Shown here: positions 1-38,673 of the stretch, piece after piece | Position numbering within the stretch: the first letter of the stretch is position 1 | Layout: every line of letters starts with the position of its first letter | IMG/VR virus record: IMGVR_UViG_3300033141_003634 | Span: 1 to 38,673 of that record | DNA: 38,673 bases | Source of the DNA: a virus | Direction: 5' to 3' (one strand) | Made by a program: the position numbers and the translations under genes | The notes under the pieces: model-generated | What the model was told of the DNA's origin: nothing | What the model saw: the letters and a program-made list of their open reading frames with translations, nothing else | Database searches by the model: none

Positions 1-114
1 CCCGCTGGTGAAGATGATGAAGTTTGAAGCCCTGGCTGAACTGGCGCGGGCGGGCGTGCCGATCAACCCGCGATTCCTGATCGAGGCGTCCGGCGTGCCC
101 AACAGCGAGGAGAT
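1..114. repeat. 114-bp terminal direct repeat, left copy
   Basis: Bases 1-114 are identical to 38560-38673. The repeat lies inside the portal coding sequence and preserves its frame. It is therefore most simply the assembly overlap of a circular or circularly permuted genome rather than a biological terminal repeat. Confidence 0.9.
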
Positions 115-181
115 CATAGCTGACCTGCAGGCGCAGCAGCAGGCCGCGCAACAGGCGGCGCAGGGTATGACGGCGGCATGA
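1..181 (+). CDS. Portal protein, C-terminal part (continues from the window end)
   Basis: This is the 3' end of the portal gene that begins at 36965. Bases 1-114 are identical to 38560-38673 and the frame is unbroken across the join, so the protein continues here and ends at the TGA at 179-181. The last ~25 residues form a Gln/Ala-rich tail (repeated QQ and QQAA), often seen at the end of podovirus portals, where the C-terminus lines the barrel inside the capsid. The whole protein would have 591 residues. Membership in the P22-type portal family is discussed in the entry for the main part. Confidence 0.85.
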   Translation, partial: PLVKMMKFEALAELARAGVPINPRFLIEASGVPNSEEIIADLQAQQQAAQQAAQGMTAA

Positions 182-182
182 G

Positions 183-374
183 ATGACCAACGAACAACGT
201 ATGTACGAACTAGAGCGGATCGCGCGGTTCGTGGCCGGCCTACTGGATTCCTGGCCGAGCTTCCACGGGTACGTGCAGATCAACTTCGCCGGCGGCAGGG
301 TCCGCAACGTTAACGTCCACCAGTCCTACCTGTTGGACGACCTGGCGGCGGCCGCGCCGAGCGATAACAACTGA
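183..374 (+). CDS. Small hypothetical protein (63 aa) after the portal
   Basis: A 63-residue protein starting one base after the portal stop codon (TGA-G-ATG), so it is probably translated by coupling with the portal. I do not recognise its family. It begins with an acidic/basic helix-forming stretch, then has an alternating segment around residues 30-45 with FAGGRVRNVNV, suggesting a short beta hairpin, and ends with an Ala/Asp-rich tail. It has no signal peptide, membrane segment or Cys pair. Its place between portal and scaffold suggests an assembly or virion role, but that is inference from position only. A strong hairpin terminator follows it directly. Confidence 0.7.
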   Translation: MTNEQRMYELERIARFVAGLLDSWPSFHGYVQINFAGGRVRNVNVHQSYLLDDLAAAAPSDNN

Positions 375-400
375 ATAGCTGACAGTTAGGCAACCGTAAA

Positions 401-450
401 GAACGGCCCTTGTCTGGCGGCGATAGCCGCCGGCTGGGGCCGTTTTTTTT
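401..450 (+). terminator. Rho-independent terminator after the portal operon
   Basis: A nested hairpin: an outer stem AACGGCCC / GGGGCCGTT and an inner stem GGCGGC-GATA-GCCGCC, followed by a run of eight T at 443-450. This is a textbook intrinsic terminator. It separates the terminase/portal transcript from scaffold and capsid, and may allow partial read-through to set expression levels. Confidence 0.85.
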
Positions 451-562
451 GCGCTTCCCGACCCGCCGGGGTGACAGGCGGAGGTATCGGCATCGCGCCG
501 GCCGTGAACGGCGTGTTTCGCAGGCCGCCCGTGTAAGCGGCGGTGAGACAAGGAGCTTACTG

Positions 563-1345
563 ATGGCCACTGAAGAACTGATGGACGAACTGGAAAAGCA
601 GGACCAGGACGACCTGGACGCCGGACAGGAACAGCTCGAGCAGAATCAGGCTGATCCGACCGGGCAATCCGGCGAGCAATCCAGCGAGCAAGCCGGCCAG
701 GGCGAGGACCCCGAAGCCAAGATTCGGGGACTGCTGGCCGAACTGCAGGCCACCCGCGCGGCCAGGCAGCAGGAACGGCTCGAAAAGGAGCAGGCCCTTG
801 CCGCCCTGGCGCAGTACCAGCAGGGCCAGCAGCAGGCCAAGACCGACGAGCAACAGGAAGACCTTACCGATGAGGACCTTCCGACCGTCGGGCAGGTCAA
901 GCGGCTGCTGGACCAGCAGATGTCGAAGGTGTTGGAGGAAACGCAAAAGGCGCGTATCCGCCAGTCACTGCAACAGGCCCGCCAGCGGTTCAGCGAAACG
1001 CGAGCAGGCAAGGGTCTGGACTTCGACACGGTCATGCGGGAAGGTCTGGCCAACATCCCCCCGGAGATACGCCAGGCGATAGACCGCCTGCCCGATCCGG
1101 CCAGCGAGGCTTACCGCCAGGCGATCCTGTACACCCCGTCGCTTCAGCAGCGCCAGCAGCAGCTCCGCAACGCGCAGATGGTCAACAAACTGAACAAGCG
1201 CGGAGGCGGTATGCCCAAGGGAGGTGGCGGCTCGATGCTGGCCGATCAACTGCAATCGGAACGGATGGACCCGCAGTTCGCGCGGTACCTGAGCATGTCC
1301 GACGAGGAGTTGGAGCGCGAGCTGGCAGCCGACGCCGAGGAATGA
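563..1345 (+). CDS. Scaffolding protein (probable)
   Basis: A 260-residue, highly charged, Gln/Glu-rich protein directly upstream of the major capsid gene, the normal position of a phage scaffold. It starts at ATG 563 behind AAGGAG; the frame stays open further upstream but lacks a good ribosome site there. Residues ~1-60 are very acidic (repeated Asp/Glu/Gln), ~65-100 read as a coiled coil rich in Gln/Glu/Lys, and the C-terminal third has a Gly-rich hinge (RGGGMPKGGGGS) before a helical, capsid-facing tail. Composition and position fit the internal scaffold used to build the procapsid and then removed. The sequence itself is not conserved enough to name a family, so the call rests on context. 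Confidence 0.75.
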   Translation: MATEELMDELEKQDQDDLDAGQEQLEQNQADPTGQSGEQSSEQAGQGEDPEAKIRGLLAELQATRAARQQERLEKEQALAALAQYQQGQQQAKTDEQQEDLTDEDLPTVGQVKRLLDQQMSKVLEETQKARIRQSLQQARQRFSETRAGKGLDFDTVMREGLANIPPEIRQAIDRLPDPASEAYRQAILYTPSLQQRQQQLRNAQMVNKLNKRGGGMPKGGGGSMLADQLQSERMDPQFARYLSMSDEELERELAADAEE

Positions 1346-1391
1346 CCCTGGGCTGTATCCGCCTTCGCCACAGCGACAGGAGTGACAAGCT

Positions 1392-2522
1392 ATGGCAGAT
1401 ACAGCCTTCAGAAGTGACAGCAACCTTACGGTAATCAAGTGGTCCGCGGCCTTGTACCGCGAGGCCATGAAGAACCTGTACTTCGGCAAGTTGGTCGGTA
1501 CAGGCAGCAACGCGATCATCGAGAGGAAGACCGATCTGACCAAGGACGTGGGCGACCAGATTCGGTTCGGCCTGCGGATGCGGTTGACCGGTCAGGGGCG
1601 CAGCGACGATCAGGCGCTCGAAGGGTACGAAGAGGCGCTGACGTTCCACGACTTCTCGACGAAGGTGCACCTGCGGGCCAACGCGGTCCGCGCCGCCGGC
1701 AAGATGTCCATGCGGCGGACCAAGTTCGACATTCGTTCCGAGGCCCGCAGCGCGCTGGCCGACTGGCTGCGTGAGATGATCGACGACGACACGGTCTTGG
1801 CCCTTTCGGGTCTGGCCAACCCGGCCATCGTCGATGACGACGGCGCGGTCGAATCGGCGGTCTCGCCCTCGACCAACCGCAAGTGGTATGGCGGCCAGAA
1901 CGCAAGCGGGAGCATCGCCGACGATTCCGGCTACGACCTGGGCGATTCGGGCATCGCCGACGGGGGCACCAGCGAGATCAGCTCGTACCTGTTCGGCACG
2001 GCGGTCATTTCGCTCATCAAGCGAAAGGCACAGCTTGCCACGCCGAAAATCCGCCCGGCGGTCGTGGACGGCAAGGAAGTGTACGTCATGCTGATCCATC
2101 CGTACCAGGCCAAGGCACTGAAGGCCGAGACCGCCTGGAAGGAGGCCCAGCAGTACGCCCAGGTCCGCGGCTCGAAGAACCCGCTGTTCACCGGAGCGTT
2201 GGGCATGTGGGACGGCGTTGTGATCCACGAGTACGAGCGGATCCTGACCCGTACAGGCGACGGCACGGGCACCGATCCCAGCACGTACTTCGAGTCCGAC
2301 GACCCCTGTGCCCAGAACATCACCGTGGCCCGGGCGTTGTTCCTCGGTGCCCAGGCTGGCGTGCACGCCTACGCCCAGATGCCTGGCTGGTACGAGAAGA
2401 ACTTCGAGTACGGTCGGGTGCCGGGCGTGGCGACGGACATCATCTACCGCGCGGCCAAGACCAGGTTCAACAGTGAGGACTTCGGCGTCATAACCGTCGA
2501 TACGGCGGTGGCGACCGACTAG
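1392..2522 (+). CDS. Major capsid protein, N4 gp56 family
   Basis: A 376-residue protein starting behind AGGAGTGA. The N-terminal part (residues ~12-80, including WSAALYREAMKNLYFGKLVG and the DLTKDVGDQIRFGLRMRLTG stretch) and the later VMLIHPYQ segment match what I know of the N4 gp56-like major capsid family (HK97 fold). The order is typical: N-arm, E-loop region around 45-100 with long beta strands, a spine helix at ~115-140 (SEARSALADWLREMIDD), then P- and A-domain segments. It forms the icosahedral shell. It sits between the scaffold and a small capsid-associated gene, the usual order. Family membership is recognised by eye and not aligned. Confidence 0.88.
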   Translation: MADTAFRSDSNLTVIKWSAALYREAMKNLYFGKLVGTGSNAIIERKTDLTKDVGDQIRFGLRMRLTGQGRSDDQALEGYEEALTFHDFSTKVHLRANAVRAAGKMSMRRTKFDIRSEARSALADWLREMIDDDTVLALSGLANPAIVDDDGAVESAVSPSTNRKWYGGQNASGSIADDSGYDLGDSGIADGGTSEISSYLFGTAVISLIKRKAQLATPKIRPAVVDGKEVYVMLIHPYQAKALKAETAWKEAQQYAQVRGSKNPLFTGALGMWDGVVIHEYERILTRTGDGTGTDPSTYFESDDPCAQNITVARALFLGAQAGVHAYAQMPGWYEKNFEYGRVPGVATDIIYRAAKTRFNSEDFGVITVDTAVATD

Positions 2523-2535
2523 CGGCTTGAAATAG

Positions 2536-2586
2536 ACGGGCGCAGCGGTGCGGGCGGCTTGGCGGCGGCCCGCGCCGCAGGCCCGT
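2536..2586 (+). promoter_or_regulatory. Strong GC hairpin between capsid and next gene
   Basis: An outer stem ACGGGC / GCCCGT and an inner 10-bp stem CGGTGCGGGC / GCCCGCGCCG (one G-T pair) enclose a ~12-nt loop. There is no T run, so it is unlikely to be a full terminator. It more likely stabilises the 3' end of the abundant capsid mRNA or dampens read-through. Confidence 0.5.
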
Positions 2587-2638
2587 TGCAGAAGCAAGAG
2601 GCACCAATCATGGCTCAAGTTGAAAGGAGCACAATGAG

Positions 2639-3199
2639 ATGACTACTCCACAAATCGATACGAAGGTCGGCACGCGCCGCGGCTCGACGCTGGTCTACTC
2701 CAACACGGCGATCTCCGCCGCCGGCGGTGCCAGCAGCACCGACGAGTTCACGTTCCAGGACTCAAACGGCGTTGATCTGGGACCCAACCTGGTCGGCGGC
2801 GACCTGCAGGCCGGGGACGTGATCGTCGTTCGCGGCCAGGTGCAGCATACCGGCAGCAACACCGGCTCGGCGCTGACGCTGAAGGTCAAGGTCGCCACGG
2901 AGACCATCGTCACCGAGGCGTTCACGATTGCCGCGCAGAACGACCTGGTCAACTTCGAGGTCTACGTGGTCGTCAATACCGCCGGCTCCTCCGGCAAGGT
3001 GGCCGGCTGGGGCCAGTGGTCCAGCAAGCTGAACACCATCCACGCGGTGGTCCTCGAGACCAAGGCCGAGGCGTCGGAGGACCTGTCCGGCGACGTGCAG
3101 GTCAAGGTCACCGGCACGTACAACGAAAGCAACGCCAACAACGCGGCGAAACTGAACTTCCTGACCGTCGAGGTCATGAAGAACAAAGACAGCGCGTAA
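2639..3199 (+). CDS. Capsid-associated / decoration-like protein (186 aa)
   Basis: A 186-residue, Thr/Ser/Gly/Val-rich protein with alternating hydrophobic residues throughout, which suggests an all-beta (immunoglobulin-like) fold. It has no membrane segment and almost no Cys. Start ATG 2639 lies 9 nt after GAAAGGAG. A two-codon mini-ORF (ATG-AGA-TGA at 2634-2642) overlaps the start, so translation could be tuned by it. Position right after the major capsid gene is typical for head decoration or head-fibre proteins, and the predicted beta character agrees. I cannot name a family, so the call is inferred from context and composition. Confidence 0.6.
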   Translation: MTTPQIDTKVGTRRGSTLVYSNTAISAAGGASSTDEFTFQDSNGVDLGPNLVGGDLQAGDVIVVRGQVQHTGSNTGSALTLKVKVATETIVTEAFTIAAQNDLVNFEVYVVVNTAGSSGKVAGWGQWSSKLNTIHAVVLETKAEASEDLSGDVQVKVTGTYNESNANNAAKLNFLTVEVMKNKDSA

Positions 3200-3316
3200 C
3201 GAACCACCGGTTCCGTTTCTCTCCCCTCTCTGCCTGTCGGGCAGACAGGCAACCGCGCCGGGGGCGGGGCATAGCCCGCCGCCTCGCCCCCGCCGAGGGG
3301 AGAAAGGAGTTGCCCG
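3200..3316 (+). promoter_or_regulatory. Intergenic region with two hairpins
   Basis: The 117-bp gap holds two inverted repeats: a short palindrome at 3231-3251 (listed separately) and a larger GC hairpin at 3259-3292 with CGGGGGCG / CGCCCCCG and inner GGGC-ATA-GCCC. No T tract follows. A good ribosome site (AAAGGAG) for the next gene lies at the end. The hairpins probably act on mRNA decay or partial termination after the capsid genes. Confidence 0.45.
3231..3251. repeat. 21-bp palindromic repeat element, copy 1
   Basis: GCCTGTC-GGGCA-GACAGGC flanked by T and A: a perfect 8-bp stem with a 5-nt loop. A second copy in the opposite orientation (loop TGCCC) lies at 12690-12710 inside the 2,152-residue protein gene. 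Twenty of 21 positions agree. Two copies in a compact phage genome suggest a dispersed, REP-like palindrome. Confidence 0.6.
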
Positions 3317-4036
3317 ATGAGCATTTCCGCTGCCGACGTACTGGCCGCCGTCAACGACCGGCTCAGCCGTTCCGAGACCTCGGTGGACGATGAGCTGAAG
3401 GCGGTACTGGTCGAGCTGGCCCAAGTGGATGACTTCCTCGAAGCGTCCAGTACGGTCACCACGTCCGCCGGCACGCAGAGCTACTCGGTGCCCAGCGACT
3501 TCAAGCGGGCCGAGAAGCTGTCCATCGTCAACGGCAACGTCCTGACGCGCATCAGCTGGGACGACTACCGTGCCCGCATGGAGGACACCGACCCCGTCAA
3601 CGCCTGGGACGAAACCGAGACCTACGGCCAGGGCGACCAGTGCACCTACGGCGGCAAGACGTACAGCAGCTTGCAGGACGATAACCTCAACCACCAGCCC
3701 GACACCGAGACCAGCTGGTGGCAGGAGGACACCTCCGGCAGGGGCGAGCCGCAGGAGTGGACGTTGCGGGACGACCAGTTCTACTTCTGGCCGGTGCCCG
3801 ATGCGATCTACACCATCAGCGTCGAATACTTCGCCCACCATGCCGAGAGCACGACCGTGAGTTTTCCCGACCGCTTCCGCGAGTGCATCTACTGCGGCGT
3901 GACCGCGGCGGTGGCGGCCAAGTACCAACTGCTTGAGACCTATTCATTCTGGCGCGGCAGGTGGGCCGAGCAGGTTCGCATACTGCGAGAAGCCCAGCGC
4001 CCGGTTTACCGGTCGGTGCGATACCGCGACCTTTAG
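3317..4036 (+). CDS. Head-tail connector/adaptor with CBM5/12-like insert
   Basis: A 239-residue protein behind AAAGGAG. The N-terminal ~90 residues and the C-terminal ~90 look like a phage head-tail adaptor (head completion) protein: an N-terminal helix, a beta segment (TQSYSVPSDFKRAEKLSIVNG), a final strand pair around residues 146-170 (EWTLRDDQFYFWPVPDAIYTI), and a long C-terminal helix with Tyr/Arg. Between them, residues ~95-135 have the pattern of a carbohydrate-binding module of the chitin-binding ChiC/CBM5-12 type: W97, Y103, G106-D107, Y111-G-G, Y116, N123, P128 and W134-W135. The adaptor call comes from gene order and general pattern; the insert is seen directly. The insert could display a sugar-binding loop at the neck. 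Confidence 0.65.
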   Translation: MSISAADVLAAVNDRLSRSETSVDDELKAVLVELAQVDDFLEASSTVTTSAGTQSYSVPSDFKRAEKLSIVNGNVLTRISWDDYRARMEDTDPVNAWDETETYGQGDQCTYGGKTYSSLQDDNLNHQPDTETSWWQEDTSGRGEPQEWTLRDDQFYFWPVPDAIYTISVEYFAHHAESTTVSFPDRFRECIYCGVTAAVAAKYQLLETYSFWRGRWAEQVRILREAQRPVYRSVRYRDL

Positions 4037-4051
4037 CGTGAGGAGTCGAAC

Positions 4052-4945
4052 ATGGCGTTTACCAATAGCTACGACAGCACCAAGCCCGATTGCAGCACTA
4101 CGCCGACCCAGTTCGTCACCGAGGTACGGGTTGGCGCCAAGGACGCCCTGCGTGAGCGGCTTGATGCGGATCACGATTTTTCCACGGCCAACATCAACGA
4201 CGACACGTTGTGTGGCAAGCACAAGGTCGTGCACCTGCTGCAGCAGGCTTCCGACCCGACGGTCGCCGCCGACGAGGGGGCACTGTACACCAAGGAAACC
4301 GCCTCCAAGGCCGAGTTGTACTACAAGGATGAGGATGGCAACACGGTCGCCCTGACCTCCGGCGGTCAACTGAATGTCGGCGTCGATGGTACGACCCTCC
4401 AGTACAGCAGCGGTACGCTGTCCGTAAAAGACGGCGGCATCGACACCACGCAACTGGCCGACGACGCCGTCACCGCCGCCAAGCTGGCAGATGACGCCGT
4501 TGATACCGACGCGATTCAGGACTCGGCGGTCACCACGGCTAAGATCGCCAACGACGCCGTTGACAAGGACAAGGTCACACCAGGCAGCGCCGGTGCCGAC
4601 GCGGACTACTACGGCGTAGCCGTCACGGCCTGCGGCACGTACAGCGGCGCAAGTGCCGGCAAGACCGTCACGCCGTTTCCCTCCGGCGTACAGATCACCC
4701 ACATAGTCATCCGCCGCCATGACGCCGCCACGGGCACGGGCGGCGTGGAGGCGATCAAGGGAAGCGACGGCAATACGCGCGTCTGGAAGCAGAAGGACAA
4801 TACCGTCTACGAACAGTCGGAGTTCACCATCGGCACCAACAGTTTCACGATGAACGGCGTATCGAGCAACGACGACTACCTGGACTACTTCAACAAGGCG
4901 GGCGAAAACTACAGCTACGTGGCGCACGGAGTGTGGGCTAGCTGA
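4052..4945 (+). CDS. Tail-fibre-like structural protein (297 aa)
   Basis: A 297-residue protein behind GTGAGGAG. Residues ~125-175 carry imperfect Asp/Ala repeats of the form DTTQLADDAV, TAAKLADDAV, TTAKIANDAV. This motif is common in shafts of phage fibre and tail-appendage proteins, where it forms a beta-helical or triple-stranded segment. The N-terminal ~70 residues would be the virion-attachment part, and the C-terminal ~110 residues (Gly/Thr/Tyr-rich, beta) the head. It ends two bases before the tail-hub gene, so the two are probably co-translated. Its role in host contact is inferred from the repeat type and the neighbours. Confidence 0.65.
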   Translation: MAFTNSYDSTKPDCSTTPTQFVTEVRVGAKDALRERLDADHDFSTANINDDTLCGKHKVVHLLQQASDPTVAADEGALYTKETASKAELYYKDEDGNTVALTSGGQLNVGVDGTTLQYSSGTLSVKDGGIDTTQLADDAVTAAKLADDAVDTDAIQDSAVTTAKIANDAVDKDKVTPGSAGADADYYGVAVTACGTYSGASAGKTVTPFPSGVQITHIVIRRHDAATGTGGVEAIKGSDGNTRVWKQKDNTVYEQSEFTIGTNSFTMNGVSSNDDYLDYFNKAGENYSYVAHGVWAS

Positions 4946-4946
4946 C

Positions 4947-7043
4947 ATGCCGGCCAACATCAGACAATTCGGCATCTTTTCCCCGGTGATGGGCCTGCGG
5001 GAGGACATTCCCTCCGTACTGCTGCCTGAGACCTTCACCGAGGACAACGAGAACGTGCTGCTGCGGGACGGGATGCTTTCGCGGGCCGCCAAGCCGGTCA
5101 AGGAGCTGTACCAGAACACCGACGTGGGCGGCGGATCGAAACTGGACCAGGCGTCCACGCCCGACGGCAATCCGCTGCTGTACCTGTACTGGTACGTGAA
5201 GCGCAACGGCGACAGGCGGCTGCTTGGGTTCACCAAGGACCACGTGTACGCATGGTACGAGCAACCTACGATCGGGCAGGCCCTTTTCACGGGCACCGGA
5301 CTGGACGACATGTCCACCGGCGGCACCTACACTGGCACGGCGGTCAAGAACTTCCGCGTGCAGATCGACAAGGGGCAAGTCTCCGTAACGGCCTTCGTCG
5401 ACGGCGGCTCCGGTCCCCCGCAGAAGGTGCTGGTCACCGCCGCCGGCCATAATCTTACCGACGGCGACACCGTCCAGATCGGCGGTTCACCCAACTACAA
5501 CGGCTCCTACACCGTCAGCGAGGTCTCCGGCGACACGTTCAAGATAGAACACTCCTGGGACGGCGACGATTCCAGTGCCACGACCACCGCCGAACGGGTC
5601 CCCAACACGTACAAGTGGTCCAACGACGGTGGGCAGACGTGGGAAGCCACCGAGCAGGACATCACCAGCGGGTGGGTGACCCTTGAGGACGGGGTACAGA
5701 TACGCTTCTTCATAAGCGTCATAGGCCACGATACGGGCGACTACTGGGACTTCTTCGCGGCTTACGCGGGAAGCTGGCACCTCAAGCACACCTGTGGTTC
5801 GTCCTGTTCGAACTGGTCCGTCACGACCTACAACGACAAGGTCATCGCCACCAACAACGTCGATAAGGTCCTGTACTGGGACGGCAGCGGCGACTTTGCG
5901 ATCCTGGACGATCCCACCAACGGCATCGACCTGGGCGGCGGCAGCTACCTGACCGCCGCGAAGGTGGTCCAGGAGTTCGAGGGCTACCTGTTCCTGGCCA
6001 ACGTGACCGTGGACGGCACGCAGTACCCCCAGAGCGTCTACTGGTGCAGCCACCTGGACGAGGAGAACTGGGACGGGGGCGATTCCGGCAGCCTGGTCAC
6101 GCCGGACCCGTACTTCATAACCGCGATGGGCCGCTGGCAGGACTTCATGTTCATCTTCAAGGAGCGGTCGATCTACCGGCTGTGGCTCGGCGGTGAGTTC
6201 ACGTTCACCACCGCGGCCCACAGCACCCTGCTGGGCACGCAGGCACCCAACAGCGTGGTCAACGGCGAACGCGGCGAGCTGTACTTCTTCAGCAGTGACT
6301 TCCACTTCCGCATGATCGCCGGTTCGCTGGGCGATATGCCGGTGGTCAGTCACGGGATCGACTCATACGTGCGGGACATTCCCGACGACGCCGTGCCCAA
6401 CATCTTCGGGCACTTCGTGTATCGGCTGGGCCAGGTCGAGTGGGCCGTACCGATAAACAACAGCAGCACCAACAACGTGGTGCTGACGCTCAAGGACGGT
6501 GTGTGGACCCGCCAGGACGCGGCCTACAGCTGCTACGGGCGCTACCAGCGGATTCTCGGCTACGCCAGCCTCTGCGACATGCCGTTCGCCACGGTCTGCT
6601 CGATTCCCGAAGACTTCAGCTTCTGCAGCAGTGCCTTCGCGGCCAACGAGCCGGTCGACATGGCCGGCGACTACGACGGCAAGGCCTGGGCACTGTATCA
6701 CAGCACCACCGACGACGGGGACGACTACGAGGGTTACGGCGTGCTGGCCACCAGCCTGGCCAAGCCGCCGAACCTCTCGCAGTTCAAGCGGATACTGTGG
6801 CTACACACTTACTTCAAGCCCACGTACCGGCCCGACGAGGACGTGAGCATCTACGTATCGGTGGACCAGGCCCCCTATACGCTGGTGGCGACGGCCTCGA
6901 CCTACGATCAGTCCGCCGACGTGGTCCGCGTGGTCACGGCCTGCGACCTGCGCGGCAGGCATTTTCGGTTCAAGTTCCTCAGCGACAAGCCGTTCAACCT
7001 GATCGGCATGATCGCCGAGTTCATCCCCGTTGGAGAGCGATGA
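4947..7043 (+). CDS. Tail hub/tube protein, T7 gp12 / P22 gp10-like (probable)
   Basis: A 698-residue protein starting with the pattern common to podovirus tail-hub or stabilisation proteins: after a short arm, GLREDIPSVLLPETFTE, then NVLLRDGMLSRAAKPVKE. The rest contains several repeats typical of a beta propeller (for example VLYWDGSGDFAILDDP, RWQDFMFIFKERSIYRLWLG, GELYFFSSDFHFRMI). Residues ~163-205 (AAGHNLTDGDTVQIGG, YNGSYTV, DTFKIEHSW) form an FCCH-like beta domain often inserted in phage tail proteins. It would form the nozzle below the connector. It overlaps the next gene by 4 bp (ATGA). The propeller assignment is from pattern only. Confidence 0.72.
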   Translation: MPANIRQFGIFSPVMGLREDIPSVLLPETFTEDNENVLLRDGMLSRAAKPVKELYQNTDVGGGSKLDQASTPDGNPLLYLYWYVKRNGDRRLLGFTKDHVYAWYEQPTIGQALFTGTGLDDMSTGGTYTGTAVKNFRVQIDKGQVSVTAFVDGGSGPPQKVLVTAAGHNLTDGDTVQIGGSPNYNGSYTVSEVSGDTFKIEHSWDGDDSSATTTAERVPNTYKWSNDGGQTWEATEQDITSGWVTLEDGVQIRFFISVIGHDTGDYWDFFAAYAGSWHLKHTCGSSCSNWSVTTYNDKVIATNNVDKVLYWDGSGDFAILDDPTNGIDLGGGSYLTAAKVVQEFEGYLFLANVTVDGTQYPQSVYWCSHLDEENWDGGDSGSLVTPDPYFITAMGRWQDFMFIFKERSIYRLWLGGEFTFTTAAHSTLLGTQAPNSVVNGERGELYFFSSDFHFRMIAGSLGDMPVVSHGIDSYVRDIPDDAVPNIFGHFVYRLGQVEWAVPINNSSTNNVVLTLKDGVWTRQDAAYSCYGRYQRILGYASLCDMPFATVCSIPEDFSFCSSAFAANEPVDMAGDYDGKAWALYHSTTDDGDDYEGYGVLATSLAKPPNLSQFKRILWLHTYFKPTYRPDEDVSIYVSVDQAPYTLVATASTYDQSADVVRVVTACDLRGRHFRFKFLSDKPFNLIGMIAEFIPVGER

Positions 7044-7312
7044 GCCATGCACGCCACAGGTTCGAGTTTCTGCGCAGAAGGCCCATCAGTCGCCCCGGCC
7101 CACGCGCCGTTCCCGGACAGCGCGACCAGGACGACGAGTTGGCCGATACGGTGGACGGTACCTACGGGCCGGATGTGCTGGAGTTCGTGCTGGCGATGGA
7201 GGCGTACAAGAAGATCAACAACCGGCGGTTTCCCCGCTGGTCGGAAGTCTACTGGATCTTTCGCAAGCTAGGGTACAGAAAGCCGTGCCACCGCAAACGT
7301 CGAAAACGATAA
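7040..7312 (+). CDS. Small hypothetical virion-region protein (90 aa)
   Basis: A 90-residue basic protein whose ATG overlaps the stop of the tail-hub gene (ATGA, 7040-7043). The frame stays open upstream inside the hub gene, but GAGAG before 7040 and the overlap favour this start. The first half is Arg-rich (FLRRRP, then Arg/Pro), the middle acidic, and the second half has aromatic residues (RWSEVYWIFRKLGYRKP) before a strongly basic end. The segment EFVLAMEAYKKINNRRFPRW resembles small phage proteins of unknown role that follow tail genes. No function can be given. Confidence 0.7.
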   Translation: MSHARHRFEFLRRRPISRPGPRAVPGQRDQDDELADTVDGTYGPDVLEFVLAMEAYKKINNRRFPRWSEVYWIFRKLGYRKPCHRKRRKR

Positions 7313-7791
7313 TGCGGCCCGTCTTCGAGCGGCTTCGGTCGTTCGAGGCCGTCGAGGAGCAAATCCGCGCGATATGGGAAGAGCTTGGGCGCGCATATGA
7401 GCGGATCGCCGTGGACATCATCCGGCAGGACACGGCCCGCTTCTTGGCACAGATCGGCACGCCGGCGGTCGCCGACTCGCCGGCGAAGAATCGCTGGACC
7501 TACCCGATCACGGAGGTGGTCAAGACCGACAGCGGCTACAGCGGCTTTACCGCCAAAGCCGGCGGACGGACCGGCACGGCGTACAACGTGATCGAGTACA
7601 TGAACGACGGTTCCGGCAAGGAGGGCAACGGTGTGACGGTTTCGAACCTGTCCTCCAGTCAGTACGACTTCGACATCCAGCCCGCGCCGGCGGGACTGAT
7701 TACCTGGTGTTGGGAGGTGCCGCTGGCCAACAGCAAGGACGTGGAATACTGGTTCTGTTACGAGAATGGGGTGGACGGCACGTGCACTTGA
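7312..7791 (+). CDS. Hypothetical structural protein (159 aa)
   Basis: A 159-residue protein whose ATG at 7312 shares its A with the stop codon of the previous gene (TAATG), indicating coupled translation. Residues 1-45 look helical and charged (a possible virion anchor). The rest (from ~60) is beta-rich with many Thr/Gly/Tyr (TGTAYNVIEYMNDGSGKEGN, VTVSNLSSSQYDFDI) and ends with two Cys. The design, helical anchor followed by a beta domain, suits a small appendage or tail accessory protein, and the gene sits just upstream of the PTPYS repeat protein. I do not recognise a family. Confidence 0.65.
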   Translation: MRPVFERLRSFEAVEEQIRAIWEELGRAYERIAVDIIRQDTARFLAQIGTPAVADSPAKNRWTYPITEVVKTDSGYSGFTAKAGGRTGTAYNVIEYMNDGSGKEGNGVTVSNLSSSQYDFDIQPAPAGLITWCWEVPLANSKDVEYWFCYENGVDGTCT

Positions 7792-8339
7792 GCCGATTGT
7801 TCGACTATCTGATCGACTTGTGCTGCCTGTGCCTGGCCGGCATCTGGCATCAGGCCGGCTGTTGCTGCTCGCCGACGCCCACGCCCTACTCGCCGACTCC
7901 GTACAGCCCCACACCCTACAGCCCGACACCGTATAGCCCGACACCGTATAGCCCGACGCCATACAGTCCTACTCCTTACAGTCCGACGCCGTATTCGCCT
8001 ACGCCTTATAGCCCGACGCCGTACAGCCCAACGCCGTATTCACCGACACCCTACAGCCCAACGCCCTACAGCCCCACGCCGTACAGTCCGACCGGTCCCT
8101 ACGACCCTTGCTGCCAGGCGACTTATCCGGTCAGCAACCATCAGGTTTGTTACAACGATGGGGACTGCGTTGACAGCGGTTTTCCGGACACGGTCGATGT
8201 TGCCTGCGCGTCGGATCCCGACTGCGCTGCCTGGACGGGCGACTGCACATATACGAAGGGAACCACGATGTACTGTTGGGAAAACAACTGCTACATCGAC
8301 TACATCTATTCCAGCAACGATTGCGCACCGCCATCATGA
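7782..8339 (+). CDS. Cys-rich surface protein with 14 PTPYS repeats
   Basis: The likely start is GTG at 7782, behind GGGGTGG and overlapping the previous gene by 10 bp, giving 185 residues; TTG 7788 is an alternative. An N-terminal hydrophobic Cys-rich stretch (residues ~8-30: LIDLCCLCLAGIW then GCCC) is followed by 14 perfect copies of Pro-Thr-Pro-Tyr-Ser (DNA 7878-8087). The C-terminal ~83 residues hold about ten Cys and aromatic residues, like a disulfide-knotted extracellular domain. The repeat is mucin-like: dense Ser/Thr/Tyr hydroxyls between prolines make an extended rod that is easily glycosylated. Its stop overlaps the start of a glycosyltransferase gene (ATGA), which suggests the rod is that enzyme's substrate. 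This last point is inference. Family unknown. Confidence 0.72.
   Translation: MHLSRLFDYLIDLCCLCLAGIWHQAGCCCSPTPTPYSPTPYSPTPYSPTPYSPTPYSPTPYSPTPYSPTPYSPTPYSPTPYSPTPYSPTPYSPTPYSPTPYSPTGPYDPCCQATYPVSNHQVCYNDGDCVDSGFPDTVDVACASDPDCAAWTGDCTYTKGTTMYCWENNCYIDYIYSSNDCAPPS
7878..8087 (+). repeat. 14 tandem 15-bp units encoding PTPYS
   Basis: Fourteen in-frame 15-bp units, each coding Pro-Thr-Pro-Tyr-Ser without a single amino-acid change. At DNA level the units differ at many third positions (CCG/CCC/CCA/CCT, ACG/ACA/ACT, TAC/TAT, AGC/AGT/TCG/TCA); only neighbouring units 4 and 5 are identical. The repeat is therefore old and kept for the protein rather than freshly expanded. Confidence 0.9.
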
Positions 8340-9640
8340 TCGAATGCCAGGACCGAATAATCGTCAGCGACACGCACATCCGCTGCAAGCGGATCGAGGC
8401 GATCACGGGCCAGACGCACTGGCTGGTGCCGACGGTCTGCGCCCGGTGCACGGACGAATGGATAGCACAAAAGGCCGCCGAATTGACTGCGTCCGTTCAG
8501 TCGGCGCGCGCCGCCTCGGCGGTGCCGCAGTTTTCGATGGTCCTGCCGTGCTGCGAGGAGGACCCCGCCGAGGTCGCCGCCACGATCCAAAGCGCCCGGC
8601 AGTTCGGGGCCGGCGAGGTGATACTGGTCGATGACGCCAGCGAAACCCAGCGCTACGACGATTGCGGCGCGGACGTGTTGATCCGCAACCGCGAACGTCT
8701 CGGCGTGGTCGGCAGCCGTGGCGTCGGCGCCCAGGCCGCCGGCAAGCCGGTCGTGGTCGTCTCCGACGCCCATTGCCGCTACACCGCGGGTCTGCCGTGG
8801 CTGGCCCACTATGCGTTGTCGGCCCGCGGACTGATCTGCGCGGCGGTCGCCTCGCTTGAGACCGGGCGCATACACGGCTTCGGCGCCAAGCTGCTGTACA
8901 AGCGGACCGACCCCAAGGTCGTCTGGAAATACGTGTCCCGGCCGCCGGCGGAACGTCTCTCACCGATCACGGGACTGATCGGCAGCGTGTACGCGATCAG
9001 GCGCGACGTGCTGAAGTTCATGGGCGGCTGGCCGCCGCTGGGCCTGTGGGGCTACTCCGAGTGCGCCATGGCCCTGCAGTGCCACGTAATGGGCGTGCCG
9101 ATGTACGTGGCCCGCGATGCGTTGATCTACCACCGCTATCGCAAGCGATTCCCGTTCAAGGTGCCGCACAAGGAGATTGAGTGCTCGGCCATCGTGGTCC
9201 ACAACCTGCTGTTCGAGCCGGCCACGCTGGAAAAGCAGAACCCGCGATTCCGCCGCAGGTATCCCAAGGCTTACCAGCGGGCGATGGAACTGTTGAAGCG
9301 GCCCCAGCTGCGGGCCTTCCGCGATCACGTGCAGGCCAATCGCGTCCGCAACGATCACGAGGTCTACCAGATCATCCGTCGCGGCGACTTCTCCGCCGAC
9401 GCCGAAAGGATCGAGCAATACGTTCAGCAGTGCCTGCGCTGCCGCTATTGCACCACCGAAAAGCTCGATCAGTCCGCCGAGGTCCCGGCCCTCGTCCGCG
9501 GGGCCGGCAACCTGATTCACGGTGTGCTGGGGCGGCTGGGCGTCAAGGCCCTGCGATGCACCAAGTGCGGTTGCTTCGTGCGGCTGAAGCGACCGCTGTT
9601 TCTCATGAGGGATTGCAAGCATTTCGAGGCCAAGCCATGA
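8336..9640 (+). CDS. GT2-type glycosyltransferase with zinc-binding ends
   Basis: A 434-residue protein; ATG 8336 overlaps the stop of the repeat-protein gene. Residues ~65-330 have the GT-A glycosyltransferase-2 pattern: FSMVLPCCEED (nucleotide-binding strand 1), EVILVDDASE (VDD at 98-100), VVVVSDAHCR (DAH at 144-146 in the place of the DXD metal site), and GSVYAIRRDVLKFMGGWPP with LWGYSECAMALQ, matching the acceptor-side segment of GalNAc-transferase-like enzymes. The N-terminus has Cys 4, 17, 35 and 38; the C-terminus (366-427) has CxxCxxC, then CxxCxC, then a single Cys, a likely zinc ribbon. It would move a sugar from a nucleotide-sugar to an acceptor. Its position in the virion block suggests it glycosylates the adjoining PTPYS protein, which is inference. 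Confidence 0.82.
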   Translation: MIECQDRIIVSDTHIRCKRIEAITGQTHWLVPTVCARCTDEWIAQKAAELTASVQSARAASAVPQFSMVLPCCEEDPAEVAATIQSARQFGAGEVILVDDASETQRYDDCGADVLIRNRERLGVVGSRGVGAQAAGKPVVVVSDAHCRYTAGLPWLAHYALSARGLICAAVASLETGRIHGFGAKLLYKRTDPKVVWKYVSRPPAERLSPITGLIGSVYAIRRDVLKFMGGWPPLGLWGYSECAMALQCHVMGVPMYVARDALIYHRYRKRFPFKVPHKEIECSAIVVHNLLFEPATLEKQNPRFRRRYPKAYQRAMELLKRPQLRAFRDHVQANRVRNDHEVYQIIRRGDFSADAERIEQYVQQCLRCRYCTTEKLDQSAEVPALVRGAGNLIHGVLGRLGVKALRCTKCGCFVRLKRPLFLMRDCKHFEAKP

Positions 9641-9906
9641 GCGCTGAGAAGACAAAGTTGCGAGACGAGATTCGCCGACGGCTGCTGGACTGCCAGGCTT
9701 GCCGCTGGTTCGTCGGCGTGCGGGCCGACCTGGATCGTGCGTTCGACGCGATGAACGGCGATGACATATGGCTGGTCGAGGACGTGGTCCAGCATGAGGG
9801 CTACACCATAGCCAGGTGCGACCGCTGCAGCAGCGTCAGGTCGTACTACCTGGTCCTGTTGGGGCGGATCAAGTGCCCCGGTTTTCAGATACGAAAGGAG
9901 CAGTGA
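9637..9906 (+). CDS. Small zinc-ribbon-like protein (89 aa)
   Basis: An 89-residue protein whose ATG overlaps the glycosyltransferase stop (ATGA at 9637-9640). Cys are spaced as CxxC (C19, C22), 38 residues, CxxC (C61, C64), 15 residues, then Cys79 followed by Pro-Gly-Phe. The C-terminus of the upstream glycosyltransferase has the same layout: CxxC, 35 residues, CxxC, exactly 15 residues, Cys. This suggests a shared, duplicated zinc-binding module. It could be a separate subunit that docks on the enzyme or on the virion. The function is unknown. Confidence 0.68.
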   Translation: MSAEKTKLRDEIRRRLLDCQACRWFVGVRADLDRAFDAMNGDDIWLVEDVVQHEGYTIARCDRCSSVRSYYLVLLGRIKCPGFQIRKEQ

Positions 9907-9908
9907 AG

Positions 9909-10688
9909 ATGAGTCTCGGCGATTTCTTTTCCGGTCGTTATCGCAGGCTGCCCGGTCCCGAACGGCTCCCGGACGAGTGGGCCGACTGGGCCGAGAATTG
10001 GATGCTGGACCTGCTGCGCGAGCCTGTGCGCTACCCGACCTTGCAGGTACCGCCCCTGTCGGCCCAGCAGCAGGCGGGCCTGAGCCTGCTGGACAAATAC
10101 GTCGCCGGCGAATTGTTCCAGGACCCTCGCACCAGCCCGTTCTACGAGGGCCTTCGCAGCGAGCTGGCCAGGGCCACCGAGGAGGGCGTCGGCGCACTGC
10201 GCCGGCGGGCGCAGGCCGCCGGCATGGCGCGTTCGACGCCGGCGATGCGGGCCGAGTCGCAGCTGCGTTCCACGATGGCCGAGAAGGGCACCAGTCTGCT
10301 GGGCAGGCTCTACGAGCAGGAACGGGCGTTGCACAGCCCGCTTTCGCGGCTGGGCGCGGCCTTCGGCTACGGCGGGTTACCACGAGAGGTCGAAAAAGAG
10401 CGCGCCGCGTCCGAGTACACCAAGCAGCTTCAAGATGTAGAGGCCCCGTACCGGTTGCAGGCCCCCCTGGCAGCCAAGGCCGCGACCATCCGGCCTTATT
10501 ACCAGCCGATGTACGTCCGCGAGCCGTCCGGTTTCGAGAAGGCGATGAACGTGGCGGGCACCGTGCTGACGCTGCTGGCCCACACGTTCCCCGGCCGCTT
10601 CGGACTGAAGGCTGAAACGCCAGACACTGGCGGCAACGTCGGCTTCAGCGCCGGTATCCCCGGGCTGCTCGGAATCAGTTACGGTTAA
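9909..10688 (+). CDS. Internal virion protein, probable (259 aa)
   Basis: A 259-residue protein; ATG 9909 follows AAAGGAG. Residues ~1-90 contain Trp-rich amphipathic segments and a Gln/Ala helix. Residues 90-150 (ARATEEGVGALRRRAQAAGM, TPAMRAESQLRS) are a long helical stretch of the type found in podovirus ejection proteins such as T7 gp14. A hydrophobic segment around 215-232 (AMNVAGTVLTLLAHTF) could enter a membrane, and a Gly-rich tail follows. It is the first of a series (259, 434 and 2,152 residues) that resembles the gp14/gp15/gp16 set of ejected internal proteins. The assignment rests on order and composition. Confidence 0.6.
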   Translation: MSLGDFFSGRYRRLPGPERLPDEWADWAENWMLDLLREPVRYPTLQVPPLSAQQQAGLSLLDKYVAGELFQDPRTSPFYEGLRSELARATEEGVGALRRRAQAAGMARSTPAMRAESQLRSTMAEKGTSLLGRLYEQERALHSPLSRLGAAFGYGGLPREVEKERAASEYTKQLQDVEAPYRLQAPLAAKAATIRPYYQPMYVREPSGFEKAMNVAGTVLTLLAHTFPGRFGLKAETPDTGGNVGFSAGIPGLLGISYG

Positions 10689-10700
10689 GGAGTCGATACG

Positions 10701-12005
10701 ATGGCGGTTTACAGATTCCCCAATCCTCTGCCCTTCGGCTACGTCGATGACACGACGGCCAACATCACGGCGCTGCAGCGGGCCGTGATGCCTATACTAC
10801 AGGCCCGACTTCAGGCCCAACGCGCCAGCGCCGCCGCCGCGCGGCCCAGGCCGCGTTTCAGGGGCGCTTTGGCGATACCGGGCCTCGGCGGCGTGTCGTT
10901 CGGCGGTGCGCCAGTGCCGATCGCCGGCGCTTCTGGAGTGGACCTGTTCACCAGGGCCTTTGAGAACTACACCAGGCAGCGTGACGACGAGCTTCTCAGC
11001 AAGCTGGTGGAGGCGAAGGACCGCGACGAGGTGGCCGCCATACTGCGCCAGCACGACGTTGAGGACAAGCCCCCGCTGGCCGTCAGGCTGGGACGTGCCC
11101 TGGGACTGCTGCCGGCCTCCGCGATCACGCCGCTGGAGCGGACAATCGGACAGTCGCTTATCTCAAGCAAGCTGAGGCCCAAGGAACTGAGACAGCGGAT
11201 GTTCGATTTGCTGACCGCCGAAGAGCAGAAGCGGGCCGCCGAAGCTGCGTACCTGCCGCAACCGCAGGGTCCCAAGACCACGGCCATGCCCTGGTGGTGG
11301 CAATACGCCTCACCCCAGGAGCAGGAAAGCTACCTGCAGATGCAAACCGGCCTGAAGGGCCGGCCCGGGGCAGTGCCGTTCGAGGCCCAGGGTATGCCCG
11401 CCGAGGATGTCAAGCGCTACAAGGAACGCCGACTGCTGGGCTTGACCGGACCGATGTACGAACTGCGCCGCACAAGGCCCAGCGACTACGAAACCGCCGT
11501 TCGCTACCAGCTGAATCTGGAAATGACGCCCGAAGAAAAAGCCCAGCAGCAGGTGCGTGAGGAACAGGCCGCGCGAGGCAGGCGAGCCGAAAAGCGTCAG
11601 CAGGAAGCGCACCAGTTGCGGATGCAAGAAGGCAAGCTGCGCCTGCAGCGAGAGAAACTGGAGGGCAGGGATCGGCAGGCCGGCCTGGACGACGATCCCG
11701 ACTACCAGGACATGAAGGCCGAATACGCCAGGCTCAATGACCTAAAGAAGCTGTACGACCCGGTCGACGACGAGCAGCAGTTAAAGCAGCTCGAGACGCG
11801 CAAGATCGAACTGAACAAGGCGATGATTAACCGGATCCGCGCCCTGGCCAAGGCAAGGGCCAAGCCGCCGCAGACGGCCCAGGCGGCGATCAACCAGATC
11901 ATCAAGTTGGGCAAGGCCAGCCTGGTGACCGTCGATCAATTGACCGAGCAAGCCAAGCGCAAAGTGAGGCAGTGGCTCAATGAACACCCGCAGTACCAGA
12001 AATAA
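10701..12005 (+). CDS. Internal virion protein, probable (434 aa)
   Basis: A 434-residue protein behind TAAGGAGTC. It is largely helical. The N-terminal third is Ala/Arg/Gly-rich; residues ~95-175 hold helices with DDELLSKLVEAKDRDEVAAI; and ~270-400 form a strongly charged coiled coil (Glu, Arg, Gln and Lys repeats). It lacks Cys and membrane segments. Between a 259-residue and a 2,152-residue protein of the same module, it is likely another component of the DNA-ejection core. The last 26 bp overlap the polysaccharide-deacetylase gene in another frame. No family is recognised. Confidence 0.58.
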   Translation: MAVYRFPNPLPFGYVDDTTANITALQRAVMPILQARLQAQRASAAAARPRPRFRGALAIPGLGGVSFGGAPVPIAGASGVDLFTRAFENYTRQRDDELLSKLVEAKDRDEVAAILRQHDVEDKPPLAVRLGRALGLLPASAITPLERTIGQSLISSKLRPKELRQRMFDLLTAEEQKRAAEAAYLPQPQGPKTTAMPWWWQYASPQEQESYLQMQTGLKGRPGAVPFEAQGMPAEDVKRYKERRLLGLTGPMYELRRTRPSDYETAVRYQLNLEMTPEEKAQQQVREEQAARGRRAEKRQQEAHQLRMQEGKLRLQREKLEGRDRQAGLDDDPDYQDMKAEYARLNDLKKLYDPVDDEQQLKQLETRKIELNKAMINRIRALAKARAKPPQTAQAAINQIIKLGKASLVTVDQLTEQAKRKVRQWLNEHPQYQK

Positions 12006-12621
12006 CCTGGAAATCCTGATGTTTCATGCCTTCGGCGACGCGAGCAAGGAAATGCTGAACGTCAGTGCCGAGCGTTTCCGCAGCGTCTTGATTGAGCGCC
12101 TTGAACAGCGCCGGCCTATCAGCCTGGCTACCTTCGCGTGGTGGCGACGCGAGGGCGGCCCGCTGGATCAGGACTACTTCGCGGTGACCATCGACGATGG
12201 CTACGAATCGGCGTTCACCGTAGCCCTGCCGATCCTGCTCGAATTGCAGGTGCCCGCCACGTTCTACGTGGTGCCAGGATGGATCGGCAAGCCGCCCTAC
12301 ATGAACTGGCGGCAGGTGCGCGCGATCAGCTACACCGAGCAGCCCGCGCTGACGGTCGGCTGCCACGGGTTGGACCATACCGAACTACGGGCGGGCGTGT
12401 CTCTGGACGAGCAAATCGGCTGTGCTTTGGCCGAGTTGAGGATTAACGGGCTGTGCGCCCGTCATTTCGCCTATCCGCGCGGAGTGTACACGGCCCAGGC
12501 CGTCCAGTACCTGCGCGATCGTGACATCGACACTGCCGTGACCACGCGCCGAGGGGTCAATGACCTGGCCGACGATCCGCTGCTGCTGCGCAGGAGGCCG
12601 ATCATGGAGCATCGCAAGTGA
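11980..12621 (+). CDS. Polysaccharide deacetylase (NodB/CE4 family)
   Basis: A 213-residue protein with the NodB-homology motifs in order: FAVTIDDGYESA (residues 67-78, metal/catalytic D72-D73), GCHGLDHTEL (127-136, the H-x3-H metal ligands H129 and H133), and FAYPRGVY (163-170, the substrate-side motif). CE4 enzymes remove N- or O-acetyl groups from chitin, peptidoglycan or capsular/exopolysaccharide sugars. The ATG at 11980 overlaps the previous gene by 26 bp, and its stop overlaps the next gene's GTG, so it belongs to the virion transcript. No signal peptide is visible. It might modify surface glycan during entry as a virion part, or act on the host envelope at lysis. Both are inference. 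Confidence 0.82.
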   Translation: MNTRSTRNNLEILMFHAFGDASKEMLNVSAERFRSVLIERLEQRRPISLATFAWWRREGGPLDQDYFAVTIDDGYESAFTVALPILLELQVPATFYVVPGWIGKPPYMNWRQVRAISYTEQPALTVGCHGLDHTELRAGVSLDEQIGCALAELRINGLCARHFAYPRGVYTAQAVQYLRDRDIDTAVTTRRGVNDLADDPLLLRRRPIMEHRK

Positions 12622-15600
12622 CCACAGCCCTTGAATTACTACAATCCGAGGAGCAACGCGACACCGAATCGCCGAACCTGCCTGGGCCTCGCCTGTCTGC
12701 CCGACAGGCAGGCACGCAGACAGGGGGCGTCTCGGCGCTGGATGATTTTCTCACTTGGCGGAAGGCCAGGGACCGCGCGATCACCCAGCGGTATCACGCG
12801 GTGATGAACTGGCCCCGGCAGCTTGCCCAGCAGCAGGCCGAGTTGTTCGCCCCGCCCCCGGTCGAGCCATCCTCAATCAAGCCGCCGCCCGTTGAGCCGC
12901 CCATAGCGGCCCTTGAACAATACCTCGCCGAGCAGCCGGTCGTCCTGCCCGAAAGCACTACGCCGCTGCCGCAACCGCAGCGACCGCTGACGCACCAGGA
13001 GAAGGTCGCATCCTATTATCAAGGTCTGAAGGAAGCGTCGCCCATCAAGCGGCGCATTCTCAAGACCATCGCCGTGGCGTCGAACCTGTTCGGCGTGCCG
13101 GAGTTCCTCAGCCGAATCGGTCTGCATCCGGGCGAGATTTTCGCCTCGGCGGCCAAGGACGAGGACCTGATGGGCGAGTTTTCGGCGTTCATGGAGGCCC
13201 GCCGGCAATTCAACCGAGAACAGGGCATCGGCGAGCGCGTTTGGGACCTGCCATCCGAGATTGGCCGGACCTTGCTGGAGTATGCGATCCTCTCACCCAT
13301 CGCGGCAGGCAGGTACTTATCGCAGGCCAGGCACGCCCCCAAGCTGGTCAAGGCCGTGCGTTCAGCCAAGGAAACCGCCAAGCTGTTCGCGCTGCATGAA
13401 GCCGTCCAAGCGCCGCGGGCTGGCGAGACTGCCATCGAGAGGGGCAAGAGCATCCTTCAGTCCGCCGGTTTCGGTGCCGCCGTCGGCGCTGCCGGGCCGC
13501 TGCCCACGAAAATCCGCGCCCCGTCGGTAGTGGCGGGAGGAACGGCAGCTGCCTATGCGACCTCCGGCGGAGACCTGGACTCCACGTTGGACACCTTCGT
13601 AATGCTGACGGCCTTCGAGGGCCTTGGCCTCGCCCGCGAGGCGCGGCAGTGGCTGCGCGGTAAGCTAGCCGGTCGGGCGATCACGCCTTCGCAGGTCAAG
13701 GCCACCGTACAGGAAGCCGAGAACGACGCCGTCAAGATCAGGCGCTATATGCGCAAGCACGGGAGGCTGCCGGATTGGGCGGTGCGCAAGTACAACGTAC
13801 CGATCAGTCGCCGCCCCGAAACGCCGCCAAAGGCCCGCCCCCAGCCGGCGGCCAAGCCGGCAGAGAAGCCCCCGCAGGCTCCGCAGGAAGGCCCGCTTCT
13901 GGTACCGAAGCCCAAGCCCCGCGCCAAGCCGGCACCGAAACCACAGCCACGGTCCGGGCCTTTGGTCACACCGCCGCCACAGCCGGCCAAGGAGGCCGAG
14001 GCCGAGCGTAGACTCGGCGACCTGAAGCACCTCGACCCAGACGAGATCAGAGTTTATCGCGTCGAGGTCGAGGAGGCCCCCACACTGGAGGCGGCCCGCC
14101 GCATTCTCGAAGAGGCCGAAAGGCTGAACGCCCGGATAGGGGAGGCTAAGGCCGCGAAGGCTAGCGAGCAACCCGCCGAACAACCGGCCCGTCCGCCAGC
14201 CAAACCGGCAGAGACGCCGCCCGCGCCGCTCAAACCGGCGCAGAGAGTGCCGCGACCGGTCACTTCGCCTCCCGCTGAGGCCAAGGCAATCGAGCCAGTC
14301 AAGCCGCCGTCAACGCCGTCGGCGGCGACGGCCGGGATGAGCGAGGAGGCGCTGATCGACGAGGGCCGCCGGGCCGTGCCCGGCATCCGTTTCCATCATG
14401 CCGCGGAGGCCGGCAGGCTGACGCGGAGGCTGACGCAAGGACAGATCACACAGGAACAGTTCGACCAGCAGGTTGCGCGGTGGGCGGCTCAGGGACTGAT
14501 CGCCAGGAAAGTCGCTGCCGGGAGGCCGGCCCAACTGCGGACGCCCAGCGGCTCGCACGCCGTGCGTTATGCTATCGTCGAGGCCGGTGACCTAGTGCCG
14601 TCGCATGACCCGCTGTCCTTCGCACGTGACTCGCGCTATCCGGCCGGCGTGCAGGAGCGGCTCTACCATAACAGCGGTGCCGAGCGGATGAAGGTCATCC
14701 AGCAGGCCAACCAGTTCGACCCCGGCTTCCTGCTGGCCGACGTACCTACGGCCACCGACGGGCCGCCGATCGTCGATTCCAGCGGCGTAGTGCTCAGCGG
14801 CAACGGCAGGACGATGACGCTCAAGCGCGTTTATGCCAGGAGCGCGCCCGCGGCCCGGGCCTACCTCAAGGCGCTGAGGGAGAAGGCCGAGTCGTTCGGC
14901 CTCGATCCGCGCGCGATAGACGACTTTCAGATGCCGGTGCTGGTCCGCCGCGTCGAGGACGACCTGACGGTCGAGCAGATGCGCAGACTGGCCAGCGAGT
15001 GCAACCAGGTCTTCACGCAGGCGATGGACCCGATAGCCGACGCCATCAGCCGGGCCAAGAGGGTCAGCACGGACACGCTTGAGCACGTGGGCGAGAGGCT
15101 CACCCGGACGGCTTCGACCGTCAGAGAGATGCTCGGCAGCCCGCCGGCGGCGAGGGACATAATCAACCGCCTGCAGAAGGACGGCGCCGTCACGGCCAGG
15201 GAGCTGGAGCGGTTCATCGACCCGCGCACGGACCTGCTCAGCGAGGAGGGCAAGCTGCTGATCGAGCGGATACTGCTCGGCTCCGTCATCGACGATCCCG
15301 ACCTCATGCGGACCGTCCCCAGGTCGATCACGCAGAAGCTGGAGCGTTCGCTGGCGGAGCTGGCCAGGATTCGCGCGCGTCCCGAATGGGACATCAGCAA
15401 GGACCTGCGGGACGCGCTGACGGCCTACGCCGACTGGGACCGCACAAGGCAGACGCTGAACGATTATCTGTCGCAGATGGACATGTTCGGCTCGGTGCCG
15501 GCCAAGACCAACCCGAAGGCCACCGCGCTGCTGCAGTTCCTGGAGAGGTCCAAGCCCACGGAGGTCAAGAAGGCATTCGCACGCTACGCACAGGAGGCCA

Positions 15601-18600
15601 CCCGCGATATTCCCGGACAGGAGACGTTCCGTTTCGTCGAGAAGCCCACGCCGCAGGGCGCGTTCGAGCGGGCCTTCCTGCGGCCACCGGACGAAGGAGT
15701 CGTCGAGCAGGGCACGTTGTTTGCTGAGGTCGCCAAGAAGCTGCGCGCCACAGGCGGGACGCGCGGCAGGCGTTATCCGCCCGTCGAGGGCGAGCAGGTC
15801 GCCCGACCGCCGCGCCCCGCTGAAATGCCTCCGCCCAGCGAGCTTAGGCCCTTGCCGAGCAACGAGATGGTGCGTCTGGCCCGCGACCTGCTAGCGCGCT
15901 ACCCGATCATCACCAAGCGCCTGCGGCGAGCGCGCGGCATGTTCAAGGCCGAACCGCTGAAACCGGAGATACTGATCCGCGCCGATCAGGCCGGCGAGTC
16001 GGGCGAACTGCTTAAGGTGCTGGCCCACGAGATCGGCCACGCAATCGACTGGCTGCCGGACAAGACCCTGGCCAGGGGCAACATCCTGGGGCGAATCGCC
16101 AGCTTGAAGCGCTACTTCAGGCAAACCATCGACGCGCTGCCGACTGAACCGTCGCAGGCGCTGACGCCCCGCGATCGCGCGAAGATTCGCAGGCGGGTAG
16201 CCGCCCAGGCCAAGGCCGATGGTTACACCGGCGAGGACCTGAAGGCCGAGATCAAGGTCCGCTACGCCGCGGCCATACAGGAAGAAATCGAGGCACGCGA
16301 CCTGGTCTCGGCCAATGAGGTTCGCCGCGAGCTTGCCGACCTGATCCTCTGGTGGCGCCCGCGCAAAAGCGGACTGCTGAGCGACTACGAACGGCAGGGC
16401 GCCGAAATGTACGCCGACGCACTGTCGGTGTTCTTGAACGCCCCGGACGAACTGCGGAAACGCGCCCCGCTGTTCTGGCGCAGCTTCCTGGCCTACATGA
16501 ACCGCAAGCCGGAGGTCCGCAAGGCATATGTCGAATTGTTCGACCTGCTGAACCGCCCGCAGGAGGAGATCATCGCCGAGCGACGCAAGGAGCTGTACAA
16601 GGGCTTCAAGCGCGGCGAGGAAATCCTTACAGCCGCCGCGAAACAACCACCGAAGCGATTGCCGCTGACGCGCGAGCTTGAGAAGTGGCTGTTGGGCCAG
16701 GAAGCGCCGCTGGAATACGTGGAACGCAAAGCCGCCAAGGCCCGCCGGCCCGTGCCGTTCGAGAAAAAGGCGTCCACGCGGTTCGACGAATACCTTCTGC
16801 GGCACAACAAGGAAGTGCTGCTGCTGGACCGCTTCAAGCACGAGATCGACGAGCCGCTGCACGAGGCCGGACTGACCCGCGAGCAGGCCGGCGAATACCT
16901 GGCCGCCAGTCGAATGGTCACCGAGCGCAAACAGCTGGCCAACCCCTACGGCTTCACGCCTGAAACCGCCCAAGAACAGCTTGACGACCTGCGGCGAATC
17001 CTGGGACCGGAAAAGTTTTCCAAGCTGGAGCAACTGGGCCAGCGCTTCCGCCAGATCGTCTACGAACTGGCCGAGGAAGGCGTCAGGAGCGGCTCCATCA
17101 ACGCCGAGGTCTTTGAGACCAAGATCAAGCCCAACAAAGGCAACTACGCGACCTTCGCCGTGCTCGACTGGCTGGAGAAGGACCCGCACATAGCCGCGAC
17201 GGTCAAGCCGATGATCGGCACCTTCAAGCCCATCGGCAATCCCTACACGGCCTCACTGGTCAAGACCCTGGCGCTGTCGCGGCTGAACGAGATTCAGCAG
17301 GTCAAGCGCTCGATCATCGAGATGATCCAGCAGGTCGAGCCGCACGAGATCACCCACCATCCGTGGCGCAAGTACGGACGCACGCCCCGACCGCGCCGCG
17401 GCAAGGGCCTGATCCCGATACTGGAGAACGGGCGGCTGGCGCATTACGAGGTGGACGCCTATATCGCCGAGGTCCTCGATCGGGAGGGCCTCGACCGCTT
17501 CGCCGCCGTATTCAACCGGGTGATGTACGGCGTGTTCCACCCGGTGTTCGTCAAGTACAACCCCGGCTGGGCCATCTACAACCCGCTGCGCGATTACCTT
17601 CGCACGCTTGTGAACTTGCCGTTGAAATCTCCGCTGCAGCTGCCGGGCCAGGCGGCCAGGCTGGCCGTCGAGACCGCCAAGGCCGGCAAGGTTGCTTGGA
17701 AGCTGGCCAGCGGCCAGTTCGACCAGTACGCGCGCCAATTGCTGTCCCTGCGAGCCTTGGGGCCGACGCGCATCCGGGACATCGGCACGGGCGAGGAGGA
17801 CTACATCAAGGTGGTCCTGGCCAACGCGGGAATCCTGAAAACCGGCGAACCGCGCCGCAGGACGCTGGCGCGAATCGGCATGGCTGCCCTGGACTTCGTC
17901 GAGAAGGTCAATACCGCCAGCGAATACCTGGGCAAGATCGCCGGATACGAAACGGCCCTCAGGACCGGAATGCCGCCCCGCGAGGCGGCGCACTTCGCCC
18001 GAAATTACGCCGGCACGCCCAACATATATCGCGGCGGCAGGTACAAGCGACACCTCAACGCCCTGATGATCTACTTGAACGTCGCCCTGCAGGGCTACCG
18101 GGCAGACCTGAAGATGGCCACGCAGCCCAAGACGGCCTTCGGCTGGTGGTTCAAGGTCTCTACGGTGGACCTTCTGCCAAAGTTTCTCATGCACCTGGCC
18201 GCCGCCGGCGCGTTCGGCGTGGCCGTCAAGGAGATCATGGACAAGGTCAGCGACTACTACAAATCGACCTATATCGTCATACCGGTCGGCATGCGCACCA
18301 ATCCGAGAACCGGCAAGGACGAGGCCGTCACGATCAACCTGCCGCACACCGACACGGGCCGCGTGTCCGCCAAGGTTCTCTGGAAGCTGTTAAATGAAAG
18401 CAGCCTCGCCGGCAAGATCAGCGGTGCTATCGGCGCGGCGTACTCCGAGGCCCCCAACCTCAGTCCATTGCTGGACATCGGCACCAAGTGGGTGCAGATG
18501 GCCGCCGGCTTCAACCCCGTCGATCCCTGGGCGGGCCGCAACGTCATCAGCCGCGACGCTTGGCTGGTCCGCAATGACAATCCCTGGCCGGCGATGCGGG

Positions 18601-19076
18601 AGATGCTGCGGTACACGGCTCGCCAGTTCGGCGTGCTTTCGCAGATCGGGCGGATCGCCGTTGACTCAAGGCGCCCGGCCTTCAAGGACATGGACTTTTA
18701 CGAGTGGCTTTCGACTCTGCCGGGTCCGTCGCGGTTCCTGAAGATAAACAACTATGGGGACATGGAGCGGACCTGGAAGCAGATCGAGGCCGAGGACGCA
18801 GAGAACGCCGCGATTCGCCTATACCTGCCCGAATCGGCCCGACAGTTGAGCGTGGAGCGCTACCGGCTGAACCGCCTGGGCGTCGAGAAGCTCAGCGCCC
18901 ACGAGCGCGCCCGCAGGGCGACGCTGAACGCCTGGCACCGTTCGGTGTACCTGCCGTACCGCAAGGCGATTGCCCGGCTGCACCGTGCCGGGGCCTCGCG
19001 GGAGAAGATCGCCGAGGTCGCCACGCGCATGGAAAAGTTCAACCGCAAGTTCATTGAAGGAGCACCTAGCAAATGA
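12618..19076 (+). CDS. Giant polyvalent/ejected protein (2,152 aa)
   Basis: GTG start at 12618, overlapping the deacetylase stop (GTGA). Two Pro/Lys/Ala-rich linkers (residues ~395-460 and ~505-570) separate folded blocks. Residues ~655-815 match the ParB/DdrB-like nuclease domain of polyvalent proteins (DGPPIVDSSGVVLSGNGRTM, then MPVLVRR). H1137-E-I-G-H1141 within LAHEIGHAID is a zincin metallopeptidase site. From ~1635 to ~2030 (YNPGWAIYNPLRDYLRT, NYAGTPNIYRGGRYKRHLNA) it resembles a large polyvalent-protein-associated domain found near the end of such proteins, with a hydrophobic stretch LPKFLMHLAAAGAFGVAV. Polyvalent proteins travel with phage or plasmid DNA into the cell and counter host functions. 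By position it is also the T7 gp16 counterpart. Domain calls are by eye. Confidence 0.75.
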   Translation: MTTALELLQSEEQRDTESPNLPGPRLSARQAGTQTGGVSALDDFLTWRKARDRAITQRYHAVMNWPRQLAQQQAELFAPPPVEPSSIKPPPVEPPIAALEQYLAEQPVVLPESTTPLPQPQRPLTHQEKVASYYQGLKEASPIKRRILKTIAVASNLFGVPEFLSRIGLHPGEIFASAAKDEDLMGEFSAFMEARRQFNREQGIGERVWDLPSEIGRTLLEYAILSPIAAGRYLSQARHAPKLVKAVRSAKETAKLFALHEAVQAPRAGETAIERGKSILQSAGFGAAVGAAGPLPTKIRAPSVVAGGTAAAYATSGGDLDSTLDTFVMLTAFEGLGLAREARQWLRGKLAGRAITPSQVKATVQEAENDAVKIRRYMRKHGRLPDWAVRKYNVPISRRPETPPKARPQPAAKPAEKPPQAPQEGPLLVPKPKPRAKPAPKPQPRSGPLVTPPPQPAKEAEAERRLGDLKHLDPDEIRVYRVEVEEAPTLEAARRILEEAERLNARIGEAKAAKASEQPAEQPARPPAKPAETPPAPLKPAQRVPRPVTSPPAEAKAIEPVKPPSTPSAATAGMSEEALIDEGRRAVPGIRFHHAAEAGRLTRRLTQGQITQEQFDQQVARWAAQGLIARKVAAGRPAQLRTPSGSHAVRYAIVEAGDLVPSHDPLSFARDSRYPAGVQERLYHNSGAERMKVIQQANQFDPGFLLADVPTATDGPPIVDSSGVVLSGNGRTMTLKRVYARSAPAARAYLKALREKAESFGLDPRAIDDFQMPVLVRRVEDDLTVEQMRRLASECNQVFTQAMDPIADAISRAKRVSTDTLEHVGERLTRTASTVREMLGSPPAARDIINRLQKDGAVTARELERFIDPRTDLLSEEGKLLIERILLGSVIDDPDLMRTVPRSITQKLERSLAELARIRARPEWDISKDLRDALTAYADWDRTRQTLNDYLSQMDMFGSVPAKTNPKATALLQFLERSKPTEVKKAFARYAQEATRDIPGQETFRFVEKPTPQGAFERAFLRPPDEGVVEQGTLFAEVAKKLRATGGTRGRRYPPVEGEQVARPPRPAEMPPPSELRPLPSNEMVRLARDLLARYPIITKRLRRARGMFKAEPLKPEILIRADQAGESGELLKVLAHEIGHAIDWLPDKTLARGNILGRIASLKRYFRQTIDALPTEPSQALTPRDRAKIRRRVAAQAKADGYTGEDLKAEIKVRYAAAIQEEIEARDLVSANEVRRELADLILWWRPRKSGLLSDYERQGAEMYADALSVFLNAPDELRKRAPLFWRSFLAYMNRKPEVRKAYVELFDLLNRPQEEIIAERRKELYKGFKRGEEILTAAAKQPPKRLPLTRELEKWLLGQEAPLEYVERKAAKARRPVPFEKKASTRFDEYLLRHNKEVLLLDRFKHEIDEPLHEAGLTREQAGEYLAASRMVTERKQLANPYGFTPETAQEQLDDLRRILGPEKFSKLEQLGQRFRQIVYELAEEGVRSGSINAEVFETKIKPNKGNYATFAVLDWLEKDPHIAATVKPMIGTFKPIGNPYTASLVKTLALSRLNEIQQVKRSIIEMIQQVEPHEITHHPWRKYGRTPRPRRGKGLIPILENGRLAHYEVDAYIAEVLDREGLDRFAAVFNRVMYGVFHPVFVKYNPGWAIYNPLRDYLRTLVNLPLKSPLQLPGQAARLAVETAKAGKVAWKLASGQFDQYARQLLSLRALGPTRIRDIGTGEEDYIKVVLANAGILKTGEPRRRTLARIGMAALDFVEKVNTASEYLGKIAGYETALRTGMPPREAAHFARNYAGTPNIYRGGRYKRHLNALMIYLNVALQGYRADLKMATQPKTAFGWWFKVSTVDLLPKFLMHLAAAGAFGVAVKEIMDKVSDYYKSTYIVIPVGMRTNPRTGKDEAVTINLPHTDTGRVSAKVLWKLLNESSLAGKISGAIGAAYSEAPNLSPLLDIGTKWVQMAAGFNPVDPWAGRNVISRDAWLVRNDNPWPAMREMLRYTARQFGVLSQIGRIAVDSRRPAFKDMDFYEWLSTLPGPSRFLKINNYGDMERTWKQIEAEDAENAAIRLYLPESARQLSVERYRLNRLGVEKLSAHERARRATLNAWHRSVYLPYRKAIARLHRAGASREKIAEVATRMEKFNRKFIEGAPSK
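12690..12710. repeat. Palindromic repeat element, copy 2 (inside a gene)
   Basis: GCCTGTC-TGCCC-GACAGGC: the reverse-oriented relative of the element at 3231-3251, 20 of 21 positions identical. It lies in the 5' part of the 2,152-residue gene and codes for part of the segment RLSARQAGTQTGG, which is unlike its surroundings. It looks like an in-frame insertion. Confidence 0.6.
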
Positions 19077-19366
19077 TGACGTTGGAAAACACCTCTTGGC
19101 TGCAGGGTGGCCTGGCCGCCGCCGGCGGGGCCGCCGTCACCACGACCGTGCTGTGGGCACTGGCCAAGCGCAAGCTGCAGGAATTGCTGGATCACGTCTC
19201 CGATACCGACATCCACGTCGGGGAGAACGGTTACACCCTCAAGAGCGTCTGTCAGGAGCGGCATGAGCATCTGGAGCAGACGATGGCGGCCTACCACGCC
19301 GACTTGGTCCGGTTGCACGAACGGATGGATGAGCTACTCAGGGAGATCAGGAGTCTGCGAAGATGA
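19073..19366 (+). CDS. Small membrane protein; possible holin (97 aa)
   Basis: A 97-residue protein behind GAAGGAG; ATG 19073 overlaps the previous stop (ATGA). Residues ~9-31 (LQGGLAAAGGAAVTTTVLWALA) form one transmembrane helix with small residues. The rest is a charged helix, probably a coiled coil, from residue ~55 to the end (many Glu, Arg, His, Leu). One transmembrane helix plus a cytoplasmic coiled coil is a layout of some class III holins and of accessory lysis proteins. A lipoprotein/u-spanin pair follows 1.1 kb later. The holin call is tentative. Confidence 0.5.
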   Translation: MMTLENTSWLQGGLAAAGGAAVTTTVLWALAKRKLQELLDHVSDTDIHVGENGYTLKSVCQERHEHLEQTMAAYHADLVRLHERMDELLREIRSLRR

Positions 19367-20469
19367 AAGGGCAATTCGTGCCAATAGCGGTTAACGCCGC
19401 CCGAAAGGCAAATCGGGTACGTCTCTACACGGGGCCAAAGTGGGTTCGCCCCGACGGCAGGACGTGGCGATCCTTATCTGAGCTAATCGACGTGCGATTC
19501 GTGCCCGACCAGAAGGCTTACGTCGTTCGCGTCGGTAGCCGATGGGTAGCGTTGAGTCTGCCCTATGAGTTCGATGCCATCAAGCCGTACCTGAAGCGCA
19601 ACGTGGTCGGCCCGTTCCATTTCGGCCCCGTGTTTAGCAGCGACGTGCCGGTCGGCAAACTGCGGTTCCGTATCACCACCTCCGGCGGCGTTCGACGCAA
19701 GGGCGCCTCGCTGATCCTGGCCGAGTATGACGGCGTCGAGATCGGCGTGCATTTTCGTCGCTGGCAGCGCTTCGAGGACTACATCACCCGAAACGCAGAT
19801 GACATTGAAGTCGATCTAGCTGGCATCCGTGCGTCTCTGACGCCCGACGCCGATGAGATCAACCTCGACCCCGAAACGATCTACATCGACGGAACGGCCA
19901 ACGCCAGGCGGCATTACAGGAGCGGCGACGGTGCCCGCGAGGCCGCCGAATCGACCTACGAGGACGAAACGTTTTCATACAGTTACTGGAGCGATTCGGG
20001 TACGCTTCAGGTCTTACGGGCGGTTTGCCGATTCGACACATCGGCTTATCCCTACGTATCCCAGGCGGTGCTGTACTTGACCATGCAATTGGGTGGGGGC
20101 GATCCAACGAACTGCTACGTCTCTCGCGCATCGTTCGCCGCGCCACTTTCGACCGCCTCGAACTTCGGGGCCTGCAAGACGGCGTATGAGACCAATCCGG
20201 TCGGGCTATTGAGCCGGGTCAGCGGAGACCTGTACTCGATCGACCTGACGGCGGTCTATGCCGCCACCAATACGTTCGATCTGGCGCTGGTGCACAACCT
20301 CGACAAGACCGATGGAAGCCCACCCGATTGGAACAATTCCGTTCGGTTCTACGCGCCGGACAGCGGGAATGACGAGCCATACATGGAATTGACCGTATCA
20401 CCCGGTCGCTATGGGCGGTTCCGCGCCGGTCGGTTCGAGACGGGCCGGTTTTCACGTGGGCGGTTTTAA
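19363..20469 (+). CDS. Tail appendage / beta-sandwich protein (368 aa)
   Basis: A 368-residue protein; ATG 19363 overlaps the previous stop by 4 bp. The N-terminal ~170 residues are beta-rich and repeat a pattern of charged and aromatic residues. Residues ~190-350 resemble a DNRLRE/CBM-like jelly roll: LQVLRAVCRFDTSAY, SQAVLYLTMQL, LYSIDLTAVYAA, YMELTVSP. Such domains are found in secreted and surface proteins that bind polysaccharides. The last ~18 residues repeat Gly-Arg-Phe (GRYGRFRAGRF, TGRFSRGRF), a basic/aromatic tail. It is probably a receptor-binding or adhesion appendage, inferred from fold pattern and late position. I do not recognise an exact family. Confidence 0.55.
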   Translation: MKGQFVPIAVNAARKANRVRLYTGPKWVRPDGRTWRSLSELIDVRFVPDQKAYVVRVGSRWVALSLPYEFDAIKPYLKRNVVGPFHFGPVFSSDVPVGKLRFRITTSGGVRRKGASLILAEYDGVEIGVHFRRWQRFEDYITRNADDIEVDLAGIRASLTPDADEINLDPETIYIDGTANARRHYRSGDGAREAAESTYEDETFSYSYWSDSGTLQVLRAVCRFDTSAYPYVSQAVLYLTMQLGGGDPTNCYVSRASFAAPLSTASNFGACKTAYETNPVGLLSRVSGDLYSIDLTAVYAATNTFDLALVHNLDKTDGSPPDWNNSVRFYAPDSGNDEPYMELTVSPGRYGRFRAGRFETGRFSRGRF

Positions 20470-20478
20470 TATAAGTGC

Positions 20479-20506
20479 TTGCAGCAGCAGTAGTAACAGT
20501 TATACT
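20479..20506 (+). promoter_or_regulatory. Candidate promoter for the lipoprotein/spanin pair
   Basis: TTGCAG at 20479-20484, a 16-nt spacer, and TATACT at 20501-20506, with the lipoprotein gene starting 20 nt later behind TTTAGGAG. The -10 is good (5 of 6); the -35 matches only in TTG. This would let the spanin pair be expressed separately from the virion operon. Confidence 0.35.
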
Positions 20507-20525
20507 AATTCTTTAGGAGCATGTC

Positions 20526-20804
20526 ATGAGGACTATGGTTTTGGCTTTCGCCACACTGGCGGCGGTCATCGTCGCCGGCTGTCAGTCTCAGAACGTCCAG
20601 GCGGTCAAGGATGTGCTGGACGCCACCGCCGACGCCGCGCAGCGCGCCAATGCCGTCGGTTCGGTGGTCATCGAGACGCAGGACGGCCTGGGTTACCAGA
20701 TCGCCGGTATCGGCCTCAGGCCGCCGGTCAAGGCCACGGGAGTGGTCGTTTATGACTATCGTTCGCCGACTAGTCAGCCTGCTGATACCGTTGACCGGCC
20801 TTAG
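20526..20804 (+). CDS. Lipoprotein (92 aa), possible lysis partner
   Basis: A 92-residue protein with a signal peptide and a clear lipobox: hydrophobic residues 4-17 then VAGC with Cys19, so the mature protein would be a lipid-anchored 74-residue domain. Residues ~25-45 (VKDVLDATADAAQRANAV) are helical; the rest is probably beta, ending Pro/Thr-rich. A good ribosome site (AGGAG) lies 6 nt before ATG 20526. Its last 53 bp overlap the next gene in another frame, as in Rz/Rz1-like pairs. It may be an outer-membrane partner in lysis or a surface lipoprotein. Confidence 0.65.
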   Translation: MRTMVLAFATLAAVIVAGCQSQNVQAVKDVLDATADAAQRANAVGSVVIETQDGLGYQIAGIGLRPPVKATGVVVYDYRSPTSQPADTVDRP

Positions 20805-21036
20805 CTGCGCCTCGCAGCAAGGCAGCGTGCGGACCGAACAGCTTCACTCGCTACAGCAGCAGGTGGCGGCCCTGGGCGCACAGCTCGAGCAGAACACGCC
20901 CCAGATCGGTCTGGTCAACATCCGCGACGGCTGGCTGACGGTGGCCTTGACGATTCTGGTGGGCGGGTTCGTGCTGTGGCGGATGCTGCTGCACTGGAAA
21001 CGTTCGCGGCAGGGGCGATTTCTGGCCGATAAGTAA
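20752..21036 (+). CDS. u-spanin-like protein (94 aa)
   Basis: A 94-residue protein whose frame overlaps the previous gene by 53 bp. It has an N-terminal signal sequence (LVSLLIPLTGLS) ending in Cys19, a Gln-rich coiled-coil middle (residues ~26-50: RTEQLHSLQQQVAALGAQLE), and a C-terminal transmembrane helix at ~61-82 (WLTVALTILVGGFVLWRMLL) followed by a basic cytoplasmic tail. An outer-membrane lipid anchor at the N-terminus with an inner-membrane helix at the C-terminus is the layout of unimolecular spanins such as T1 gp11, which fuse the two membranes in the last step of lysis. The lipobox (GLSC) is not ideal at -3. The start ATG 20752 lacks a strong ribosome site, so translation may depend on the upstream gene. 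Confidence 0.6.
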   Translation: MTIVRRLVSLLIPLTGLSCASQQGSVRTEQLHSLQQQVAALGAQLEQNTPQIGLVNIRDGWLTVALTILVGGFVLWRMLLHWKRSRQGRFLADK

Positions 21037-21039
21037 GGC

Positions 21040-21100
21040 CGGGGGTCGGCTAGGAACGTCACGGAAGGCGTCCTACCGTCGAGCCACGGGCCGACCCCCG
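21040..21100. terminator. Bidirectional hairpin between converging genes
   Basis: A perfect 11-bp inverted repeat, CGGGGGTCGGC at 21040-21050 and GCCGACCCCCG at 21090-21100, with a 39-nt loop. It fills the gap between the end of the lysis operon (+) and the end of the membrane-protein gene on the reverse strand. It lacks a T run but probably ends or blocks both transcripts. Confidence 0.5.
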
Positions 21101-21102
21101 CG

Positions 21103-21369
21103 CTATGACTCTCTACGTCGCCACCTCGCTAGTAGGCAGCCTAGACAACATGAGGCTGCAATCGCTGACCACTCCAGCGCCAGCGTATCCCAGTTGATTG
21201 CACTCCTGGTCCACGTGTACTCGGGACCCTTGACTGGAGGATTTAGCAGAAACTTGTGCCCCTCGTACCTATAAAATTGTCCGCCGCTGTATCTTCGGAC
21301 GGTATACCAAGGCGGCACAAGGACGCTGACTAGAAATAACGCCAGACAAATCCCAATGATGATTTTCAT
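21103..21369 (-). CDS. Two-helix membrane protein (88 aa)
   Basis: Read on the reverse strand from ATG 21369 behind GGAG; a TTG seven codons upstream is less likely. Residues 2-19 (KIIIGICLALFLVSVLVP) form a membrane helix or signal anchor. The middle (~22-60) has Tyr/Arg/Gly with GGQFYRYEGHKFLLNPPV, and a second hydrophobic helix (~66-82, with CC and C residues) ends in WRRRES. It belongs to the reverse-strand pair with the lipoprotein at 21403-22017, inserted between lysis and integration genes. Position and orientation suggest a 'moron': a gene expressed from the prophage, for example to alter the host envelope. Function unknown. Confidence 0.6.
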   Translation of the reverse strand: MKIIIGICLALFLVSVLVPPWYTVRRYSGGQFYRYEGHKFLLNPPVKGPEYTWTRSAINWDTLALEWSAIAASCCLGCLLARWRRRES

Positions 21370-21402
21370 CACCCGCTCCAGTAAAGGCAATTGGGCAAAG
21401 CT

Positions 21403-22017
21403 TCATTGTCGGGTCAACACGCCCCAGCTTCCGATGGATTGCGTGGCGTAGCGCTCGCGGTACGCTTCGGCTGGAACGAGCTCCTCGTCGTGGCGGTAGC
21501 CGATGCTCTCCTCGTCCACGATGCTGTAAAGCCACTTTGCTTTTCCGGTTCCAAATAGCGTTCCGTCCGGCAGATAGTCTTTCCTATCGCAGCGGACGCA
21601 GACTTTGGCGTCGGTTTGCTCTACGGACGTAGTAACCCACGTTTCTAACCTTTCACCCGTGTCATGCTCTGCGCGGAATCCGACGAACCACTCTTGGCCC
21701 CAAGCGTTCACAGGTATGCCGGATGCGGTGACGCGAAGTTCCAGCTTGGTCTTGCGCTTCGTTTGGTTAAGGACATAGCCCGTGTCGGGATGCACGTTGG
21801 ATGTCACGACTGAGATTTCCCCGACGTATGTGCCGGCTTTCAGCAACCTTGGAGCGGCGGGTGGAGGCAGCGGTTCAAGCCAATTTTCCGGGATTTGCTC
21901 CGGTTGAGCGGAGCCGTCCATCGTCGGATCGTCCAGAGTTTCCAGTGTCCCGTCGCAACCGAGCAGAAAAATGCCACCCGCGCCTAAAACCAGCCAGATC
22001 AAGTACTTAGCTTTCAT
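21403..22017 (-). CDS. Lipoprotein (204 aa), reverse strand
   Basis: A 204-residue lipoprotein on the reverse strand. The start ATG 22017 has a strong ribosome site (AGGGAGG); upstream in-frame codons exist but would bury the signal peptide. The signal peptide runs to LLGC with Cys21, followed by an acidic linker and a Pro-rich stretch (WLEPLPPPAAP), then a beta-rich domain (residues ~65-190) containing a CxxC pair (VCVRCDRKDY). It is transcribed toward the membrane-protein gene at 21103 and probably forms a bicistronic unit with it. No family recognised. A role in the lysogen envelope (superinfection exclusion or surface change) is possible from context only. Confidence 0.68.
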   Translation of the reverse strand: MKAKYLIWLVLGAGGIFLLGCDGTLETLDDPTMDGSAQPEQIPENWLEPLPPPAAPRLLKAGTYVGEISVVTSNVHPDTGYVLNQTKRKTKLELRVTASGIPVNAWGQEWFVGFRAEHDTGERLETWVTTSVEQTDAKVCVRCDRKDYLPDGTLFGTGKAKWLYSIVDEESIGYRHDEELVPAEAYRERYATQSIGSWGVLTRQ

Positions 22018-22122
22018 GGCGGTCCTCCCTTCAAAAAAAATGCAGATTTTTTTGATTTTTCGCTTGCAGAATCTCCGATCTTCCGTATCATATACTGGTC
22101 GGACCGTCAGGACAAGGAAAAA
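22018..22122. promoter_or_regulatory. Divergent promoter region
   Basis: This gap separates the reverse-strand lipoprotein gene from the forward HTH gene. On the reverse strand, TTGTCC (22115-22110), a 17-nt spacer and TATGAT (22092-22087) can drive the lipoprotein. On the forward strand, TTGCAG (22064-22069), a 16-nt spacer and TATCAT (22086-22091) can drive the HTH gene. The two -10 boxes overlap, so only one could fire at a time. An A8/T7 tract at 22033-22059 with an inverted repeat may bend the DNA. Confidence 0.4.
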
Positions 22123-22380
22123 ATGGTGGACAAACCGATTATCAGATGGAAGCGAGACTACCTTGACGACTACCTGCGGGCCTACGTCAAGCGCAACGGC
22201 GCTACCATAACGGCTTTTTGCAGGGACAACGAACTGAATCGGGCGAATCTGTACAACCTCATCCGCGGGCGAATCAAGCGGCCAAGCGGGGAAAGCCTCA
22301 GCCGCCTTTCCGTGGCCCTGGGTCTGCCCCCGGAGCGGCTGCCCCAATGGTACTTCAGCAACAAGAAAGAGGCACTATAG
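22123..22380 (+). CDS. HTH (XRE/Cro-like) DNA-binding regulator (85 aa)
   Basis: An 85-residue protein with an XRE-like helix-turn-helix in residues ~25-70: ITAFCRDNELNRANLYNLI (the HTH pair) and then SLSRLSVALGLPPERL. It begins behind AAGGA from ATG 22123. It is divergent from the lipoprotein and converges on the integrase gene, whose end is 31 bp away. It could control the integrase and reverse-strand cassette, or act as an excisionase-like directionality factor; the sequence supports only that it binds DNA. Confidence 0.7.
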   Translation: MVDKPIIRWKRDYLDDYLRAYVKRNGATITAFCRDNELNRANLYNLIRGRIKRPSGESLSRLSVALGLPPERLPQWYFSNKKEAL

Positions 22381-22399
22381 GCTCTTTGACAGCTAAACA

Positions 22400-22417
22400 G
22401 CGTGATCGGGGTTACAG
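22400..22417. repeat. Inverted repeat flanking the integrase, left copy
   Basis: GCGTGATCGG joined to GGTTACAG, overlapping the integrase stop codon. The same two blocks in the same order, but separated by 16 nt, occur on the opposite strand at 23247-23280, just upstream of the integrase start. The two copies thus face each other across the gene. Confidence 0.6.
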
Positions 22418-23236
22418 TGGCAGGCGTTTGACGGCCTCGGCCCGTAGAGCGTCGGCGGAGCACTGACTGTACCAGCGCTTCGTGATGTCCGGGTTGCAGT
22501 GGTCCAGCACCGCCGCGACCGCCTCGACGGGAACGCCGGCCCGCTGCAGCCACGTGGACATGACCGTTCGCAGGTGGTGCATGGTGATGTGGGGCACGCC
22601 GGCCCGCCGGCAGATGCGCTTCCAGGTCTCCGGTCGAAACGTCTGCGTGAACAGCCTGCTCTGGCCGGCGGGAAGTTCGGCGATGTAGTTGCATAGTTCG
22701 GTCAGTACCTTCGGGTGCAACGGCGCGAAGCGTTCCTTGCCCGTCTTGGATTCGCGGACGTGGATTGTGCCGGCGTCCAGGTCGATCTGGTCAAGGCGAA
22801 TCGCCTCGATTGTTCGTCGGCGGGCCACGCCGTTGAGCATCAACAGCACGGCCAAACGCCACTGCTCGTTGATGCAATACTGCAGGACGGTTTGGAACTG
22901 CTCGACGGTCCAGACGGGGCGAACCCTGCGAGGTTCACGCAGCCGGCGATCCGTGCGGCGCATCCTGCGGAACGGGTTGCGGTCAATACGGTCCTCGGCC
23001 TCCAGGAAGGTGAAGAACGCCTGAAGCGCCCGCAGGTCCTTATTGACCGTGGCGTTGGAAACGCCGTCAGCGAGGCGGAACCGGATGAATCGGCGCAGAT
23101 CGTCCGAGCCGATTGAGTTGACCGGCGGCCAGCCCAGGAAGTGGCCGAACCGTGTCAGGCAACGTCGATAATCGTCCAACGTGGCGGGTTGGACGGCCAG
23201 CACGGACAGGTATCTTTCCACCTCGCAACGCATCAC
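22412..23236 (-). CDS. int: Tyrosine recombinase (phage integrase)
   Basis: A 274-residue protein from GTG 23236 (ATG 23233 equally possible). The N-terminal ~95 residues form the SAM-like core-binding domain (LDDYRRCLTRFGHFLG, NATVNKDLRALQAFFTFLEA). The catalytic domain carries all expected residues: R141 in RRRTIEA, K164 in ESKTGKERF, H220-x-x-R223 in HHLRTVMSTW, H246 in LDHCN, and the nucleophile Y256 in KRWY. Its length is short for an integrase, lacking the extra arm-binding domain of lambda Int. The attP-like tRNA fragment lies about 70 bp upstream of its start, the usual arrangement. It integrates and, with helpers, excises the phage. Confidence 0.9.
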   Translation of the reverse strand: MMRCEVERYLSVLAVQPATLDDYRRCLTRFGHFLGWPPVNSIGSDDLRRFIRFRLADGVSNATVNKDLRALQAFFTFLEAEDRIDRNPFRRMRRTDRRLREPRRVRPVWTVEQFQTVLQYCINEQWRLAVLLMLNGVARRRTIEAIRLDQIDLDAGTIHVRESKTGKERFAPLHPKVLTELCNYIAELPAGQSRLFTQTFRPETWKRICRRAGVPHITMHHLRTVMSTWLQRAGVPVEAVAAVLDHCNPDITKRWYSQCSADALRAEAVKRLPL

Positions 23237-23246
23237 TGGTCCACAG

Positions 23247-23280
23247 CTGTAACCCGTGTCGTTATTTTAACCGATCACGC
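23247..23280. repeat. Inverted repeat flanking the integrase, right copy
   Basis: On the reverse strand: GCGTGATCGG, 16 nt, then GGTTACAG. It is a split version of the element at 22400-22417. It lies between the integrase start and attP and could be an arm-type or regulatory protein site. Confidence 0.6.
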
Positions 23281-23307
23281 GAAATGGGTGATAAGATAGG
23301 AAGGATT

Positions 23308-23361
23308 GCGATGGGAGGGATTCGAACCCTCACCCCTTTCGGGACAGGATCCTAAGTCCTT
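23308..23361 (-). other. attP: attP core: 3' half of a tRNA-Leu(UAG) gene
   Basis: On the reverse strand this reads as the 3' part of a class II tRNA: an anticodon stem and loop CTTAGGA (anticodon TAG at 23354-23352), a long variable arm (CCC-GAAA-GGG), a perfect T arm GAGGG-TTCGAAT-CCCTC, and the 3' acceptor strand CCATCGC. The matching 5' strand (GCGATGG) and the D arm are absent, and the first anticodon-stem pair is mismatched, so it is no working tRNA gene. Phages that integrate into tRNA genes carry this 3' half so the host gene is restored. The fragment lies ~70 bp upstream of the integrase. Confidence 0.82.
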
Positions 23362-23475
23362 TCCTCATCCTTGCCTACTTTAACACCCTCCTTCGACCCA
23401 GCACGTTAAGTATAGCGCGCTGGGCAATTTGAGACAACAAGCCCGTCGGCGGTCGTCGGTCCCCGTCGGCGGAGC

Positions 23476-23544
23476 GGGGCGATCCGGATATGCCCGGGCC
23501 GGGTTGGTCTCGTGCAGCGGTTGCACGACCCGGCCCATCGCCCC
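23476..23544 (+). promoter_or_regulatory. Long bulged hairpin in the early-operon leader
   Basis: Three stacked stems share a continuous right arm: GGGGCGAT / ATCGCCCC, GGGCCGGGT / ACCCGGCCC and CGTGCA / TGCACG (loop GCGGT), with left-side bulges of 12 and 6 nt. All 23 bp pair exactly. It lies 28 nt before the first early gene and has no T tract. It may be an attenuator, an antiterminator (put-like) RNA or a protein site. Confidence 0.55.
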
Positions 23545-23572
23545 AGTTCACAAACCCTTGGAGGCCAGGCAA

Positions 23573-23782
23573 ATGGTTACACACGCAACGCAACAATCCG
23601 ACGTCGAACATGAGATGTTCGTCCTGCACGAGCGCCTTCGCTACGCCCTGCACAATGTCATGAACGTGGCGCTGGAGATTCTATACCGCGAGCCCGACTT
23701 CGCCACTCGAACGGCCATGATCCGGCTGCTGGGGACGTGCGCGTTTGCGCTGGAGATTGTCAAGGAGTCAAAAGATGAGTGA
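23573..23782 (+). CDS. Small hypothetical protein (69 aa), first early gene
   Basis: A 69-residue protein from ATG 23573 behind TTGGAGG. The frame is open further upstream, but that part would cross the leader hairpin. It is mostly helical (HERLRYALHNVMNVALEIL, MIRLLGTCAFALEIVKES) and acidic at the start and end. It overlaps the RecE-like nuclease gene by 8 bp, so the two are co-translated. This is the first gene of the early operon. No family or function is recognised. Confidence 0.65.
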   Translation: MVTHATQQSDVEHEMFVLHERLRYALHNVMNVALEILYREPDFATRTAMIRLLGTCAFALEIVKESKDE

Positions 23783-24665
23783 GCACTTCGGCGATACCCC
23801 GGCCCCGGAACCGGGCGTTTACAAGAACGTGCCGTATGAGCAGTACGACCGGTGGGACGCCTTCCGCTTCTCATACGTCCTGCCTATTCTCCGCAGCGGG
23901 CAGCACTTGCTGGACTTCATCGAGCAGCCGCGCGACACCGACGCCATGCGGCTGGGACGGGCGGTCGATACGCTGGTCTTTGAGCCAGAGGAGTTCGAGA
24001 AAGGATTTGCGGTCCGACCGGAGACCTACATTGACCAGAAGGGCATTGAGAAGCCCTTCAACCTCCGTAGTACCGCCTGCCGGGCGATTCTCGACGAGAT
24101 GACCGCCTCCGGTCGGGACGTGTTATCAGCCAAGCAGCACGAACAGGCCCGCGGGATGGCCGACGCGATGCTGGCCCATCCGAAGGCCGCCGAGTTCATC
24201 TTCACCGGCGAGGCCCAGGTCTGCGTGGTATGGGACGACGCGGATACGGGCATGCGCTGCAAGGCGCGCCTGGACTGGCTGACGGACGGCCAGTGGATCG
24301 TTGACCTCAAGACCAGCCGGGACGGTTCGCCAGACGGCTTTCCCCGCGCAATCGTCAACTACGGCTACCACGTGCAGGCGGCGATGTACGTGGATGCGGT
24401 CAAGACGGTCACCGAGCGGGAGCTACCCTTCTACTTCTTCGTGGTGGAAAACTACGGGCGGTTCGTGCCGGCGATCTACGGCCCGTTGGGCGAAAACGCC
24501 CTCATCGTGGGGCGCAAGCAGTACAAGCGGGCGCTGTACGCTTGGCGTGATTACCGTGCCAGCGGCGTATGGCCGGGCTACTCGGATTACATTGAACCTA
24601 TCGACCTGCCCGCTTGGGCGGTGCGGGAGGAATTGGGACAGGAGGCATACACAGATGGATTCTAA
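23775..24665 (+). CDS. RecE-like exonuclease (PD-(D/E)XK)
   Basis: A 296-residue protein behind AAGGAGTC. It has the RecE/exonuclease VIII pattern: an N-terminal YEQYDRWDAFRFSYVLPI with AMRLGRAVDTLVFEPEEF (the conserved GRA-x-D/H-x3-hydrophobic-E-P block); then the nuclease core CKARLDWLTD, WIVDLKTSRDG (D and D-L-K of the PD-(D/E)XK site) and YGYHVQAAMYVDAV (the Q-x3-Y motif). It would resect double-strand ends to leave 3' single strands. The next gene probably encodes the matching annealing protein. Its start overlaps the previous gene by 8 bp. Confidence 0.82.
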   Translation: MSEHFGDTPAPEPGVYKNVPYEQYDRWDAFRFSYVLPILRSGQHLLDFIEQPRDTDAMRLGRAVDTLVFEPEEFEKGFAVRPETYIDQKGIEKPFNLRSTACRAILDEMTASGRDVLSAKQHEQARGMADAMLAHPKAAEFIFTGEAQVCVVWDDADTGMRCKARLDWLTDGQWIVDLKTSRDGSPDGFPRAIVNYGYHVQAAMYVDAVKTVTERELPFYFFVVENYGRFVPAIYGPLGENALIVGRKQYKRALYAWRDYRASGVWPGYSDYIEPIDLPAWAVREELGQEAYTDGF

Positions 24666-25407
24666 TTCAGATACACGGCTTGTGCTACCGCAGCGCGTGG
24701 AGGCCGAGCTTGCCCATGCTGGCAGCGCCAACGGCATACTCGGTTCGCTCAGCCAGGTGGACGCACGTCTCCAGCACCGCGAGGGCCTTCGCAAGCGTAT
24801 CCTCGCCTACGTGGAAAAGAACTTCCTCGAAGGCGTCGATTACGGTCTGCCGTTCCCCAACAGTCCCAAGAAAGTCCTGCTTAAGCCTGGGGCGGAGAAG
24901 ATTTTCTCGTTGCTGGGCCTGCGCGCCCAGTGGAGCCGCGATATGGAGACCTGGGAGATGCTCGGCAAGAAGGAAGGCGTGATCTGCTACGTGTGCCGGC
25001 TTGTCGAACCGGAAACCGACAGGGTATTTGGCGAGGGCCGGGGGGTAGCCAAGGTGGGGGAAAAATCGCGGGATGAGAACTCGGCGGCCAAGATAGCCGA
25101 GAAGCGGGCGATGGTGGACGCCGTGCTGTATGCGTTCGGGCTGTCGGAGATATTCACGCAGGACGAGGAACAGCTCAAGAACGATAAGCGCACCTTCCGC
25201 AACGAGGTCCAACAATGGCTGCAGCAGCATGATTCGCCGCTGACCGCCGTTCAGTTCGTGCGGAAGGTCGCCCAAGAGACTTTGGGCCGCAGTTTCATCA
25301 AGACGGCCGGCGAGTTGAACGAAATCCGCCGGCTGATACTCGGTGGGGCGTTCGATCCCCGCACGGGGGATAAATTCCCAAGCTCACGGAAACCATCTGA
25401 TACCTAA
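24655..25407 (+). CDS. Probable single-strand annealing/recombination protein
   Basis: A 250-residue protein, ATG 24655, behind ACAGGAGG and overlapping the nuclease gene by 11 bp. It shows a pattern I know from many phage and plasmid proteins: a KPGAEKIFSLLGL block near residue 81, a segment ending GEGRGVAKVGEKSRDENSA, then KIAEKRAMVDAVLYAFGLSE followed by FTQDEE. These proteins lie next to RecE-like nucleases and are often taken as Rad52-type annealing proteins, though they are usually called hypothetical. In this context the role would be to anneal the strands produced by the nuclease. The family is recognised; the function is inferred. Confidence 0.6.
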   Translation: MDSNSDTRLVLPQRVEAELAHAGSANGILGSLSQVDARLQHREGLRKRILAYVEKNFLEGVDYGLPFPNSPKKVLLKPGAEKIFSLLGLRAQWSRDMETWEMLGKKEGVICYVCRLVEPETDRVFGEGRGVAKVGEKSRDENSAAKIAEKRAMVDAVLYAFGLSEIFTQDEEQLKNDKRTFRNEVQQWLQQHDSPLTAVQFVRKVAQETLGRSFIKTAGELNEIRRLILGGAFDPRTGDKFPSSRKPSDT

Positions 25408-25423
25408 GAAAAGGAGACGAGCA

Positions 25424-26659
25424 ATGAAAGTACTGCAATTGAAGAGCGAGAACGTAAAGAACATTGAGGTCATTGAGATCACGCCCGATGAACATGCTGC
25501 TGCGATTACATTGTCAGGGGCTAATGGAGCAGGCAAAAGTGCTGTGATTGATTCAATCTTCCTGGCGCTGACCGGTAAACACGCCGGCTCCGACACGATT
25601 CGCACGGGGCAAAAGAAGGCGACCATTGAGGTGGACCTGGGCCCGTACAAAGTCCGCCGCGTCGTTACGGCTGGCGGATCGCGCGTGCAGGTTACTGCCG
25701 ATGGCGAGACCTTCAACAATCCACAGGCCCTGCTGAACTCGATCATTGGCGATTTGACGTTTGATCCGCTGGCGTTCGCGCGAATGAAAGACGCGGACCG
25801 GCGGCGCAAACTGCTCGAAGTCGCCGGGATCGACGTGACCAGCCATGATAAGCAGTATCAGGAGGTTTACGATCAACGGCGCGAGGTCAATCGTGAAATC
25901 AAGATGCTAGCTGCGCAGGTCGAGGCAATCCCTTTGTACGAGGACCTGCCTGAGGAACCACCCGACCGCAAGCAGTTGCAGCGACAATTGGAAGACCTGC
26001 GCGCTGGCCGCGACGCCTATCAATCCTGGCAGAACAGTGTGAATGCGCTCAAAGCGGAGGCTGAGGCCCTAGACCAACAGATCGCCGAATTGCAGGCCCG
26101 TCGTGAGGACGCCCGCAAGCGGTTCGAGGCAGCTGTGGCGCAAAAGCCCTCACCGGTCGAAGAATTGCAAGTCCAGGAGGTTAGCCAACGGCTTGCCGCG
26201 ATTGACCTCATCACCGATCGGCTTCGCCAGAACGAGGCCCGGCGTAACGCTGAGCAACGTTTGGCGCAGCTGCGTGGTGAATCAGAGCGGCTGACGCAAC
26301 GATTGCAAGACCTGCAGCAGACCGTTTCGGCCGCATTGCACCGTGCCAAGTTTCCTGTTCCCGATCTCGTCGTTACCGAGGACGGCGTGAAAGTTGGGGA
26401 TGTAGCGTTCGAGCAGCTATCCACCGGTGAACAGGTAAGAATCTCAACGGCGCTTGCCATGCACGCGAATCCCGATGTCCGCGTGCTACTGGTTCGGGAA
26501 GGCTCGTTGTTGGATGAGCAGAGCTTCCATCAGCTGATCGAAACGGCCAATAGGGAGGACTACCAACTTTGGATTGAAAGGGTGGCCGAGGGGCCGTTGT
26601 CCGTGCAGTTCGTGCCGGAGGACCTAACCGATGTGCAAGAGTCAGGCGGCAAAAGCTGA
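25424..26659 (+). CDS. SMC/RecF-like ATPase
   Basis: A 411-residue protein behind AAAAGGAGACG. Walker A is GANGAGKS at residues 32-39, preceded by the N-terminal strands typical of SMC/RecF/Rad50 ATPases (LQLKSENVKNIEVIEI). Residues ~150-310 form a long coiled coil. The ABC-type signature LSTGEQVRIS is near residue 330, and the following VRVLLVREGSLLDEQ holds the Walker B-like strand with E in the catalytic place. It would bind DNA ends or gaps and act with the recombination proteins upstream. Its A/T content is slightly higher than its neighbours', perhaps from a separate origin. Confidence 0.82.
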   Translation: MKVLQLKSENVKNIEVIEITPDEHAAAITLSGANGAGKSAVIDSIFLALTGKHAGSDTIRTGQKKATIEVDLGPYKVRRVVTAGGSRVQVTADGETFNNPQALLNSIIGDLTFDPLAFARMKDADRRRKLLEVAGIDVTSHDKQYQEVYDQRREVNREIKMLAAQVEAIPLYEDLPEEPPDRKQLQRQLEDLRAGRDAYQSWQNSVNALKAEAEALDQQIAELQARREDARKRFEAAVAQKPSPVEELQVQEVSQRLAAIDLITDRLRQNEARRNAEQRLAQLRGESERLTQRLQDLQQTVSAALHRAKFPVPDLVVTEDGVKVGDVAFEQLSTGEQVRISTALAMHANPDVRVLLVREGSLLDEQSFHQLIETANREDYQLWIERVAEGPLSVQFVPEDLTDVQESGGKS

Positions 26660-26858
26660 CCAGGCCCGGATCGTGCCGGCTGGCCAGGGCGTGGGCGACG
26701 CATGGCCGCCGCAGTTCTGGCGGGACTTGCGTGAAGAGATGGAAAGGTGCGTCCGAACGGCGCGCGAGTGGGGCTGGCCTGTCACTGTTGACGACCTGTT
26801 GGAGCACTTCGACCTCTTGTCGGACCAATGGCAAGTTAGCCGCCGTGATCGGTCATGA
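26631..26858 (+). CDS. Small hypothetical protein (75 aa)
   Basis: A 75-residue protein overlapping the ATPase gene by 29 bp, with GGAGG 9 nt before ATG 26631. The second half is helical and acidic (FWRDLREEMERCVRTAREW, DDLLEHFDLLSDQWQ), with several Trp. There is no membrane segment. It might be a small regulator or partner of the recombination proteins, but nothing in the sequence says so directly. No family recognised. Confidence 0.55.
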   Translation: MCKSQAAKADQARIVPAGQGVGDAWPPQFWRDLREEMERCVRTAREWGWPVTVDDLLEHFDLLSDQWQVSRRDRS

Positions 26859-26934
26859 TCGGGCCGGCGGCGGGGCCGGCGACGCAGGCTATTCGGATAA
26901 GTCCGGTTCCGCTTGCCCCTTCGGGAATGGAACG

Positions 26935-27105
26935 ATGGTCGTAATGGTTCTGCTTGCAGGATTGGCAGGCGGCCTGGTGGTGCGGTGGTTCTGCCGCGAG
27001 ATTGACCGCCTGGGCGAAATGATCGACGATCTGTCCGGTCGGATAGAGCAGCTTGAGGACCAGCAGCAGGCCGGACCGCGTCAACACCTGCATCGTTGGA
27101 ACTGA
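26935..27105 (+). CDS. Small membrane protein with coiled coil (56 aa)
   Basis: From ATG 26935 this encodes 56 residues: a membrane helix (MVVMVLLAGLAGGLVVRWF) and then a charged heptad-like helix (EIDRLGEMIDDLSGRIEQLE). The frame is open from GTG 26845, which overlaps the previous gene and would give a longer protein. The ribosome site at 26935 (GGGAATGGA) is weak, so the start is uncertain. A membrane anchor plus coiled coil is seen in many small phage proteins of unknown role. Confidence 0.45.
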   Translation: MVVMVLLAGLAGGLVVRWFCREIDRLGEMIDDLSGRIEQLEDQQQAGPRQHLHRWN

Positions 27106-27106
27106 C

Positions 27107-27215
27107 GGAAAGTGTAGTGGAAACCGTGGAAAGTGAAAAGACCTGCCAAAACAGCCCCCAAACGCCTGTTTCCGAAAACAGTGGAAAGTGAAATGGAAAG
27201 TGTGGAAAGTGAAAA
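27107..27215 (+). repeat. Five GGAAAGTG direct repeats
   Basis: GGAAAGTG occurs at 27107, 27128, 27183, 27195 and 27204, four times preceded by T and three times followed by AAA; GTGGAAA also occurs at 27117. The copies lie before and within the start of the next gene. Spacing is irregular (21, 55, 12, 9 bp). They could be protein-binding iterons or alternative ribosome sites, as GGAAAG precedes two possible start codons. Confidence 0.6.
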
Positions 27216-27567
27216 CGAGAAACGGACGCACGTACTGACCTTTCACTGCGGAGCGACGGCGCGCGTAGACGCCTTGCCCATTCCGCAGGACACCACCGGG
27301 ATTCGCAAGTCCGATCTGCGAGACGGGATGTTGCGCGTTTGCACGTGGCGAAGCTCCGTCAAGGGTCTTCGGCCCGTACACAGCAACGGCCAGCCAGCGG
27401 ACTGTCCGGGCTGCCCTTGTCCCCGCGCGGCAGGTAGGCGACGGTACGAGTGCTTCCCGCCCGACTACGACGCCGAACGGGACGGCAAGTACGCTAACCG
27501 GCGTTTCAAGGACTTCTGCGTGCACGTGATTGCGTGTTTCCCAAAGACCGTCAACCGTGAAACCTGA
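27133..27567 (+). CDS. Hypothetical Cys-containing protein (144 aa)
   Basis: A 144-residue frame from GTG 27133; ATG 27193 (124 residues) is an equally possible start, and both follow GGAAA repeats. The N-terminal part is highly charged and repetitive because of the DNA repeats (VESEMESVESENEK). Later it has C-x-C and paired Cys around residues 88-106 (DCPGCPCPRAAGRRRYECFP) and a Cys near the end, which may bind metal. No family is recognised. It lies in a run of small early genes before the methyltransferase. Confidence 0.5.
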   Translation: MKRPAKTAPKRLFPKTVESEMESVESENEKRTHVLTFHCGATARVDALPIPQDTTGIRKSDLRDGMLRVCTWRSSVKGLRPVHSNGQPADCPGCPCPRAAGRRRYECFPPDYDAERDGKYANRRFKDFCVHVIACFPKTVNRET

Positions 27568-27582
27568 AAACGGAGGTGAACA

Positions 27583-27936
27583 ATGCAACTTCATGACAAC
27601 GACATCATCATGGTCGAACGAATCAATGGGGCAGTGAACGCCTGGATCGTGCGAGGCGGCGACGACGAGGCGTCGATGGAGCCGCTGCCGCCGACGGACG
27701 CGGCGCTGCGAATTTCGCCGACGGGTTTCGCCTATGGCTACGGCGGTTCTGGCCCTGCTGCGCTGGCGCACACGATTTTGGCGGCGTGCTGCGGCGAGGC
27801 CGACGCAGACGCGTGGCACCAAGACTACAAGTGGCAGCGGGTGGCAGGCGAGACGGCGGCGCGCTGGACAGTGAAAGTGGGAACCGTGCGCGAGTGGGTG
27901 GAGCATCAGAGGCGACATGCGAGGAGCGAGAAATGA
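27583..27936 (+). CDS. DUF6166-like protein (117 aa)
   Basis: A 117-residue protein behind ACGGAGGTG. The block LRISPTGFAYGYGGSGPAALAHTILAA fits my memory of a widespread small family of unknown function (DUF6166), whose hallmark is SP-x-G-F-x-W/Y-G-Y-G-G-S-G-P followed by A-x-L-A. That family occurs in phages, plasmids and bacterial genomes, often in accessory regions. The C-terminal half has Trp/Lys and a helix (VREWVEHQRRHARSEK). No biochemical role is known to me. It overlaps the next small gene by 4 bp. Confidence 0.7.
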   Translation: MQLHDNDIIMVERINGAVNAWIVRGGDDEASMEPLPPTDAALRISPTGFAYGYGGSGPAALAHTILAACCGEADADAWHQDYKWQRVAGETAARWTVKVGTVREWVEHQRRHARSEK

Positions 27937-28046
27937 TTCTCAAGCGAGAATGGCTCTCCGTCGGCATGGCGAGATATATCCGTGCAAGGATTTCGCCTTT
28001 CGGGAAACGCATGAACCTGCTGATTGAAAGGACGTCATTATGTTAG
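27933..28046 (+). CDS. Micro-protein (37 aa), basic
   Basis: A 37-residue frame, with ATG 27933 overlapping the previous stop (ATGA) and a strong site (GAGGAG) before it. Its stop overlaps the next start by 7 bp. Composition is basic with several Arg/Lys and one Cys at the end (LLIERTSLC). The dense coupling with both neighbours supports real translation, but it could also be a translational relay. No family can be assigned. Confidence 0.5.
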   Translation: MILKREWLSVGMARYIRARISPFGKRMNLLIERTSLC

Positions 28047-28459
28047 GACGGAAAAGCATCGCCAAATGCTGGCCGATCGGCACAGCGGTCAAAGGAAGTT
28101 ACGTGTTAGAGCCGTACTACGATGGCGAGCGTTGGCAGTGCAAATGGCGCAAACTCAACCGTGTCAAAAGGCCGTTCGTTGGCGTGGTCGTGGGCGGCAA
28201 GCGCGTGGCGTTGGGGTCAAGAGAATATCTCGGCCACGATGAGGGATACATCTTTGCGACGTGCGAAACCTATTTCGCAATTCGCGTTCGCGAGTCCTAT
28301 ATGGGCGCAGAATTGTTGGTGGCACCGGACGATTTGGTCCAGGCGGACGAGACGCACAAGCTGCCGCTCGTGAAGCCGACCATAACTAGACGCGAGCGCA
28401 AAGCGCTGAGCCAAAAGATGTCGAAATGGCCGCGCGACGAAAGGGGCAGATGGAAATGA
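28040..28459 (+). CDS. Hypothetical protein (139 aa)
   Basis: A 139-residue protein from ATG 28040 behind AAAGGACG. It is basic and aromatic, with likely beta strands in the first 90 residues (GTAVKGSYVLEPYYDGERWQ, FVGVVVGGKRVALGSREYLG) and a charged helical end (ITRRERKALSQKM). Its stop overlaps the methyltransferase start (ATGA). It might bind nucleic acid or regulate the methyltransferase, but that is only a guess from position and charge. No family recognised. Confidence 0.6.
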   Translation: MLGRKSIAKCWPIGTAVKGSYVLEPYYDGERWQCKWRKLNRVKRPFVGVVVGGKRVALGSREYLGHDEGYIFATCETYFAIRVRESYMGAELLVAPDDLVQADETHKLPLVKPTITRRERKALSQKMSKWPRDERGRWK

Positions 28460-29256
28460 ATGACACCGGAATCGATACAATAAGTTTCGGTAGTCTCTTT
28501 TCCGGCGCGGGCGGGTTGGACCTCGGCCTTGAGCGGGCAGGAATGAAATGCGTATTCCAGGTGGAGAATGACAGACATTGCCTCACGATCCTCGATCGAC
28601 ACTGGCCTGATGTACCAAAAAACGAAATCCGACCCTGCCTGGGACTTGTGGGCGGAGATCCTTGCCCTGTACGAAGCCTGGTTGGAAACATTCATGGCAC
28701 AAGCCAGCCCGACATGTCGGGATACTTTCTGGCGATGGCGGCGAGATGCCAACCCCGGTGGATTCTCCGCGAGAATGTTCCTGCACCTGACGTTGTGGAC
28801 TTCGCGGCGGCGCTGGAAGTGCTCGGATACCATTGCGTTGTTGTCGAGGTCGATTCCGCGGCGTTTACGGGTCAAAGCCGGCGTCGTGAATTCGTGGCAG
28901 GATTCGATCAGCAAAGAACCCTTGATCGGTTCGTCGATGCGTGCAATGTCGCCGAGAGCGTGGAGGGGCATCGCGCGGCGGGCTTGCAAGCGGAGGAATC
29001 GCTTGCATGTCTTGCTGCGCGAGGGACGACGATGGATGCGGGTCGGGATTACGTGTACGAAGGTCCCGAACGGGGAATACGTGTTCTCTCATCCGCTGAG
29101 CGGGAGCTTCTTCAAGGATGGCCCAGCGGATGGACTGGTGGAATACCTGAATCGGCTCGTCAACGGCTCACGGGAAACGGAGTGACAGCGCCGGTGGCGG
29201 AATGGATAGGCAGACGGATCATCGAGGCTTACAAAATCGGAAGGAGCGAGAAATGA
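28456..29256 (+). CDS. C5-cytosine DNA methyltransferase
   Basis: A 266-residue protein from ATG 28456, behind AAGGGG and overlapping the previous stop; ATGs at 28426 and 28450 are less likely. Motif I FSGAGG at 15-20 binds AdoMet. Motif IV is GGDPCPVRS with the catalytic Cys70; the usual PCQ is PCP. Motif VI is ENV (106-108), motif VIII QSRRR (140-144), and motifs IX-X are ERELLQGWP and TGNGVTAPVAEWIG. All core motifs are present, but the target-recognition part between VIII and IX is short (~85 residues). It probably methylates cytosine in phage DNA to evade restriction. No partner nuclease gene is seen, so it looks solitary. Confidence 0.85.
   Translation: MNDTGIDTISFGSLFSGAGGLDLGLERAGMKCVFQVENDRHCLTILDRHWPDVPKNEIRPCLGLVGGDPCPVRSLVGNIHGTSQPDMSGYFLAMAARCQPRWILRENVPAPDVVDFAAALEVLGYHCVVVEVDSAAFTGQSRRREFVAGFDQQRTLDRFVDACNVAESVEGHRAAGLQAEESLACLAARGTTMDAGRDYVYEGPERGIRVLSSAERELLQGWPSGWTGGIPESARQRLTGNGVTAPVAEWIGRRIIEAYKIGRSEK
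28568..29185 (+). other. Overlapping alternative-frame ORF within the methyltransferase
   Basis: An open frame of 205 codons lies wholly inside the methyltransferase gene in another frame. Its product has segments that I recall in database proteins next to or over such methyltransferases: ANPGGFSARMFLHLTLWTS and MSPRAWRGIARRACKRRN. The latter resembles the LS-x-x-A-x-x-GILRRA-x-x-RG pattern. Whether it is translated or is an open frame imposed by the conserved methyltransferase motifs cannot be settled here. No clear ribosome site precedes ATG 28568. Confidence 0.3.
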
Positions 29257-30101
29257 ACCACACTGGAATCGAATGGGCGGCGTACACGTGGAATCCCATT
29301 ACGGGCTGCTCGCCAATTTCTGCGGGCTGTGAGCATTGTTACGCTCGGCGGATGGCGTACCGCCTGCGTGGACGCTGTGGTTATCCCGGCGACGATCCGT
29401 TCAAGCCCACATTTCACCCAAGTAGATTGGACGAGCCGCGAAAGCTGAAGAAGCCATCATTGATTTTCGTCTGTTCGATGGGCGATCTGTTTCACTGCGA
29501 AGTGAGATACGAATGGCATTTGGAAATCTTCCAAGCAATGGCGACTGCGGGGCATCATCATTATCTAATCCTGACGAAGCGACCTATGCTGGCGCGGGTG
29601 TTCTTTCAGACCTGTGAGGATTGGCATCCAGCGGAATGGCCGAACGTGTGGCTCGGTGTGTCCGTGGAGAATCGAAAGGCGGCGGACTTACGCATTCCCC
29701 GATTGCTGAAGCTGCCCGTCGCAGGGCGTTTCGTTTCCATTGAGCCGATGTTGGGAGCAGTGAATATCCGCCCATGGTTGCTGCCCAGATGTCAAGCGTG
29801 TGGTGATTGGTTTTTGCGCGGCCGGGAATCGCATGCCTATTACGACGCGGATGGTCAGCCTTCGCCATGCGGGCCGGTTACTCCCGGTCTCAACTGGGTC
29901 ATCTGCGGCGGCGAGACCGGCCCGGACGCCAGGCCGATGAACCCCGATTGGGCGCGTGACTTGCGCGATCAGTGCCACGCCGCCGGCGTGCCGTTTTTTT
30001 TCAAGCGCATGGGCGCGGGGCGGGAAACGCCGGACGATCTGAAGGTGCGCGAAGTGCCAGAGCAGTTAACTCACTACGTTGGAGCGGAGGGCGTAAAATG
30101 A
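29253..30101 (+). CDS. Phage Gp37/Gp68 family protein (DUF5131)
   Basis: A 282-residue protein, ATG 29253, overlapping the methyltransferase stop (ATGA). The start has the family's hallmark GIEWAAYTWNPITGCSPIS, followed by GCEHCYARRMA, a Cys set similar to radical-SAM iron-sulfur sites. Later motifs include IFVCSMGDLFH, YLILTKRP, WLGVSVENRK, VSIEPMLGAV and WVICGGETGPDARPM, all typical of the Gp37/Gp68 (DUF5131) family found in phages and genomic islands. The chemistry is unknown to me. It sits directly after a methyltransferase, so a link with DNA or RNA modification is possible but unproven. Confidence 0.88.
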   Translation: MNHTGIEWAAYTWNPITGCSPISAGCEHCYARRMAYRLRGRCGYPGDDPFKPTFHPSRLDEPRKLKKPSLIFVCSMGDLFHCEVRYEWHLEIFQAMATAGHHHYLILTKRPMLARVFFQTCEDWHPAEWPNVWLGVSVENRKAADLRIPRLLKLPVAGRFVSIEPMLGAVNIRPWLLPRCQACGDWFLRGRESHAYYDADGQPSPCGPVTPGLNWVICGGETGPDARPMNPDWARDLRDQCHAAGVPFFFKRMGAGRETPDDLKVREVPEQLTHYVGAEGVK

Positions 30102-31153
30102 AAACTTATCAACTACGTTACGGAGGGCCGGAAAACTGGCGGGACGTGCCAGTGCCAAAGAGCTGCGAATTCACTATCGGGCCGGCGTACAACGCCGTTG
30201 AGGGCGTGCCGAACTTCGTGTACGTCAATCTGATGAATATGCCGCTTGAGCCGGATTGTGATTACTATCGCAAGCTCTACTACCCTGACGTAGACGGCGG
30301 CGAAGAAACCGTCGCGATGAACGTGTACTGGCAGGTCGCCCGCCAGCAGAAAGGACTGGTGATCGGTGCGCCGCTACCGCATGACGACGGCTTTTACCGG
30401 GCCGGCAAGACGGTGTTCCTTCCATATCAGCGCAGCGCTAACACGTGGGCAATGAATCCCAACTGCGTGGCCGTGCTGCGCTACTGGCAGGATGTGATCG
30501 ACCGGGCGGCCCAGATGGGCAACGGCTGCGTCTTCCTCGATGAATGGACGGTCATGTACACCGACGGCGTGCTGGACAACAAGGCCAACTCATACCTGGT
30601 CCGGCCAGAGCCAAGCCACGCCCGTGGGCATCTGTCCCGTGTCGCCGAACGGCTTGCTAGGGCCATGAAGCTCACCATTGACTTCGCCCAGTTCCGCCAC
30701 AACAACAGGCTGAACATCATCACCAATTCCATCGGCGGTATGACGCGCGGCGGCTACCGGGAACTGTGGTGGGACATATTCTCGGACCGGACGAGCATTT
30801 ACGGCGTGATGGCCGAGATGGCCCAGAGCGAATTGGCCACATCGGACCTGCCGTACTGGAACCGCGTTTGCGAGGACATTGAGCAGGTGCGGGACATGGA
30901 CCTGCTGTTCTGCTCACGGACCAGCGGCGACGCCCGAGGCACTGCTGCATGGCACCACATGGCTGCGCCTCTGGCCCTGACGTACTGCGCCGAGAGCTAC
31001 ACGCAACCGTATCCGCAGCACCGGTGGGAGGGCGAACATAGTCCTCTGATCGAGCGCAACGGGCTGCTGATCCGTGCCATCGGCGGTACGCTGTTCGTTG
31101 CGCCTGCCCAGGGCGGCGACGTATCCAAGATCGAGGTAATCACCAATGAGTGA
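30098..31153 (+). CDS. Unknown 351-residue protein, possibly TIM-barrel-like
   Basis: A 351-residue protein, ATG 30098, coupled to the previous gene (ATGA). It has a regular alternation of strands and helices. Segments such as NGCVFLDEWTVMYTD, AERLARAMKLTIDFAQF and LNIITNSIGGMTRGGYRELWW resemble putative glycoside-hydrolase-like TIM barrels, where a strand ending in LDE is followed by a strand ending in Asn. Several Trp/Tyr could line a sugar-binding groove. It has no signal peptide. Its place, between a Gp37/Gp68 gene and the replication gene, gives no further clue. I cannot assign a family, so the barrel idea is tentative. Confidence 0.5.
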   Translation: MKTYQLRYGGPENWRDVPVPKSCEFTIGPAYNAVEGVPNFVYVNLMNMPLEPDCDYYRKLYYPDVDGGEETVAMNVYWQVARQQKGLVIGAPLPHDDGFYRAGKTVFLPYQRSANTWAMNPNCVAVLRYWQDVIDRAAQMGNGCVFLDEWTVMYTDGVLDNKANSYLVRPEPSHARGHLSRVAERLARAMKLTIDFAQFRHNNRLNIITNSIGGMTRGGYRELWWDIFSDRTSIYGVMAEMAQSELATSDLPYWNRVCEDIEQVRDMDLLFCSRTSGDARGTAAWHHMAAPLALTYCAESYTQPYPQHRWEGEHSPLIERNGLLIRAIGGTLFVAPAQGGDVSKIEVITNE

Positions 31154-31994
31154 GGGCAAGTCCCCGGCTTTCCAATTCTACCCGGCGGACTTCCTGGCCG
31201 ACGCCAACGTCGCCGGCATGACCTGTGCCCAGGTGGGGGCGTACATACGCCTGCTGTGCCACTGCTGGCTGGAGGGCAGCCTGCCCGACGATGACCGCGT
31301 GCTGGCGAAGCTATCCGGTGCGGGGGCTAAATGGAAGGCGATGCGCGCGGTGGTGATGCGCCCGTTCAACGAAACCCAAATCGAACCTTTGTCGGGACAA
31401 AATCGAGTCCGTCCAAAGGTCGTTTTTCGGCACAAGCGACTTGATGAGGAACGTCGCAAGCAGCTGGAATTACGGCAGTTACGGAAAACCGCCGCCGAAA
31501 GGCGCTGGTGCAAATGCAATGCAAATGCAATGCAAGTGCAATGCTCTTCATCTTCACCTTCCCTAAAAGAGGGAAGGATACATCCCCATAAAGAGTTACC
31601 TAGTAAAGCGCAATCAGCGTACCACAGGGGCGCTGCGCTTGAAAAAAGGGGGGGGGAGGGCGGAAAGACGGGGGGCCAGGGGGACCACGAGGGCCGGGGG
31701 GACCGAGAACGGGGGACCGAGGGGCCGTCAGGCTCGACAGCAGCCGAACACGCTGCCCGTGCACACCGGCGGATCGCCGCTCTGCTGCGGGCGGATTCGG
31801 GGGGCCGAGAACGGATCATGGGATGGCTGGTGCAGGTCTATCGCTGGTGTCAGCAGCAGCAGCGGTCCTACGGGGCGGAGCTTGACTGGCTCCAGCGCCA
31901 GGCCGTTGACATCGCCGACGCAATGACCGCAGGCAAGGTCCATAGGCCGGTCGCTGTCTGGCGGGCGCGCATAGGTCGGCGTTATGGGCTGTGA
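31146..31994 (+). CDS. Replication protein, DUF1376/YdaU-like, with internal iterons
   Basis: A 282-residue protein that overlaps the previous gene by 8 bp. The N-terminal ~85 residues match the DUF1376 (YdaU) domain: FQFYPADFLAD, MTCAQVGAYIRLLCHCWLEG, LPDDDRVLAKLSG. That domain occurs in phage and prophage replication-initiation proteins. The middle is low complexity and contains both the iterons (31509-31544) and a long G-rich stretch. The C-terminal ~75 residues are helical (IAALLRADSGGRERIMGWLV, WLQRQAVDIADAM). By analogy with lambda O, the protein may bind the repeats in its own gene to start replication. No helicase is seen nearby, so host DnaB is probably recruited. Confidence 0.75.
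   Translation: MSEGKSPAFQFYPADFLADANVAGMTCAQVGAYIRLLCHCWLEGSLPDDDRVLAKLSGAGAKWKAMRAVVMRPFNETQIEPLSGQNRVRPKVVFRHKRLDEERRKQLELRQLRKTAAERRWCKCNANAMQVQCSSSSPSLKEGRIHPHKELPSKAQSAYHRGAALEKRGGEGGKTGGQGDHEGRGDRERGTEGPSGSTAAEHAARAHRRIAALLRADSGGRERIMGWLVQVYRWCQQQQRSYGAELDWLQRQAVDIADAMTAGKVHRPVAVWRARIGRRYGL
31509..31544 (+). repeat. Iterons (3 x 11 bp), putative replication origin
   Basis: TGCAAATGCAA at 31509-31519 and 31520-31530, TGCAAGTGCAA at 31531-31541, then TGC. The 11-bp period equals about one helix turn, so a bound protein array would face one side. They lie inside the replication gene, as the lambda iterons lie in O. Confidence 0.65.
31648..31725 (+). other. G-rich tract with quadruplex potential
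   Basis: A run of nine G follows six A, and then GGG, GGGGGG, GGGGG, GGG, GGGGGG, GGGGG and GGGG runs lie within 78 bp on the coding strand. This has several possible G-quadruplex combinations. It lies ~105 bp after the iterons in the same gene, and downstream codons remain in frame. Confidence 0.55.
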
Positions 31995-32009
31995 ATCAGG
32001 AGACACCAC

Positions 32010-32663
32010 ATGGACTGGCGGAAAACCTCAATATCGCCACAGGGAGCGTCAGAAGTCGCAGGTTTAACGATCGACGAAAAGCCGATCCTTTCTCCCTCGC
32101 CATGTTCCGAGATCGTTGATTCCGGGGCGTCTCAGGGGCATGTAGGGGCTTTGAATCCCTCCAGGCCGACGCCGCGAAGGGACTTTGGTATGAATTACGA
32201 TACGAAGTGTGACAAGCAGAGCGTCAGCTTCCGCGCGTATGGTCTGCCCAGGCCGGGCGGATCGAAAAGGGCCTTCGTGAACCCCAGGACGGGGCGGGTG
32301 GTTGTCACGGACGACTGTAAACAGAACCGCACGTGGCGCGAGGCGGTCAAGGCCGCGTACCTGGCCGTCTGCGCCGGCGGCGGTGAACCGCTGGCAGGAC
32401 CGTTGCGTCTGGAACTGACGTTCCTGCTGCCTCGACCCAAGGGCCACTGGGGCACAGGGCGCGACGCTGAGAAATTGAGGCCCTCGGCGCCTAGGTGGCC
32501 GGCGGTTCGGCCGGACTTGACCAAGCTGATTCGCAGCACCGAGGATGCGTTAAGTGGTCTGGCGTGGCGGGACGATGCGCAGATCGTCGAACAGATCGCG
32601 CGGAAGGTCTACTGCGTGGGGCCGCAGCCGCCCGGTGCGTGGATCATGGTTTGTCGGGCATAG
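32010..32663 (+). CDS. rusA: RusA-like Holliday-junction resolvase
   Basis: A 217-residue protein from ATG 32010 behind CAGGAGAC. The RusA domain is in the C-terminal ~155 residues. It starts near the second ATG (32190, residue 61) with FRAYGLPRPGGSKRAFVNPR, and carries RPDLTKLIRSTEDALSG and WRDDAQIVEQ: D169, K172, D179 and D188/D189 correspond to the catalytic acids and Lys of RusA. T171 replaces the second Asp of the usual PDLDN, a variation I have seen in other phage RusA proteins. The first 60 residues are Ser/Pro-rich and do not resemble RusA, so 32190 might be the true start. It resolves recombination or replication junctions. Confidence 0.8.
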   Translation: MDWRKTSISPQGASEVAGLTIDEKPILSPSPCSEIVDSGASQGHVGALNPSRPTPRRDFGMNYDTKCDKQSVSFRAYGLPRPGGSKRAFVNPRTGRVVVTDDCKQNRTWREAVKAAYLAVCAGGGEPLAGPLRLELTFLLPRPKGHWGTGRDAEKLRPSAPRWPAVRPDLTKLIRSTEDALSGLAWRDDAQIVEQIARKVYCVGPQPPGAWIMVCRA

Positions 32664-32669
32664 TGGCAT

Positions 32670-32762
32670 TCACTGCCAGGGCCGGCGCTGTAGCAGCAGC
32701 CACAGCACCACGCCGATTAGAAGCAGCAGGGCCGCGGCAAGGATACGGAGCATCTGGCTCAT
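32670..32762 (-). CDS. Tiny single-helix membrane protein (30 aa)
   Basis: A 31-codon frame on the reverse strand, one base after the stop of the 88-residue gene. The product is almost only a membrane helix: an N-terminal MSQMLRI, then AAALLLLIGVVLWLLLQ, then RRPWQ. The basic end would stay in the cytoplasm. The tight spacing suggests it is the third gene of the operon starting at 33366. The ribosome site is weak, so it depends on coupled translation. It could be a small regulatory or toxic membrane peptide; the sequence shows only the membrane segment. Confidence 0.4.
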   Translation of the reverse strand: MSQMLRILAAALLLLIGVVLWLLLQRRPWQ

Positions 32763-32763
32763 T

Positions 32764-33030
32764 TCAGAACGCGCAGTGGCTGCGCCGGGCGATCACGGTT
32801 TCTGCCCACTCGCGGAGTAAATCAGGCGCAGTAACCGCCTGCCGTCCGAACATACGCAGGTGTTCGCGTGGCTGGAAATACGCCCGAACGTCCTCTGGGG
32901 AGCTGAACCGATCACCGGCATCATAACCGGTCATATCGGACACCACATCCAGAGAACGCCCGCTGGCGATCCAGCGCTGACGGGCCTCGTCATTCACACG
33001 CCGTGCCTCGCTGTAGGTTCTGATCCTCAT
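32764..33030 (-). CDS. Hypothetical protein (88 aa), reverse-strand operon
   Basis: An 88-residue protein read from ATG 33030 behind AGAGGGC. The first half is charged and helical (RTYSEARRVNDEARQRWIA), the second has FSSPEDVRAYFQPREHLRM and TAPDLLREWAETVIARR. I do not recognise the family. It lies between the 81-residue gene and the 30-residue membrane peptide, all on the reverse strand, and is probably expressed from the promoter at 33415-33442. Confidence 0.55.
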   Translation of the reverse strand: MRIRTYSEARRVNDEARQRWIASGRSLDVVSDMTGYDAGDRFSSPEDVRAYFQPREHLRMFGRQAVTAPDLLREWAETVIARRSHCAF

Positions 33031-33068
33031 TTGCGTGCCCTCTATCTGCCCGCCTGTCCATTAGCCCC

Positions 33069-33097
33069 GACGCGGGCGGGCGTAGCGCCGGGGTCCT
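33069..33097 (-). promoter_or_regulatory. Small hairpin between two reverse-strand genes
   Basis: On the reverse strand, CCCCGGCGC and GCGTCGGGG can form a 9-bp stem (one G-T pair) around an 11-nt loop. It lies in the 90-bp gap between the 81- and 88-residue genes. There is no T run; it may reduce expression of the downstream genes. Confidence 0.4.
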
Positions 33098-33120
33098 ATG
33101 TCCCGCGGTGGCTGGCCCGC

Positions 33121-33366
33121 TCATGCCTCGCGCATGTGATACGGCCGACCGACGCTGTTCAATCCGTTCAGCCGCCGATCATACACATACGCGCGGAAAT
33201 ATCCGCTCAGGCCCGGCTCGCCGGTGGTCCGCCGGGCGACAGCCCGCTGGCCATGCAGACGCCTGGCGACGTGCTCGGCTGCCTCCTCGATGGTTCTGCC
33301 GCGGCAATGCAGGTCGACGCTGCTGCCGCGCTCACGGGCTAGGTACCTATTCTGTCTGGTGCTCAT
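33121..33366 (-). CDS. Hypothetical protein (81 aa), reverse-strand operon
   Basis: An 81-residue basic protein, starting at ATG 33366 with AGGAG 7 nt before it (ATG 33372 is too close). It contains TIEEAAEHVARRLHGQRAVA followed by GLSGYFRAYVYDRR and GLNSVGRPYHMREA. The last block, G-L-N-S-V-G-x-P-x-H-x-x-E-A, feels like a conserved small phage/plasmid family, but I cannot name it. The pattern of a helix and three strands could be a small DNA-binding or dimerisation fold. It is the first gene behind a near-consensus promoter. Confidence 0.62.
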   Translation of the reverse strand: MSTRQNRYLARERGSSVDLHCRGRTIEEAAEHVARRLHGQRAVARRTTGEPGLSGYFRAYVYDRRLNGLNSVGRPYHMREA

Positions 33367-33414
33367 CGTCATTCTCCTGTTCGTAGTTACCCCTGTTTGC
33401 CAGATCACACATTA

Positions 33415-33442
33415 AATATAGCACACCGATATTAGTTGTCAA
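33415..33442 (-). promoter_or_regulatory. Sigma70-type promoter for the reverse-strand operon
   Basis: On the reverse strand: TTGACA (33442-33437), a 16-nt spacer, and TATATT (33420-33415). The -35 is perfect and the -10 matches 5 of 6. The predicted start is about 40 nt before the 81-residue gene. A short hairpin with T run (GCAAA / TTTGC, 33455-33480) lies just upstream and may end the repressor transcript. Confidence 0.65.
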
Positions 33443-33495
33443 ATAAAACGTTCCATAAAAATGCAAAGATTTTTTGCGCCCTAAGCCCTTGCCAA

Positions 33496-33726
33496 TTAGA
33501 TAGTTAGCGTTTTCCCGCGACGGCGAGGTGGAAATCGTTTCGCCAAATCGACCAGATTTACCTCTAAAACCTCGGCGATTCTGGCCGCGTGGGACAGGTC
33601 AGGCTGATGCACGCCATGTTCCCACAGCGAAACTAGGCCCTGGCTGACGCCCACGGCCTTGGCGAACTGCTGCTGGGTCAAGCCGCGTCGCTGCCGCAAT
33701 CTCCGTATAAGATGCCCACCGTTCAT
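33496..33726 (-). CDS. CI-like repressor (XRE HTH, 76 aa)
   Basis: A 76-residue protein from ATG 33726. Residues ~5-60 form a canonical XRE/Cro-CI helix-turn-helix: LIRRLRQRRGLTQQQFAKAV, GVSQGLVSLWEHGVHQP (recognition helix SQGLVSLWEHG), DLSHAARIAEVLEVNLVDL. The basic C-terminal tail (RRRGKTLT) may contact DNA. It lacks the self-cleavage domain of lambda CI, so induction would not go through RecA-driven cleavage of this protein. A strong promoter lies so close upstream that the mRNA should begin at or within a few bases of the ATG (leaderless), like lambda cI. It most likely maintains lysogeny. Confidence 0.78.
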   Translation of the reverse strand: MNGGHLIRRLRQRRGLTQQQFAKAVGVSQGLVSLWEHGVHQPDLSHAARIAEVLEVNLVDLAKRFPPRRRGKTLTI

Positions 33727-33732
33727 ACTGAT

Positions 33733-33761
33733 ATTATACAACGATCTAATATTGTCGTCAA
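33733..33761 (-). promoter_or_regulatory. Near-consensus promoter giving a leaderless repressor mRNA
   Basis: On the reverse strand: TTGACG (33761-33756), a 17-nt spacer, TATAAT (33738-33733). Only one of the 12 hexamer bases differs from consensus. The repressor ATG begins 6 nt after the -10 box, about where transcription should start, leaving no room for a ribosome site. Confidence 0.75.
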
Positions 33762-34223
33762 GAGCAGCTTGTTGAGGATCGTTGAACCGCGCGCATGTGT
33801 GCTACATTTCTGAACATTTGTAACACAATATGAAACACGGGACGCCTAGAACGGCCCCAAACCGCCCTTAGATGGCCTTGGAGGCCGTCGGCCCTGTAAC
33901 ACGGTGAAACACAACACCCCAGCTGGCCGGCGGCGCACGTCGCGGCGGGTACACCAAATAGGCCCCCAAATAGCGCCCCAAGGGGACACCAAATGTATAC
34001 CCCTCTGCGGGCAAGTGTGCGCGTAAGTGTGCGCGTACGTGTGTGTTTTCGTGTATCCGGTCAGAGAAGGTGAGTGACCTGGTGAGTGACCAAGTCACTC
34101 ACTTTCGGCTTTTCCAACGCTTTTCCAACGTTTCCAACCCCCCCCCAGGGGCGCTTGACACCGCGGCAGCAATGTGCTAGGATTTTATGACGGCTCGACG
34201 GGGGACGCCGTGCGAGATGACGC
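33742..34223. promoter_or_regulatory. Repeat-rich control region between repressor and terminase genes
   Basis: 482 bp with no convincing gene. CAACGATC at 33739-33746 and GATCGTTG at 33777-33784 form an inverted pair beside the repressor promoter. TGTAACAC/TGAAACAC pairs occur at 33819-33838 and 33895-33912. A 12-bp tandem repeat AAGTGTGCGCGT lies at 34013-34036. GGTGAGTGACC occurs at 34069 and 34081, the second forming a 9-bp hairpin (loop CAA) with 34094-34102. TTTCCAAC occurs three times (34111, 34122, 34131). The start of the late promoter follows. These look like operator, termination and protein-binding sites. Confidence 0.5.
34155..34183 (+). promoter_or_regulatory. Promoter before the terminase/virion genes
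   Basis: TTGACA at 34155-34160, a 17-nt spacer, and TAGGAT at 34178-34183. The -35 is perfect and the -10 matches 4 of 6. It would start transcription near 34190, ~35 nt before the first gene of the packaging block. Confidence 0.6.
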
Positions 34224-34622
34224 ATGGCGAACGAAATCCGCCTCAACCGACCCGACCTGCTAGGTTCCACCATCTACTGCATCCTCCGCCGCGAATCCGA
34301 CCGCTACGTCTGGGTTCCCGGCAATTCCGCGTTCGAGGCGCCCGGCACGTGGGACGCGTCGCGCGTGGGGGAGTGTGACATCGCCCTGACCGAATCGCCG
34401 GCCAACTCCGGCCAGTTCTCTGCGGACATGCCCAATGTGGCGGAGGACGAGTACTACATCGAATATTTCCAGCAGGCTGGGGCGTCCCCCGCGCTGGCCG
34501 ACACCGACACCTACCTGGGCGGCGAGACCTATCAGTGGGATGGGCATTGGCTTCGACCGCGGCACCATGAGCACAACCCGAACCGGCAGTACGGGTTGGC
34601 GACGACCGTTCCGGGAGCGTAG
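34224..34622 (+). CDS. Hypothetical protein before the terminase (132 aa)
   Basis: A 132-residue protein, ATG 34224, with only a weak ribosome site (GGGGGA further upstream). It is rich in Asp, Glu, Gly and Tyr and probably beta (STIYCILRRESDRYVWVPG, FEAPGTWDASRVGECDIAL, EYYIEYFQQAG). Its C-terminus is Gly/His/Arg-rich. This composition resembles small virion or fibre-associated proteins more than DNA-binding proteins. It opens the transcript that includes terminase, so it may be a late protein. The family is unknown. Confidence 0.6.
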   Translation: MANEIRLNRPDLLGSTIYCILRRESDRYVWVPGNSAFEAPGTWDASRVGECDIALTESPANSGQFSADMPNVAEDEYYIEYFQQAGASPALADTDTYLGGETYQWDGHWLRPRHHEHNPNRQYGLATTVPGA

Positions 34623-34627
34623 CGGCG

Positions 34628-35023
34628 ATGGGGCTGAACGACAAGCAGCGGCGGTTCGTCGATGAGTACCTGGTGGACTGCAACGCCACACAGGCGGCCA
34701 TCCGTGCCGGGTACAGTTGCCGCACGGCCTACAGCCTCGGCCAGCGATTGCTGAAACAGCCCCGAATCCGCCAGGCCCTGCAGGCCGCGCGCCAGCGGCA
34801 GGCCCAGCGTTGCCAGATCGAGGCGGACGAGGTGGTCCGGCGGTTGACGGACATCGCGCGGATGGACCCTCAGCAGCTTGAGCAGTACGGCGGGAAGCTC
34901 TCGGACGTGGTCAAGGCGCTGAGACATTTAGGCGAGCACCTGGGCTTGTTCGGCTCGGCGGACCAGCAGCGGACGAACGTACCGCAGATACATATCGAGC
35001 TATACCGTGGAGAGCAGGATTGA
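34628..35023 (+). CDS. terS: Terminase small subunit
   Basis: A 131-residue protein, ATG 34628. The N-terminus has the Terminase_2 pattern: LNDKQRRFVDEYLVDCNATQ, then AAIRAGYSCRTAYSLGQRLL and IRQALQAARQRQ, a helix-turn-helix DNA-binding region. A helical oligomerisation segment follows (EVVRRLTDIARMDP, VVKALRHLGEHLGLFG). It recognises the packaging site in phage DNA and passes it to the large subunit, whose gene overlaps its end by 17 bp. Confidence 0.88.
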   Translation: MGLNDKQRRFVDEYLVDCNATQAAIRAGYSCRTAYSLGQRLLKQPRIRQALQAARQRQAQRCQIEADEVVRRLTDIARMDPQQLEQYGGKLSDVVKALRHLGEHLGLFGSADQQRTNVPQIHIELYRGEQD

Positions 35024-36425
35024 CATTTCGACCCCTGGGCGGCGTAACGGTCTGCACGTGACGCTATCCGAGCGCCAGCGCCAGGCATGGGCGGCCCTCG
35101 ACGATCCCAGCGTCGATCAGGTCCTCTACGGCGGCGCGAAGGGCGGCGGCAAATCGTTTCTGCTGTGCTGGTGGGCGTTCGCCACCGCCTGCCGCATCGC
35201 GCACGAATACGGTCTGGCTGACGATCCGCCCGCCCATCCGATCAGCGTGGGCTGGATCGGTCGCAAACGTGCGGTGCATTTCAAACAGACCACGCTGCAA
35301 ACCTGGCTGGCGGCGATCCCTGCGGCGGCGTACCAGTTGCAGAAGGGCGACCAACGGATCATCATCGGTCCGGTGGCCATCGACTACGGTGGACTGGACA
35401 CGTCCGAGGCACTTCACAAGTTCAACAGTGCCGAGTACGGATTCGTCTGCGTGGACCAGGCCGAAGAGACCACGGAGGACGATGTGAATGTTCTGCTGGC
35501 GTCCCGCCGTTTGCGGATTCGCGGGCGCCACGTGCCGGCTAAAGCGCTGTTCACCGCCAACCCCGCCCAGTGCTGGTTGAAAAGGGACTTCGTGGACGCG
35601 CCGGCACCCAACCGGCGATTTGTGCCAGCCCTGCCCGCCGACAATCCGTTTTTGCCGGCGGATTACGTATCCATCCTCCAGGACGCCTTCCGCCATCGCC
35701 CCGAATTGGCCGCAGCGTACATCCGCGGCGACTGGTCCGCCATCGACAGTCCGGCCCAGGTGATCCGCCATGCGTGGCTGGTCGCGGCCACCCAGCGCGA
35801 GATTTGGTCGCCGCACAAGCGACGGTACATGGTCTGCGATCCTGCGCGGTTCGGCGACGATGAGACGGTCATTTACTACTGCGAGGACGGCGATCCGGTG
35901 AAGCAGTGGATATACCCGCACAACGACGCGATCCAGCTTGAGAACATCCTGCACCGCCTGGCCATTGAGCAGGACGTGGCGGCGGTGGCCATCGACACCA
36001 CTGAGGGCATGGGCGCTGCGGTGGCGGATCATCTGCAGGTGGCCTCGGCGGGCAACTACGACGTTATCTACGTCAACAACGCCAGCCGCAGCAGCCAGCC
36101 GGATAGGTACGTGAACCTGCGGGCGGAGCAGTGGGATACAGCGGCGCGGCTGCTGTCTGCCGGCGAGGTGATCCTGAGCAACGAGGACCAGAAATTGTGG
36201 GACCAGCTGACCGCCGTGCAGTTTGAGTTCGTCGGGCCACGGCTGAAGATCGAACCGAAGGACCAGCTCAAGGAACGGCTTGGCTGTTCGCCGGACCGGG
36301 CGGACGCTTACGTCATGAACCTCTGGCTTATGCAGCAGATTGTGCCGGAATCCCACCGCACGCAGCACCGCAACGACGGTCGCGGCTATCTGCGGCCACG
36401 ATATGCGTCGGCGATGAGTGCATAG
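35007..36425 (+). CDS. terL: Terminase large subunit
   Basis: A 472-residue protein from GTG 35007, overlapping the small-subunit gene. The ATPase domain carries Walker A GGAKGGGKS (residues 42-50) and Walker B YGFVCVDQAEE (D150, E at 153). The C-terminal nuclease domain begins at VCDPARFGDDET (D278 as a metal ligand), continues with AVAIDTTEGMG (D330), and ends with DRADAYVMNLWL. These are the packaging motor and headful/cleavage nuclease. Its length is usual. It is most like terminases of podoviruses and siphoviruses with the GGAKGGGKS signature; I cannot tell pac from cos cleavage from sequence. Confidence 0.92.
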   Translation: MESRIDISTPGRRNGLHVTLSERQRQAWAALDDPSVDQVLYGGAKGGGKSFLLCWWAFATACRIAHEYGLADDPPAHPISVGWIGRKRAVHFKQTTLQTWLAAIPAAAYQLQKGDQRIIIGPVAIDYGGLDTSEALHKFNSAEYGFVCVDQAEETTEDDVNVLLASRRLRIRGRHVPAKALFTANPAQCWLKRDFVDAPAPNRRFVPALPADNPFLPADYVSILQDAFRHRPELAAAYIRGDWSAIDSPAQVIRHAWLVAATQREIWSPHKRRYMVCDPARFGDDETVIYYCEDGDPVKQWIYPHNDAIQLENILHRLAIEQDVAAVAIDTTEGMGAAVADHLQVASAGNYDVIYVNNASRSSQPDRYVNLRAEQWDTAARLLSAGEVILSNEDQKLWDQLTAVQFEFVGPRLKIEPKDQLKERLGCSPDRADAYVMNLWLMQQIVPESHRTQHRNDGRGYLRPRYASAMSA

Positions 36426-36434
36426 GAGATACCC

Positions 36435-36602
36435 ATGCCGAAAGGCTACGAACGAATGAGGGACAGGTTCATCGCCGGCGGGATGACCCGCAGGGCCGCG
36501 CAGCGCAAGGCGGCCAGGATTTGGAACAGCAGGCACCCCCGCAATCCCGTTGGCAGACACAAGCGGCGAACCCGCAGCACAACGAAACGGAGGCGACGAT
36601 GA
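36435..36602 (+). CDS. Small basic protein (55 aa)
   Basis: A 55-residue protein not long enough for ordinary ORF cut-offs. ATG 36435 follows AGGAGATACCC, and its stop overlaps the next start (ATGA). It contains YERMRDRFIAGGMTRRAAQRK then ARIWNSRHP, a pattern resembling small phage proteins with D/E-R/K-F-I-A-x-G-x3-x2-AQ-x-KAA-R-I-x-N. About one third of residues are Arg/Lys and it ends in four Arg. This suggests a helical DNA- or RNA-binding protein, perhaps packaged or assisting the terminase, but its role is unknown. Confidence 0.65.
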   Translation: MPKGYERMRDRFIAGGMTRRAAQRKAARIWNSRHPRNPVGRHKRRTRSTTKRRRR

Positions 36603-36778
36603 GCAAGAGTAAAAAGACGGACAGAGCGGCGGCTGTTGATGAGGCCTTCGAGCGTGCCGGCGTGGCCGCGAGCGTGAAGATCGACACCAACCGCCGGGCA
36701 CCCGACAGGCAGCTTCCGTGGGACATCGCCAAGTACCGCGATTACTGGTACGGCCAGCACAGGCGACGGAGACGATGA
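36599..36778 (+). CDS. Small charged protein (59 aa)
   Basis: A 59-residue protein, ATG 36599, overlapping the previous gene by 4 bp. The first half is acidic and Ala-rich (AAVDEAFERAGVAASVKI), the second basic and aromatic (LPWDIAKYRDYWYGQHRR) ending in five Arg. The WDIAKYRDYWYGQ block is distinctive but I cannot assign it. It lies in a row of three tiny genes between terminase and portal, all probably translated from one message. Confidence 0.6.
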   Translation: MSKSKKTDRAAAVDEAFERAGVAASVKIDTNRRAPDRQLPWDIAKYRDYWYGQHRRRRR

Positions 36779-36779
36779 C

Positions 36780-36968
36780 ATGGCTAAGCGCATGAAACCC
36801 AAAGGCGCGAGGGGACGCGCGGCGGTCAAGAGACTCGGACGTAGGTACAAAACGGGCGGGTTCGCCCGCATCGCCCGCAAGGCGGCCAGACGTTACGGCA
36901 GTGCGGCGGCTGGCAAGCGGGTAGCGGCCAGCGTGTACTGGAAGATGGTTCGCAAGCGACGGAAATGA
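36780..36968 (+). CDS. Small highly basic protein (62 aa)
   Basis: A 62-residue protein starting one base after the previous stop; its stop overlaps the portal start (ATGA). Nearly 40 percent of residues are Arg/Lys, with Gly/Ala spacing (KPKGARGRAAVKRLGRRYKT, RIARKAARRYGSAAAGKR). Such composition is seen in DNA-condensing or nucleic-acid-binding proteins. In a packaging operon it could help compact DNA or bind RNA. No family is recognised. Confidence 0.6.
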   Translation: MAKRMKPKGARGRAAVKRLGRRYKTGGFARIARKAARRYGSAAAGKRVAASVYWKMVRKRRK

Positions 36969-38673
36969 GCATGGCCAAGCGCAGCGAGACAAAGATCGCC
37001 GAGATGATGACCCAGTTCTACCAGGACGGGCTGGACCACAACCGCAAGTGGCTCGAGCGCGCGCGAGAGAACCTTCGCATGGTCGTAGGGAACCAATGGG
37101 CAAGCGAGGATTTGTCCGTGTTGGATTCGCAAGGTCGCCCTCACCTGACGATCAACAGGATACTGCCCATCGTCATGGCACTGTCGGGCACCCAGCGGCA
37201 GAACCGTGAGGACCTGGTGGTCTTCGCGCGGCGAGGCGGAGGCGAGGACGAAGCCGCGGTATTGACCGAGCTTGCCAAGCACGCCGCCGACGTATCGCGT
37301 GCCGACTGGCAGCTGTCGTTCATGTTCACCGACGGGCTTGTCACCGGCAAGGGCTGGGTGGCCTTGGACATCGACTACCAGAACGATCCCTTGAACGGCG
37401 ACCTGCTGATCGAGAAGGTAAGCCCCTTTGAGATACTGGAGGACCGTGAGACCGCCGACTACGATTTGGATCGACGCTGCAGGTTCATAATCCGCACCTA
37501 CCTGCGCGACCGCGAGGAGCTTGAGCTTCTTTACCCCAAGCGCAAGCGCGACCTGGAGGTTGAGCAGTTCCGTTCCTACGTACCGGAGAATGAGGCCGAT
37601 CCCCTTCGCGGCGACGAGGGCGATACGTACCGCCTCACGGAGGGCCGGATCGAGGACGAACCACGCCTGAAGCGCCGCAAAATGCTGGTACGCGAGACGT
37701 GGTGGAAGGACTGGCGGCGCGTGACCTTCCTGGTCGATGCGGCCACGCTTGAAGTGCGGCGGGTCCAACCGGACAAAATGGAGCTGGCCAAGGCACTGCG
37801 GCTGCGCGATCCGCAGCGCTGGCGGATCGTGGAGCGCGTCGCTCCGGTGCTGATGCAGACCGTGACCACCGGCGACGTAGTGCTGGAGCACGTCGAGGAC
37901 CCGTTCCACGGATGCATGCGGTACCCGTTCACGCGGTTCACCCCCTACCTGTTCGACGACAATCTGTTCGGCGTGGTGGACAACCTGATCGACCCGCAGA
38001 TCGAGACCAACAAGCGGCGTTCGCAGACGTTGCACCTCATTAACACCTCGGCCAACAGCGGATTCATCGGGGACCGCGATGCACTGACCGCCGCTGAGTG
38101 GGACGACCTGGCCGACTTCGGCTCAGCGCCGGGGCAGGTCATTCGCGTCAAGCCGGGCAGCCGACTGGAGCGGCTCCAGCCGATACCGATCCACCAGGGC
38201 CTGTTGGAGTTGGAGCAGATCGCCGGCGACGACATGAAGCAGATTTCGGGCGTCAACGCGGACTTATTGGGGCTGGACAAGACCCGCGCCGAGTCCGGGC
38301 GGGCGATGATGCTGCGGCACCGGCAGGGGCTAGTCGTAAACGAACCGATCTTCGACAATCTCCGGTACTCGATGGTCAACTTCTACACCACGCTGGTTGA
38401 CCTGATCCGGCAGGGCAGCGCCAACGAGCGCAGTTTCCTGTACAGCGACGAGGAGATTGCGGCGATTATCAGCGAGCGGCATCTGGACGTGGATTTGGCG
38501 AAACTGCGGTCGTTCGCGTTCGGGCGGTACGGCGTGAAGATCACGCAGAGCGATTCGCACCCGCTGGTGAAGATGATGAAGTTTGAAGCCCTGGCTGAAC
38601 TGGCGCGGGCGGGCGTGCCGATCAACCCGCGATTCCTGATCGAGGCGTCCGGCGTGCCCAACAGCGAGGAGAT
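36965..38673 (+). CDS. Portal protein, P22-like (continues at window start)
   Basis: The gene begins at ATG 36965 (ATGA overlap with the previous gene; ATG 36971 is an alternative) and runs off the window end, continuing at base 1 to 181 for 591 residues in all. The N-terminal motif KWLERARENLRMVVGNQWAS and HLTINRILPIVMALSGTQRQ are typical of P22-type portals. Later motifs include GKGWVALDID, YPFTRFTPYLFDDN, FGVVDNLIDPQIETNKRRSQ and QISGVNADLLGL, also seen in that family. Twelve copies would form the ring through which DNA enters and leaves. The gene sits after the terminase and three tiny genes, the usual order apart from those insertions. Confidence 0.9.
   Translation, partial: MSMAKRSETKIAEMMTQFYQDGLDHNRKWLERARENLRMVVGNQWASEDLSVLDSQGRPHLTINRILPIVMALSGTQRQNREDLVVFARRGGGEDEAAVLTELAKHAADVSRADWQLSFMFTDGLVTGKGWVALDIDYQNDPLNGDLLIEKVSPFEILEDRETADYDLDRRCRFIIRTYLRDREELELLYPKRKRDLEVEQFRSYVPENEADPLRGDEGDTYRLTEGRIEDEPRLKRRKMLVRETWWKDWRRVTFLVDAATLEVRRVQPDKMELAKALRLRDPQRWRIVERVAPVLMQTVTTGDVVLEHVEDPFHGCMRYPFTRFTPYLFDDNLFGVVDNLIDPQIETNKRRSQTLHLINTSANSGFIGDRDALTAAEWDDLADFGSAPGQVIRVKPGSRLERLQPIPIHQGLLELEQIAGDDMKQISGVNADLLGLDKTRAESGRAMMLRHRQGLVVNEPIFDNLRYSMVNFYTTLVDLIRQGSANERSFLYSDEEIAAIISERHLDVDLAKLRSFAFGRYGVKITQSDSHPLVKMMKFEALAELARAGVPINPRFLIEASGVPNSEE
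38560..38673. repeat. 114-bp terminal direct repeat, right copy
   Basis: Identical to bases 1-114 with the portal frame intact, so the window ends overlap. One copy must be dropped when the circle is closed (38,559 bp). Confidence 0.9.

Follow-up and report, generated by a model that had tools for sequence, protein, structure and literature searches.

Can a phage encode both a mucin-like rod and the enzyme that would coat it with sugar? The question is raised by three overlapping genes, for a protein with PTPYS repeats, a glycosyltransferase (GT) and a small Cys-containing protein, in a 38,673-base virus record (IMG/VR IMGVR_UViG_3300033141_003634), the whole of which was analysed and is referred to here as the window. 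The 114-bp direct terminal repeat of this record indicates that the 38.7-kb phage genome is complete. Its left part forms a virion block, which encodes the major capsid protein (PF13252, 7e-62; phrog_334), an SU10-type adaptor, a fibre-like protein (4052-4945) and a structural protein (phrog_3287); the terminase gene lies at 35007-36425. These assignments place the three genes among virion genes, as a first-pass annotation made from the letters alone had proposed. The capsid protein is ~31-35% identical to podovirus capsids such as those of BcepIL02, LASTA and PEp14 (among the matches listed), and the phage is probably podovirus-like, with a host belonging to the Planctomycetota. The virion block holds a second carbohydrate-active gene, a polysaccharide deacetylase (11980..12621, plus strand; PF01522, 6.5e-12), directly before a gene (12618-19076) whose 2152-residue product carries a ddrB-like ParB domain (PF18763) and is likely an internal or ejection protein. 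Elsewhere in the genome, a gene with a strong match to DUF5131 (29202-30101; 4e-77) adjoins a C5-cytosine methylase gene (28426-29256).

Between a structural gene (4947-7043) and a conserved virion-block gene (9909..10688, plus strand) lie five coupled genes on the plus strand, which encode a 90-residue protein (7040..7312), a 159-residue tail-module protein (7312..7791), the PTPYS protein (7782..8339), the GT (8336..9640) and the 89-residue Cys protein (9637..9906). The first is joined to the preceding structural gene by ATGA at 7040 and the second to the first by TAATG at 7310, while the PTPYS gene opens with a GTG codon at 7782, within gene 7312-7791. The overlaps reported in the first-pass annotation are exact, with ATGA at both remaining joins (8336-8339 and 9637-9640). 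Gene 9909..10688 marks the end of a variable slot. Its homologue in the capsid relative L005 (12359-12565; 41% identity, 5.5e-10) follows a slot where a GNAT-like gene (11383-11850) stands in place of the repeat and GT genes; the protein encoded after the GNAT-like gene has a PYNPNAPYAPPNYPYFFPYNP-rich N-terminus. Most of the capsid relatives L002-L013 end before the slot, and L004 (66%) ends short. Another capsid relative, L007, carries a different family-2 GT (12190-12978) between its capsid gene and a pectate-lyase-like tail gene.

The PTPYS protein (185 residues) consists of a short N-terminus ending in CCC, 14 perfect PTPYS units (7878..8087; 28 Ser/Thr per 70 residues) and a Cys-rich C-terminal domain. 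Both the perfect repeats and the Cys-rich domain had been called at first pass, and the latter is real, with 16 Cys residues in the protein. The 14 units are identical as peptide and occur in 13 distinct DNA versions, with both AGY and TCN codons used for Ser. Pairwise codon differences between units number 288 synonymous and none nonsynonymous, although about three-quarters of the single-base changes open to the units would be nonsynonymous (470 versus 160 synonymous), so that selection acts on the peptide and not on the DNA. The same wobble-only variation rules out a recent slippage array or DNA repeat artefact, as well as a wrong reading frame. Tandem Pro/Thr/Ser-rich repeats conserved as peptide typify mucin-like proteins, and the PTPYS array is such a repeat. 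No other PTPYS phage came up in a search with a triple-PTPYS pattern. In a shifted register the rod becomes (YSPTP)n, which is close to YSPTSPS, the heptad repeated in the C-terminal domain of RNA polymerase II; the likeness is probably a convergence of turn-forming Pro/Ser/Thr/Tyr repeats.

The place of this protein in the virion is best approached through the tail-module gene before it. The product of 7312..7791 contains a conserved YNxxExxN...GNGV...NGxDGTC domain (alignments A3 and A7), which in relatives serves as a marker directly upstream of the gene for a 'CCC' protein. Where readable, the gene after the marker encodes an N-terminal CCC or CC.C cluster (WHQAGCCC in the window; WHQNCCC, HAHACCC and HMACCC in L029, L044 and L023) followed by variable sequence, and a gene for a zinc-ribbon-like protein often comes next; at several loci the marker domain is itself fused to the Cys segment and then to a long Ser/Gly rod. 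Given its position after the marker and its CCC cluster, the PTPYS protein is this phage's form of a CCC tail protein that is widely found. Its N-terminal hydrophobic stretch is borderline for a secretion signal (KD 1.57); other CCC proteins start ~30 residues or less from the Cys cluster and have no secretion signal. Across loci the neighbours of the CCC and repeat proteins are genes of tail-tip or adhesin type. Of the two placements offered by the first-pass annotation, a fibre or a head projection, comparative synteny thus favours the tail side and not the head.

The same genes point to the host. The DNA pattern of 7312-7791 was found at 14 IMG/VR loci and 5 genome loci, the latter all in Planctomycetota MAGs; its product has no relative among annotated phages, and its AF2 model is confident yet finds no fold match in the PDB. 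The domain of the 90-residue protein is common in Planctomycetota chromosomes, being matched in 136 of 392 genomes of the phylum (E<=1e-5), about a third; its sole match among 72,556 plasmids is on an Aquisphaera (planctomycete) plasmid, and there is none among 50,697 phages. The two distributions make a planctomycete host likely.

The GT is a 434-residue GT-A enzyme of the DxH type with a family-2 profile match (PF00535, 4.2e-7), in line with the GT2-type transferase of the first-pass annotation. That annotation had further seen in it a resemblance to GalNAc-transferases, on which sequence, profile, fold and metal ligands now agree. Polypeptide GalNAc-transferases (GALNTs) lead a single-sequence search of the PDB (T10, 6.4e-9; T1, 4.7e-6). 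With a profile built from A5, an alignment of seven GT relatives on which the invariance statements below are also based, they are the first 14 PDB matches (best 3.5e-20) and are aligned over both halves of the domain; with most other GT-A enzymes the match is mainly confined to the N-terminal half. A Foldseek search with an AF2 model returned GALNTs as 50 of 50 among the matches listed, the model (six-sequence alignment, pLDDT 58) being weak overall and good in the core alone. D144-x-H146, a DxH instead of the usual DxD, and H266 are invariant across the seven sequences and align with the Asp, His and distal His of the GALNT metal triad, which in mouse GALNT1 is D209/H211/H344 (PMC4202792) and whose third ligand is the distal His (PMC4202792; PMC6994419). 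H266 sits in an HRYRK sequence aligned with the HxFRK/HxYRK segment of GALNTs. One conserved Glu on the acceptor side is missing, WGGE being replaced by WGYS. A DxH instead of DxD has been described as specific to families GT27 and GT60, both polypeptide Ser/Thr O-glycosyltransferases (PMC7185993). Sequence and model together lend strong support to the GT being closest to the polypeptide GalNAc-transferases.

The enzyme also departs from that family. Its profile matches are to family-2 GT models only, with a ~100-residue Cys-containing C-terminus and no ricin-like lectin domain, and the type II membrane anchor of GT27 enzymes is absent. Cys clusters occupy both ends (C4, C17, C35 and C38; C366, C369, C372, C408, C411, C413 and C427) and are of the same general kind as those of the repeat protein and the 89-residue protein. 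No transmembrane segment was found in the GT, whose highest 19-residue hydropathy is 1.38, or in the 89-residue protein, and the GT is accordingly predicted to be soluble. In view of the missing lectin domain and membrane segment and of the Cys clusters, we label the enzyme GT27/GT60-like and keep it outside GT27. Near searches of IMG/VR, annotated phages, plasmids and genome contigs found no close relative, and a strict HxYRKxxPYKV DNA pattern gave no match.

Kinship with polypeptide O-glycosyltransferases bears on what the enzyme might act upon. DxH alone is no proof of a protein acceptor, since bacterial chromosomal GTs also have it; some chromosomal relatives of the GT probably serve polysaccharide synthesis, to judge from the neighbours of L015. 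The GT might on this ground alter host surface glycans, in receptor masking or superinfection exclusion. Phage GTs with that role are known, namely the serotype-conversion enzymes of temperate phages, and the polysaccharide deacetylase lies nearby. We nevertheless regard such a role as distinctly unlikely: the enzyme has no transmembrane segment and no flippase-like partner was seen, it is translationally coupled within a late virion operon, and it is associated with Thr/Ser rods. Far less probable still, to the point of being very remote, is hypermodification of the phage DNA. Some phages do encode GTs that modify DNA (cited in PMC12619734), and this one has the C5-cytosine methylase, but the GT gene lies among virion genes and its product is similar to polypeptide O-glycosyltransferases rather than to DNA glucosyltransferases.

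If the rod is the acceptor of the GT, rod and enzyme might be expected to travel together, and the first-pass annotation had staked its reading on the gene pair being conserved in relatives. In a survey that started from the GT and took no account of the rod, pairs of this kind recurred in relatives. Phage L069 encodes, in order, a protein with a DECCC cluster, (TTTTTAAP)x7 and a Cys-rich tail, a Cys protein, and a GT with an N-terminal zinc-ribbon-like domain; the Cys-rich C-terminal domains of the window and L069 proteins are homologous (score 80 versus 37+/-7.6, reached in 0 of 1000 composition-preserving shuffles). In phage L068, a 762-residue tail protein (2341-4629) has four TTTTVPP/TTTTVAP rods that lie between Cys-rich domains, and the GT gene follows after 3.3 kb; a double-GT protein, further GTs and methyltransferases are encoded downstream of this rod protein. 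At Planctomycetota genome loci, a CCC protein with TTTTTTT directly precedes the GT (L058/L061) or a Cys-rich protein with TTTTTT overlaps its start (L057/L060), these rods being only 6-7 Thr as assembled and L057 stopping at a contig end. The Cys-rich tails of L057 and L058 are of a second type, homology to that of the window not being demonstrable by shuffle-scored alignment. The Cys gene of L069 is shared by L061 (score 200 versus 31+/-5). L067, L070/71 and L072 have the GT and no rod within the locus sequence. Of the 7 distinct GT loci of phage type, 4 thus have a rod or Thr run (L057/L060 counted by eye); for comparison, the figures are 1 of 12 for control loci selected by their capsid gene and 0 of 10 for GT loci in chromosomes, a difference that is suggestive given the small numbers. 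A locus in a Thermoguttaceae MAG (L047; 1633-4488 and 294-1436, minus strand) has in a row genes for a 951-residue protein with ~600 residues of Ser/Gly/Pro rod, a zinc ribbon, a GT-B enzyme (PF00534) and a radical-SAM protein; judged from its genes, it is the same rod, zinc ribbon and GT arrangement with an unrelated enzyme family.

Two further explanations turn on this pairing. The GT may glycosylate some other virion protein, such as the fibre-like protein (4052-4945) or the capsid, with the repeat protein a mere neighbour. Its position within the virion block would suit this, and the known virion glycosylation of phages concerns capsid and tail-tube proteins (PMC12363180); we judge it unlikely, as the GT stays with rod and Cys-rich proteins in relatives whose other structural genes differ. 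Alternatively, the rod could be an unmodified spacer of the polyproline type and the GT unrelated cargo. The slot is variable, with its GNAT-like gene in L005, and many CCC proteins lack both a rod and an accompanying GT; such a coincidence is quite improbable when the pairing of rod and GT recurs, even with a second GT family. A GT is absent from most loci that combine the marker with a CCC protein, and glycosylation is therefore not essential to the appendage.

The third gene of the set is harder to place. The 89-residue protein has the length given in the first-pass annotation and a CxxC/CxxC/C arrangement (C19, C22, C61, C64 and C80) compatible with the zinc ribbon proposed there; no confident Pfam, NCBIfam or PHROG family backs the name, and we treat it as a putative zinc ribbon. 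It is weakly similar to the GT C-terminus (score 43 versus 24.7+/-4.4; 2 of 400 shuffles). Free zinc-ribbon counterparts occupy its position in L036, L041, L047 and L066, and the L047 protein shows significant similarity to the domains at the N-termini of the GTs from L069 and L057 (0 of 400 shuffles). The occurrence of the domain as a separate protein or as part of the GT, depending on the module, suggests that zinc ribbon and GT work together; perhaps these domains help the GT to dock on the appendage.

We therefore favour, as probable though by no means secure, a reading in which the genes encode a tail appendage and a dedicated GT O-glycosylates its Ser/Thr-rich rod within the host cytoplasm. 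The repeat protein would be a small fibre, in which the (PTPYS)14 rod lies between the N-terminal CCC segment and a Cys-rich tip. Expression of the coupled genes late in infection would place repeat protein and soluble GT next to each other in the cytoplasm, where the enzyme would move a sugar, most likely HexNAc, from a host nucleotide sugar directly onto the Ser/Thr residues of the rod, either ahead of virion assembly or in its course. The glycosylated rod may then act as a stiffer, extended and protease-resistant spacer that bears the Cys-rich tip and shapes adhesion. More tentatively, and with greater doubt than confidence, we propose that mucin-type O-glycosylation has a prokaryotic counterpart encoded by phages of planctomycetes and related hosts. 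In it, a DxH polypeptide HexNAc-transferase that is soluble, has no lectin domain and is tethered by a zinc ribbon would share ancestry with GT27/GT60 and be dedicated to the interchangeable Ser/Thr/Pro rods of a modular tail adhesin. Such phages, whose host phylum is one for which phages are little known, would be self-sufficient in building glycosylated tail rods, from a small operon that encodes both the acceptor and the enzyme. According to PMC6994419, no GT27 enzyme has ever been described in a bacterium, so that the system, if real, would have implications for how mucin-type O-glycosylation arose; the compact soluble enzyme might also be useful for producing glycosylated repeat proteins in bacterial cells.

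Compared with known systems, the GT shares with GT27 and GT60 the GT-A core, the DxH, the distal metal-binding His and the H-x-Y/F-R-K-x-x-P-Y/F segment, but it differs from GT27 in lacking the ricin-type lectin domain and transmembrane anchor, in its Cys-containing, zinc-ribbon-like ends and in an identity of ~20%. Like eukaryotic mucins, the window protein has Pro/Thr/Ser tandem repeats conserved as peptide and a flanking Cys-rich domain, but it is much shorter, has a Tyr in each unit and no clear secretion signal, and its glycosylation is putative. Virion glycosylation is known from the mycobacteriophages Che8, Corndog and Myrna (Freeman et al. 2023, as cited in PMC12363180), where a phage-encoded GT decorates virion proteins; the GT of the window is likewise phage-encoded and placed among structural genes. 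The acceptors there are capsid and tail-tube proteins, and no GT-paired repeat rod is described in the available portion of that article (PMC12363180). To the view of the first-pass annotation that no described phage system has this exact set, it should be added that virion glycosylation by phage GTs as such is already known. In the cnm-pgfS pair of Streptococcus mutans, a co-transcribed downstream GT-A enzyme modifies a Thr-rich repeat adhesin and raises its protease resistance (PMC5856776). There too a Ser/Thr-rich repeat gene directly precedes a GT-A gene, as at the ATGA join at 8336 and in L057/L060 and L058/L061, with one gene between in L069. PgfS, however, is membrane-bound and accompanied by PgfM1, PgfE and PgfM2, and the system is cellular with an exported adhesin, whereas the GT of the window has no transmembrane segment. 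By analogy, cnm-pgfS of S. mutans would be the nearest proven parallel to the window genes, and mycobacteriophage virion glycosylation the nearest viral one.
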